From Membranipora membranacea (Eukaryota > Bryozoa > Gymnolaemata > Cheilostomatida > Membraniporidae): 64,000 nucleotides of DNA. The DNA is taken from contig OU612069.1 in the NCBI GenBank assembly GCA_914767715.1, forward strand, positions 3,660,001 through 3,724,000, in the 5' to 3' direction. Made by a program: the position numbers and the translations under genes. Below are positions 1 to 64,000 of the stretch, one piece after another; positions within the stretch are counted from its first letter, which is position 1; every line of letters starts with the position of its first letter. The notes under the pieces were generated by a model that worked only from the letters and a program-made list of their open reading frames with translations, made no database searches and was not told the DNA's origin.

Positions 1-480
1 AAACGATCTGACCAATAGTTAACCAATCAGCATTCTTCTTCTCCAACCAGTCGATGCAATGCTTATTATTATGGCAGACATAAATGTATCATAATGTTTT
101 GTTTTGAAGAAGTAAGTAGGACAGCTGTGGGCTGTGGTCAGGTCTGTGCAGGGTGGTGGGAGGGCATTAGCATGTAACCCATAGTGTGCACATTTCTTGA
201 TCATTATATTGCCTGGGCGGCTAGATATTGTGGTTAAATGACAGTGGGCATGCTGGTGTGATATGGCTAAAATCTGTGTTTTGTTTCCTAAATTAATCCA
301 GGCCTGTTCACCAACAAGCCACGTGGTTACAATATGCAACCTTACGGCAGGCATGCTGTAAAGCTCGTAGCATAGCACATAGCATAGCATATTTTTAGCT
401 TAATAGGTTCACTAAGATATCCTTCTGTTTATTTGATGGTATTATCAGTGAGATCGCCGGAAAGCTATCACAATCTTACC
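1..480. other. Unassigned flank, no recognised gene
   Basis: No recognisable coding similarity on either strand. The stretch ends in a T-rich tract and a plausible splice acceptor (tttcag near 510) just ahead of the transposase remnant, so it may be intron or 5' sequence of that element. Confidence 0.3.
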
Positions 481-514
481 ATCATAACATTTCTTCAAAT
501 TTATTTCAGCTGGT

Positions 515-1602
515 GTGATAGAACTAGGAAAGACGGAAGAGGTACTCTCCGATAGTCAGATAACTGCATCATTATCTTCAGATACTCATACAGATACCCA
601 TACAGATATCCATACACAAACACCTCCAACTATCAGGGACAGTGAAGATATATATACTGATGAGAAATCTACTCAACAATCCAGTCCACCACTCTGCCAT
701 GCGATGATGAATGATGAGATGGTAGCATATTATACCGGTCTAGAAGGCAAAGCTAAGTTTGACCTTGTTTTGAACTCACTAGGTCCCGCTGCCTATCACC
801 TTAACTATCGTAATGGTGAGGTGCCGAATATGACTGTCAAACACCAACTGCTCATCACTCTGATAAACTGCGTCTTGATAAACCTAGCGTTGAGATTTAT
901 ATCCTGTTTGGAATCAACAAGCATGTTGTCAGCAGTGATTTTTATACATGGATAAACTTTATGTTCTTACAATGTAAAGAAGTAGATTATTGGCCAGATC
1001 AGGCCATAGTTAGATTCTATGCCCCTACTGGATTTAAACAGTCATATCCTAATACACGGCTGATTGTTGATGGAACTGAGTGCCCCATAGACAAGCCAGA
1101 GAAGGCACCAGCTCAACAGGTGACCTTCTCCAGCTATAGAAATCGTAATACTGCCAAAGTACTGGTTGGTGCCACTCCTGGTGGACTAGTGTCATATGTT
1201 TCCCCAGCATATGGAGGGTCTGCCTCTGACCGAGTCATTGTTGAGAGGTCAAATCTGATGACGGCCTGCACTCCTGGAGACAAAATAATGTCAGACAAAG
1301 GATTCAATGTGGAAGACCTGTTCATCCCGCACCACATACATGTGAACATACCGACCTTCTTCTAGAAAAAAAATTGAATGGACTCAACAACTGTGAGAAA
1401 AGACCGTAAGATTGCGTCCAAGCGGGTCCACATAGAACGTATCATTGGGCTAGCAAGGACTTATGCTACACTGCGTCACCCAATGTGTCACCTTCTGGCT
1501 GCCCTCTCATCAGAGATTATATCTGTTATATTTTGGCTGTGTAACTTCCGAAGTTGCATAGTACCAAAGCATGCAGAGTTACTTTTACAACTCTTTTTAT
1601 AA
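515..1602 (+). pseudogene. DDE transposase pseudogene (HTH_Tnp_4 + DDE_Tnp_4 type, ISL2EU/Harbinger-like)
   Basis: Encoded a cut-and-paste DNA transposase. The N-terminal part (about 730-960) has the helix-turn-helix signature of this family, with YYTGL, then a run ending in QLLITLI and, after a frame change, KLRLDKPS. The catalytic core follows: first Asp in IVDGTE (about 1068), second Asp in MSDKGF (about 1291), and Glu in HIERIIG (about 1432). The copy is dead: a frameshift near 860 separates the HTH from the core, and two in-frame stops (1363-1365 and 1375-1377) lie between the second Asp and the Glu. A short THT-rich repeat near 580-630 lies upstream. A splice acceptor just before 512 suggests that an N-terminal exon has been lost or lies outside what I can recognise. 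I see no terminal inverted repeats. The exact superfamily is an inference; the DDE_Tnp_4 fold assignment is strong. Confidence 0.85.
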
Positions 1603-2480
1603 TATACTACTCACTGTATTGTGCTAGTTAATACTACCTCAAATATTGTGCACATTTTAATCCATGTACCAGTGCAATCAAAATTTGTCTACCTCTACCA
1701 ACATAGATTTATATGCACAATTTTTGTCGACAGCCTCGATTAACTCCTTTTCTTTTTAAGACTAAAGTATCAGTTGTCTTTACAGCTGAAAATATTTTAT
1801 TACATCGTCAATGGTATTTTACAGGATTAGAATAAATACAGGTTGAGTCTATGTAAAAATAATGATTTTTTTTATCACATGTATCTAAATAATTTTGAAG
1901 TGTTCTTCGTTAAGTGCCAACCATTACCTACAATCATTTTTGTGATCGCACCTATATCTAAGGTGTCATAATATCTCTTGGCTGTTTGACGCAGCAGTCC
2001 GTGTATATTTCAGTTTCAGTGTATACTTAGTACGGTAACCTATATATTTTTACCACACTTTGTATAGTTTTGAAGACATCCTGAGTGATGCAACAGTCTG
2101 TGTGTATTTCCAAAAAGATCTATTGCTGTATTTATCACTTTTTCAAACATAATAATCTAGTAAACATCGGGAACAATCTGTCACAAATGATGAAGAGACA
2201 ATTGCTGAATGATAGCATATAAGCATAAAGAGAGTGGTAAGATTTTAGGCATACTACTTGATAAAACAAGCTTGTGTGAGCAGCTGGCACAAAATAATCA
2301 GTAAAAGAATACTGGAACCGCACTATTAGTTATATCTGTGGAATAGGATGTACAGATAGTTTGGAGTTGTCTTCTTATAAACAGCACACTTTATTGACCT
2401 TGACATTTTAACCTGGAATTTCCACCCACTGTGTGCTGTTGAAAAGCAAACTGAAAAAAAGTTTACTTTGGGGTCTTTGT
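1603..2480. other. Intergenic, no gene seen
   Basis: AT-rich sequence without convincing coding potential or repeats. It may include the 3' non-coding part of the transposase element. Confidence 0.4.
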
Positions 2481-2494
2481 CAGTTAATCAGCAG

Positions 2495-2745
2495 AACTCA
2501 GGCGCGCCCAGGTGCATGAGACATCATCAGTGGTACCCACAACGCCCAGCAACGCCAAACAACGCCAGTATGCAGTCCAGCGTTGCATATACAGTGGTAG
2601 GTGAAGTTGTACACAACAAAAGGTACAACGTCTGACACAACAAAGGCAGCGTTGTGCCAGGCGTTGTAGCATGCATGGAATATGGCGTAGAAGCAGGCGT
2701 GCATGTGGCCGCATGTGGCGTGGTTGGTGGTGTAAGATGACCACT
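2495..2745. repeat. AACGCC/GGCGTT motif-rich segment
   Basis: A GC-richer stretch with many close copies of the words caacgcc and ggcgttg in both orientations. It lies exactly at the 3' truncation point of the neighbouring minus-strand LINE. It has no clean unit length, so it is a degenerate simple repeat or the edge of an unrecognised element. Confidence 0.5.
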
Positions 2746-3399
2746 TTCCCATTTTGTATATAATTACTTGCTCCAGTAGTTTGCCGAGATGGAATAATAG
2801 ACTGATCGGCCGATAATCCTTGTATTTAGATGGTGTTTTATTCTTAGGGATTGGTGCTACTTGCGCCTTTTTCCAAAAATCAGGGAAAGAGTTGGTATCC
2901 AGGGCACAGTTAATAATGTTATGTAGTAGAATAACTATATCTTCTATGCCTTCCTTAGATATCCATGTAGGGAAGTCTTCATTTGATGTAGCTTTTGAAG
3001 TATCTAGTTTTTTCATGAGGAATTTGACTTCCCCTAAACTTACATGGTCTAGCTTGTAGGTGTTAGCAGTTACAAGTGCAGAGTTCGAGGTAGCTCGTGT
3101 TCCCCCGACTTCTACATAGTAAGATTTGAGATTATCACAGAAAGTGTGATTAGATAGTTTGGTGTCGTCAATGAACACATGTGGTGATGATTGTTGTTGT
3201 CCAGCTTTGTCAGCTCCTTTATAGTTTCCCTCCAGGCTTTAGTGTTTTGATTTTTGTTGAGGGTTTCACTGAAACATTTTCTTTTATTTTGTGTGAGGAG
3301 TCGTTGACAGATTGTTCTCAGCAGTTTGTGTGATGGGCAGCCTTTACGGTATGCCTTATTTTTGGCACATATTACTTCATTGAGTGTGTCGCTCATCAA
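2746..3399 (-). pseudogene. LINE A linker and N-terminal RT remnant
   Basis: Linker (3112-3399, with an SDTLNEVICAKNKAYR start) followed in another frame by the RT N-terminus (LDTSKATSNEDFPTWISK, then FWKKAQVAPIPK and YKDYRPISLL). The sequence stops before the RT palm, so no YADD motif is present. At about 2750 the coding similarity ends and motif-rich non-coding sequence begins. Confidence 0.8.
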
Positions 3400-3438
3400 G
3401 GGAGATTTGTCAAAACGAACTTTGGTGGTTTTTATAGA

Positions 3439-4255
3439 TCAGTGTTTGTAAAGAATATTAGATATTGTTGTGGTCATTAAATGAACTTTGGTGTTTATAT
3501 CCTTGGCAATTAGTACTGAGGACCAAGACTGTTCAGCTAATTCTTTCAGAACCAAAAGTTTGCGAGGGAGGGTGACAAGTCTCTTTTGTCTTTTGACATA
3601 TCGCCTTGGTAGATTCCCTTCTCCCCGCAGCAGGATGCAACAGTGGTCATTGTTAGTGATCGGGGCAAGTTTGTCACAGTATTTGTCTAATGGTATGTCA
3701 GTCAGAAGGAGGTCTAACATGGCATCTCCACGGGTGTTAAAATCAACTACATTTGATAGCCCAAATTGAATAGTGAGTTCATCTATTGGCAATCTATTGA
3801 AATCACCACAGATTAGGAGTTGTGCATTCGCATTTCGTTTGGATAGTTTGAGGATGGTTGATTGGATATATTCTAGTGTTGTCTCTTGTTCTGCACCAGG
3901 AGGATGGTAAATGCTGCATACAATATATGGCTTATGATGTCCTACACTTCTCAAGACCCAGAGTGCTGATACATTTTTGGTTGAGTGAGAGGCTATGACT
4001 TTGGTTGTAAAGCTCTGATTGACGAAGATAGCAACACCTCCACCAATGTGATTTTTACAGTTGCAGTAATAGCTATTGAATCCATCAATGCTTGTAGATT
4101 GTTCTTTGATATCATCAATCCAAGTTGCTGTCAGTCAGATTATATCAGGTTTGTGGGTGTGTGCGTAAAGAGTTAATTCATCAAGTTTCCAGTTGTTTAG
4201 TGACCTGCAGTTTGTGTATTGAATGACAGGATGGCTCTTTGATGGCTTCATAGGG
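3439..4255 (-). pseudogene. LINE A APE-type endonuclease remnant
   Basis: Endonuclease/exonuclease/phosphatase-fold domain that nicks target DNA in target-primed reverse transcription. The part at 3439-3954 is open and shows CSIYHPPG, the CGDFNRL motif and a degenerate SDH-like region (NNDHC). The N-terminal part (3955-4255) is broken by frameshifts and stops, including one directly before the TATWI motif. The usual catalytic glutamate of the ETW motif is alanine here, as in element B. Confidence 0.8.
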
Positions 4256-4302
4256 AGTGGACAGTCATTAAGAGAATTATTATTGGAGTTATGATCTTTT
4301 AG

Positions 4303-4925
4303 TCATAGGGAACTTGTGGATGGTGAGCTAGTTTCATGGTTAGCCCTATTGAAGACATTATTATATAACTTCATATACACTGGACACTGACTAGAGGAGG
4401 AACGGTGGTTTCCTTTACAATTTACACATTTTGTTATCTCTTGACAATTCTCACCGTGATAAGTTTCGCCACAGTTGTGACATTTCTTGGTTTTTGGACA
4501 TGATGATGCAGTATGTTTGAATTGATGGCAATTGTAGCATCTTACTACAGCAGACTGGTTGAAGATATCAACAGTGAATGTTAGACCTTGTGATCTTATC
4601 CTATCTTTTATAGCTTTGGTAAGGAGACCATGGTCACCAAAATTGACCTTGACTGCTCTGGTTGGCTTATTACCCTTTTGAATTCTTTGCACTGCTGCTT
4701 TACCGAATCCTCCATCTACAAGGTCATTACAGAGTGTTTCATCAGAAATAAAGAGTGGTACCCCTTTGATGACTCCAATTGATTTGGGTACATTAACGCC
4801 TTGTGGTATTACTCTCCTAACCGATGACTTAACAAACAGTTCAGAGGACCATTTGGTGAGTGCAGAATCAACCATCCGTGTGTCTGTCAACTGAACGCAA
4901 AACTTTTTGAAGCACTTCCCAAGCT
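4303..4925 (-). pseudogene. LINE A ORF1 (gag-like) C-terminal fragment
   Basis: The C-terminal ~205 residues of a gag-like nucleic-acid-binding protein. Three cysteine knuckles are visible: CYNC..H....C (CX2CX4HX4C), CHNC....H...C (CX2CX4HX3C) and CVNC...H......C. Such knuckles bind the element's RNA in the ribonucleoprotein. The fragment is open to its stop at 4303 but lacks the N-terminus. The matching protein in element B (13,400-14,244) differs at only a few positions. Confidence 0.85.
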
Positions 4926-6286
4926 GGATCTCAAAGAATAACAACTACATTCTATGTGAGCCTATAACGTACATTATCAACGCAATACTCTCCTGTGGTA
5001 TTTATCCAGCAATGTGGAAGAAAGCAGAAGTGATCCCTTTGAACAAAGTGAAGCATCCCACACAGTTTAAGGATATGCGCCCTATCAGTCTTCTCTACCA
5101 TCTTGGGAAAATAACTGAAAAGGTCATATCCTCACACCTTAGATCTGACATGCCACCGATGCCTGAACAGTTTGCCTATACACCATCCCTGGGCACCACA
5201 GACGCATTGGTGAAGCTCACAACCGACACAATAAACGCGTTAGACGGTAAGGATTCAGTTGCCACTCAAGCCCTTGTGCTAGATTTCTCCAAGGCATTCG
5301 ATCGAATGCAGCCGGAGATCGCAGTAGAAAAGATGCTCAAGCTCAACATCAATCCCTGCACAATCAGACTCGTGCAAAGCTTTCTCTCTGACAGGTTCCA
5401 GTTCGTAAAGTATCGGTGTCATACGTCGCAGTATCTTCCTAGCCACATCGGCGTCCCACAAGGCACAATCCTCGGACCGATCCTGTGGAATTTATTCATT
5501 CACGATCTAATGCCTGATGCAGAACACATCAAGTATGCGGATGACACCACAATTTACCATCACCTATCTAGAGCTAGTACTGTCATCACTGAATCTACTG
5601 CTCACAAAGCAACAATATCCCTGTCGCATAATCCACTACAGGAAGCAGCCAACTATTCTGCTAACTGGTGCGACAAAAACCATATGCTTCTAAATGCCTC
5701 CAAGTCGAATGTTATCACATTCACTCTTCGGAAGACCATAAGCTCTGATCAAATTATCATCAATGATTCTGTAGTTGAAGAACACCAGACCACTAAGCTT
5801 CTCGGTGTTACATTTGATCAACATTTGCATTTAAGTAAGCACGTGGAGACAATCATTGACAAATGCAGACCAGCTTTCCATGCCATCACTAAACTGCGGA
5901 GAGCTGGAGTGAATAATGACAGTTTGTATACTATCTACAAGTCACGCATTGTTCCTCTATTGACATATGCCGCACCTGCATGGTACCCAAATATATCTCT
6001 GAACGATCAAGAGAAACTTGAAAAGTATCAGCGGCTCTGTCTATGTATCATGTTGCCTAATATCGATGGCAGCGAAAACAGACAAATAGTTACTGGCCTT
6101 GATGGTATCAATGTTGTGCTAGAACGTATTTGCCGTGGCTACGTTAATAGAGTCAAGACTGAGCCATACCACCTGCTCCACAAATACACAAACACTCACC
6201 GAGTTTCTGCACACAGCGGCAGATATATTCAGGCAAAAACCCGCACAGCCCTACTATCAAAAAGCCTTTTCTATAGGTTTTTCTAG
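4908..6286 (+). CDS. Reverse transcriptase of 5'-truncated LINE C
   Basis: A long uninterrupted frame (about 459 codons) covering most of a non-LTR reverse transcriptase. RT motifs are intact: FPSWISK at the start, FKDMRPISLLYHLGK, LVLDFSKAFDRM (first catalytic Asp), GVPQGTILGP, and KYADDTTIY (the catalytic DD pair). The thumb-like C-terminal region follows (KLLGVTFDQ, then TYAAPAWYP). The endonuclease and ORF1 are absent, so this is a 5'-truncated insertion with no start of its own; the first ATG at 4907 is fortuitous. It is related to element F at 57,440 (same clade, clearly diverged). The 3' flank ends near a tagatagata run at about 6381. The open frame suggests a fairly recent insertion. 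Confidence 0.85.
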
Positions 6287-6462
6287 TTAAAGTGTCATAC
6301 TTTCTTTCTTTTACCTGACCAGACTATTTTTTATATTTTGCCTGTATGTAATTCATGAAATACGAATAATGTCATCATGATAGATAGATAATTACTTTTA
6401 GTTTTCGCTCCTTTTTCTATTAACATGATCTTATTTGCTCCGGCATTGATTGGTTATTAAAG

Positions 6463-7530
6463 TGCATACATAACATAACATAACATAATGGAGTTGCGAC
6501 ATGTTTTGGATATATGGCCAAATAATGTACATAGAAGATAAATAAAAACACATTCAATAAAAGTATAGTAACATCGCATTCTGATTGGTTTAGAAATACC
6601 AAGAGAGGACAACTTCTTCAAAATAAACAGGCGCTTACGAGCTTTCTTGATTACTGCCTCAGAATGTGCCTTAAAGCTCAACTTGTGGTCAACAGTGGTA
6701 CCTAAATATACAAATGACTCGACCTGCTCAACTACTGTTCCATTGATTACCAGGGAATCACATGCACGGTTGTCTCTCATGTTGGTAAATATGAGTTCTT
6801 TAGTCTTAGAGACATTGAGGAGCAGATCTTGCGAGCTAAACCAGCTGGTTAGACATTCTGCTGCAGCAGGTAATGTAGATGGTATATTAGGATAGCATAG
6901 CTCTAGTAAGATTGTATCATCTGCATATTTGATAAGGTGATAGTTACCCATCGATGGTACCGGCATATCCTGTACATAAATTAAGAACAGGATTGGGCTC
7001 CATACACAGCCCTGGGGCGAGCCTGTTGAATATGTCTTAACGAGAGATTTGGCTTCTTTTGTAGCCACCCACTGCTTACGATTCACCAGGAAGCTATGTA
7101 TCAGGTTCAGCATGTTGTTGTGTATTGAAGCGGACTTCAGCTTGTGTACGAGAAGTGTAGGGCTTATGGTATTAAATGCGCTAGTAAAGTCCACAAAGAG
7201 GCAGTGTGCATAGTTCTTAGAATTTGCATCGAGGTGCTCTGTAACCATATCTAAGAGGACAGTGAGTGCATCTTCTGTTGAGCGATGCTCTCTGTAGGCA
7301 AACTGACTGTCATCTGTCAAACATTTGGTAAGTAGTGGCTTCGTCACTCGCTCAAAGGTCGTAGAGAGGACTGATGTAAGGGCTATTGGTCGATAGTCCT
7401 TGGCCACATTTGCAGTGTTTGACTTTGGGATTGGCTTGATAACAGCATTTTTCCATACATCTGGATATTTACCCTCCTTGATACAGCTGTTGCGTATGTG
7501 ACCAACTACCATTGAAAAGAATAGCTTCAC
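6463..7530 (-). pseudogene. Reverse transcriptase of truncated LINE D
   Basis: Minus-strand RT of about 330 residues. Visible motifs are DVWKNAVIKPIPK, AKDYRPIALTSV, CLFVDFTSAFNT (first Asp), GSPQGCVWSPILF and IKYADDTILL. The C-terminus then becomes abnormal after FIECVFIY and the frame runs into a tail of tandem TTATG units (on the plus strand taacataacataaca at about 6470-6487), the likely 3' end of the element. The 5' end is lost near 7530. It is a different subfamily from C and F, and lies tail to tail with C. Confidence 0.85.
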
Positions 7531-8095
7531 TGATCTTTGAATGTCACTTGGTTATAACAATGACTCAACGGAGCATGCTTTGTAATCATTCAAAACTACA
7601 TACAACACCTGATCAATTGCAACTCTGATCATGGCGGTTTTTTTATATGTACAGGACAGAAGATCCTTGTACAGTTGTGGTGATAGCTGATTAAATATTA
7701 CCACACAAAAGCAATCATATTAGTGGACTATCTACAGCTATCCCCAAATTAGCCGGATATCAATACCATGTAGTTATGTCGAGACCATCACGCTAGTGAG
7801 ACATAGCAAAGCTGGCCATTATAAAAAAATATTTCAATGATTATGTTGAGACGGAGCAGAATTTATTTTGCCAACATGTAAACTAGCTTAGCAAAAAAGT
7901 TATATATGTAAGTACCAAAGGTAGACAAAGATTTTAAAATCACTTGCATTTAAAGAACTCGAAAGAAATCGAACAATAGCAAAACAATCAACTCAACTGG
8001 AATGTTGTACACAATTTTATACACAAACTTTCGTCTAGATTATGCGTCACACAAGCGGAAAGATTTGTGTGCGTCAGATTAGGCTACGTAATTGC
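7531..8095. other. Intergenic, no gene seen
   Basis: AT-rich sequence between LINE D and LINE E. No coding or repeat structure was recognised. Confidence 0.4.
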
Positions 8096-8099
8096 CTTC

Positions 8100-9437
8100 G
8101 TTTTATCATTCATGCAGTACTGGAAATCGGCCATTATCAAACCCCTACCCAAAGTGAAGAATCCCGATCAACTTAAACAATACAGACCATTAGCGCTCAC
8201 CAGTTGCCTGTGCAAAATGATGGAGAGACTTGTTAAACATTACATTATTACTCATACAGCTATAGACCACCTTCAGTTTGCTTATCGTGCAAACTGCTCA
8301 ACTCAAGATGCCCTTTTATGCCTCACTACTACCATCACAGATTTCATTGACAAGAAAGCTTCAAATTATGCCAGGTGTCTGTTCCTTGAATTTTCTTCTG
8401 CATTCAACACAATACATGTTCCAGACTTAATCTCGCAACTATCACATCTCGACTCCAATGTCACTGAATGGATATACAGCTTCCTAAAGAATCGCACCCA
8501 AAGAACAATAGTAGATGGCAATATCTCAAAACCCATAATAAACAACACTGGCACTCCCCAGGTGCTGTTTATCTCCACTTTTGTTTTCAATATATAGCAA
8601 TAGGATTACCTCAGACTTGAGTAATATTACTGTCATTATATACGCAGCCGACACCTGTATAATTGGATGCATATCAAATCAATCAGATCTTAGTGCCTAT
8701 CTTGATGAGATTAGTAGAATTTCAAAGCAATGTTGTGATTTAAACCTATTGTTGAACGCCTCCAAGACTCAAGAAATGATGTTTTCTACTCAGCTTGTTA
8801 GGCCCATGACCCCTACTCTTATCCTTAACGGCACGGAAGTTGATTTTTGTGACAAAGTAAAATACCTTGGTGTTACTGTTGACGATAAACTCCGCTATCA
8901 TGATCATGTGCAATCCATAGTGACTACTGCATCTCAACGCATGTATATTGTGAAACATTTTGTATACTATAGCTCAAAGCCCCTTTCTCATATGTTATTC
9001 AAGAGTTTTATTGTATCCCTCATCACTTACTGTCTCCCCATACTTTTTACAAGCATCCATGCAAGCGACAAGAAGTCCTTACGCAAAATATTTTAAGATG
9101 CCGCCAAGTAAGGGATTGAGTACCCCGATATAGATGCTCTGGTGGCCAACCAGATCAAAACACATGGACCACGGTACATACACGATGAAGAGCACTTTAT
9201 CAATTACTTTCTAACTAAATGCCCCTCAGGTCGCTACAGCACCTTTAAATATCGGGGTACATGGGGTAGAGACAGCTTTTTAAGACATCTCATAAATACA
9301 CTTAATAATTTACTTTTCTAAAAAACTTTTTATACAACAGAGATCTGATTTTTTCCATGTTTTTCTTTCTTGTCAGTATTAACAACGTATTTCGTGACAA
9401 ATTTATGTCTTTGATAGTAATAAATCCATCCATCCAT
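8100..9437 (+). pseudogene. LINE E, degenerate reverse transcriptase
   Basis: RT remnant of the same general group as D. The first block (8112-8560) has WKSAIIKPLPK, KQYRPLALTSC, and CLFLEFSSAFNT, where the expected Asp of the VDFSSAFNT motif is Glu. After GTPQ the frame is lost in a short damaged stretch (8560-8600). A second frame continues (8600-9096) with IIYAADTCI in place of YADD, then LLLNASKTQEM and KYLGVTVDDKL. A stop at about 9094 is followed by recognisable C-terminal residues to about 9320. A short atccatccatcc run at 9423-9436 looks like the 3' tail. Both catalytic sites are altered, so the protein is dead. Confidence 0.85.
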
Positions 9438-9654
9438 GTTGATAGCTTTATACTGTATAGTGGATTTTCTGTGTCCATGATGCTCTTGATGTGTTTGTTA
9501 GTTTATCAGTGAGCACTGAGGCCTGAGCTAGTAGTAATTTTGGCTTGCTCTGATTTTTTGAAGTTTTTAGTTTCAATAGAATTTACATTTTTAAGGTAGA
9601 TAGGCAAGTAGTTTGATGAATGAACCATGTCCGCTGCCAACGATAAGGCATTAT

Positions 9655-10022
9655 ATTCATTTTACCTGATCTCTTTGCCCATCTTATTGCCCTTTTGCAT
9701 ACTTAAGTGTTGTATCCTTATCCTGTTTTATAACTCGTAACTCTCGGTTTAAATTACTCTTAATACTCAGTCACTTTTCTCATATTTCCTACATATAGAC
9801 CTATGCCTAAGTTTTTTTCGTTTTACCTGATATCTTCTTCATCTTATTATCATTTTGCTTACTTATATGCACTTTATTATCTTGTTCTGTCATATTTTGT
9901 TACTTGTAACTCTCAATTTTTATGTTACTCTTATTACAATTTCACTTTTCTTGTAAATCACATGCATGTACCTACGCCTAAGCTCTTTTTCAACTCAGTT
10001 GTGAATAGAAATAAAAAATAAG
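9655..10022 (+). repeat. Two tandem ~170-bp units ending in an A-rich tail (LINE 3' UTR-like)
   Basis: Two pyrimidine-rich units (about 9655-9820 and 9826-9985) share ttttacctgat, cttgttctg/cctgtttta, gtaactctc and acctacgcctaag/cctatgcctaag blocks in the same order. The second unit is followed by an A-rich end (gaaataaaaaataagaaaa). This is most like the 3' UTR and tail of a 5'-truncated retrotransposon; no coding sequence remains. Confidence 0.5.
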
Positions 10023-11429
10023 AAAATATTTGGGTTTATTTCTTCATCGGAAGTATCATTGAAGTTTTGGTGTTATAAGTGAGACTGATATTTTGAAAAT
10101 AATCAATTTGAATCGTCATAAATTGGCAAAGTAACGCTGCTAATCAGTATGATCATCTTTAAAGCCTCACTCTCGTTATTGTAACAACTATTTGACGATA
10201 GCATAGCATTAGCATTTTTTTAATGAATAGGCCTGCTAGGCCTGCAAACCATTTGTTATTGTTACATTGATACAAATACTAGATTCTTTTAATCAATTTA
10301 TGACCCTGACTTGATCATAATTTTGACAACTTCTTAGTTCCCTATTTAACGACTGCCTACAGTTTGAATTCGATCAAATTAACTACTGTATTTTCCTGTG
10401 TGTAAGTAGCTGTTTTGATGCCCAAACACATAGCAGCATAACGGCACCGTAGGACGAGCTGATGGCACTTCTTATTACCCTAGTAGACTATCCTGGAACG
10501 AAAAAAGCCTGACCACAACTGTAACGCTGATGCCAATGGTACTCCAAATATTGATCTCAAAATTGAATTGACCTCTTCAAAATTGGGAGTTGCCTTTCAT
10601 CATTTAAAATAGGATATGCGGGAGAAGTTTCTTTCGTTGCACTTCATGAAATACAATGTTTTATTGGCTGTTATGTTGATGTCATTTGAAGCGTCTCACA
10701 AGAAATGATTGATTGCTTGAAAAAATCAACACCCAAGCCTGCAAAAAAGGAAACACGAACCTACCAAGATTGGCTCGGACTACTTTCAAAATATTGGCAT
10801 GACATCATCAGTTTCTGTACTTGTAATTAAAGCCTCAAAGGATTTCCTGAAGGTAGGATTTATGTTTCAATTGATTTTCGCTTTTTTGACCCGAAGCATT
10901 TTCATGATGTATGACTAACTAACAATTGAGTTACAGCGTCTTGCATACTCACCCTGTTATTTATTCAAACTGATATCAGGGTCCGCCTGTTGAGTAGGAA
11001 GTGGGCCCTTCGGTAGGCAAGTGTTGAATGCGCTCGTTCGCTGGCCCTCCCTCATTCCGCCCACAAACTAAGTGCATATTAGCATAGGTATTGAAACTTT
11101 GACCTTAAGGAAACTCTTGCTGCCCACTCTTCTTGATTCTAGCCAACATTCGTGTTATTTAATTTTCCACACACACAAGCTATCAATGTACAAATGATTA
11201 TGCTGCGTCACCAACAATAAGGAGCAATTTCAGAGCCAAAATATTATCTTAATGTTTTGAGTTAAGTTCCATCGTTTACAATGCTGCGTCTGTATCATTG
11301 CAGATCTCTTCGGATGTTGATAGCAGTTCTCAACTAATCACTGAGTTCTGGTCTCTTATTCATTCTAAGCAGTTCAGATTTAGATCATTATGCATGATCA
11401 AAAAATAGCCGCAGCATGAATGTTTGATA

Positions 11430-14400
11430 ATGCCTGACTCCCCCTCTAGAACACCAAGCCCCAGAAGAGATAGAATACCCTCACCGAGTCTCAGTACCAA
11501 TGCAGGCAATGCAGAACAACGAAGTTCTTCTTTGAAAACAGTGAATAAGAGTCCTGATCCTCCTCCGTTCTTGTCTCCTTCTCCTTCCAGATCGAGATCG
11601 ACTAAGAATGATGACAAAACACGCAGGGCAGATGCCAGACCTGGCTTTCAGGTAAATATTAGCAAGTATGAGGTTTGCTTAATTCGAGCTAGGAACCTAA
11701 TTAAGCTAGCTAAGATTAGAGCCTATGAGCAGTAAAGACAGTGGGTGAATATTAGCTAGCAATTAAGCATGATATTCAAATATAACTTCTCCTCCTATGA
11801 TAATATAACGCTATACCTCTAGACGGTGGGAAGATAGTAATAGCAGTTGATCAGAATTGAGAATAGAGAAAGCGCCTTATTCCACCTTAATCAAAGAAAT
11901 CAACCCGGTCCTCATGATCTAATATCTGAACTATCTAACTGTACACCATGCTGACTGTCTATAGCTGTCATAGGTGGTCATTGGTTCGCTTTGTTATCTA
12001 GACACATAAACAGAAATACAGAAAGATCCAGTTCTGCATGGGCGGTAGCCAGTTTGATTAAATATACATAATAAATATGCTTTGTTGGTGCAGCCCCTAC
12101 AGCACGACCAGCAATGCTTTATAAGACTCGGCTGGTGTAAGACATGTCCAAATCAGCAACTGGCATGTCGTGTCTTACAACACCAGTGCCCATTCAGAAC
12201 AGGATAATTTTTTTGTAATAAACCGTTTGCAGGGTAATCGTAATCAGATACAAGATGATATGGAGAGATCTCGTAACAAGAGACTTCAAGCTATCAATGA
12301 CTTGAAAAAGGATCAGAGTAAGACCACAAACCATCAGCAGTATCTTGATTTTGTTCCACGGAACCGTTCCCCTTCACCAAGGACAGCTAAATCTGGAAAT
12401 CCATCACTGATAGCATCAACTTCGGCACGATCCGGTGAGTGAGAACAAACTAAAATATTGGCTTGAAGACAACTAGGAACCAATGACAACCATCTCTGCA
12501 GTCCGCACTTCCTCATGCAGTAGGGGCGTAGTGATTTTTTCGAGTATGCCTTGAGTTCTCCTAAGTATTTGTAAAGCAAAAAGCGTTGAACATTGTTAGT
12601 CAAGACATCTATTATTTATACTGCGTAGTCATAGCAATATTGATAAGCTTTTGTGCTTGCAGGCAAAAGTAGCAAGTCCTCAAATTTATCTGGAAAAGGA
12701 CCAGTAGTATCGGGTAGCATTAATCCACCCACCAGATCTCAAGGTAATAACCCACCAATATGTGTAACATTGTTTCAGGTTATTGATAGAGGTAAAACCC
12801 CTAATGTTGATCACTGCATGAGCCCTTGTACACCTTTCACTGATCATTGCCATTTACAGCAATCCCCAAGTCAAATGGATGTGGATAACAGCAAGTTATC
12901 AGATGATCATGTGAAAATAATTAGCCATAACAGGCATAAAGTATTTGCTCAACAACAGTCGCAAATTGATAATACTGTTATGAAGGCTTGTCAAGCCATC
13001 AAAAAACTTGAAGGACAGAATTCAAATAGCGCTGATCATAGCAGTCCAAATCAGCATATTATGAACAGTTCATCCCTAAAGAGAAATAAGAGGACAGCAT
13101 TGAGTGATGGCAGCGATGGTGAGCAAGAAGCAATCAATAAAAAAGTATTGCTTTGAAGATGCGGGATCTGAAATCAATGGATGGAGGCTGAAGAAGAAAG
13201 TCAAGATAAGACTTCCACCAGCATTCTTGATATTCCACCATAGATGACAACAATCGAGGCCATTCAGAGACAACTCTTGAATGCCTTGGGTAGAATTAAT
13301 GCATATATCTCAGTAAAGAAATCAGAGATATTAATACACCTAAAAGATCAGCAATTTATCCATCATCACCAGTCCTTCTGCGTAGTTCATACGCTACCAC
13401 TTTACAGACAAACAACAAACCTAGCGGTGACACATTTAAACCAGTCACATCAGTCACATCAAGACCTCCACCTAGAAGACGTCATAATATAATATTCGAT
13501 CCCAAAAAGAACATTCTAGTTATTGTAGAAAAATATGGTGACATCATTGCAAATGATGATGTTATACGAAGAGCGATTGGAGGTCTAGACAGTGATATAA
13601 CCATTGAAACAATCAGCAGGAGCAGCACTAACTGCTTCAAAAAATTTTGCGTTCAGTTGACAGACACACGAATGGTTGATTCTGCACTCATCAAATGGTC
13701 CTCTGAACTGTTTGGTAAGTCATCGGCTAGGAGAGTAATACCACAAGGCGTTAATGTACCCAAATCAATTGGAGTCATCAAAGGGGTACCACTCTTTATT
13801 TCTGATGAAACACTCTGTAATGACCTTGAAGATGGAGGATTCGGTAAAGCAGCAGTGAAAAGAATTCAAAAGGGTAATAAGCCAACCAGAGCAGTCAAGG
13901 TAAATTTTGGTGACCATGGTCTCCTTACAAAAGCTATCAAAGAAAGGATAAGATCACAAGGATTGACATTCACTGTTGATATCTTCAACCAGTCTGCTGT
14001 AGTAAGATGCTACAATTGCCATCAATTCAAACATACTGCATCATCATGTCCAAAAACCAAGAAATGTCACAACTGTGGCGAAACTTATCACCGTGAGAAT
14101 TGTCAAGAGATAACAAAATGTGTAAATTGTAAAGGAAACCACCGTTCCTCCTCTAGTCAGTGTCCAGTGTATATAAAGTTATATAATAATGTCTTCAATA
14201 GGGCTAACCATGAAATTAGCTCACCATCCACAAGTTTCATATGACTAAAAAATCATAACTCAAATAGCAATTATCTTAATGACTGTTCACCCCCTATGAA
14301 GCCATCAAAGAGCCATCTTGTCATTCTATACACAAACTGCAGGTCACTAAACAACTGGAAACTTGATGAATTAACTCTCTACACACACACCCACAAACCT

Positions 14401-17400
14401 GATATAATCTGCCTGACAGCAACATGGATTGATGATATCAAAGAACAATCTACAAACATTGATGGATTCATTAGCTATTTCTGCAACAGTAAAAATCACA
14501 TTGGTGGAGGTGTTGCTATCTTCGTCAATCAGAGCTTTACAACCAAAGTCATAGCCTCTCACTCAACCAAAATTGTATCAGCACTCTGGGTCTTGACAAG
14601 TGTAGGACATCATAAGCCATATATTATATGCAGCATTTACCATTCTCCTGGTTCAGAACAAGAGACAACACTAGAATATATCCAATCAATCGTCCTCAAA
14701 CTATCCAAACGACATGCGAATGCACAACTCCTAATCTGTGGTGATTTCAATAGATTGCCAATAGATGAACTCGCTACTCAATTTGGACTATCAAATGTAG
14801 TTGATTTTAACACCCGTGGAGATGCCATGTTAGACATCATTCTGACTGACATACCATCAAACAAACACTGTGACAAACTGGCCCCGATCGCTAACAATGA
14901 CCACTGTTGCATCCTGCTGCGGGGAGAAGGGAATCTACCAAGCCGCTATGTCAAAAGACAAAAGAGACTTGTCACCCTCCCTCGCAAACTTTTGGTTCTG
15001 AAGGAATTTGCTGAACAGTCTTGGTCCTCAGTACTAAATGCCCAGGATATAAACACCAAAGTTCATTTAATGACCACAACAATATATAATATTCTTGACA
15101 AACACTGATCTATAAAAAACCTTTTGACAAACCTCCCTTGATGAGCGACACACTCAATAAAGTAATATGTGCCACTCTGCACTTTTAACTGCTAACACTT
15201 ACAAGCTAGACCATGTAAGTTTAGGGGAAGTCAAATTCCTCATGAAAAAGCTAGATACTTCAAAAGCTACATCAAATGAAGACTTCCCTACATGGATATC
15301 TAAGGAAGGCATAGAAGATTTATAGTTATTCCACTACATAACATTATTAACTGTGCCCTGGATTCCAACTCTTTCCCTGATTTTTGGAAAAAGGCGCAAG
15401 TAGTACCAATCCCTAAGAATAAAACACCATCAAAATACAAGGATTATCGGCCGATCAGAAATTCCATCTCGGCAAACTACTGGAGCAAGTAATTATATCC
15501 AAAATGAAATCTCACCTAGCAGAAGTAATCAATTCTAATCAATATCCCTACTAACAGAGACTCAGTACCACTGATGCAATTCTGCAACTGATAGATCACT
15601 GGACATCCATTCTCGACTCTGATACCAATGTTAAACTAATACAAAATACATGCCTTGGTTTTTCCAAAGCCTTTGATTGGATGCAGCACCCTATACTGAT
15701 ATCTAAAATGGATTCTCTTTTAATTCCAATGTCATTGCCTTAGTAGAAAGTTTTTTGGAATGAAGACAACAATGTGTAAAATACTGTGATAATTTTTTAG
15801 AGTACAAACCTATTCAAGTAGGGGCCCCTCAAGGAACCAAACTGGGCCCAATCCTTTGGTTAATTTATGTTAATGATTAAAATGCTTCTGATTATGTTAC
15901 AAAATGTATCAAATATGCTGATGATACAACCTTTTATAGGCCTATTATTGACCCATCCACTGAGAACATATCTGATGCAATACTGTTAGCAAACACCTGG
16001 TCTGAGCAAAACAATATGATTTTTAATTCTAACAAAACTGTGATGTGATGTGGCATTTACAAACAAACCTGCTATGCACCTTGGTGTCACCTATGGAGAT
16101 GATGATATTTTTATTTCTCCCTCGGAGCACACCAAGTTTTTAGGCGTTATTGTAGACAACTCACTAACATTCAGTAATCATGTCGACTATGTAATATCAA
16201 AATGCTCACAGCGCTTATACCTGATGAGATTGCTGAAACGAATGGGCATGGATAGCGATGGCCTGAAAACCTTCTATGTAGCCAATATTAGGTCTGTAAT
16301 CACCTACGCCTGCCCTGCATGGTACAATCTATTACCAGACACTGACAAAATAATACTAGAGAGGATACAGCGCTCTGCTACTAGGATTGTGCTGCCATTC
16401 GCTGATAACTATGGAAAGAGGATTGACGATCTAGCACTACCAACAATAACAACCATCCTGCACACCCATTCTATTAAACACTTCACTAGCCATCGACCAA
16501 CATCACCCTCTGAACTCTCGCATTAAGATAAATAGAAACAGAAAATCTGCTTGAAGAGCAAAGATAGATAAATATCAGCCATCAATGTGTAGAACCTCCA
16601 AGAGACAAGACATTTTTTTAATTCTATATGCGATTTTTCAACTAATGCAACTCAAACAAACTTTTATTTTGTTTTATTTATTTTGTTTAATTTATGTGCC
16701 ATACTTTAGATACTATTAACCTATTACAGGTAGATATTAGAAATTAGGCAATAAAAAAAATAAATAAATAAAAATACCCTATACTCTAGATAGGGGCCTA
16801 CTATGAAATAAAGTGCAGCTAGATGAGCCTTTACAATATTTACACTTTATTCATTAGTCTGCCAGGCGTTGCTGCAACTCTCCTCAATTTGAGATTTTCT
16901 GCCATTGAAGAAAATAGCATGCACAAACATAAATTATGTTAGTTTCCGCTTCATACCAGAATTATTTAATCCTTCCCATATTTCATATTTACAGCAAACA
17001 TGTGTTTTGTGTGAATTTAGGAAGATCAGCAAAGTCCGCAATCTCAGACTACAGTCATGACAATGAACAATCAGTCTGCAAGGTGGGATGTACATGTATA
17101 GAGTGTTCAGATATTGGGGATCTTACTAAAGGCTACCATTGTGATACAGACTCCGAGCTATCTACGGAATATGTGGAGGCTGTCTATAACACAACGTCGC
17201 CGTCATCCTTTGCGGTTTATAAAGATTGTCAAGAAGATGACGGATATGTACAACATTGGATAAAAAGACAAGACCAAACCCGCATAGACGAGCGATTGGC
17301 TTGCTATGATGAAGAAAGGGACAAATATTCAATGAGCATAAGAAGACATACTATCTATAAAGACGATGATGCTGATGAAGATCTGGATGATAGATTAAAG

Positions 17401-17427
17401 GGGAGTCCAGATACGCATTTTTTGTGA
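11430..17427 (+). CDS. Short paralogue of the pseudo-PMM fusion protein, lacking the PMM-like domain
   Basis: Exons 11430-11651, 12233-12434, 12663-12743 and 17021-17427 join with matching phases into 304 codons including the stop. All introns are GT-AG. The protein has a Ser/Pro/Arg-rich N-terminus (RTPSPRRD, PSPSRSRST), a basic segment with RNRSPSPRTAKS, and a Cys-containing block (CKVGCTCIECSD, then YHCDTDSELSTEY). It ends in a short acidic tail (KDDDADEDLDD) and a private terminus where the downstream copy continues for another ~790 residues. An upstream non-coding exon ends at 10852 and a 5' UTR segment begins at 11304. The third intron is ~4.3 kb because LINE B sits in it. It is either a shortened expressed paralogue or a recent pseudogene; the intact frame favours the former, but expression is unknown. 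Confidence 0.65.
12875..14244 (+). pseudogene. LINE B ORF1 (gag-like zinc-knuckle protein), frame-damaged
   Basis: Likely starts at the ATG at 12875 (MDVDNSKLSDDH). A helical, Gln-rich N-terminus reaches 13156, where the frame is lost. Coding continues in other frames (EEESQDKTSTSILDIPP, a stop, then MTTIEAIQRQLLNALGRI), shifts again near 13,315, and then runs open to 14244. The C-terminal half carries three zinc knuckles (CYNC, CHNC, CVNC) as in element A. The usual role is RNA chaperone and RNP coat of the element. At least two frameshifts and one stop make this copy non-functional. Confidence 0.8.
14296..15108 (+). pseudogene. LINE B endonuclease domain (ORF2 N-terminus)
   Basis: Open frame of 270 codons with an APE-like fold: LYTNCRSLNN at the start (the N-C-R-S substrate motif), TATWIDD where ETW is expected, GGGVAIFV, CSIYHSPG, CGDFNRL and NNDHC. 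It begins 51 bases after the ORF1 stop, typical of a bicistronic LINE. The catalytic Glu is Ala, as in element A, and the SDH motif is NDH. The frame ends with a stop after the linker starts; the RT follows in broken frames. Confidence 0.8.
15109..16526 (+). pseudogene. LINE B reverse transcriptase, heavily broken
   Basis: Stops and frameshifts throughout. Recognisable pieces are LDTSKATSNEDFPTWISK (about 15,250), KYKDYRPI-like sequence (about 15,435), FSKAFDWMQHP (about 15,662), APQGTKLGPILW (about 15,830) and KYADDTTFY (about 15,910). A terminal open frame (16050-16526) carries KFLGVIVDNSLTFSNH and TYACPAWYN. The YADD pair is retained but the protein could not be made. Confidence 0.85.
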
Positions 17428-17636
17428 TTTACATACCCTAAAATTGGCTAAAACAGTGAAAATTACAGGCTTATAAAATCCATTTTTTTGCAAGAGATAT
17501 GGCTAAAATGGAGCTGATGGAGATTTGAGATGTATAAATAAAATTCCAGAAATCCTATATTCCAAGATACTTATCAACCTGGATTGGTGTCAGACCCACT
17601 CAATCAGCTATGCATTAGGAGATCCTTTGATAACCC

Positions 17637-18201
17637 TTAGCGCATGAGATTGGTGAGCACATAGGTTAGCGGTCTGCTTTTTTCTCCCACCATATTGATG
17701 TGTTGACTAAATGTAAGGTTGTAGTCAATGGTTAATTTGAAGAACTTGGTCGGGTTACAGTGCTGGTATTGTTCGCCATTGAGTGTGAGCAGTTGATGTA
17801 TCTGATTGGGCATGCTTGTTGGTGAAATGTACAGTGGCAGATTTCCTTGCATTTGCAACCATGTTGTGATCAGAGCACCCATGAGCTATGTCATCAATTG
17901 CAGATTGTAGGCTGTGGTGATTCTCTAGAAGTTCAGTTGGATGCCCAGTCAAGGTGAGGTCATCTGCCTTTTTTATCATATTATAGGGTAGTTTGAGGAT
18001 GTCCACATGCAGAAGCCAAAACATTGGTCCTAGCAATGTTCCCATACGGAAGTAAAAACATTGGGGTGGGTCGTTTCCAATATACTGGCTGTCACTGCAG
18101 GTTTTGTCAATCCTCGCTGATTGTACTAGGATAATATCCCGAGACAGTGTAGGGTTCCTATGGTTTTTTTTGGTGCAGGCTGGCTGCTGAGTATTTAACA
18201 C
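17637..18201 (-). pseudogene. LINE G reverse transcriptase fragment
   Basis: Minus-strand RT remnant in two overlapping frames. Motifs are LLGPMFWLLHVDIL, then KKADDLTLTG (the YADD motif with Tyr lost), a helix ending in NARKSATVHFT, and, after a frameshift, FFKLTIDYNLTFSQHI. Both ends are missing. It belongs to the A/B/C/F type but is more decayed. Confidence 0.7.
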
Positions 18202-18534
18202 GTTATAAATGTTGTACTGAACATGATGAATGACTGGAGGGTGTTAGAACTTTGATCTCCACAATCCTACTGCTGATATTTTCATAACCAAAACTTTCTG
18301 ATGAGTATTAATATAATTTGCTTGTTTTGTTTACATGTACCACTGATGCCAAATGTTGTCACCACAAGTTATAATTAGTTTAAATAAATACTTGTGAATA
18401 CCAACACACTGATGAGCTGACTTTGATAGAATAAATTATATAATGATTTAATAATTAATAAATTTATAATATATAATAAAAATATAATATATAATAAAAA
18501 TATAAATAAATTTATATTAATTAATAAATCTACT

Positions 18535-19466
18535 GGTTCTGATAATATTTCAGTGAAAATACTGAGAAAACATTCCCCTATATTGTTGACATCCATACTG
18601 ACATGATAAATAGATTTTTGGTTGAAGGAGTTTTCCCAAAAGAATGGAAATCAGCTTGAGTCACACCTATTTTTAAAGGTGGTGATAGAAATGTTCCTTC
18701 CAACTTTCGACCAATATCAGTTTTACCAATTTTATCCAAAATCTTTGAGAAACACATCAATATTCACCTTCAGACATTTCTGGATCTAAACTTGAGAGAC
18801 AAGCCAAAACTAAACTCCTTGGCTATATGATACACGACACACTTTCATGGACTGATCATGTTGAATATATTTCAAAAAAGCTAAAGGCTAATCTTGCAAT
18901 TTTTCAGCAATGCAGATTTTGCATTAGAAGGAAGGCGGCGATGACATTTTACCACCATTTCATTTTCTGTTATCTAATCTATGGTATTCATAATTACTAT
19001 AACTTAGCCCCTGCTCACATAACAAATCCAATATTTTTACTACAGAAGCGGGCTTTAAGGCTTATCGCCTTTGTTCATTTCATTCCAAAGCATCTGATAT
19101 CATTAATTTTTTTTTTGATTGATGAGTACTTTATTATTGATCTAAATACATTGAAAAATGTATATTACTGATCTGATTTACAATAATCATTAAATCTACT
19201 CAGCTCATCTTACCACAGCTTGCCAGTTATTTCTTTGCCATTTATGGCTATAAAATATGTTGGCTCCATGTTATATATGTGAGCAGTTTTCATTTAATAT
19301 ACATCGTTTTCAGGTGAGAGACACGCATTATCTGAAACCTCCATCGAACAATTTTCTTTGCAATCTTTCTATAATTTGCATTAGCCTTCCGCAACATATC
19401 AGGTCTGCAAACAATTTAAAGTTATTCCGACAATATGCATTCATGTATTTTAAGTCTGAGACATAA
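18535..19466 (+). pseudogene. LINE H reverse transcriptase remnant with an internal deletion
   Basis: Plus-strand pieces: STGSDNISVKILRK (about 18,530), FPKEWKSA, a stop, then [23 protein letters not shown] (about 18,640-18,725). The sequence then jumps directly to the post-palm region ([22 protein letters not shown], 18,815-18,890), so the palm with the catalytic Asp residues is deleted. The C-terminal part continues to 19,466 through another frame change (LPQHIRSANNLKLFRQY). This is a different LINE family from A-G. Confidence 0.75.
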
Positions 19467-19973
19467 CCATTTTCATTGTTAGTCTCTATCTTCCAAATTT
19501 CTTCGTTATTTATTTATTCAATACTTATTTATTTTAGTTTTATCTTTGCACAATTGGATGAACATCATTTTAATGATGAAAAATGCTTGTCAATATTCGT
19601 TTAAAAAAAGATTAATTGCAAGATTGTTAATACAAGGTTTTGTTTTGTTTCTCCGCTGTTTCCTTGTGACTGGACAGAGTTTGCCAACAATGCAACGCAT
19701 TGTTTTTTGAAGCAAAATGGCATGTTCATTTGGATCATCAATATAATATAAGATCTCTTCTCACCCAGACAAGGTAACTTCACATAGGATTTCCAATCTT
19801 GCCGATGTGATGATTTTACAAGCATTGTAGTAAGAATTGTCTTCTCTTGCCATTATTTTACTCGGCTTTTACACACTGCAGTGAGCGCTAGAACCTAGTG
19901 GTACCAATTTGACACTTTCTACAGTTCGAAGACCCCCAACATTTGTCTATATCTGGTCTAGAAATGTATCCTC

Positions 19974-21040
19974 TTAAGTCGGAAATTTGACAATATTTGT
20001 CAGGCTGCACACTTCGCTTATGGTCGTCATGTCAAGCCGGTTGAAGTCACCACAAACTACGATGCGATGGCTATGTTTCTTGGCAAGTTGTCCCAATGTA
20101 TCACTTATATGACTTCGGCTAGACTTGCCGTCAATCTTTCTTTTGAATGGCGGGTGATATACATGCATAGATGGTGGAGTGTTTGGGAGTTGTTACTTTG
20201 ACCCAGAGTGAACTCGGGGTTTTAGAACTGTAGCGTTTGACAACCTTAGTTTGGATAAATGAGTGGCTATAAATAGCAACACCACCACCCAAGCGATCTT
20301 GTCGGTTTGCTGTGTAGAGGTCATAATCATCAAGCAACATAGCCATTTTTTGTTGTCTTTCAGCCAAGACTCAATAAGCATGATGAGCTTTGGCTGATGT
20401 TCTTCGATAATCAGTTTTAATCATAGACTTGATAATAAACCTAGACAGGACACTATTTATACAGCTAGAGTGAGACGCCTACTTGTGGGCGACGTAACAA
20501 CATTGGGAGGGGTAGTAGCATTGGTGTTATCATTGATTTAATGACCATAATCCAGGTTTATTGTTCATAACTCGGTCGTTTTTGATCGGATTTTGAGTTT
20601 GAAAATTGCTTTAAAATCAGCAGCATCTTGTTATCAACATGATGTGATTTCTTCTTCAGAGGAATTTGTTTACCTTAAACTTGTACCAAACTATTTATGA
20701 CGAGCTGCTAAATCAATTGTAATTTTCAAACACAAAATCCGGTCAAACTTGATCGAGTTATCAACAAAAAACCTGGTATATGACCTGCAGGTCGATATAC
20801 CAGCAATGCACAACACCTTCCAATGTCGTTACGTCGCCCACAAATAAATGCCTCAGTGCCTCAATACTAATGCTCCATATAGTGTCCTGTCTAGGTCTAT
20901 TATTAAGTCTGTGATTTTTTATTCATCAAGGTTATCCATCTTTAGTGATTGACAATTTGACAAAATTAATCCAGGGTTGTGATGTTGTGCTGGAACAGTG
21001 GATGATTTTGTTTTTATTTTAATGAGATTGCTGTTTAGGT
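19974..21040 (-). pseudogene. LINE I endonuclease remnant, interrupted by a MITE
   Basis: Minus-strand APE endonuclease pieces in several frames. The order is a short N-terminal part (about 20,920-21,000, reading ...MDNLDE), a 485-bp MITE (20,426-20,910), then LIIEEHQPKLIMLIESWLKD (Glu of ETW present), RLGGGVAIYSH, YHPPFKRK and VVCGDFNRL. Frameshifts near 20,350 and 20,150 break the frame. No RT follows; sequence after 19,974 is unrecognised. Confidence 0.7.
20426..20910. mobile_element. Fold-back MITE of ~485 bp with very long arms
   Basis: The left end (agacttgataataaacctag) is matched by the reverse complement of the right end (ctaggtctattattaagtct). The pairing continues inward for some 200 bases per side: the gtgggcgacgtaacaacatt block pairs with its complement near 20,835, and the ttcataactcggtcg block pairs with its complement near 20,750. 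No coding capacity. It splits the LINE I endonuclease frame, so it is younger than that insertion. Confidence 0.8.
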
Positions 21041-21113
21041 TCTCATGTCTTTGTTTACATCAATTAGTTGACATGTGAGGATGTATTGGTAGAATATTGC
21101 AGATTTTGTACTC

Positions 21114-21131
21114 TTTCTTTCTTTCTTTCTT
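21114..21131. repeat. (TTTC)n microsatellite
   Basis: Short perfect run of about four and a half ctttc-type units. Confidence 0.9.
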
Positions 21132-21599
21132 ACATCCTACATCTGATAGGTTTCGAGGTCGGGTTGAGCACAGAATCAACATGGCGCCAGTCAGAATTCT
21201 TTGTTCACATTGTTGGTAGTTCAACAGCTCACCTCTAGAGTATCTTACTATAATATCTGATGGTTCTGGCTCCATTCTGCAGCTGATGATCTGAGATCTC
21301 TCATGTGGTAAGCATTAGAGCTGTAGACTATTACACGAAATGTGAACATAGATGATAAAATGCTCATTTTTGATAGAGCAGCTAAAAGCACGACTTCAAT
21401 TTTGTAGCCTCAGGCCTAGTATTTTGAGTGTTCTTGAACGAAGAGGCCTAAGGAAATTGTATCACTGACTCCCATGGTAGCCAAGCTGGCCATTATTCCT
21501 ATGTAGGTTTTCAAAATTTCATATAACCTCATTACAGTTTGGAGTTGTTTTTCATCGTTTTATGCGCATAAAGAATTCAAATATTTAATTTGGGGAGAA

Positions 21600-22373
21600 G
21601 TTTTTTAAGTAAGACATGAAATACAATGTTTCATTAGCTGTAATGTTAATAAGATTTAAAGACTCTAAAAAGAAAATATTGATAACTTGAAACAAACCAA
21701 CACCCAAGCCTGCAACAAAGGAAATATGATCCTACCAAGATTGGCTCAGAGTACTTTCAAAAAATCGGTGTGACATCATCAGTTTCTGTACTTCCAACTA
21801 AAGTATCAAAGGATTTCCCGAAGGTAAGATTTATTTTTCACTTGATTTTCTCTTTATTTGACTCCAAGCATTTGTATGATGCAGATCTAACGGTTGAGTT
21901 ACTGTGCCCGGCAAACTCTCCCTTTGATTTATTCAAATTGTCATAGGGGTTGGTGTCTAGGTTAGAGTGTCAACCCTTAGCTGGCCCTCCTTCAATCTGA
22001 CTGCAAATTTAAGTAGGTGATGGAGTATCAGCCTTAAGGCCACTTCCACTTCCTCTTGATTTTAATATCCTTGTCACTTAATCTGTCCAGGCGCACTAGC
22101 TATCATTTGTAGAAATGATTTTTCTGCCACCTCACCTTGTCATCACCGCTGCAAATAAGCTAAGTAGTTTGAAGTCAAAACATTGTCTTGAATCTTTTGA
22201 GTGGAGTTCCATCCTATACAATGTTATTCATGTATAATTGCAGATCTCTTCGGTAGTTGATAACAGTTCTCAACTAATCATTGAGTTCTGGCCTTTCATT
22301 CATTCCAAGCAGTCCAGTTTTCGGCTCACAACGCATGGTCCCAAACTTATAGGCGGAGCATGAGTGGGTAATA
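21600..22373 (+). other. 5' UTR region of the pseudo-PMM gene, with an upstream ORF
   Basis: An exon ending at 21823 (gtaaga donor) joins an exon starting at 22244 (after ttgcag). Both have counterparts in the duplicate (ending 10852 and starting 11304). In the duplicate, the joined exons hold an ATG-started upstream frame (MTSSVSVL...) that stops before the main ATG; here the same position is GTG. An in-frame stop at 22350-22352 precedes the main start codon at 22374. Confidence 0.6.
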
Positions 22374-25300
22374 ATGCCTGACTCCCCCTCCAGAACCCCG
22401 AGCCCCAGAAGAGATAGAATTCCCTCACCAAGTCTGAGTATCAAAGAAAGCGATGCAGAACGTCAAGCGTCCTTTGTGCTTAACATAGTAGATGTAAGTT
22501 TTATTTTATCTATTCAGCGAGAGTGTAATTAGTCTTGTCTCTAAGGCGCCGGGTTGTTATTTCCCCAAGGCTTAGTGACAATGTTAAGTAAAGCTGTTTT
22601 AACCTTAGTCTTGGTTCTATAACTAGCGACAACCAGCTGTCTCCCCATTGGAAGTGCGATGCATCCCTAATGTAATATGGTTGGGTCCGTTTATCAGATA
22701 TTGAGATCATTGGTTTGATGTTTTGAATCTATGGTGTATGATTTACAGGAAATGAGAAATGTGATTCAGGAAAGATAATGGTGGACAATATCATTTTGTA
22801 TCCTTTGATGATTCTTGGCTATTCAATCTTTGTATTTTTTGTGATAAATGGAACAACCTGGTCGATGGCATAACATTAGTGATCAGCTTGGTCAGACAGA
22901 TAGATATGTTTGACCCTTGTGATTTGACGCCTGTTTAATCTTTTGCAGGTCGATGACAGACGAAGTTCTTCTTTGAAAACAGTGAATAAGAGTCCAGATC
23001 CTCCTCCTTTCATTTTTCCTTCTCCTACCAGATCAAGATCAGCTAAGAATGATGACCCAACACGCAGGGCAGATGCCAGACCTGGTTTTCAGGTAAATAT
23101 TAGCTAGGGTTGAGTAATTAAGCTAACATGGGGGTCACTTAAGCTAGAACCAAATTTAGCTATCTAAGTTCCAAGCTTATGTGAGTTAAAGAGGGTGGGT
23201 AAATGTTAGCTAGCAATAAAGCATTATATTTTGAGTGCCCATTCAGAACAGGATAATGTTTTGTAATGAACCATCTGCAGGGTAATCGTGATCAGATACC
23301 CGATGATATGGAGAAATCGCGTAGTGAGAGGCTCCACGCTATCCAAGACTTGAAAAAGGGACATAGTAAGAATGCGACCTATCAGCAGTATCTAAACGTG
23401 AACAACCTAGTTCCAAGAAAACGTTCCCTTTCAAGAAATCGTTCCCCTTCACCAAGGAGAGCTAAATCTGGAAATCCATCGTTGAGATCATCAACTTCAG
23501 CACGATCTGGTGAGTGAGAAAGAACTGAAATGGAAAAGTTGGGTTAAAACAACGAGGAAACAGTAACTGCCTTCTGTGTTTTTTGAGCTATGCAGTGTGA
23601 ACTTTGACATTGAGATATTTTCCTCATGCAGTGATTGTGGTTGTTTCCCGCTATCCTGTACTCTTTCCATTATTTTAAAATTGGCATTGAGTTCTCCTAA
23701 GTATTCGAAAAACAAAAAGCGTTAAAAATGGTTAGTTAAGACTCAGCCATCTATTAGGCATAATTTCGATGCTTCGCTTTTGTGCTTGCAGGCAAAAGTG
23801 GCAAGTCGACAAACTTATCTGTCTCTAACTATGGACAGGGACCAGGAGTATCTGGTAGCATTAATCGACTTAACAGATCCCCAGGTAATAATTCACCAAT
23901 ATTAATTGTAACATTTTCTTATGTTGTTTTAAGGGTTCGGGGTTTTACTGAAAAGGAGTCAGTTGCTCACATTTCATAAATCATTATCGACCTGTTAAAG
24001 TTTGTAAATTTGCGTATTGTGATCTAAAAAATGCTAATCATGGTTGAAATCAACCATGAATTGTTGATGCACTCATCCAACCAGGACATACCTTGAGCCA
24101 AGACAATGATTCCACTTGATTCAATAGTCGGTCGTAGAAGAAATTGAGATAAAAATCACAGGGTTTCATCGCGAAGAATAGTTGGCGAGATAGGGGTGCC
24201 TTAGGGGCTAGGCTAGGCAATGCCTGAGCCGATTTGCTCTCAGTTTGTAGGTAAGTCGGAGCACACCTGGGGGTCCAACGATTACCAGTAGTCACTGGAC
24301 TGCAGTGGAATTCGAACCCACAACATTCAACACTTGCGCGCTGAAGTCCGGCGCTCTAACCAATTGAACCACCTCCTTTTCAACGTTCCCAAACTATTTT
24401 TAGCTTCCACTTCACGTCAGAATTATCCAATCCCCACTGAATCAGACAGAAAATATGTGTTTGTCATGTTTTAGGAAGATCAGCAAAGTCTGCAATCTCA
24501 AACTACAGTCAGATTCCAACCACAGCTGTTTCGGACTATGATCAAATGTTCTGCGAGGTCGGATGTACTTGTATAGAGTGTTCGGATGTTGGGGATCTTA
24601 CTAGAGGTTACCACTGTGACACAGACTCCGAGCTATCGACAGAATATGTAACGGCGGTCTACAACACAACGTCGCCGTCATCCTTTGCGGCTTATATGGA
24701 TGGTCAGGAAGAAAACGAAAATGTAACACATTGCTTCAAAAGGCAAGACCAAACCCGTGTAGACGATCTATTGTCTTGCTATGATGAAGGAAGGCACAAA
24801 TATGCAAAGTGCATAAGAAGATATACCATCCACAGGCCTAAAGCCCTTGTTTCTGAAGAACATTTGGATGATAAATTAGAACGAGCACAGGTCCTTGAAA
24901 AAGAGATTAGGGACAATCATGAACGAATCAACAAGGTAATTGGTGAGAAGGCCAAGAAGATAGTCCAAGATTCTCTGGTTGATCTCTTTGAGAAGTCCCC
25001 ACACTTGAGAGAATTAAGTGGAACTAACCGGAACTCCCGTTTTCTGAAAAAGCAAAAGGATATGGAGCAAAAGAAAGTGCAGCAGGAAACTGTCGAGATG
25101 GCCTATGATATCGTCAACAGTATCATGATAAGTTCTTTGGAGCAACTATTTCTAACTGCGATAGATTCAGGGGACCATGTCCCTCAGCCAATCGTGGTGA
25201 CTGATAGTCAAACAGGACCAAGATGGCCGCAGAGGTAAAAAAAAAAATTAAATTTTCTCAGTTCAATGATTCTTATCAATTACTCAAAGAGTGTTGTCAT

Positions 25301-28300
25301 TGTGGTCTTCTTCCAAATCTTAAACCTCCAGATCAAGTTCAGTTCACGGCCAATGCATAAGTGACGAGGGCATTGTCACTTTATCTCAACTTCCATGTTA
25401 GAGGGGAGGAATGTATAATTTTGGTGCATCGCCGCCTTTATACCAGATGTAACAATGACAATCTCAGAAAAAAGTAGATTTTAAACAAGCATTATTCATG
25501 GTTTATTGCATCAGTATTTGTGAAAAATTGCTCATTGCACTTTGCACAGGACTCCGTCGGGAATGGTTATTGTCTCACCACCGGTAATGGTTGATAGTGA
25601 ACATTGTACTGCGACAATTCACTCAACGCAACCTGGTATGGTTATAGCAGCAGCTCTGGGCAAAATAAATGTGCAGAAAGCTGGCGAAAAGGTGAGTACG
25701 CATACAAACTTAATAGGTTATAGGCAAGATAGTATGAGGGCCTAATGGCTGCCGAATTTTCGGATTCATCTCTACCTAACTCCAAATCTTTCTTACACAC
25801 TATTTGGAATAACTTCAAGAATATGATACCTATGGCCCTGGATAATGGTGGTCATAGGTAGTGAAGTACCAAAATTCAAAATCTGGCATCCATTAGTCTC
25901 TCAACCCGTTACTGGCAATTTCATGATTTCACATAGGTTCCTGCCTCCCCCCTCTCACTGTGGTGTTAGTGTCGTTGTCTATTTTGTTGCAATCAGGCAA
26001 TTCTGTTTATCAATTTTCTGATGTGAGACAGTCTTTTAAAATTGGCCTTGACCTTACATAATACTGTTTATGACCCAGACCCATGTGAGCGGTAGTTTTG
26101 GCCAGGACAAGGTAATAGTAGCAGTGGTTGAGCAGCATGGGGGAATTAAGAGGAAGAGTACAATTAGGACGCTTTCAAAAGCTGAACATGACCTGAAAAG
26201 CCTGAGAGAGGGAAAACTGTTTTCTCTTACGGTAAGTCGAATCAAAGTTTATTCTTGAAATACTATTAGATATTTTCAAATGTATTTTTGTTTCAATATC
26301 ACTGACCGGTTTGGTGTATTTTTATCACTTTTTAACCTTTGATACTCCATTAAATAGCATGAATGTACAACATGATCTCATTTTGCCTCGGATACTGATC
26401 AGTTTAGTGATTAATAAAATTAATAATATAATATATTATATCTGAGTGCTTGTATCACACTGCAGTACAGACTACTCAACTTAAACATCTAGGGATTCCA
26501 GAGTTGGTGGCAAGCGCTGATGTGACCTCACTAAATGGGCTTGCTGATCTCTTGAGCGAAGATTGAAAGGATCGACATCAGTGCATCATTACACAGCTTT
26601 GGGGGTACAAGAGGGTCAATTTTGGGCTTGTTTTGAAGCTGATTAGCTGGTGAACCACCTTTGAATATCCCAATTTCAGTTTCATGGATGCTTTAAAGTT
26701 TTAAAATGACGATAAACGCAATTAGATTTGACTGAAGGGACCAATGTTGATCATCTCAATTAACAGGAGATCTGAATCATGACCTCCGAATTGAGTGAAT
26801 AACAATTCATATACCGGCCAGGCGCCAACTTGGTCTTACCCACAGGTTTGACGCACATTATCACCCATTCATTTTCCACCCGTTTGTCAGACTATTAGGT
26901 TACCAGACAGGAATAAGAAGCAAATTAAAAGTATTATGAATATTATATATTCATAATACTTTTAGTTTTGCTTTCCATTTTTTATGTATGTGTGCATTAT
27001 TCATTCAAGATAAACATACCCAACATGGGAATCGCTAACTCCAGTGTCCGACCGGTGTACCTAAGCACTCTGAGGAAGGAAAATCTTAAAGAAGAGGAGG
27101 AAGAAAGAACCGACTCCTCCTCAACTCTTGTTGACAAAGTGGTATGATCTTCATTTGAGTGCTTGAAGTCTACCCAAAGACCAATGCATGTTATAGTCAG
27201 GCAGTTATCTATGATAAGATTTGTATGATTTGCATGGTAAAAAATAACAAGCACTTCCGGGAGACTGTGACATATTAATGCTGAGGTTTGGAGTTACTTT
27301 CCCTCATGGGACTACCTGACTATAACATGCATTGGTCTTTGCCAGTCTTTAAGATTATGCATTGTACAAATTAAAACCTGTACCAACATGTAACCAAAAA
27401 ATACAGAGCATCTGACCATCAACTAAATTGGACTTGCGTCATTCATCATTGCACCATCATATCAAAATAATGAAAGTCTGAGCTGTTGCTACGTACAAAA
27501 CTGCAATATTGCGGGCTATATCCAACAGTTCAGTCAAAAGCCGAACTGGAAGCCAGAACAAGATATTTAATCTGAGGTGGAGACTACCAGACCAAGCCAA
27601 CTGACTGAAACCTTACTCTTTCTTGCAGTCATCAGAACTTACGAGATACGATATCCTGCCAATGATTGATCCTGTACCACCTGCAAAACCAAAACCCAAA
27701 CTACGACGCAAGACTTTTCCTCCTATCACCGAGAAAGAAGCAAATATAAAAGTAATAAACAAAAGCATACACAGTGAGGGTAAGTGAAACAAAAGAAATT
27801 GTGACAACCTTGACCTTACAATCACATCGATCGTGTGATATACTAGGTTCTAATGTATGTATAACTCTGATCGATATAGCATGAATGAATTTGTGTAGCT
27901 TTAGTCCTATCAAGAAGAATTAGCTTCATCAACCCGAGGAGTTAAAGACTTTAACTTCTTGGTCAACCCAAGGTAATTTTCTGGAAATATAGGAGTGGTG
28001 ACACTTAAAAGACTCTCATGATACACAATCTAATTGATATATGATTGCTTGAATGATCATGCTGTCACTAGTGATGGCAAATTCTTGGTTCTGGTTTCGG
28101 TCTCATGAGACTTTCCCCCATGAGACACACACTCTTGATATATGTCATTATAAACACTGTATTTGTCATGGTTTTTGCCACGGTTTATGGGTTTTTTTAA
28201 ACAGTTTTCAATTTTATCGGCATCGATATAGGTCTCGGTCTAATCTCAACTTTTGTTGCTGTCTCTGTCTCGACCTGCCTCGGCAAAATCTGACAATCAC

Positions 28301-29288
28301 TAGCTGTCACCAGGCTATGTTGCCAAAGATAACATTGATTGTCTTCAGAACATCTAGAACACAACGTATTTCCAGCCGATGTGTTGACTCTGATCTGATT
28401 GGCTGTTGGGCAGGAAAGAGATCCAATGCCAGGTTGATCTAAATGTACCTATTGAGCTACAGTTAAAGTGAAACTGAATTAGTTTCATATTGACAACTTT
28501 ATCAAAAAGAACTTCCATGAAAGTACAATCTGACCAGGCATTGGCTCCCCTAACAACCAGTCAATCAGAGTCAACACATTGGCTACAGATGTCTTGTGTT
28601 CTGGAGCGAATCAATTTTATCATTGCCAATAAACCAGCAAACAACATGGTACTCCCTATCTCCAGAGGGAGTGCAATGGTCTGAAAAGTTCTCATTCATT
28701 TGATTGGCGCAATACGAGTTTATAACCATAAAATATAGACTAAAAGAGTACCCTATATCTATATTACTCCTATTATCAATAGCTAGCCCATCGAGAGTGC
28801 AGCAATGGAGCCATACCGGCTTCGGAAATAAGACTACTTTACAGTGTGATAACCATAACTACAGTCTTCTGTCACTAAATGGCTCACAGCAGCAGAGCTT
28901 TGTACACTGCTCTAAAGCCGTTGACTCATCAGCGTACAAAAATCTGAACTCACCACTACCAAGGGTGAGGACTTAAATACACTGTGAAGTAAATTATACT
29001 AATTTATTTATTTATTGAGGTTTTCTTAAAGTTTATAATTAAATTAACATATCTTGTTGACTTGTTGACTGATAACAATTGTGAGGCAGAGATGTTGACT
29101 AACAATTCATAATAGCTGTGGTAAAATATTACAGTAAACAAGTCTAGCAAATTTGGAATGCACATGTCTATTTAGCCAATGTGTTGCCTCTGATATTATT
29201 GGCTACTAGGTGGGAAAATGAGCCAATGCCAGGTCACACAGAGCACCTGTTACAATATAATGAAAGCGGAACAGAGTTATCTAACACT

Positions 29289-29320
<32 letters not shown>

Positions 29321-32300
29321 AAGGTAATTGAGGAAAATACAATCTGACCTGGCATTGGCTCCTTCCCACCCACCAGCTAATCAAAGCCAACACATTGGCT
29401 GATGTCAAATTAGCGTAAGTTAATGAGTTTTGCCTGTTCTCTTTACTGATGAAAGGAAAAGTATGCAAATGATTAGCCTGTCTTAACATGCTTTGTTCGG
29501 TGGTGGGGGGGGGGGGACAAACAAAGCATGTCGAGACAGGCTGGCAACTGATAAGCTTAAAGAATTTATTTCTACTACTGCAATGTGAGGTACTTCTAAT
29601 GAACCCTTCTAAATATTTCAGAGTAGCGATTCAAGTCCAAGATCTCCGTTTAGAAATCGTCAATCATCGTTTCCAAACAGCCCGATTTTATCAACAGATA
29701 CATTGTCAAGTATACGAGAGAGTGCAGATGGCCCCATCGTAAAACGCCAAATTAACACATTACGCCGAAGCCCACAGGTATTCCAATGCTTGCAGTCTTT
29801 AGAATCAAGTTTGTAGCTGACATTATTTTCAGAAAGATCAGAAGAGCGAGGGTAATCTTATTTGGCAGCATTTGGAAATTAGGGTCACTCTCCTCCAAAT
29901 GATAGAGGCGTACCAGTAGATAGCAGCTACTTATAATGTAGGAGATTATTTTATATAACTTTGTCTTACCCACTAGTACATACAAAATGTCTATCATTTC
30001 ATAAATCTGTTGGTTCATTCGGTTCTGATAGCCTAAATCATCACAAAAATGTTCATTTTTGTTTATTTTGACAATGTGATATGTATATTTTTCAGTCATC
30101 TATTCAAACCTACATGTTACTCTTTTTTGCAGAATTCAGTCGTCAGTCAGGCAGTGGCCATGAACAAGGTCAAGCAGTCATCATTTGAGCTCTTTTTAAA
30201 TAAACATAGCTCAAGTACATGTCATCAGAAAGCAAGCCCCAGTGAGCGAATATCGCTGAGGCGATGGTCCAAACAGTCAACTTACGTACAAGAGTTTCAG
30301 CCTGGAAAGCGGGACTCGAGATTGGCTAAGGTCCCTTTTGGAAAGCTACTCTTCCTGTTTGATGTCGACTCAATGCGTGATACTCTAAAACAGGTAAGGT
30401 TAGTCAGTCAGTCAGCAAATAACTAGAACCTGCCCTCTGCCCTTTTTTGTATTATATATGAATATATATAATCATGTTTTACATTACGTTCATCTGACAT
30501 CTCATGATTTATCGACCATTTTTATTTTGACAAAAAGTTGTAAACTCAATATGATTGCTTTTGTGTATTTAGCAGGTGAACTACGATGTTCTACGGCGCA
30601 CTGTTGACCTATGCAGACTCAGGTTAGACATTATGACATAACTTCAGATTTATAATTGCAATTTAAATGAACACCCATGCTCGTCTTGCTTGTGTAAACA
30701 TGTATGGAATAGATTTTTTTAAGAGATTTAAATCCTTTATATGCTATCAACCCACCAAGATTTGAAACTAGAGTAGGAGGGCTGGCTATTATTTTTGCTC
30801 TAATCTGATTTGCTGTTGCATTGGAACCTACCAGCCAATCAGAGCCAACACATTGGCTAGAGAAGAGGAGGTTAGGCTCATATCCATTGATGTTTGATGT
30901 ACAGCAGTTCTTTTCTGTTTTTCTGCAGAGGACTCGTTGGAGTTGTCACTGCTTGCTCTAGCTGTGTCAATAAGCAGATACTCAGTTTGGATTTAGATTA
31001 CATAGTCACAAGCTGCGGACAGCATGTGTACAGGAAAGGCAGCGGCAGCGACAGTAAAAAGGTAAAACCACTGACTCTTATAAAACCTTGCTGACGATAG
31101 ACATAACTTAAGTTGTTAGTACTAGGCATTGTGACAAGGCCTGCTGGAGTTCCGTGCATTTGGAGAGGGAACAAACTTGATCTTGTATCCACCAGTTGGC
31201 TGAATGGCAATGCTAAGCTATGCTTACTGGACCTTAAATATCTGACGATTTTCAAGAATATCGCCTTCAAAAAGAATTTTGTCTTCAGTATTAAATAATA
31301 TAATATATCATATCAAACAAATGATTTCGACAGATGTAGGCTTTACATGTAAAATGAAATCTTATCGATCTTTTGATCCGCTTGTCTTATAGACCATTAG
31401 ACAGCACGAGGGAGAGAAGCTGATGCAGAGGCTTGTGAACTTTGTACTTTACTATATTGGCTGGCTCAAACTTCCTTGCAGAAGGTGTGTTAATCTATTT
31501 AGTTTGGTAAAATCACAAGGTTTCATCACTCACCGCATCCCAAAGAATGGGTGGGAGATAGGGGGCTATGCCGCAATGTCTGAGCCAATTTGCTCTCAGT
31601 TTGTAGGCAGGTCGGAGCACACTTGGGGGGGGGGCAAACAATCCCCAGTAGTCAGTGGACTGCAGTGGGATTGGAACCCACAACCTTCAACACTTGCGCG
31701 CTGAAGACTGGCGCTCTAACCAACAGAGCCACCTCCTACTCCTTGAAAGACATACAGTTTTCTAGAGAATTTAGGATGATTCTGAAAATAAATTTAACGG
31801 TTCTCTAGATCAAATTGGATCCCTTAATCTTGCATCCGGAGTTGGGCATGACAGCTTAGGTGTATGTGAAAGTGTAGCAACTCCGAATGCAGTATTCCTT
31901 CATAGTGTGTTCAAACTGCTTTCTTTATAAAGTGCTTTGGGAGTTCTCTCCTGTGAGTTTCTAAAATTATTTTAAATCGAAAGACAGCAAAATGCTTCAA
32001 TCGGGTGGCGAAACATAAACAATTTCATACGATTTAAAAGCGGCTTGAGCCCATATCACTTACAGCAATATTGAATATCTCTGTGGATGCGGAATTATGC
32101 TTACACGTGCCTTCTTACCAAGTCTTTCTGTTTCTCCCACCAGGGGTCGCTTTGTGGATGTATTAGATTCTCACATACTGATATGCCCGGTAGGGAATGG
32201 CGGCTCATATCGTGACTACGATCAATTTAAACACTTGGACAATCGCGCAGGAATCCGTGAAAGCTTTATCAAGGCTCTCAACAACCAATTCAAGGAAACA

Positions 32301-33714
32301 GATCTTCTATTTACACTAAGTGAGTCTTGAGCAAGCTTGATCCATTTTGCCTGTATTCTGGGATGCTTATATTGGTATGCCGCCGGTGCAAAGACAGAAT
32401 AATCTCAAAATGCTAGCAAATCGGATGAAAACTTGAAGTCGAGTCAATATAGACATAACCCTACAAGATGAGGAAATTGATGAAAGGTTACAAGCCCTGG
32501 GTTACAAATTATGCGTCATGCTAAACTCCTTGTTAAGTTGCCAGTGTGTGAGCTCCAGGCTTGGAGCCAACACACTGGTTAAAGAAGACTCATGATAGAT
32601 AATTGATGTCAGAATGTGGTAAAAAAAGTGGTCTGGATCACTTCAAAAATTGGTTTAATATGTCTGATGAACAGACTGGAAGCCATTACATTAACCTTGA
32701 TGCATTGGCCATGAGCTCCACTAAACACTGTATTATCTCTCTATAGGTGGTGATCTAGAGATCAGAGGCGCTCCGCTTGGATGGGATTACGGACTCTCTC
32801 AAACAACAATAGGAGTAGAACCATTCAGTGATGTCATCATATTTAGCCCTCGTAATCTACCTAAGGTTTGTAAAGTTACTAAGATCACTACCTTATTAGC
32901 ATGATGGTCCCAGAAGCCATACTTGTTACTAAACTGGGTTGGTGTTTCAGTCTAATCCGAAAGAAAAAAATTTGTAAAGTAGTCTTTTGAACGGCACCAT
33001 ACCTCTCTTTGCTGTGTGTTTCTATGTAAGTTGGTGGGACGGTGTCATAGCCACTTTGGTACTCTGCAAGCAGAGTCCCTTAATAGGTAGGAATAAATGT
33101 TAAAACCATTTGGACCAACTATAGTGATAAGTGAAATTTTGATTTGATCAGGGGAGTTAGCATATTTATTTGTACGAATGAGGTTTTGAGTTGTGTCCCC
33201 ATATCATTTAATCAGACAACTCCCAACAAATCTTAGATTTCTCCAAGATTGTCTCAATTCACTATAACCTCCCTGCTATAACGAAGTGGTTTGGTGAAGT
33301 ACAATTATTTTATAACAAAGAAAGACATCTTGGAACTGAACTGTATCTAAATTAATAGCTCTCTGACAAGCTGTTCTTATTTGTATGGCCTGTTATCATC
33401 AACTGATTGAATCAGCTTTGACTAATTACACACTGTTTAAACAAAGAGCCTATTACTCTTCACACATCAGTTTTATCCACCGAGCTATGGAAGGCTAGAT
33501 AGTGCCATTTTATCTATTCATTCCATACCAGGGGTTAAAGCTATCAAACTGAGATAACATTTCCAAGTAAACATTTTACGGCATTCCTGTTATTCAGTTG
33601 GAGAGTATGATGCACAAAGGGACAGTGATCCGGGATATCAATGTGAGACACGTAATCACAGAAAGCAGTGCAAGTCTCCAGAAGGCAGTTCAAGTTGTCC
33701 TCTCTGTGCTATGA
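22374..33714 (+). CDS. Pseudo-phosphomannomutase fusion protein, 18 coding exons, 1068 aa
   Basis: Coding exons: 22374-22493, 22949-23092, 23281-23509, 23792-23884, 24475-25234, 25550-25691, 26079-26231, 27010-27141, 27629-27779, 28783-28964, 29622-29777, 30133-30393, 30576-30622, 30929-31061, 31393-31484, 32144-32319, 32747-32865, 33598-33714. All introns are GT-AG and phases match throughout, giving 1069 codons with the stop. The start is the first ATG after an in-frame stop. Residues 1-200 are Ser/Pro/Arg-rich and probably disordered (RTPSPRRD, RNRSPSPRRAKS). About 200-450 has a Cys block (CEVGCTCIECSD, YHCDTDSELS) and charged helices. About 450-810 is Ser/Pro-rich with little recognisable structure. 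About 820-1068 is a PMM-like HAD domain. I see no signal peptide or membrane segment, so a cytosolic or nuclear protein is likely. I recognise no named orthologue of the whole protein. The exon 26079 acceptor could instead be at 26106. Confidence 0.8.
24165..24378 (-). mobile_element. tRNA-derived SINE, family 1, antisense in an intron
   Basis: On the minus strand it begins with a tRNA-like head: A box in tggttcaattggttagagc (about 24,355-24,373) and B box ggttcgaattcc (about 24,308-24,319). A body follows with ctactggtaatcg, tccgacttacctacaaactg and gagcaaatcggctcag. The same head and body occur at 31,515-31,735. It lies in the intron before the large exon 24475-25234. Confidence 0.75.
26926..26964. 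repeat. AT-rich palindrome
   Basis: Arms taaaagtattatgaat and its reverse complement are separated by about 7 bases. It is intronic, 45 bases before exon 27010. Confidence 0.85.
27163..27352. mobile_element. TTAA-ended MITE (family M1)
   Basis: Ends ttgaagtctacccaaagacc and ggtctttgccagtctttaa are inverted, with the shared inner block caatgcatgttatagtcagg and its complement. Other copies lie at 37,988-38,034 (half) and 42,269-42,368. TTAA termini suggest a piggyBac-type source transposase. It lies in an intron directly after exon 27010-27141. Confidence 0.75.
28374..28575. mobile_element. Fold-back MITE (family M2), copy 1
   Basis: Left arm agccgatgtgttgactctga... and right arm ...tcagagtcaacacattggct are inverted for about 60 bases, with the inner block caatgccaggt and its complement. 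It is intronic. Confidence 0.75.
29174..29400. mobile_element. Fold-back MITE (family M2), copy 2
   Basis: Arms agccaatgtgttgcctctga and tcaaagccaacacattggct are inverted, sharing the gagccaatgccaggt inner block with copy 1. A (TA)n run (29,295-29,319) lies in the loop. Fragments of the same family lie at about 30,800-30,862, 32,541-32,579 and 55,688-55,745. Confidence 0.8.
29475..29542. repeat. Hairpin with a poly-G loop
   Basis: A 24-base stem (agcctgtct..acatgctttgtt with its inverted copy, two mismatched positions) encloses a loop containing an uninterrupted G run of about 12. It lies in an intron about 80 bases before exon 29622. Confidence 0.8.
31515..31735 (-). mobile_element. tRNA-derived SINE, family 1, second antisense copy
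   Basis: Same structure as the copy at 24,165-24,378: head with tggctctgttggttagagc and ggttccaatccc boxes, then the body with a run of about nine C (minus strand) and the ctgcctacaaactgagagc block. It lies in the intron between exons 31484 and 32144 of the same gene, in the same antisense orientation. Confidence 0.75.
32541..32579. repeat. Short inverted repeat (M2 remnant)
   Basis: ccagtgtgtgagctcca and tggagccaacacactgg pair with two mismatches. The arm words resemble the M2 MITE ends. It is intronic. Confidence 0.6.
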
Positions 33715-33721
33715 TGTCAGC

Positions 33722-33935
33722 AATATGAACTTAACTTGAACTTAACTCGGACTCAGCTTGGACTCAACATGAACTAAACTCGGACTCAGCTTGGACTCAA
33801 CATGAACTTAACTTGAACTCAGCATAGACTTAACATGAACTTAACTAGGACTTAGGTTGACTCAACTTGATCTTTACATAAATTCAGTACGGTATCAACT
33901 TGAACTTAATTTGGGCTCAATTTGAAATCAACTAA
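33722..33935. repeat. Minisatellite of ~11-12-bp units
   Basis: Tandem variants of aacttaactcgg / actcagcttgg / actcaacatg start a few bases after the pseudo-PMM stop codon and lie in its 3' UTR or just beyond. A longer period (ggactcagcttggactcaac repeated) is visible at 33,758-33,805. Confidence 0.85.
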
Positions 33936-34407
33936 GTCTATAAGTCTTCTATGAAACTTCGACCAAGACTCTGGATATGCAACGGGTACAACTGTGCTAA
34001 ATGAACACCCTGCTGTTACTCAATACTGCCGTCATCATGGAAATATCACAGTATATAAATGACTCCACTTTTTCGACAGATCGATGATCGATTCACGAAT
34101 GTAGCTTTCGATTTGGAACAGAATATAATTTTATTGCCTAAAAACGAACATGTCATGTGATTATGTAACAATACAATCAGCATTAAAGAACACAACATAC
34201 ATTATATCATTGGCAATTCCATCATGACATCACTTCCTGCAGCAGGTAGGAAAGCATTAAAGGGCCACAGTGACCATATTTATGACAAGTTGAATCGTTT
34301 TTTCAGGCATGTGGTCGACACCGATTTAGGTTGGAAAAGCACAGTAACCTATGTTCAAAATATATACAGCTACTTACAATGTCTAGCCTCAGTATCATTA
34401 TTATTGA

Positions 34408-37400
34408 CTAAACAGGTGCGGGCTGCGCAGAGCCACCCTCTAACACCCTGAGTTCTTGTTGGAATTTTTGTATAGTCTCTCGGGCTTCCTTAAGCCTGTT
34501 ACTCATATCAGTGATTTCACTTCTCACTTTAGTCTTAGCAGCGTTCACCTTGTGTAAAGTCGTCTTCTTCTTTTCTTCAACTGGAAAGAAGAGGAGAGAC
34601 TCATTGTATTTTAGATGCAATGATACAACTAGCACTGAAGTTAAAGATTTAGAAGCTTCATAGTGATCCAATGTGAAAGTCATGAACATTCAAGGCTCAC
34701 ATTTTGAAGGGTTGGTGAAAGAGGGCTGCTGGATACACTTCTATTGATTGCTTTTCAACCTCATACAAAATTATTGTTATTGAGGTACATGGTTTTTGAT
34801 TGAAAGCATTGAAGTTCATTAAACAGGAAGGACTCCCTGACAGTCTAATCCTATGAAAGAAGCTGTTTATCAGAGTTAGAAACACTAAGTTTATTCTAAC
34901 TATCCTTGACTTTAAATTGCGCACACAAGCTGGATCATGCGCTACTTTGCATACTGTTAGGACCCAGTTAATATTAGAGGGGTTGCAAAATCTATCTATA
35001 AGTACTCTATAAGAAGTTGTCTTTTCTATTGTCATGAGCGCGTAACTTTGAATCACGCTGATGACAAAAGAGATCAACAACCTATAATATAAACGTGATA
35101 AGCCAATGCTGACATTTGGCAACCTGTCTATTATTGAACGAGAAACTCAAATAAAACACCATAGAATTACACTGTTAGTCCACACTGACATTGAGATACA
35201 CTATTAACATGTGTATCTCTGATCATTCGAGTCAATTTAGTAGCAGTAGGCCTAACTAACATGTACCAACCCGACTTAATAAAAATGAACAGGGGGCGTC
35301 AGACCAAACTCCTTGTGATGGTACTACTACTAAGTGAATTAATTCACTCTTTTTGATTGGCGATATACATGCGATAGTGTATAATGCGATCAGTGTGCCG
35401 TTAGTCACTAACTTACAGTCTATATCGTGTTTATAAGGAGCGAGGGTGAGAGGTCGAGTATTAGTCAGACACTGATGCATCATAGCAGAGGGTTCCTGGA
35501 ATACTAACTCATCATAAATCTCATTCACAAGGTGCTTCTTCCCTAACATTACATTAGAGTCGGTGTGGAATAACTTCAACTGGTGATATATCGTAACCTG
35601 AAACCAGAGAGACGAGCAATCATGATAATAATATTACAATATGTATATCATTATTATGTTATGATATAATAATATGTAGTGTTGTCATCCATGGATATAG
35701 AACTTTTACATAAGAGTCCATGTGAAATAAGTACAACTGATGGTATATTGTTACGTGAATCTGAAATGGAATGGAGAAACACAAAATGAGCGTAACTTGC
35801 AGGTATATTCGGTTTGAAGGAGAAAGGTTAGCATGTTAGTTTGAGGTGTAAGGGTGAAATATTTCTGGTATGCTCCAAACCAAACACATGTAAATTTATG
35901 TTCTAGAGGAAAAAACAAGTTATGCTATTTCTTATATCAGAAGAAACAAGTTATACTAACCGGTCGCTCATTAGGATCCTGAAAGTGTATTTTGATGACG
36001 ATCTCAAATTCTCCCCATCCAGTCTCCGTCACTTCATATGGAGGTTTTGTGATTACTGCAACAGATTATAAGAACTGAGAAACCAAAATAGGAGGTACAG
36101 ATAATCTTAATTTCAAATACTCAATTACCCAGCTCCATTTTGCCATGAAACGTCAGCGAATCAAACTATGGGGTAAAGCTAATAGTCCTGCGTACTATGC
36201 TTTTGTTATCATAAGTTCTAGCGATTGTTTCGATACTTCATGAAAGTTTGTTTTATCAAATAACTGATTTTATGATTTATTTCACCAGTTGACAATAAAT
36301 GACTTTGACATTGTACGCTACCTCTGGTTGATGTTGTGTAGCTTTCATGAAGTTTGAAGCTAACTTTCTTCACGTAAGATGACATGTCTTCGTTCTCATA
36401 AGGCTTCAGCATCACTGTCCACTACAAACACAAAGAGACACCACAATATATAATCAAACTCAATAAAAAAAACTTAATATGTTATGGTTCAATTAACAGC
36501 TAGGGGTGGAACGGATCAGGGTTAGGCAACCTCGGATCGGATATCGGATCAGTCGAGAAATTCAACCTCGGATCGGATCCGGATAACGCGTACAAAAGCT
36601 TAGTCCAAGCAGCTGTACTTTTGCACCATAATATACAGTTAAGGTCATTGAATACATGGATAAACAGCATCAACAATCTTTTACCTGAACCATTACCCTA
36701 ATTTAAATGCTCATGTATCTGCTTGGATATAATACTTTACAAGGACCAACTTATCACTCAAACAGCCACGGTGCAAGGATCACACAAACAGTTTATTTGA
36801 AAGTATCATTTAATGAGTACAAAGATCTCTTGACTCAATTTGCCAGGATCACTCAAACCCCGATGTTTGTAATCACTGAGTTTGAACAAACTCCCTGCTC
36901 ATATGTCCCAAACTCTCTGCTGTGATTAGGATAGGAATTGTCCTCCTAATTTGAAGAAGAGGATAACCTTGTACATCAAACTAGATAGTTTGTTACAGGG
37001 AACATCATTGGACAAAAATTAAGTCCCTATTCACAACGATCTGAGTAAAGATGCTTCTCTCAATTTCAGCAGAAAAACACATCCATCAAATTTAATCAGC
37101 AACAATATAATTAGCTATGGAAATAAGATAGGTATTGATTGCCTACTGATCACCACTGAGTGCTTTCAGCCAAACTCCATTATCTAATCTGAACCACAAA
37201 TTAATGACTATCATATCCGAAATTCAACTCCAACCTCAAGACGTCGTTCCACCCTATTAACAGCCAGGATATAATTCAGATGAAACGCATCCATTGTACG
37301 AACGATCGCCTCAACTTTTAGGTAAATGTCGTCAGAAGGCAACCTTTATCATTCAGAACTCCTGGTCATTATGGCGAGAAAAATTGTTAATAACAGCTAA

Positions 37401-38338
37401 TTCTTAATACATTCCACTGTCACCTAATTTAGATTAATCAGGAAAAAGTTTGGTGGTCCCAAGATGTTTTGAATTTAGTGGAGTGCACTGTGTCGATGGT
37501 AAAAATGAGACACAGACTGGAGTTGTGTTCCTAAATTGTCTGTTATTCAATGAGCAGACAATTTCCATTTATTTAGATCATCATATTTGACCAAAGAGTT
37601 AACTCCTTGATTTGACTTAACTTGTGGATCACTTTGATTTGTTAAGTTGTATTCCGGTATGTGAATGATTGTGACTGCAAAAAAAAACATCTCCCGTATA
37701 TTTCAATATAAATATGTTAAATACAACTCAGTCTTCAGAATGTTTTGCCCAAATATCATCAAGCCATTATTTACTAGGTTTTTTACATACCTGATGTGTA
37801 TGCCCATCCTCCTCTCTTTTCTTACCAAAGTGTTTGGCTATGTTACCATATATGATTGGTTTAACTACAGTAACACCCTGTCAACAGAGGTTACAAATAT
37901 AAAATGTAAAATATATCCTTCACTCTATGTATGCTTGATAATATTTCCTATGAAGATCCTGCATGTGGGTCGCTCAGACAATAGACCCTTCAAGACTACC
38001 CAAAGACCAAAGCATATTATAGTCAGGCAGTTGTGAAATCGAACTTCAGTTCAGATTTGCATTTGCTCTGGATTACGGAAATATTCATAGATTTAAATAA
38101 TGCGTTGCAACGAAAGCTTCTACTAATATTATTTCATCTGTAGGCTGTAACAGAACAGAATAACGATTGCTGATATGATATGAATCAGGCCTACATTGCA
38201 GAGTTTTGATGCGAATACATTTAAATAAATAAAAAGTGAGGACACTCGAACAGATAAATGGAAAATACCTAATGATTGTAAAATTACCTTAACCCTTCCG
38301 CCGCCATCTGGTCCAAACTCCACAGCGACATTAGTCAT
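34408..38338 (-). CDS. YEATS4: YEATS4/GAS41, YEATS-domain chromatin reader, complete, six exons
   Basis: Exons in transcription order: 38338-38288, 37877-37791, 36421-36322, 36055-35961, 35597-35420ish, 34580-34408. All have GT-AG boundaries and compatible phases, giving about 226 aa (the family is about 227). The YEATS domain binds acylated or acetylated histone H3 tails, and the protein is a subunit of TIP60/p400 and SRCAP-type remodelling complexes. Motifs run in family order: [96 protein letters not shown]. The C-terminal coiled coil ([19 protein letters not shown]) used in complex assembly is present. A possible poly(A) signal (tttatt on the plus strand) lies near 34,130. It is convergent with the pseudo-PMM gene, stops about 700 bases apart. 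The second intron end carries no damage; the gene looks functional. Confidence 0.95.
37988..38034. mobile_element. MITE M1 half copy
   Basis: The sequence caagactacccaaagaccaa through ttatagtcaggcag matches one end of the M1 family (27,163 and 42,269). It lies in the first intron of YEATS4. Confidence 0.7.
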
Positions 38339-38675
38339 CTCAGCTGTGAGTGGTGATAAAGTCAGCAGGACAACCTACAGTAATTAAAAGGAAAAATAAA
38401 AATGTCTTGAAAGATTAATTGAAAGGCATAAATCTTAACAAGCAGATGCATGCCGATACAGAAGTAGATGAATTGCTGGACATTCGCAAATTAAAGGCGT
38501 GTAAGTCCCATCGGCCCTATAGTGTGTCACCACTAGCACTGCTATTCCTTGTTTTATTTTTTTGAGGATGATCGCCAAGTTCATGTTTTTGATGGTACCG
38601 GCAATATGGCAAACCCATTATCCACTATTAATCAATCCAGGTCGGCCAGGGTGAAAAACCCGCAACAGCTAAGGG

Positions 38676-38760
38676 ATCAGGGATAGCTCAGTGCTAGAGG
38701 CGTCTGACTTGATATCAAATGGTCCCAGAGACGAGCCCCACCAGGAGCACTCAGTTTGTT
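38676..38760 (+). mobile_element. tRNA-like SINE head, degenerate
   Basis: gggatagctcagtgctagagg resembles a tRNA D-arm/A box, and gtcccagagacgagcccc, 30 bases on, resembles a damaged B box. A SINE remnant is more likely than a tRNA gene because no acceptor stem closes. Confidence 0.4.
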
Positions 38761-39635
38761 TGGTACTACCTGATATGACTGCCGTGGGCCATTCACCATA
38801 GCCGACCAATTAATGGATGCGGACAGCCACACATGACAAAGACACAGCAACAATATATTATGAATGAGCTGTAAATAAATATAATTATTCAGCATTATAT
38901 TAGGCCTATTAAGTGGTCTTAGCGGACTTCTGTCTGTGTAGGCACTCTACTCCAACAGTGTCCCAACTGGCCGCAATGCAATTTCTTTCAATATATAGTA
39001 CAAGCTATGCATGTTGAGCATAACATTTATGCAGAAACATATATCGGTAATAGTATGATTGATGATATGATTGCTATCTGGCCAAAAAGAGACATTTTCA
39101 CACAAATTTATTTGATCACAGAAACTTCTAGTGGGAACTGTGTTGTGTGTGTTCAAGGAGTTAACTCCTTGGTGTGTTCTAAGGGTTCCCCCTCAGCGAG
39201 CCTCATATATTTCTTAATTGGCACTATAATAATGCCTTCTCCAGATGAGAACCAATTTAATTTTACCTTATATAATATAATGTGTCTGACAATGCTTTAC
39301 CTCTCCCTCCCTGGTTTTTGAGATACTTTTACACACAACCTGTAGTAATTAAAATGTAATTACTCCCAACCAACGCTTTCTACATTGATAATTGCAGAAT
39401 GTTATTATCAACTTTATTTACTCTGTGTATTTATCTCCTCTAGCCAGAAAAATAGCACACTATCTTAGTTAAAACTTTGAAAAGGTGGGGTGCAAACATT
39501 GGCATTTATCTGGGAACTGGCGCGTTCTGGGCTGTCGCTGACACATAGTCGGAAAACCCTGACTGGCATTCTGGGATGCCATCGGCTAAGCCGGAAAAAC
39601 CCATGACTGGTGGTATTCCACTACATATATCGAGC

Positions 39636-39805
39636 ATACATACAGATGGTCAACTGGCCATTACAACTAACTTGCTCAACTAACTGACCTAAACTAGGTT
39701 ACTCACTTGCCTTTCATGGTACTCATATTGAGCTCATACAGATGGTCAACTGGCAATTACGATTCACTAGCTCACTTATCTGACCTAACAAGGTTACACA
39801 CTTAT
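39636..39805. repeat. Tandem duplication of a ~85-95-bp unit
   Basis: Two copies of catacagatggtcaactgg...ctgacctaa...aggttac.cact (about 39,648-39,720 and 39,736-39,802), roughly 80% alike by eye. Confidence 0.7.
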
Positions 39806-41190
39806 CACACACCATTGGTATCCATTCCATTCATACTACTCTCACCTGGATGTGGGGAAATCTGCTACTTAAAGACTTTGACTGTACAATAGCCTTGCAT
39901 CAGCCCATCATTCGTCACCTTATTATTCAACAGGCAGTGCTCATATTTTAATACTTTTAATACCACTGTTAGTTGCCTATTTTAGTTATTCACTGTAATC
40001 AATTGATATTATTAGTTTTGGGTATAAACCCTCACATGCTTTATACCCAGCGGACGCTTTTGCTGTCGGCAGTTGGATGTTTAATGTTATCCAGGCCACA
40101 TGTGTACTAAAATACTTCGCATTCACACACTCAGAGGTAACACATTACAATCATTATTCACAAACACACAAACAGAGTATTACTGTCTGGCTGGTTGCCA
40201 CTGTATTACTGAAGCACATTCTTCCATATTTTATGTCTGGCTGGTAGCCTTTCTTAACTAATTTTTACTCAGTCATTTTTCGAATTAAGAGCCGTCGGGA
40301 AGGTACAGTAAACTGTACCCGCCTCAACCACAGGAAGATAAATTTCCCGACATGGACATACTGACAGACACACTCGACATCTATCTCTCTGGTAATTATT
40401 ATTTACATCTAAACCTTCTTGCATACAGATATAAATCTTAGCTGGGCTAAGTTGAACCACCTTGCGATTGCTTTCAACTACGTATCACAGTTTTCCTCTT
40501 CCAAAACCTGTCACAGACGAAGGTTTAGGAAATGTTCTATGATTATTTTCTTGTGTTTTAGTTTTTTTCTTTTTGCTCTTCTCATCCGGAAATGAGCATT
40601 TTGATGAGGGTAATTGTTTGTCCAATGAAAATTAGGTTGACAAATTCATGTTCTTATCAAGTGTTTTGATTGGTTATACTCAGACCAATTGTAATAGAGA
40701 AAAACCATAACAACTCAGTGGGCTTAGAGTTTTTTAGTTAGAGCAAGGATCGTCTTTATCTCATCATTGGTTTAGGGAGCTGTACTTTTAGTCAGCCCAA
40801 GCCCCTCACTGCCACAAATAGGTTTATACTCTAGGAACCTCACATTCTGCTTCTTTACCTGGGACACTGGTTATTAATTGGGCCAGTCAAAATATCTGGC
40901 TCTTAGTAGCTCATTATGTCAGGTAGGCCTGCTTTTATAACTCCAAGTCCAACTTACTGTGAGTGTGTGTAGTGCAGCTAGTTAGTAAAAGTAGGTAAGC
41001 CTGTCGTGTAGTCTAGTCAGTAGAGAAGAAGAAGAGCATCTTCTACCACCCTACTGACTACTCCCCAGTTAGTCACTACTAGATACCACCACTCAGTCAG
41101 TCTACTCTCAGGCAGTCATCATTGGTTGGTAGGGATCAAACACTCTCATCATTATTAGATCGTATACTCATTAGTCTTGACCACCATAGT

Positions 41191-41272
41191 CATCTGGAGT
41201 AAAAAGCATGTATACTTTGCCATTTTCCATGATCAGCACTGGCAAAGTACACATACTTGTAACTCCAGATGC
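41191..41272. repeat. Fold-back sequence, 82 bp
   Basis: catctggagt...catgtatactttgcca pairs with tggcaaagtacacatacttg...actccagatg around a 17-base loop. It could be a very short MITE or a remnant. Confidence 0.7.
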
Positions 41273-42268
41273 CTTTGGCCTGGACCACTGATCTGAACTG
41301 AAAGAACCGACAAGTCAGTGATCTTCCGCAGACCACTGAATTGTTGGTTCTATTACATGCCTGCTTGTAACTGCCTGTTACAAAGCAAGAATTTAATAGT
41401 GCAAATCTTGCCCATCCATCATGTAAATAATGATAATCATCCATGATAAACCACCCCAAGAACAAAAAATAAACTATCACAGGATGGGCTACAGCTCTAC
41501 GCCAAAAAACCTGGAACCAGTTCAAGTATGTACCCCTATACTTGCAAGCCTGCATGTATTTTGCCCATGTCCACTTTCAACCTCGCAAAACATAGGGATA
41601 TGGGCAAACTAAATATATGTTTGCAAATCCAAGTGGCACCATAACATGCTCAACTAGGCCTATCCCCTGGCAATCAGATATTCAGGCAAGGTCACGTGGC
41701 CAAGGCAACTGATACGCCTTGAAGGCCTGTTCTCAATAGAAGCAACCTATGAAACATGCTTTCAAAGCAATAATTGCTTGCTTGGTCGTATTTTGTAACG
41801 ATGGTTGCTAAAATACAGCCAATTACTGTCCGGTGCTTAAACAGCACTTAATTGCTGCTAGATCATCATCTTTATAGTGGAGAGAGATTATCCCCTTAGG
41901 GTACAAGTACTGGGGCCATAGTACTCAATCCGCAACATACACATTTTTAGTCCCGTTCCGCAAGGTCCTGGCTAGGGAGAATGGTGTGCCAATGCCAAAA
42001 TGGAAATGATTGCCGGCGCCGAGAATTGAACATGGATCTCAAATATCACAAGCCCATATCATTAGACCACTCCTGACTCTTGCTCCTAGATCACTGTTGT
42101 ATAAAGATCAGCATACTACCAAGAGACTGAACTCTAATTGGAAATGATAAATCCAAATGCCTCTCAGTCCATTGCCAAAGCCATAAGGCCATGTGATCCT
42201 GCCTGCGTCTCTGGGTGGTTCTGGGTGGCAGAAGGGGAACTTTGAAGCCGTTGTTTGGAAACATTACA

Positions 42269-42368
42269 TTAAAGACTACCCAAAGACCAACGCATGTTAT
42301 AGTCAGGAATAACTTTATCATGAGTAACTGCATGACTGCTACATGTATTGGTCTTGGGTAGGCTTTAA
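42269..42368. mobile_element. TTAA-ended MITE (family M1), short copy
   Basis: Ends ttaaagactacccaaagacc and ggtcttgggtaggctttaa form a perfect-looking terminal inverted repeat including TTAA at both ends; total 100 bp. The internal sequence is shorter than in the 27,163 copy. Confidence 0.8.
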
Positions 42369-43171
42369 GCATTTAAAGCATCCATGAAATTAAGACTGGA
42401 ATTGTCAAAGCTGTTTCTCCAGCTAATAAGCTTCCAAACAAGCCCAACATTGACCCTCTAGGATCACCAGAAGCTGTGTTATGAGTCATTGAAATTGAAC
42501 CTTTCAATATTCGCTTGTAAGATTGTAAAGCCTGGTTGGTTTCGACCAATAATCGACATCTTTTGTATATGGAACCATTAAAGTTAACCCAACTTTTCTC
42601 GACCCAAAAATCTACGGTAATCTCTTTCAATTTTTTGCTTTGGCTTAATCTCTATGATGACATGAGCTTTGTCGCATTACAACTCATTTCATCGACTTTT
42701 GTTGCAACTACATGAGTCCGAAGTTTCTAATGGTAGACATATACGCAAAATTTATGGTTATGACATCATATTCCCCTTACGCAAGGCTCGCGAGCGCCAG
42801 CGAGGCCTTACTTTGATAAGTTGTAACTTCAGTCCTAGTTGCAATTGAGCTGTTCTTGGGCTCATTTTGAAGCTGATAAGCTGGAGCAGTTCCTCTGATT
42901 ATTTTAAGTTTTATTTCATGGATGCTTAAGATGAGTGAGAAACTACTTGTACACTAGGGCCAAATTAACTTGTCTGCATAGTTTGCCTGCTCTACTAATG
43001 TTCATTCTGCAGCAGCTTCATGGCTAAGCAATTTCTTCCATGAACGATGATATTCTTGCAAGTCTTATGTCTGCATGACACATTTAGGTATTCCAACAAT
43101 AACCTGGCTGTACCTTGTATCCACTGGTTAGTAATTGAGTTGTCTCATGTGCAGTGCACAACCTTGGTATC

Positions 43172-43412
43172 TAGTCCGGTGGCAGCTTATGCAAAATGTG
43201 GCTCAAAATGCACCTTCATTTACGATTTTGGATGGATAAGGTTTGTCAGTTGTTTCTGATACAGCTAAGCTGAGGCTTTGAGCTATAAGTGTAATGAACA
43301 GTATTACCGTTTTGATCAGCGCTAATATCTGTATCAGAAACAACTGACAAACCTTATCCATCCACAATCGTAAATGGAAGTGATAAGATAGGATGGGGCT
43401 GCCACCGGACTA
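43172..43412. mobile_element. Fold-back MITE (family M3), 241 bp, TA at both ends
   Basis: tagtccggtggcagc at the left and gctgccaccggacta at the right are exact inverted repeats. An inner block (catttacgattttggatggataaggtttgtcagttgtttctgatac) is repeated inverted at about 43,330-43,378 almost perfectly. The ends fit TA target duplication (Tc1/mariner type), which is an inference. It lies 78 bases before the ATG of the LicD-like gene, in its promoter, 5' UTR or first intron. Confidence 0.8.
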
Positions 43413-43489
43413 TTCTGGCCTACAAATGTTGAGATCACTGTTTCATATTTTAGCTACCCCTAACTAATTTTTGTTGTTTACAGAGTAAA

Positions 43490-46400
43490 ATGAAGTCACC
43501 ACGGGCACATCTCTGGCTAACATGGAGGAACATTGCCATAATAATCTCATGTACCCTTCTACTGCTCAGCGTAATATGCATTCCATTGTTTGTGATAAAA
43601 ATACAACAATTCAAGATGTCCGCCCTCGAGATCTGTAACTCAACGTAAGTAGAATTTTTAATTGGAGGGGGGGGGGGGTGTTTCAATTAGAAAAATCAGG
43701 GAAGATGCTAAAGAATCAAATTTAGCAAAGAACCATGCGCTTCTAGTCTTTCAGCGCCGAAAACTCGTTTTAAAATCGTTCACCCAAGAATCAAGAGATG
43801 CAAATAATTTGGATTTTATTAAAAGACTCCCTGGGAACCACTGTCTGTTTAAAAAGTGATGGTTCTATTCTCTAGTTAATTGACACCATTGTATGCCTTT
43901 AACACACCTTAGAGATCGTACCATTCATATGTAGCAGAACATTTTATGCTGGTAGCCTGCTGAGTTTCAGAGAAGAGAGAAGATGTTAATTATTGATTGA
44001 TAATAAAGACATACCAATATAGATCATCAAATCTTTCTTTTTTGCGTATGGGTTCAACAGGCGCGTTTGGGGTTTTATTAGCTGATGTGGGTGCCTCCAT
44101 CCATCATCACAAATTGCTGATGTGGTTTACCTTCACATCTATTACTGTAAAATGCATATCAATGACCTTGTCGTGTAGGCTATATTCAATTCTACAACAA
44201 CTGAATCAAAGTAGGCTGTTTGTTATCCTGGTTTGACCCACCTGCAAACAGAGAGCAACCTGGCGCAGATACTGCAGCCGTGCCCCTAAGACAACTAATA
44301 TCTCGGCGCCCATGGATCAGGAAGTGGTTATGATATGACAACTTGATTTTAATCAACTATTTCAATCAACCATTGTTTGTTGAAAAAATTGTCACTTAAC
44401 TCAGTTAGGAGAAAAATTTCAAGCAAAAAAAGCTTCTTTTTCATTTGAATCTAGGTAATGACCTTATATAATCGAGTTCCTTTTATCTCGGGAGCTGTGT
44501 TATATCTAATTGGGCAAAGTAGACAGATATTGATACTTGACCATTTGATATTGTCAAGGTGTCCATGTTTTTAAAGACTTAGTCATTTCCATTTTTTTCA
44601 CATGACAGTAAAAGATGGTGGGAGAAGCCTGTAGCCGAGTATGAGTGTCACTCAGGACAAAAATCTCTCGATCAAAGATTAGAATTACTACAGGATATCA
44701 GTAGAGCCTTCACTAATGCATGTAAGTACCATACTTACCGCAATAAGTACTTAATGCAGGGAGAACATACACCAACACCTTGCTCACAATGTCATGGCTT
44801 CATTGATGCAAACTAACATCTACATTTTGAATACTAGAGACTGAGGAAGGGGGGAACTCTGAATGTTAGTTCTCAGATGATCTTATTCAACTCCATGGTT
44901 TCGATGATTTGAAATCAGGCTCCTATATTTTACCCTCTATGGTGAAATTCTGGGGTCTTTTGTGTGTCTCTAACACTGGATTCAATGGCCTCATTCCTAA
45001 GCGGGCGGGCGGGCGGGAGGGTTGGGTGGCGTTAATGTTAGCTTAGAGTTGAGTAATGGTAGTCTTAGGGTGATGTGATGTAAGATGGGAGCTGATATTA
45101 TATAAAGAGAGTTCAAGCAAATTTGAGCTAGCCATAAATTTCACTTTTTCACCCTTGCACAATTAGTAATGGTTTTTTTCTTCCTGCTATTACTTTACTC
45201 GTCCATGGTATATATTTACTCCCACATATTATTATATATATTTATTTATTTACAGATATCGTTCATTGGTTGTGTTACGGTACATTATGGGGAGTGCTCA
45301 GAGGAGGAGAACTCTTAGACTATGATAAAGATGGAGATATATGTACTGTGAGAGTGGGCGAAGACAGAATCATGCACAGTAAGTATAGATTTCGGTAGAG
45401 TGTTGTGTTGTTAAGGTGATTGTGAATGATTACGGTTTTCGGTATCATTATGAAGTTCTAATTTAGATCATATGGCCAAGTTGAGATTGGAAGTTACTAA
45501 AACGGTACTATTTTAATGATAGTCCATACAAACGATACCTTTTTAGTACCTTCCAATCTCAACTTAGAGTGAAAATCAGTTGAAACTGGGCCACTCGCTT
45601 TTAATAAACCTTGTAGCAGTTTTCTTAGTTAGACTGAGGGTTCTAGAATGATACCAAAATCCTGATTCCTTCGCAACTACTTTAAGGAGCTTGCCGTAGA
45701 TTCGAGTAGTAATAAGTAAAGATTTTAGTTGGGTTTTGTTTATGTGCTCACACACTGCCCCAGTTGCTGGTAGTGACATTCCCATATCAACCACACTCAA
45801 ATACCAACAATAGTTTGCTGGTGGTTGATAATGCCACCAACATCTACTTGGATAATGTTTATGGGGCAAAGAGTTGAGGTAATATGCTAGTGGGCTTTTT
45901 TGTTGGAATGGCAATCAATTATCGGTGATATTATGTGACACCCACATGATTTGTCATTACTAGCGTATGAGGGCACACAATTCATGCATTCACATCAAAA
46001 GTCTTACTGTAGTAACAGCAAAAAAATAATTTTGCCCATATTTTCTGAACTTTTTCCTCCCTTCTGTGTTCAGAGCAGGTCTTACTATCACTAAAGCACG
46101 AAAATTAACTGAATAATTTCTAAGTAGGCTTTATTTTCTACTTTTACACTCCCTTTTCATCTCAGAACCTCAAAACATGCAAGTACAACCAGAGAAGGCT
46201 TTGCTACATTTTCAACCCTAACATTTATGCAAATCACTCATATTAACCAGTGGACCATGTATTATTAAATCCAGATGCAATTTAAATTTTTGAGTGAGAT
46301 GGTATTAAATTTGGAAGTTTACCAACTTCATCAAGACAGATTATATCTCCATGGCAGTAGGCAATATTTTATCTTTGATGTTATCACATTTGACTCGCTC

Positions 46401-49400
46401 TTTTTAACCACAATGAGCTTAATCATCACAGTTAAACTATTATGACTTTCAGGATCCTGTCAATAAGTGATATATGTCCTTACAACCCAATCTTACTATC
46501 TATCTCCCTTCTGTTCAAAGTGTTAGGCAAACCTGCCATTCAAAGGTGATGAAGGCTGCAATAATGCAGCCGTTTCCTTCCCAAACTCAACCCAAATATT
46601 CTATATTCGTGCGCAAGTAATTCTATTTCTAACCTCGGTGTTTTTTTTAAGTTCAAAATAAAATGTCTTTGTCATTGTGCTATAGAGAATGATTTACATG
46701 AGAATTAGACTTGTTAAAAATCATAGGACAACATGTACGGCTAGAGTCAGGTTCTCAATTTTTGATGGCTGGCGCAGGACCAGCATACCCAGTTTACTTG
46801 GTCTTAGCTTTCAATATTTAATACCTGGTTATAAATGGAACGTGATGTTGCGGAAAATATAGGCTATTTGGGTTAAATTTGGGCCGAAAATGGCCCTTAA
46901 TTAATTCATCCTTTATGACACTTCATTAACAGGTTCGGTTTACGCTTTGAACAGGGGGTCCATGATTGAGAGCTAGATAGATCATAAATCACATATTAAC
47001 AAATTCTGAAGTTCGTCAAAGTTTAAGCTTATTTACAATTTAGAGGCATTATTGGAAACAACTTGCATTTAGAGCAACTCCGCTGCAGACAAATCGTGCT
47101 CTCTCTAATTTAATCTCGCAGTTGAATGTTTTGTTTGACTGGTTGTTTTATTTTGTTATGACGGATCCGTTATCTCTATTTTAGTTATACAAGAGTTACC
47201 TGGCGATATTTACTATGTGAAAAACTTCTCGGCGTTTCATATATGGAGGGATCTAGCTCAGGTGCACATAACTCTGTTCCAGTATACGCATATCGATAAT
47301 GATAACACAGACGAGTTTAAGATACTCAGGCGAGGTATGTGCAATGACAAACAACTGTAACCAGGGGCAAAAGTCTGGGGGGCTCAGAATATATTTGTAG
47401 TGTTTCAGGCAGGTGGCGTGGGAAGACAAATCCACAAATCTTGTGGTTTTGTCTAGCATCACTTTTAATCTCTATGACCATTAACAGCATTCCAACAGTA
47501 GGCTACTGCTGTACTGTTTGTAGGTCAGTCTGTTGTTTTGGAAAACAGTCAATCCTTGGTCCTCAACCTTTACCATGGAATCTTTAGGTAGAACAGGATA
47601 ATCTTATTCATAGAACTCCAGAAACTTTGAGAGGTACTACAGCCATGTCATTCCTGGCCAGTCCTTCTCTTGCTAGGGTCAAGCTTGTTGATTGACATTG
47701 ATATGAATTCTATTATTTTTCATCAACAAAAAACAAATATGATACATTTGTTTTAAAGGCACCCTGATAGTGTTGTGTGAGATCGGAATTCCCTTTGAGT
47801 GTTTTGAGTATATGCCCGCTGCATCCTTCACTATTTTTGGTATACCAAAAGCTGCTCCGCTGTTATCCGTTAGCTTTTCTTGCCATCTCAGCTTGAATAG
47901 TTTGTTGTTTGCTGGAAACTTACTTTTGCTGGTTCAAATTAAAATTTATTCGCGGCACTTGCCAACTTTTTATTTGGAGTTGAACAAGGGACTGGAAATA
48001 ACTGTGTGTTAGTTAAGGTAGTGGGAGTCCTCAATCATGAAAAAGAACTGCACTGGAAAAAATCACAATTTGTGTTCAACTCACCGATGTGTTAGTGAGT
48101 TCCAGTCTGGAGGTTATGCATATGGTACATGCAGAAAAATATATCAATATGAGTGACCTGTTAGTCATAAGCCATTTATTGCGTCCAATCAAAACCATGT
48201 GTCATCAACACTTGGATTTACTCTCTCTCTTTTTTTATTGTCTGCAGGTTTCCAAAGGCATTTTGTCCCTCTGGACTGTTTAGTAGAAGCATTTCCTCAG
48301 CGATTCATCATCCAACCCGATCTAAAGCTTCCTCTCGCCAAACTGAACGGAGTGGAGTTTCCTGTACCTCATGAAGGCCATGAGATAATGATGTACATAT
48401 ACCCGGAGACATGGCATCTAGTGAGAAAACCCGCCGGTTGTACGTAGCAGCTGTATTAAGAATAACTAATATTATAACATTATATATATTATTGTAGTTT
48501 TGTATTATTATATCATGTAATGTTATAATAATTAACTAATATAGCTTCGAGTTATTAGAATGAGGGTTGAGAGTCTCGAAATCATAATGACCGCAATATG
48601 AACAGAACCCTACAAAAGATTTACTTTGCTTCAAAGAAGGACTGATCGTAAATCTCGATGCTGAAGATGGTTATACGTATGAGAATCTCATGTCAACCAT
48701 GTTGAGATTCAAATGGCACCAGTAGTTTTTTCTCTCACAGCAAACAATTGTCCAAATGTTCTACGCTGTTTCAGTCGCAAAAGTTAACTTGAACCACGTA
48801 ACATGTTTAGTATGATGGTTAATTTCGAACATTATTATCAACTTTGCAATAGATCTGTTAGTTGATTGTGACCTAAAAGCTAACATGTGTTATAGTAGTG
48901 TAGTCAATATATGCAAAGACATTCCATCCAACCTATATATGAATGCACCATATCTTTATGTGTTTAACCGTTGCCATAAGTTATCGTATGGTTTACTAAC
49001 TTTATTATTCTAGGGTTTAGGTGTAATTGGTTGCCACTCAACTGCCCTTCCCATTTTCCCATATAACACCCTTTTTTTTCTCAGTTTATTGAAGCTTAAA
49101 AATGCGGACAATTTCTTTCAAAAATGACTCAGACCTTGAACGAGTCATTACTTGCATAATCTTAATATCATTATATTTTGGTATATTTTTGGTTTTTCTC
49201 ACATGCTGCTTCAAAGCCAAACTAATATATTTAGTAACATTCAATTTAGACAATGTAGTTTGATGTCAAACAATATTTTTCCGGGGATAATCTCCAATTT
49301 GCTATAGTTGTGTCAGATTGACTGTTAATGTATTAGTGATTGAGTTTATTTTTTGTTTCCACTTGGATTAGAGATAGCTTTTCCATCCATTCACAATTTA

Positions 49401-52400
49401 GTAAAATTCTGTAACATGTGTAACGTGTAACAATTCAATGCACTATATCACATTTGTTGCGTAAGTTTGTTCTGTTCAACGTCGCTGCTCCCTATTTTCA
49501 CTTTTAAAACATTCCATCTGCAAAATATTCCACAATAAAATGAATGATCTGCTGAAAATCATAATGCATTTTCAGTTAGCTGAGGAGTTAAGTCCCTTGA
49601 CTTTTATATCACATCACCAGAGTTGTAATGTTGCTGCCTCATTTTTTTCCCACATATTTTTATGAAAACGTTAAGACACGCACTGGCAATTATGAAATAA
49701 CTATTTTCAAGTCGGTTAACCTGTCATGGAACTGCCGGTTTTCTGCTGTACCTGTGCCATAAACCTTAATCTTGATCCGTTATGTCCCCATACCGGTGGT
49801 TCCAATTCCACTGGATGAGTCTCTGGCGGCTTGAAGGGGGCCAACTCCAATTGCAGGCATATTAGATTATACCTCTATGTTTCAACAGTTGGACTCATTA
49901 TCATCATTTTCAGCTTTAGCTGTGTTGTCTGCAATATCAGCTGTCTTACCAGCACAAACAGTAATGAGAAATATCTTGTGAGATTGAGCGATCTAAGCTC
50001 AAGAAGTCTTGATACATGTTCGCAGTGTTGAATGCTCACATGGTATATCAGCTCAGTGGAGAGAGAGTGTTCGACTCCGAGCAGTGAATAGCGAGTTGCC
50101 CAATGAGTGATACCAATCAACCCATTCCATTTTGGCATGTAAAGATTGGTGAGCCCGCTTGCCAGTCATTTCCAGGCAGGAGTCGTGGGTTTAATTCATG
50201 TCAAGACTGTGATCCTGCTTGAGGTATTTGTTCGTGACTGTGTTGTATGAACCAGACTAAGTATTTTCACAATTTTGTTGCATAGATTCATCAAAAATAG
50301 ACCCCACCTGGAGTTTGTGAGAATAAGCTAAGGTCATGCACTGCCTTCATACCAACTGGACCTTCAATTGTCTGGTTTTCTCGATGCTGTATGTTAGCTT
50401 GCGGTTCAAACTGGTTGAATCAGTCTACCTTGTCATCTCACTTGACTTCTTGGCTATTAAATTATTGATCTCATTTAGGTAGCATTAAGTGTAAGATGTT
50501 CCCAGTGTTCTAAGTTGAGTCATGTTCGATAATACGATCGATATCGTGGCAAAAAGAGACATTTTCAAAGCTTTGTGCTCATACTTCAATGGGAACTGTT
50601 TTCTAGACGATCCCCTCTATATTTCTTTGTGGCTTCTCAGTTCCCACCAGTTTCCACTCACTTCTGATAATGGGTTTATCATTCAAATTATCCTTTGTCA
50701 TCATGACGTCTTTAATTAGATAAAAAGATGTATTCTCGATTCTTTGACATCAGAGTGTGACATTAAGTCATGAAGAGGAAGTCTAGATTCGATGCAAGGA
50801 ATCCCTAACTATCTAAAGCTGTCAAAATACGTCAAAGTATCTTAATGAGTCTATTAGCATCATTGTGAGAAGATGATAGGTGGAAATTATCATCAGGTAT
50901 TACAGCTTTTTTTTTTCCGTAAATTTCTCAGTTCGTTAGAAAGAAAACTTTCCATGTCCATAACCAAGACCTGTGGCCTGGTTAAGTGATAATGTTAATT
51001 ATATAAATATATGATTGTAGGTATTGCAAGCTGCTCAAGTCACGATTTTCTCTACACCACTTAGAGCAACATCAAGCATGTAGCAAATCCATTAGAATTG
51101 ACCCAGTAGAATAGTAATATGTTAGATAGAGTGTATTTTGGCTTTTTTAGGGGTGGCATAATGTTCACTAGCTAAGGTGGAAGGTTATGTCAAGCCTGAG
51201 GTATGGCAATGTTTTAAGAATGCGAAAATGGCTAACTTGTCCTCCAGCTAATACTTTACCCCTTGAGGGCTCACGCTACTACCCAACAGGTCATAAATTT
51301 TCTCCAAGAGGATTGGATAATGCTAAAATGCATAGCATGGAAATTTCATTTTGTTGTTTCGTTACCAATCTAGGAGCCCGGTTGATGGCTGCCACATTAC
51401 ATCAGCTGCTCTCCTATCCAATCCATATATCCTCCTATCAACTGAGTATTATATTGCCTGGCAACTGTCTTCATTTCTGCTGACTTGTGATGTTATTGAT
51501 TGTTTATAAAAAGCTAGGACATGTCATAAAAAATTTCTGTGACTCTTCTTCTTTCTAAACCATAACTGCTTATTATGTGTTTGCTTTATTTGATTTTGCA
51601 GCCCCTCTATTTTACACCCTGCCCTTCCCCCTACACACTGCACCGAATTCAGTGAGAGCTTTCATAGAGTATCATTTGGCCTTGTAAGTACACAATTGTG
51701 ATGTTTCATCTTAAAATTTGCACTAAACTGAAATGTGAGAATATTTTCTTCAAAACATGTACCTCTTGGGTATTTACTCAATTTAATTTCGTCACCACTT
51801 TCTTTCACACCTTAACACTGTGATAAAAAAAGACACTGTCCTCAAACACACAAGCACCGGATTCAGTGACAGCTTGCTGAGGTCGCATATCAACTCAACT
51901 GCTGACATGAGGGATGGTTGTTGTGATTTCTTGACTGTTGACGTTGTTTGTCGGCTTGGTATTAATATTGAATGAGTCAGTCTACCTGAATCAACTCAAC
52001 CAACACACCCCTACCAGTATGTTCTCTAAACAACAACACAGACCTCTCCCACAGTCCTCGTTATAGATGCGATGACTGGCTTTTAAATCTCAGTCCAAGC
52101 TGTCAAATTGTCATCTGTGAGTTTGATCTACAATATAGTTCTCAATTTGTTGACCGATATCCATGACCAACTTTTGTAGCAGTCTATGGGACCGCCAAAG
52201 AACATAACAAATAAGTGTTACCTGAAGCAATGAAATTTGCTTAACTATATTTCTAACTGACCTGTGCCTTTTAACACGTTTATACAAACTTGGAGATGGT
52301 AAGGATTGACTCATTAGAATGTGCGTGCTACCCCAAATAATATTATTCTAAACTTGTCACATAGTAACTATCGTTGAGATAAACGAATAAAAAAAAAGGA

Positions 52401-53850
52401 ACTGGCTTCTTCGTTGCATTAAAACTACTATGGCCATGGTTGAACCATGGGTCACCACAATAAATAATTATAAGGCAGTTGCCATGTGTTTGGCCAACAC
52501 ATGCTGCCAACTGACTGGGGTGCCGTCAAGACACCCTCAATTTGCCTTTATTTAGAGTGTGAGTCACTGCCGGCTCAAAAGTAGAATTTGCCCAATCGTA
52601 ATAAAGTTAATTTGATCAAATAACATTATTTAGTTGGTAGGGTGATTTGAGCAGCAGGATCATTCAACTTTTAAAAAAGCAATGTCAGCCTTGATTTCAG
52701 CTGTTTAGATTTTCACATACATTTTCAAGAAAAACCGCACATTTTCAGTGTGTTTCACCTTTTCACCATTATTTGTTATTTTTTTAATGTTCCTACACGC
52801 TATGTCATTTAGACAGCTCCAATTAGCGAGCGAGCCCCTCAATCACGGGTTGCTTATGTGGGTGGCGACCTTATAATTTCGCCCACCATAGCCAGATTTT
52901 CTTTTTAGATGAGGCAAGGAGTTGTTTCTTTGGTGTTTAAGTTTTGAAAATTCTTAGGTAGAACTCCTGTATTTATGGACTTGATCCAAACAATACCTGA
53001 TGTGTGAGTTGAATGTATATACTTTAAATGTGACAAAATAAGAGTGGGATGTGCCAATTTAATTATCACCATTTCTCCCACGTAAAGGTCATGACTGAGC
53101 TAAATTGAAAACAACAATGTGATGATCACGTTTATATTCACACGGCTTGTTGTTGATCAATTAAATTCAGACAAACTTTGTAAGTTGTGACAAAATATAC
53201 TCTCTGTGACACAATTGAGTTGTCAGTAGCAATTTAAGCTGGTGAACAAGGTTTACCTACAAATTCCTATGTCATAGTGTTAGGCGCAATTCGTTTGATT
53301 AAAGACTATCAAAAGAGCAAAGGAATATATAACCTGGCAGCTAGTTCTGCAGTGGAATTGTATATGGCTCAGTGGTTAGCGTGTCTGCCACTTGACCAGC
53401 CGGTTGTGGGTTCAAACCCCGTTCGGGACCGAAATTTGTTTCGACTTTGACTGATCACACAGTCCCTTCGGATCAGTGGATAATGGAGGTCTTCTGTATG
53501 TACAACACCATTGTGCATGCCGATTAAAGAACCCTCCTGTATGGTATAACTCTATGCAGGAGGATGCTGTCATCAACCACTGCAGCTCCGGCCTTGTAGC
53601 GCTATGCTTCACGCTGGGTTAAAAGCTGTCAGTGGTTGAAAAGTGGCACTAACGACTCGGAAACCTAGTCGTCACTATAAACCTCTCTCTATGCCGCACC
53701 TATGCTGCTCCTCAGTGCAGTCATCGTCTACCTAGACGGACAGCAACATCACATATATATGTAATATTTTTATACAGAAAACATCAATTGCACTTCAGAG
53801 CCAGACTACAGAGTCAAACAAAGCGAATTCGAATCAGGTGCCTTTTGTGA
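43490..53850 (+). CDS. LicD/fukutin/FKRP-family type II membrane protein
   Basis: Exons 43490-43644 (the exon begins at 43484), 44609-44721, 45256-45378, 47185-47334, 48248-48439 and 51602-51683/51687, with an optional last exon 53778-53850; phases match at every junction. The N-terminus has a short basic stretch and one hydrophobic segment (IAIIISCTLLLLSVICIPLFV), a signal anchor that would place the rest in the ER/Golgi lumen. The LicD nucleotidyl/phospho-transferase signature is clear: HWLCYGTLWGVLRGG followed by LLDYDKDGD, the acidic metal-binding motif. Later parts resemble the family (HFVPLDCLVEAF, FPVPHEG). Family members transfer ribitol-phosphate or phosphocholine-like groups to glycans; the substrate here is unknown. 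Three 3' ends are possible: the stop at 48445-48447 if the gtacgt donor at 48440 is unused, the stop at 51685-51687, or 53848-53850 through a perfect gtaagt donor at 51684. Length is about 245-295 aa. Confidence 0.75.
44998..45020. repeat. (GGGC)n microsatellite
   Basis: Short gcgggcgggcgggcggga run in an intron of the LicD-like gene, conspicuous in AT-rich surroundings. Confidence 0.9.
45478..45565. mobile_element. Short fold-back MITE, 88 bp
   Basis: aagttgagattggaag at the left is the exact inverse of cttccaatctcaactt at the right. The inner bases (actaaaa and ttttagt) also pair with small gaps. It is intronic in the LicD-like gene. Confidence 0.75.
48466..48535. repeat. AT-rich inverted repeat
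   Basis: actaatattataacatta pairs with taatgttataataattaact around a loop of about 30 bases, directly after exon 48248-48439. Confidence 0.6.
49000..51600. other. Long intron, no internal exon recognised
   Basis: Between coding exons 48439 and 51602 of the LicD-like gene. A degenerate tRNA-like sequence (about 50,045-50,215, with atcagctcagtggagag and gtcgtgggtttaattc) may be a SINE remnant. Nothing else is supportable. Confidence 0.4.
53360..53760 (+). mobile_element. tRNA-derived SINE, family 2
   Basis: A box tggctcagtggttagcgtg (53,365-53,383) and B box ggttcaaac (53,409-53,417) have tRNA spacing. They are followed by a body of about 320 bases and an atatatatgtaat-type 3' end. It lies in the last possible intron of the LicD-like gene, directly before the optional exon at 53778. 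Confidence 0.7.
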
Positions 53851-54619
53851 CAACAACCATCTCTCTCACTAATGAGTTGTGCCTAGCGAGATCAGCTGGT
53901 ATAGGGTTGTATTGCTGCCACTCAAACTAAATTACTGTTTTATGTTGAATGTCACCCATCAAGATTCACACCTCTTGAAGTTTGTCTTGAAATATCATTT
54001 AATTTCAGAATGATCTCAGATAATTTCAACTTTTGGAAAAACCCACTGCAAGTCATTTGATTCAACGCTCTATTCAAAGGTTAGGAAAGAGGCAGGGTCC
54101 AGCTATCTGTTTGACACCAGAATAGTCATGCCCTGGATCTGCAGTACTTGACTACATCCCTGGATACTTTGGTAGGCCTACGCAATCTACATACTCACGA
54201 CATACAATTAATTATATATGAGGCTGTTGTATGGCTGAACAAACTACTTTATTTTGGTTTGGCCGCTATGCTTTCGCCAAGAAACCAGACACTTCTTCTT
54301 CGTTGACTTGACCAGCGGCTTTCAAAACGACTTGCAAAGAGGGTAATCAGTCAATGTCAGTGTAGGCCAAAGATTTGGAAGTGAAAATCTTGAAAAAGGT
54401 AACTCACAAGTGCCTCACTATATCACTTACAACTTTTTATTCTTTTACAACAATGAAGTTCGGAGAAAAAGTAAATGTCTTCGTAAAATTGATGACTTAG
54501 TATCCCACCTCTTTATGAAAATTGTACACAATGTGAATGCAAGAAAAAAATGTCTATTAGTACTTGTTGAGAAAGATTAGTTTAACGTTGGCAGTTGAAA
54601 ACCAACTTATGCCATTCAG

Positions 54620-57600
54620 TTATGAGGAGGAAGCACGTGCCAAGGTACTCTTCAAATCACCGTGTGAGTTGTATCTGCTGATAGTAGAACGCAGGTGACT
54701 ACCTGTATTATGAGACTGATGGGCACTGCTAACCCCTCTATATCCTGTTAGTCCACTGTCGACTGAAACTTTCCTAATCACAGTGCAGTGATTTCCCTCT
54801 TTTCGTCTCAAATTGCAACCTGCGACCTGTAAGAAAAATTTGAGCTGTAGAAATACATGGAATGCAACTATCTTTTTTGTTAATGGAATGATCGCATTAC
54901 AGCTATGGTAGATGTTATGATACTAGACAAGAGGTAGCACAACTCCTTGTTATTCACAATTCTGCCAGACGAATTATATAATTTCTAGAGAACTTAACCG
55001 ATTAAATCTATTTTCAGACTCAGAGAAAATACCGAGTAAAATATTATTATTCTTTAATTTTCACCGGTCACCAACGGTGCTGGAGAACATGCAATCTACT
55101 CTGCAATGGTTTGCAAGTGCATGCCAGACCGTCCATAAACAATTTCACTCTAATGTATGTTTGCCTCATTTTCCATTTATAAAAATGACTTGTTTTGTTG
55201 CCCTGTCCCCGTATTATATGCCTGGTCTGACTGATGCACCGCCCTCGGCCTTATTAGGATATATATATTACGCTTTTTATATGTTAATCATGCTGTATAT
55301 AAACCGATGCACGTACTGTTTGAGAGGACTCCGGAGTGCGCTGGTTATTATTAACCATTTTAACTTGAGCAAATAAACCGTTTTTATTTCTAGAATAGAT
55401 ACTTGTTATTGGGTGCATTTTTATGTGTTAGGACTCTGTCTCTTATTATACAAAAATTAAACTGGAATCATCGCTGCAAATCAGCTTGAGTATTTAATTT
55501 AGTTAGGAGTATCAATAATGAGAAACATGTAAGAAATCACCATCACTCAATACTTGGTGCGCCCTGCACTGGCCGTGCTACTTGATTAAAAGTGGAAGGG
55601 TCCCACCATCATAAAGGGTGCCTACCCACAACAGTAGACACAATTGTGTGGCAATTGTTATAATATAATCACAAACAATGAATTTGTAGTGTAGATGTAG
55701 CCAATGTATCGGCTCTTGACTGATAAAAGCCAACACGTCGGCTAGTGTAGGGAGAGCCAATGAAGTCAAGTCAGTGGAATGACCAAAATGACAAACAGTT
55801 CATAAATGGATATTGACATCTTCAATTTGCAAATTGCAAGCGAAACCCACTGGTACAAGCCAGATTTATCAATTGAAAAGTTGTTATGTCAATCTTTAGG
55901 ATGTTGCAAAACCGTTCCGGAATGACTTAAGAAGATGATTGCCTTACATCTAAATATCTAAACACCTGAGTATGCAATGCTGACAATAATATTATGATAT
56001 GCAGTAACAGGGCACTGACTGTGCTTATATAATAATCACCATTTTCTATCACACAGGAACGATGATATCAAAATAGATAGTACAAATACTTTGAACAGCA
56101 ATTATCACTGTAGGATATTTACAATAACGATACTCTGAATCTTTTTTTCACAACCCCTTACATTATAGGTTCTTGGAATGAAAATACAAAGTCAGATTTC
56201 ACAATTTTTCTAACACCATGGTTATACCCAATATAAGTGATGGTAGAACTCAGTGTGTGCCTTCCCTGATTTGTAGCTCTTTGCAGTGTTTTTGTTTTCA
56301 AAATTTGATTGATCATGTGAACCAATGCATCACAATAGTATCAAAATTTGATTATGAGGTGAAATCCACTATGACTATAACAAATTCAAATAATCAGCAA
56401 CATATCTGACCTTCAAATTCCCGATGCAATTTTCTGCCATTAAATGGTTAGCGAAGGCTCCTGTATCAAAATCCTGCTGTGAGCCCTCATGTGATTCGCT
56501 TGGTTTTCTTGTTCTTTTTCGGAAGCTGAATCTCTTGATGCTGTTACGCCGGAATGATGGGGACTCTGCTGGCTCAGGGGAGCGTGGGGAAGGAGGAGTT
56601 TCTGGTATCGCTTGTAATAGCCTCATTCGATTGTTATACATCTGATCTCCAAGCTGCCTCAAGTGAGATTCTGTAGTCGGCACTCTGCAAGAAAATTTCA
56701 TCATCAGATGGGTGATGCCTTGTCTGGGGGAACAACCATTTAGCAGGTAAGGTCAAAATCAATTTGCTGTTTTGTTTTTTTCATCGCATATACAAAATTC
56801 AATAACCATCACCTATGACTTTGATCTCTCTGATTTGTACATCTATATTTAGCGGAAGTCTCTCATATTATCAATAAATTTTCGGCACTTTGACGGCTAT
56901 AACAACTTTTCTGTTCCGCTGTCCAATTATCCGATGTTCATTAAATTTTTAGTGTAAAACAGAATCTGAATTGTTGAATTAGAAAATAAAGGACAAAGTT
57001 CATATGTACAAACTAATACCTCAGAGGTCCAAATTCAGGTTTGAGTTCGAGTGAGGTACCGATGAGACTTTGACTCGACGCATCGCTATCAGGTGAGGAC
57101 TCAAGTCCAGAATCCTCATCCCCATCGTTTGGGAAGATCTTGAGTTTTATACCAGTTGTAATGGCTGAATAGAGTGAGACAGCATGGTCTGTACAAACCT
57201 CGGTGCTGTTCCTTATAACTCCCATCACTACAAACATAAATCAGTAAGCATAGAATAGAGATTCAAACATAATTATTGCTTTCTTGTGCTTTTTCTGAAA
57301 ATACTTTGAAATAATGTGATTTATGCCAATGAAGTATGCATTAATATAAGTATGGTAATATTTGATTATGATGACAGTAAAAGGATGTGAAAAATTTTCT
57401 TTTAAATATTTCATCACTTACTGTCACAGAGCTCTATGAATAGTTGCTCGAAAAATGTGTCATATCATTCCATGTTTTTGTTCAATTTCCGTGAAATTGT
57501 CACAACAGAGCTATGTTCCCACAACTGGGATAATCTCTATGCAGCCAATACTGCAGATGAAAAAGTTAATATTTTGCACCATGTCATCAATAGTATTTTA

Positions 57601-60165
57601 GACAAACACTGTCCTCACCGCAGTATACATGTGCCACAAGGAAAACCAGTCCTGACCACTCCGCTTAAAAGAAAGCTATCGCCCGCTAAGAAAAGAGCCC
57701 ACCGCAAAAAACAAACCTTCATGGAAGGCCATCTCCAAATTGCTGTCAATAAAGCTAAATGAACAGCTTGCCATTCAGACCTCTGACAATGGGAACAATG
57801 CAGTCCGTGGTAGCAACAAGAACTGGTGGAAAAATGTTAAGGACTTAATTGGGGAGTCACCGCAATTCAACTCGTGTCCCCTAACTTCTATGAGTGACCG
57901 CTGGCTTAATATGGTACAGTTTGTAAACGATCTCAATTCGTACTATCTTGCTGATCATGAAAGGTATATACCAGACTTTGCGGATATGCATGTGACAGAT
58001 ACAGCGTATTCCTTATATCAAACTAATGAAATGGCTGTCTTTGCCTTGCTCAGTAAGCTTGACACATCGAAAGCAATAAGTACAGAAGATTTCCCAACGT
58101 TGGTTAGCAAAAACAATGCTCACCTGATCACGCAGCCTATGACAAATATCATAAGCGCTGTATTGAATAGTGGACATTTTCGTAGACTTTGGAAACGTGC
58201 TGAGATTACTCCACTTAAAAAAGTAAAGTCGCCCCAAACTTTCAAACAGCTTAGACCAATATCTTTCCTCTTTCATCTGCGGAAAGTCACAGAATCTGTT
58301 ATATCTGGCTTCATCAAAAAAGAGTTACCATCACTGGAAAATCAATTTTCTTATACTAGAAACTTAAGCACTACTGATGCTGTGGTGAAGTTTGTCACGG
58401 ATATTGTTCACAATCTAGATGATCCCAACAATCTGGCTGCTCAAGCACTGCTTGTTGACCTTAGTAAAGCATTCGATAAGATGCTCCCTGATATCGCTGT
58501 GAAGAAACTACTGTATCTGGGTATCAGACCAGAGATCACACGTGTTGTGATAAGTTTCTTTTCTGATCGTGTACAGAGAGTTGAATACTCCGGTGTCCGT
58601 TCTCCATATCAGCCTTGCAACATAGGAGTACCATAAGGAATGGTCTTGGGCTCACTGTTATGGAACATATTCATTGACAATTTGAGGCCTGCAGTAAATT
58701 GCATTAAATATGCCGATGATACAACAGTATACAACATGGTTCACAAAAGAGATGTGTCAATATTTAACTCTACAGCGCATAAGGCATCCCTTTCTTTCCT
58801 TCACCCGGGGAACCCCATCCAGGAGGCTGCAGACTATGCAATGAAATGGTGTCGACTTAACTCTATGCTTCTGAATGCTGCTAAGTCGCAGTCGATCACA
58901 TTCACCTTGCAGAAGTCAGTAGACAGCGTTCCCATTAATGTAAATGATGTTGTAATAGAAGAGAATAAATCTGTGAGACTTCTTGGTGTGTACATCGACA
59001 GTCATATGAGGTTCTCTGCCAATGTTGACTCAATCATAGCTAAAGTGAAACCCGCAAATCATGCTTTGATTCAATTGAAAAGAGTAGGGATTAGTGTATC
59101 TAGCCTAGCTGTTTTTTATAAAAGCAGAATCTTATCATTGCTTAGTTATGCAGCCCCCAGCTGGTTCCCCTTTCTTTCACATAGTGATAAAATGAGACTG
59201 GAGTGAGTACAGAAGCTTTGTCTTCGAGTAATTTTACCAAGCTACAACAATTACGAACAGAGACTGTCATTCCTTAGTTTAGAAGAACTCTCTGTTTATC
59301 TTGACATTTGCTGTTTACAATATGCATCTAAGATATATCAAGCAGGAAATCATCCATTGAAGAATTATATTCCAACCGATCAAAGATCAAGCTACACTAG
59401 ACATGGCACTGCATTATCACCAAAATATAGAACATCCCTGTATGAGAAAAGTTTTTTCTTAAACTACTTTTGATATCTTTTTTTGCACACGGTCTCATTT
59501 GCCCTCGTTGCATTGATCGGTGTTGAATAAAGTTAATATCAATCTATCTATCTATCTGTCTATCTAAATGATGGAAAGTTTCTTTCACAGAGTATTTTGA
59601 ATAGAGAACTTCGGGCCGAGGCAAAATTACTTCCTGTTGATTCTCAACCATATGTAAATTTTACCGGGATTGCTTTGTTTACATGTAGTCTGTACTTACC
59701 ACATCTATTTAAATGCAAGGCAAATTTACTATGTCTTTCTTTGATAAATTGCTGTAAAACGTTTTGATGCCAATAAAACATACACATGATAATTGTCAGA
59801 ATAGTTTTTGGAGTCAACATTGGCCTGGAAAATGTCTTTTCATTAGGTGCCACAGAAATAAAAATGAATCATGGTTATACTGGGAGAAAGCAATAGCAAA
59901 GAGGGGAAAAACAAAAGAGGTGAAAAAGTAAATTGGTGGGTGGAATGATTGGATCATATTAGCTTAGGATGAATTGACAGAGAATGATGATGCTTTTTGA
60001 CATAAGAAAAAGAACGGCTTCAAAATTGTGATGAAAAGCTCACCTTTGTCAATGTGTTCATCGATACCAAGGTGCAAACCTTTGGCAATGATATGTTTCC
60101 TTCTCTCTGTCATGATACTGTTGCCTGTTTCAATCAAGTGTCCGAACAGAAAACTTTGTTGCAAA
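54620..60165 (-). CDS. Unrecognised multi-exon gene with a BH3-like motif (3' part)
   Basis: Four minus-strand exons join in phase: about 60165-60044, 57227-57020, 56684-56411 and 54826-54620 (stop at 54620). All have GT-AG boundaries except that the first exon's 5' edge is uncertain. The product (about 268 residues seen) has a helical start (MTERRKHIIAKGLHLGIDEH), an acidic Ser-rich stretch (DGDEDSGLESSPDSDASS), then TESHLRQLGDQMYNNRM. This last fits the BH3 pattern (L-x-x-h-G-D-x-h), and is followed by PETPPSPRSPEP and a basic patch (RFSFRKRTRKP). The C-terminus is Ser-rich. BH3 motifs bind Bcl-2-family grooves, but the pattern is short and can occur by chance, so BH3-only identity is a hypothesis. 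The N-terminal exons are not located. LINE F occupies the intron between the first two exons. Confidence 0.55.
55688..55745. mobile_element. MITE M2 remnant
   Basis: agccaatgtatcggctcttga and aaagccaacacgtcggct are inverted, matching the outer arms of family M2 with the centre deleted. It is intronic in the BH3-like gene. Confidence 0.6.
57440..59567 (+). pseudogene. LINE F, 5'-truncated reverse transcriptase with nonsense mutations
   Basis: Plus-strand element antisense within an intron of the minus-strand BH3-like gene. It starts in the endonuclease-RT linker (CPHRSIHVPQGKPVLTTPLKRK), changes frame near 57,750, then carries an RT: LDTSKAISTEDFPTLVSK, FKQLRPISFLFHL, LLVDLSKAFDKM, IGVP, then stop 58634-58636 where PQG is expected (a Gln-to-stop change), then KYADDTTVY. 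A second stop at 59204-59206 interrupts the C-terminus, which is recognisable to 59471. A (CTAT)n tail closes the element at about 59,533-59,567. It is related to LINE C. Confidence 0.85.
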
Positions 60166-60403
60166 CTGTGCGTTTTTGCAGTCCAATAAAAACTGAATGA
60201 TGTATTGCCTCTAACGAGAGCATTTATATACCTTCACAGAGTATTAACATATCAACAGCTCTCCTTTGGTCTTGGCATTTTCTCACCCATACTTTTCACA
60301 CTTCTATATCTGGACATTACAAATTCATGTTTCATGAATAAAAACTGGAACAAAACTATAGAATTTCTTCCTTCAACGCCTCTAATTTTCACTTAGACTT
60401 AGC

Positions 60404-60631
60404 TCAACTCAACTCAACTTGGCTCAAACCTACAATTACTCCAAATGAGCCGATTTGAAAACTTTGCGGATCAATTCTGTCTGTCATTAAGTAGGTCTGT
60501 AAAACAGGAAGCAGATTCAACCAAGTTGGTGGATCAATGTCATCAGGCATTGCCATTAACAAGATCTTCAAAAAAGTAAGCAGATTCAAACATGAATGAG
60601 ATATCCCATTCCAAACCACCAGACTCTGCAT
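60404..60631 (-). other. Possible exon with an internal ~66-bp duplication, low confidence
   Basis: The minus-strand frame reads LNLLTFLKILLMAMPDDIDPP, then a similar LNLLPVLQTYLMTDRIDPQ, so a unit of about 22 codons is duplicated in tandem. A possible donor (gtaggt) follows near 60,416. It could be an upstream exon of the BH3-like gene, but its phase does not fit directly to the exon at 60165. Confidence 0.3.
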
Positions 60632-61760
60632 TCAACAACTGAGAAACTATCTGATTTTATTTATAAAAAGGATTTCTTGTTATTCGCCCTACCTGATCAT
60701 CACTTCCGCTGATATCTGATTTATCCTCAAATATTTACTTCAATCATTTTCCATGATGTTCACTCTACAGTTTTACATTGCAGCCGAATAAAACGTGTAA
60801 GTGACTATAAGACTTCATTGATGTTTTGAAAGCAGCAATTAATAACGCAAACTTAATCTGAACCAAAAATATTGTATATCAGTTCTCTCGTTAACTTTCA
60901 TCATTGTAGCACATTCATCATGCTCATATTTTAGTTACATATTTAACATATTATATATTGCAATCATGCCATAAATGACACATTGGCAGACCCAGCAATC
61001 AGGTGGTTTCTGCCAGCGAACACCCATCCTGGAGCACTATTCTGAGTCCCGGAGTGCAGGTGCAATATTCCACCCACGTTTATTATATTACTAAGCTAAA
61101 ACTCGAGCATTAATATTATGAATTTCGTCATTTTACGAATGATACTTTAGGGCCAACTAAGAGGGACAACCCTAGCAACAGTGGTAGGACTTGCAAAGAA
61201 ATTGAATAGCTGCATACAAGTTGTAAAGGTGATAAGCAAAAACATCGGTATATGTACTTGTGAAAGTAGGAAAACATAGTTTCGCTCACAGAAACTTTCT
61301 GAGTTGCTTAAAAATGGGATGCTCCCTCCCTTTACAAAAAAGTGAGACTTGCCATGTATGATTGATGCAAAGTAGTTGAATAAGTATTAGTTGACACAAA
61401 TAAAAGCTAGCTAAGGAGGACATTTACCTGAGGCAATGAGGTTTGGTAAGCGGAAATGAGGTAGAAAACTTTTCCCCCTGCGAGTATTTCGAAGTGTCAG
61501 TCCCACTAGGCTATATTTGATATGGTTTTGAAGATCTCAGGCTGAAAGGTCATTATGCATATGAAATTAAACAGCATGGGTACCTTATTGCAGTCAAATC
61601 TGAAGCGCCCTCCCACCACGGAAATTTTTGCATATCGGTAGCAAAATAGTGCAAGCAGAGAGGTATTTCAATAGCTCACTGAGCTGTTGGGTACTTTCAG
61701 AAAACAACTCAATAGCAGTAGGAGATTACAGTAAAAATGCTCCAGTTATAAAGCACCCAT
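60632..61760. other. No gene seen
   Basis: AT-rich sequence with no supported exon, repeat or RNA gene. It may hold undetected 5' exons of the minus-strand gene. Confidence 0.35.
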
Positions 61761-61771
61761 TTGAAAAAAAC

Positions 61772-61862
61772 CGATCTTGATGGGATTCGAACCCACAACA
61801 ATCTTATTAACAGTGATTTTTAGGCAGACGCTCTGCACACTGAGCTATTCAGCCACTCACGG
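61772..61862 (-). mobile_element. tRNA-like SINE head
   Basis: On the minus strand: gtgagtggctgaatagctcagtg (A box) and gtgggttcgaatcccatcaag (B box and arm), about 50 bases apart, without a closed acceptor stem. This is a SINE or tRNA pseudogene. Confidence 0.5.
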
Positions 61863-62029
61863 AAATCCGTGGGCCGTGAGTGCTAATATACGCCACTGCT
61901 AATAGGGACCCTTTAAACTCTTTTTCGTATTTCATCATACTACCACTGGCTACTACCACTACCTACTGGCTGCTCAAAAATATAATTTGTACAGATGATT
62001 AGCACTTGCTCCGTCGTTGCAATGTGCTA

Positions 62030-64000
62030 AAATGTTTGTAGAGAGAGATCGAAATGTAAAGCAGGGTGCGAAGAGGGGTTTAAAGTGTCAATATTTAAGT
62101 GATCTCCTGTCATTGGCTGTCCTTCGTATCTGAAGATGTGAACCATGCCTCTCCATTTGCATCTGTTTCTGCTGAGGAATTGCCAGCTACCAACAGGAAT
62201 CTTTTTATCTTTGAGGTTTCTCTTCACCGTGTCCTTGAACCTCAGCCTGGGTTTGCCCATACCACGTACACCATCTTTAAGCTGAGAGTACAGGATTTGT
62301 TTGGGTAGTCTGGAGTCATCCATCCTGTGTATATGACCAGCCCATCTCAAGTTGCTCTGAATTAGGAGTTCATACATGCTGGTTAGATTTGCTTGAGTAA
62401 GGATGTCGGCATTTGAGATGAAGTCCCTCCATTTGACATTAAGAATTTGTCGCAGGCGTCTCATCATATAAGTGTTGAGTTTATGTGCCGCCAGCTTGTA
62501 CACTGGCCAAGCCTACGCACCATACAGAAGGGAAGAGAGGACAACTACTCTGTATACCGAGCACTTTGTTTTGAACGTAAGGTCCTTGTTGTGCCAGACC
62601 TTTTCCTTCAGCCTGCCATACGAGGTTGAGGCGTTTGACATCCTTGTGTTGAGCTCCCCATCCATCTTATTGTTGTTCATGACAGTAGATCCGAGGTACT
62701 TGAACTTATGAACCCTGGCTAGCTGTTCGTTATTGATATATATAGACTGACCTTCATCATCACTCCCGGGGCTGGTTGGTACAGCATCTCCGTTTTCTTA
62801 ATATTTATCTTGAGACTTGTTGTAGAGTTGTACTGGTTCACATTGAACAAATCTGCTCCAGGCCTGCTCTGAATCCAAACACCCTTGTTGCAGTTGTTAA
62901 AGGCATGGTGCAAAACAACTGACAGGAATATGAAAAAGAAATAGGAAAAGAGAGTGGGAGCCAGCACACATCCTTGATTGACGCCGTTGTTGACTTGAAA
63001 TTGACTTGACAGCTCACCCTTCAGTTTAACCGAGGCTTTGATGCCGGTATGTAAAGCGCTGATAAGATTAGTAAAGTGACCTGGAAATCCCAGCTTCAGG
63101 AGCATCTTCCACAGAGTTGTCCGGTCAATGGTGTCAAACGCTTTAGTAAAATCGACGAAGATCATGTACAATGGCATATTTTGTTCAATGCTTTTCTCCT
63201 GGAGTTGCTTCAAGGAGAAGATCATATCTGCTGTACCTCTTCCACTCCGGAACCTGCACTGTGCCTCGGGTAGGAAGCCTTCAGCATACGACGAGAGTCG
63301 GTTGAGTAGGACCCTTGCGAAAACCTGTCCAGGAATGGATAGAAGGGAGATCCCTCTGTAGTTACTGCATAGTCGTTGGTCACCCTTCTTAAAGATGGTG
63401 ACAAGTTGGGCATCCTTCCAGTCTTGAGGAACTGTAACAGTGTTCCAGGCTTCTTGAATGATCTCATGAAGAGCACATAGCAGTTTTGGACCTCCCCTCT
63501 TAATTGCTTCAGGATGAATCCCGTCCGAGCCAGGTGATTTACCATCACTAACCATGTCAATAGCCTTGGAGATCTCATCAATTTCCGGACATCTATCCAT
63601 CCAGTTTTGAACAGGGGCTTGTCTCAGGTTGTTAATAGCATATTGATCTATTACTGGAGCCTCATTAAGCAGCTTGCTGAAATGCTCTGTCCATCTATTG
63701 AGAAGCTATTGCTTTTCTGTGAGCAGCGTTGTATGGTTGCATGCGAGTAACTGGTCCGGGTGACTGATACGTGGGCCCCAGACAGCCCTCATACTCTGAT
63801 AGAACCCTCTCATATCGTTTGTATCAGCAAAAACTTGAAGTTCTGCTGCTTTAGCCAGCCACCAATCATTCTTCAATTCTCTACATCTTGCAGTGAGCTT
63901 CCTACTAGCTGTTCTATATTTGGCTTTCGTAGATCGGGTGTTTCTGGATAGCATACTAGTCCTAGCCTGATTCCGGGTTTCGATGAGTTGCTGCAGCTCT
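62030..64000 (-). pseudogene. LINE J (RTE-like), broken reverse transcriptase running off the window
   Basis: Minus strand, entering from beyond 64,000. Pieces: linker (63706-63954, SRKLTARCRELKNDWWLAKAAEL), an in-frame stop after LLTEKQ, then RT (63600 to about 62,840). The RT has SDGKSPGSDGIHPEAIKRGG, WKDAQLVTIFKKGD, NYRGISLLS, YMIFVDFTKAFDT and GVNQGCVLAPTLF. At about 62,830 the frame jumps from GADLFNVNQ to LKINIKKTEML, deleting the segment that should carry the FADD catalytic pair. A C-terminal region follows in other frames with a stop in place of Glu in YGAETW. The last block (62027-62503) has RRLRQILNVKW, NLRWAGHIHRMDDSRLPKQ and RPRL-like sequence. This family is often misannotated as craniofacial development protein 2-like; the RTE clade is my inference. 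Confidence 0.85.

Follow-up and report, generated by a model that had tools for sequence, protein, structure and literature searches.

A diverged phosphomannomutase-like domain joined to a long Ser-rich N-terminal part in a gene model of Membranipora membranacea

The phosphomannomutases PMM1 and PMM2 (PF03332) are single-domain proteins of about 250 aa. Pseudoenzymes derived from metabolic enzymes, as described in the available parts of two reports (PMC10211241; PMC5106787), have lost their catalytic motifs and kept their fold. The gene model considered here, located on chromosome 5 of Membranipora membranacea at positions 22374-33714 (plus strand) of the 64,000-nucleotide stretch of DNA that was analysed (the window), is comparable with both. 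Its PMM-like domain, however, is preceded by a long N-terminal extension instead of standing alone, and this attachment to a large Ser-rich protein also sets it apart from the pseudoenzyme class as those parts of the reports present it. The preferred reading, to which a rough probability of 0.55 can be given, is that a diverged PMM duplicate constitutes the C-terminal domain of a Ser-rich scaffold- or regulator-like protein of about 1000 aa.

Splice assembly of the window sequence joined 18 exons, all on the plus strand, through GT-AG introns exclusively, and the reading frame was intact throughout, with neither frameshifts nor internal stops. The in-phase joining of eighteen exons described in the first-pass annotation therefore holds; against its protein length of 1068 aa, the assembly gave 1069 aa. 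The difference of one residue fits a tandem CAG/CAG acceptor at exon 13 (30573-30622), which may be used at 30573 or 30576. A single continuous transcript across the exons is probable, judging from splice sites and frame. A likely 5' UTR exon upstream of the coding part (21740-21823) is followed by a donor after 21823, whereas its start at 21740 is uncertain; it is contained in a duplicated block, 21593-22461, which is also present in an upstream copy. Exon 1 (22244-22493) comprises a likely 5' UTR (22244-22373) and a coding part (22374-22493), and is supported by the splice chain and the paralogous copy. The splice chain and the tandem copy likewise support exons 2 (22949-23092), 3 (23281-23509), 4 (23792-23884) and 5 (24475-25234).

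The tandem partial copy of exons 1-5 is located upstream, at 10620-17427 on the plus strand, and its coding segments (11430-11651, 12233-12434, 12663-12743 and 17021-17427) splice in frame. The copy is interrupted by retrotransposon reading frames. The copy stops in the first part of exon 5, and everything downstream is absent from it. Exons 1-5 are under purifying selection, the dN/dS value between the two copies being 0.366 (bootstrap 0.253-0.518, 302 codons). The in-frame splicing of the copy, together with this dN/dS of 0.37, provides independent support for these exons. Ser makes up 13.9% of the N-terminal part, Arg 7.8% and Pro 6.6%; this Ser-rich composition agrees with the earlier description of the part as SP-rich, and its reported lack of recognisable relatives was also confirmed. 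In a Pfam search of the full chain the sole match besides PMM was at chance level (E=0.21), and a PDB search with residues 1-547 gave no match at E<=1. The term "long disordered region" proved too simple for this part of the protein, because exon 5 contains a Cys-rich block, GCTCIECSDVGDLTRGYHCDTDSELSTEY, conserved in the tandem copy and followed by a stretch modelled as long helices, albeit at low confidence (mean pLDDT of 41.7 when exon 5 was modelled together with its paralogue). An AKAP-like helix was also considered in exon 5 and dropped, as the pattern fits only partly.

The C-terminal residues, about 245 in number, are a full-length PMM homologue, as the first-pass annotation had proposed, and were recognised by both Pfam (PF03332, 90.9 bits against a cut-off of 22.4, E=1.4e-25) and PDB searches (PMM1, E=2.1e-24); identity to human PMM1 is 28% over 237 columns. 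Such similarity suggests that the HAD/PMM fold is retained. The domain begins in exon 12 (30133-30393), where about 70 non-PMM residues are continuous in one open frame with the PMM start, LLFLFDVDSMRDTLKQ. It proceeds through exon 13, placed by the splice chain, and through exons 14 (30929-31061), 15 (31393-31484, cap helix), 16 (32144-32319, cap domain), 17 (32747-32865) and 18 (33598-33714, C-terminus and stop). Exons 12 and 14-18 are supported by both the splice chain and the PMM alignment, and the PMM-like domain of this gene was also recovered by a genome search for the family, which adds to the support for exon 16. The separate canonical PMM, whose presence elsewhere in the genome was to be checked, was found twice in that search, as intact-looking genes on chromosomes 2 (29.21 Mb) and 8 (6.46 Mb). 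These belong to the same family as the fused domain (26.7% and 23.4% identity, respectively), but they are stand-alone proteins of 250 and 258 aa rather than the tail of a longer one. Four of the six introns in the fused domain share the identical column and phase with introns of the chromosome 2 gene and a fifth is one residue off; the comparison also reveals one lost and one extra intron. The fused domain has no close relative among the sequences compared. In a tree of 29 PMMs it sits on a branch of 3.9 substitutions per site, and the position assigned to it there was discarded as meaningless.

The two canonical proteins carry the expected residue at 15 of 15 ligand and catalytic positions, and they presumably perform the usual enzyme work, whereas several of these residues have been lost in the fused domain. 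In PMM1 numbering, D19 and D21 are kept, while R143N, R150Y, K198Y, D226K and R28K are replaced; the phosphate and Mg roles of these residues are described in PMC4263888. All 122 canonical sequences compared carry Arg143, Arg150 and Lys198, where the fused domain has Asn, Tyr and Tyr. Asp226 is equally invariant and is aligned with Lys in the fused domain, although the gaps in this Mg-site loop are placed with uncertainty; exon 18 has no Asp before its residue 13, which lies beyond the loop. Both Asp of the DxDGT motif are present, GT having changed to SM, and the motif II Ser is Cys. Of 39 columns invariant across the 122 sequences, 18 are kept and 21 differ. This set comprised 119 of the 120 matches listed for the chromosome 2 protein (P0001, its near-copy, was dropped), along with the two canonical Membranipora proteins and PMM1, and is thus biased towards sequences similar to the former. 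According to the accessible text of two studies, null activity has been reported for PMM2 R141H, which corresponds to R150 (PMC12042452), and the D11A mutant of HAD5 is catalytically inactive (PMC8808168). Having lost the Lys, the two Arg that bind phosphate and the third Asp of the Mg site, the fused domain is probably a pseudoenzyme. The idea of a sugar mutase turned into a C-terminal module thus remains valid as regards family membership, but a working mutase is probably not what the module is, since key ligand residues are replaced.

The weakest stretch of the gene model is exons 7-11, and it is here that two neighbouring genes could be read instead of one. The first would comprise exons 1-7 and either stop at 26258, where exon 7 is read through, or use a different terminal exon. 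The second would run from the MGIANSS of exon 8, or from a Met in exon 12, to the PMM-like end; its product would still be a diverged PMM, but with less non-PMM sequence at the N-terminus. Exon 8 (27010-27141) is uncertain: it is supported by the splice chain and by site and chain scores, but its AAG acceptor is weak (top 15% of AG sites). It offers a possible alternative start at 27025, where the ATG has a favourable context and a myristoylation-like MGxxxS comes next. Moreover, an AATAAA at 26413 lies past the read-through stop of exon 7, although it is one of seven AATAAA/ATTAAA signals in the 3.9 kb that separate exon 7 from exon 12. On the other hand, the donor of exon 7 (26079-26231) ranks within the top 0.3% of GT sites, and its phase suits a junction with exon 8 as well as with exon 9. 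A chain search run unguided at three penalties recovered exons 8 and 9 (27629-27779) at all three, the Ser/Pro-rich exon 11 (29622-29777) at two of three, other small exons replacing it at the mildest penalty, and exon 10 (28783-28964) at none. The chain score of 46.5 was reached by none of 60 dinucleotide shuffles (maximum 46.1), a narrow margin obtained at one penalty. Codon scores, besides the splice chain, support exons 6 (25550-25691), 7, 9 and 11. They were trained on 1163 and 1482 codons that included other exons of the same gene, with exons 6-12 held out; in the 1163-codon test exons 6-13 were held out, and exons 1-5 and 14-18 were among the training set. Exon 6 has a strong donor and scores above 99% of open noncoding segments, a rough percentage, since the background windows overlap and, being drawn from stretches outside the modelled exons, lean on the gene model. 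In the 1163-codon test another frame equals or beats the modelled one in exons 7, 8, 10, 11, 13 and 18, but it bears stops in all of them except exon 18. Exon 10 is doubtful, with a poor acceptor (top 53% of AG sites) and a small coding signal (-0.06 per codon in the first codon test and +1.6 in total in the second). Two separate genes appear possible but rather unlikely.

The nature of the PMM-like part itself can also be read differently. An Asp nucleophile together with a Mg site is the basis of catalysis in many HAD phosphatases, and both N-terminal catalytic Asp are kept, so the fused domain might still be an enzyme of altered chemistry, for instance a sugar-phosphate phosphatase using the DxD pair. 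The general HAD catalytic set also includes the motif after DxD, the motif II Ser, the Lys and the third Mg Asp. The change of GT to SM, the replacement of Ser by Cys and the loss of the Lys and of the third Mg Asp indicate damage to this general set, beyond mannose recognition, which makes an active enzyme quite improbable. The very long branch in the PMM tree and the 21 altered invariant columns would also be consistent with a decaying gene whose PMM part is a pseudogene remnant open by chance. However, about 250 PMM codons in seven exons are free of stops and frameshifts despite the divergence, GT-AG is found at every intron, and 18 of the 39 invariant columns are kept, so that decay seems highly improbable.

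Orthologues with the same fusion, to which the first-pass annotation had looked for support, did not appear among the candidates scored. The full chain found no relative at E<=0.001 among candidates of about 588-1870 aa, of which the 7994 with the most words in common were scored, and the PMM domain none at the same threshold among candidates of about 141-450 aa, where the 359 sharing words were so few that they did not include even the canonical PMMs. Neither length range takes in proteins of 451-587 aa, and relatives of a separate second gene (about 517-555 aa) would fall in this gap. A database without animals was ruled out as an explanation, since 7823 of the 7987 candidates scored for the chromosome 2 PMM were its relatives; the matches listed for it include proteins of Watersipora and Bugula, so the absence of fused relatives carries meaning within these limits. 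In the literature, the titles and abstract openings of matching papers, which covered few subscription papers, mentioned neither a PMM fusion nor a PMM pseudoenzyme.

Under the preferred reading of a diverged PMM as the tail of a Ser-rich protein, a PMM gene would have been duplicated with its introns and would then have diverged, its product becoming the C-terminal domain of a protein of about 1000 aa. The PMM cap fold might serve as a dimerisation or binding module, forming a homodimer or pairing with a canonical PMM as a heterodimer. Partners could be bound by the flexible region N-terminal to it, where the Cys-rich and helical segment lies, and the protein would act as a scaffold or regulator. 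This suggests that a dead enzyme has been reused as a structural part, which would place PMM among the metabolic enzymes reused as non-catalytic modules. As a more speculative and doubtful extension, a bryozoan-lineage pseudo-PMM might be a dimerising or ligand-sensing scaffold tail, possibly pairing with canonical PMMs and so coupling sugar-nucleotide supply to signalling or the cytoskeleton. A natural relative devoid of catalysis that still has some of the cap-dimer surface would allow catalysis and dimerisation to be told apart in the PMM fold. With the interface ranges given in section 7 of PMC12195792, the cap-domain interface appears partly kept. Compared with PMM1, the interface strand retains R125, G126 and F128 (3/7 residues identical and 5/7 similar), and the dimer helix is modestly conserved, with 6/17 residues identical and 11/17 similar.

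The C-terminal part of the protein encoded at 22374-33714 (plus strand) belongs to the phosphomannomutase (PMM) sequence family, as the first-pass annotation had proposed. The Pfam PMM profile matched residues 875-1025 with E=1.4e-25 (90.9 bits against a cut-off of 22.4), and a phmmer search of the PDB aligned the fused domain to residues 13-218 of human PMM1 (E=2.1e-24). Separate canonical PMMs, which the same annotation had suggested looking for, are present elsewhere in the genome as two stand-alone genes, one on chromosome 2 (C2; 250 aa, 7 exons) and one on chromosome 8 (C8; locus L029, 1875-6102; 258 aa, 7 exons). Introns and active-site residues were compared in one alignment of the fused domain with 122 canonical sequences. 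The fused domain and the C2 gene each have six introns, four of which lie at an identical column and in the same phase, while the last is displaced by one residue in the same phase; one is extra in the fused domain and one is missing. These shared positions and phases indicate that the domain is a true PMM duplicate which arose at the DNA level, and the origin of the tail from a PMM can be regarded as established by the alignment. A retrocopy origin and a chance resemblance to PMM were also considered, and both are ruled out by the introns in common with the C2 gene.

The C8 PMM is 49% identical to the C2 gene product, and its gene has one intron absent from C2; at about 4200-4950 of L029 several nearly identical reading frames follow one another, which suggests a tandem repeat within one of its introns. 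The JGI record P0001 (1283 bases) codes for the C2 PMM apart from one substituted residue, and this contig looks spliced, being shorter than the C2 gene including introns. Going by P0001, public metatranscriptomes seem to contain transcripts from this species or a close one.

The PMM homology is accompanied by extensive changes in the active site (PMM1 numbering). According to PMC4263888, Asp19, Asp21 and Asp226 form the acidic triad binding Mg, PMM2 Arg134, Arg141 and Lys189 (PMM1 143, 150 and 198) bind phosphate, and PMM2 Arg21 and Arg141 (PMM1 28 and 150) act as clasps. In the fused domain Asp19 and Asp21 are retained, whereas Arg28 is replaced by Lys, Arg143 by Asn, Arg150 by Tyr, Lys198 by Tyr and Asp226 by Lys, so that two of the seven residues are kept, one is changed conservatively and four are lost. 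All eight positions G22, T23, S54, D55, R132, S188, D190 and D218, which we take to be further PMM ligand or motif positions, are changed as well. Of 39 columns invariant across the canonical sequences 18 are retained, comprising 2 of 12 in the ligand set (cited and presumed positions together) against 16 of 27 elsewhere (Fisher p=0.018). The loss of ligand residues is thus established by the comparison, mutase catalysis by the fused domain is unlikely, and on the two features tested the domain falls outside the active phosphomannomutases.

The dimer surface was also considered. PMC12195792 (section 7) assigns the PMM dimer contacts to residues 93-109 of PMM2, a cap helix, and to a strand spanning 116-122 in PMM2 and 125-131 in PMM1; the PMM1 helix was taken as 102-118, where that source prints 102-128. 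In the fused domain 6 of 17 helix residues are identical (11 of 17 similar) and 3 of 7 strand residues are identical (5 of 7 similar), Phe128 being among those kept. Replacement of its PMM2 counterpart, Phe119, by Leu disrupts the homodimer. Compared with the roughly 25% of residues that are identical overall, this retention is suggestive, not strong.

The N-terminal part can be assessed through a tandem partial duplicate lying upstream (10620-17427), which contains exons 1-5 only and is without the PMM part. Four aligned pieces within 10620-17397, 68-80% identical, repeat the 5' block of the gene (21593-24878); in the copy, retrotransposon reading frames separate exons 4 and 5. The copy exons splice in frame to give 304 codons, counting a stop that lies shortly past the end of homology, and the copy could be a short gene in its own right. 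Over 302 aligned codons dS was 0.409 and dN 0.150; the resulting ratio of 0.366 (bootstrap 0.253-0.518, below 1 in 1000 of 1000 replicates) indicates that exons 1-4 are coding, as is the first part of exon 5. The remainder of exon 5 stays in the same open frame. A Cys-rich block in this exon is nearly identical between gene and copy, and for another stretch a low-confidence model (mean pLDDT 41.7) shows long helices. In a genome search with the whole protein, in which the best candidates were scored, all 20 matches listed fell at the gene's own locus or at the copy. Two stretches of 5' UTR are likely from the window sequence and the copy: an exon that ends at 21823, and the leading part of exon 1, starting at 22244.

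Rebuilding the gene from sequence gave 18 coding exons with GT-AG borders at all 17 introns, no internal stops and 1069 aa. The start at 22374 and the end at 33714 proposed earlier were both correct; the earlier length of 1068 aa would follow from this model if exon 13 began at the second of its two tandem acceptors. Exon 12 is a single open frame in which about 70 non-PMM residues run straight into the PMM start, which indicates that, if this exon is used whole, the PMM is extended N-terminally by at least those residues. Exons 6-11 were judged by scores for splice sites and codons, for which the two PMM genes, the copy and the other exons served as training material; the copy contributed splice sites to the acceptor and donor ranks, and codons to the chain scores but not to the noncoding-segment percentages. 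Of 909 overlapping noncoding segments free of stops, at least 99% scored lower on codons than each of exons 6-9 and 11, whereas 33% equalled or exceeded exon 10. As evidence to the contrary, in exons 7, 8, 10 and 11 a different, stop-bearing frame scores equal or higher on codons. The exon 7 donor is very strong, and among AG sites the exon 8 acceptor ranks in the top 15%, whereas the exon 10 acceptor reaches no more than the top 53%.

These data bear on whether the locus holds one gene or two, namely an N-terminal gene and a separate PMM-bearing gene with a second start in exon 8, where an ATG in good context is followed by GIANSS. When a chain was built without guidance between exons 7 and 12, exons 8 and 9 came out at each of the three penalties and exon 11 at two, while exon 10 was recovered at none of the three, several tiny exons taking its place. 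At the middle penalty the chain scored 46.5, which none of 60 shuffles reached (maximum 46.1). The chain of the first-pass annotation had the top score of six made by hand; alternatives that skip exon 8, or that drop exon 10 and shorten exon 9, are in frame but score lower. Splice, codon and chain scores together favor a single protein as the better reading, with its middle exons placed provisionally, and the two-gene arrangement is left with about one chance in four. Inverted-repeat-like sequence (ATTGGCTCC...AACACATTGGCT), MITE-like by eye, occurs in introns at 28330-28600 and 29180-29400.

The best reading is that of a large flexible protein carrying a catalytically dead PMM tail, which would act as a module for folding, dimerisation or binding; the whole may work like a pseudoenzyme scaffold. 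That the tail is inactive and dimerises, that one transcript covers the gene, and what the protein does in the cell are inferences. Neither a PMM fusion nor a PMM pseudoenzyme was described in the titles and abstract openings searched. The full chain had no protein-database match at E<=0.001, and the PMM domain alone had none either; since proteins of 451-587 aa lay outside both searches and the domain search shared few words, a relative, including one in another bryozoan, may have been missed. The canonical C2 protein as query returned 7823 relatives, and Watersipora and Bugula proteins ranked with the best of these.

The window lies at 3,660,001-3,724,000 of C5. The genome searched (G000) comprises 339,339,785 bases in 18 contigs, with 39,529,243 bases in C2 and 27,174,903 in C8, and is slightly smaller than the published assembly of the cheilostome bryozoan Membranipora membranacea, for which PMC10290214 gives 21 scaffolds and 339,374,674 bases. 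Contig C18 is the mitochondrial genome (14,741 bases), the genes of which are open with the invertebrate mitochondrial code, the sole mitochondrial code tried. Around the gene, many reverse-transcriptase and zinc-knuckle reading frames, apparently broken in places, occur at 2500-9100, 13300-16500, 17755-19171, 57406-59206 and 62027-63705, and presumably represent non-LTR retrotransposons. Downstream and convergent with the gene, minus-strand exons at 34400-36450 resemble, in our judgment, a YEATS-domain protein (GAS41/YEATS4-like).
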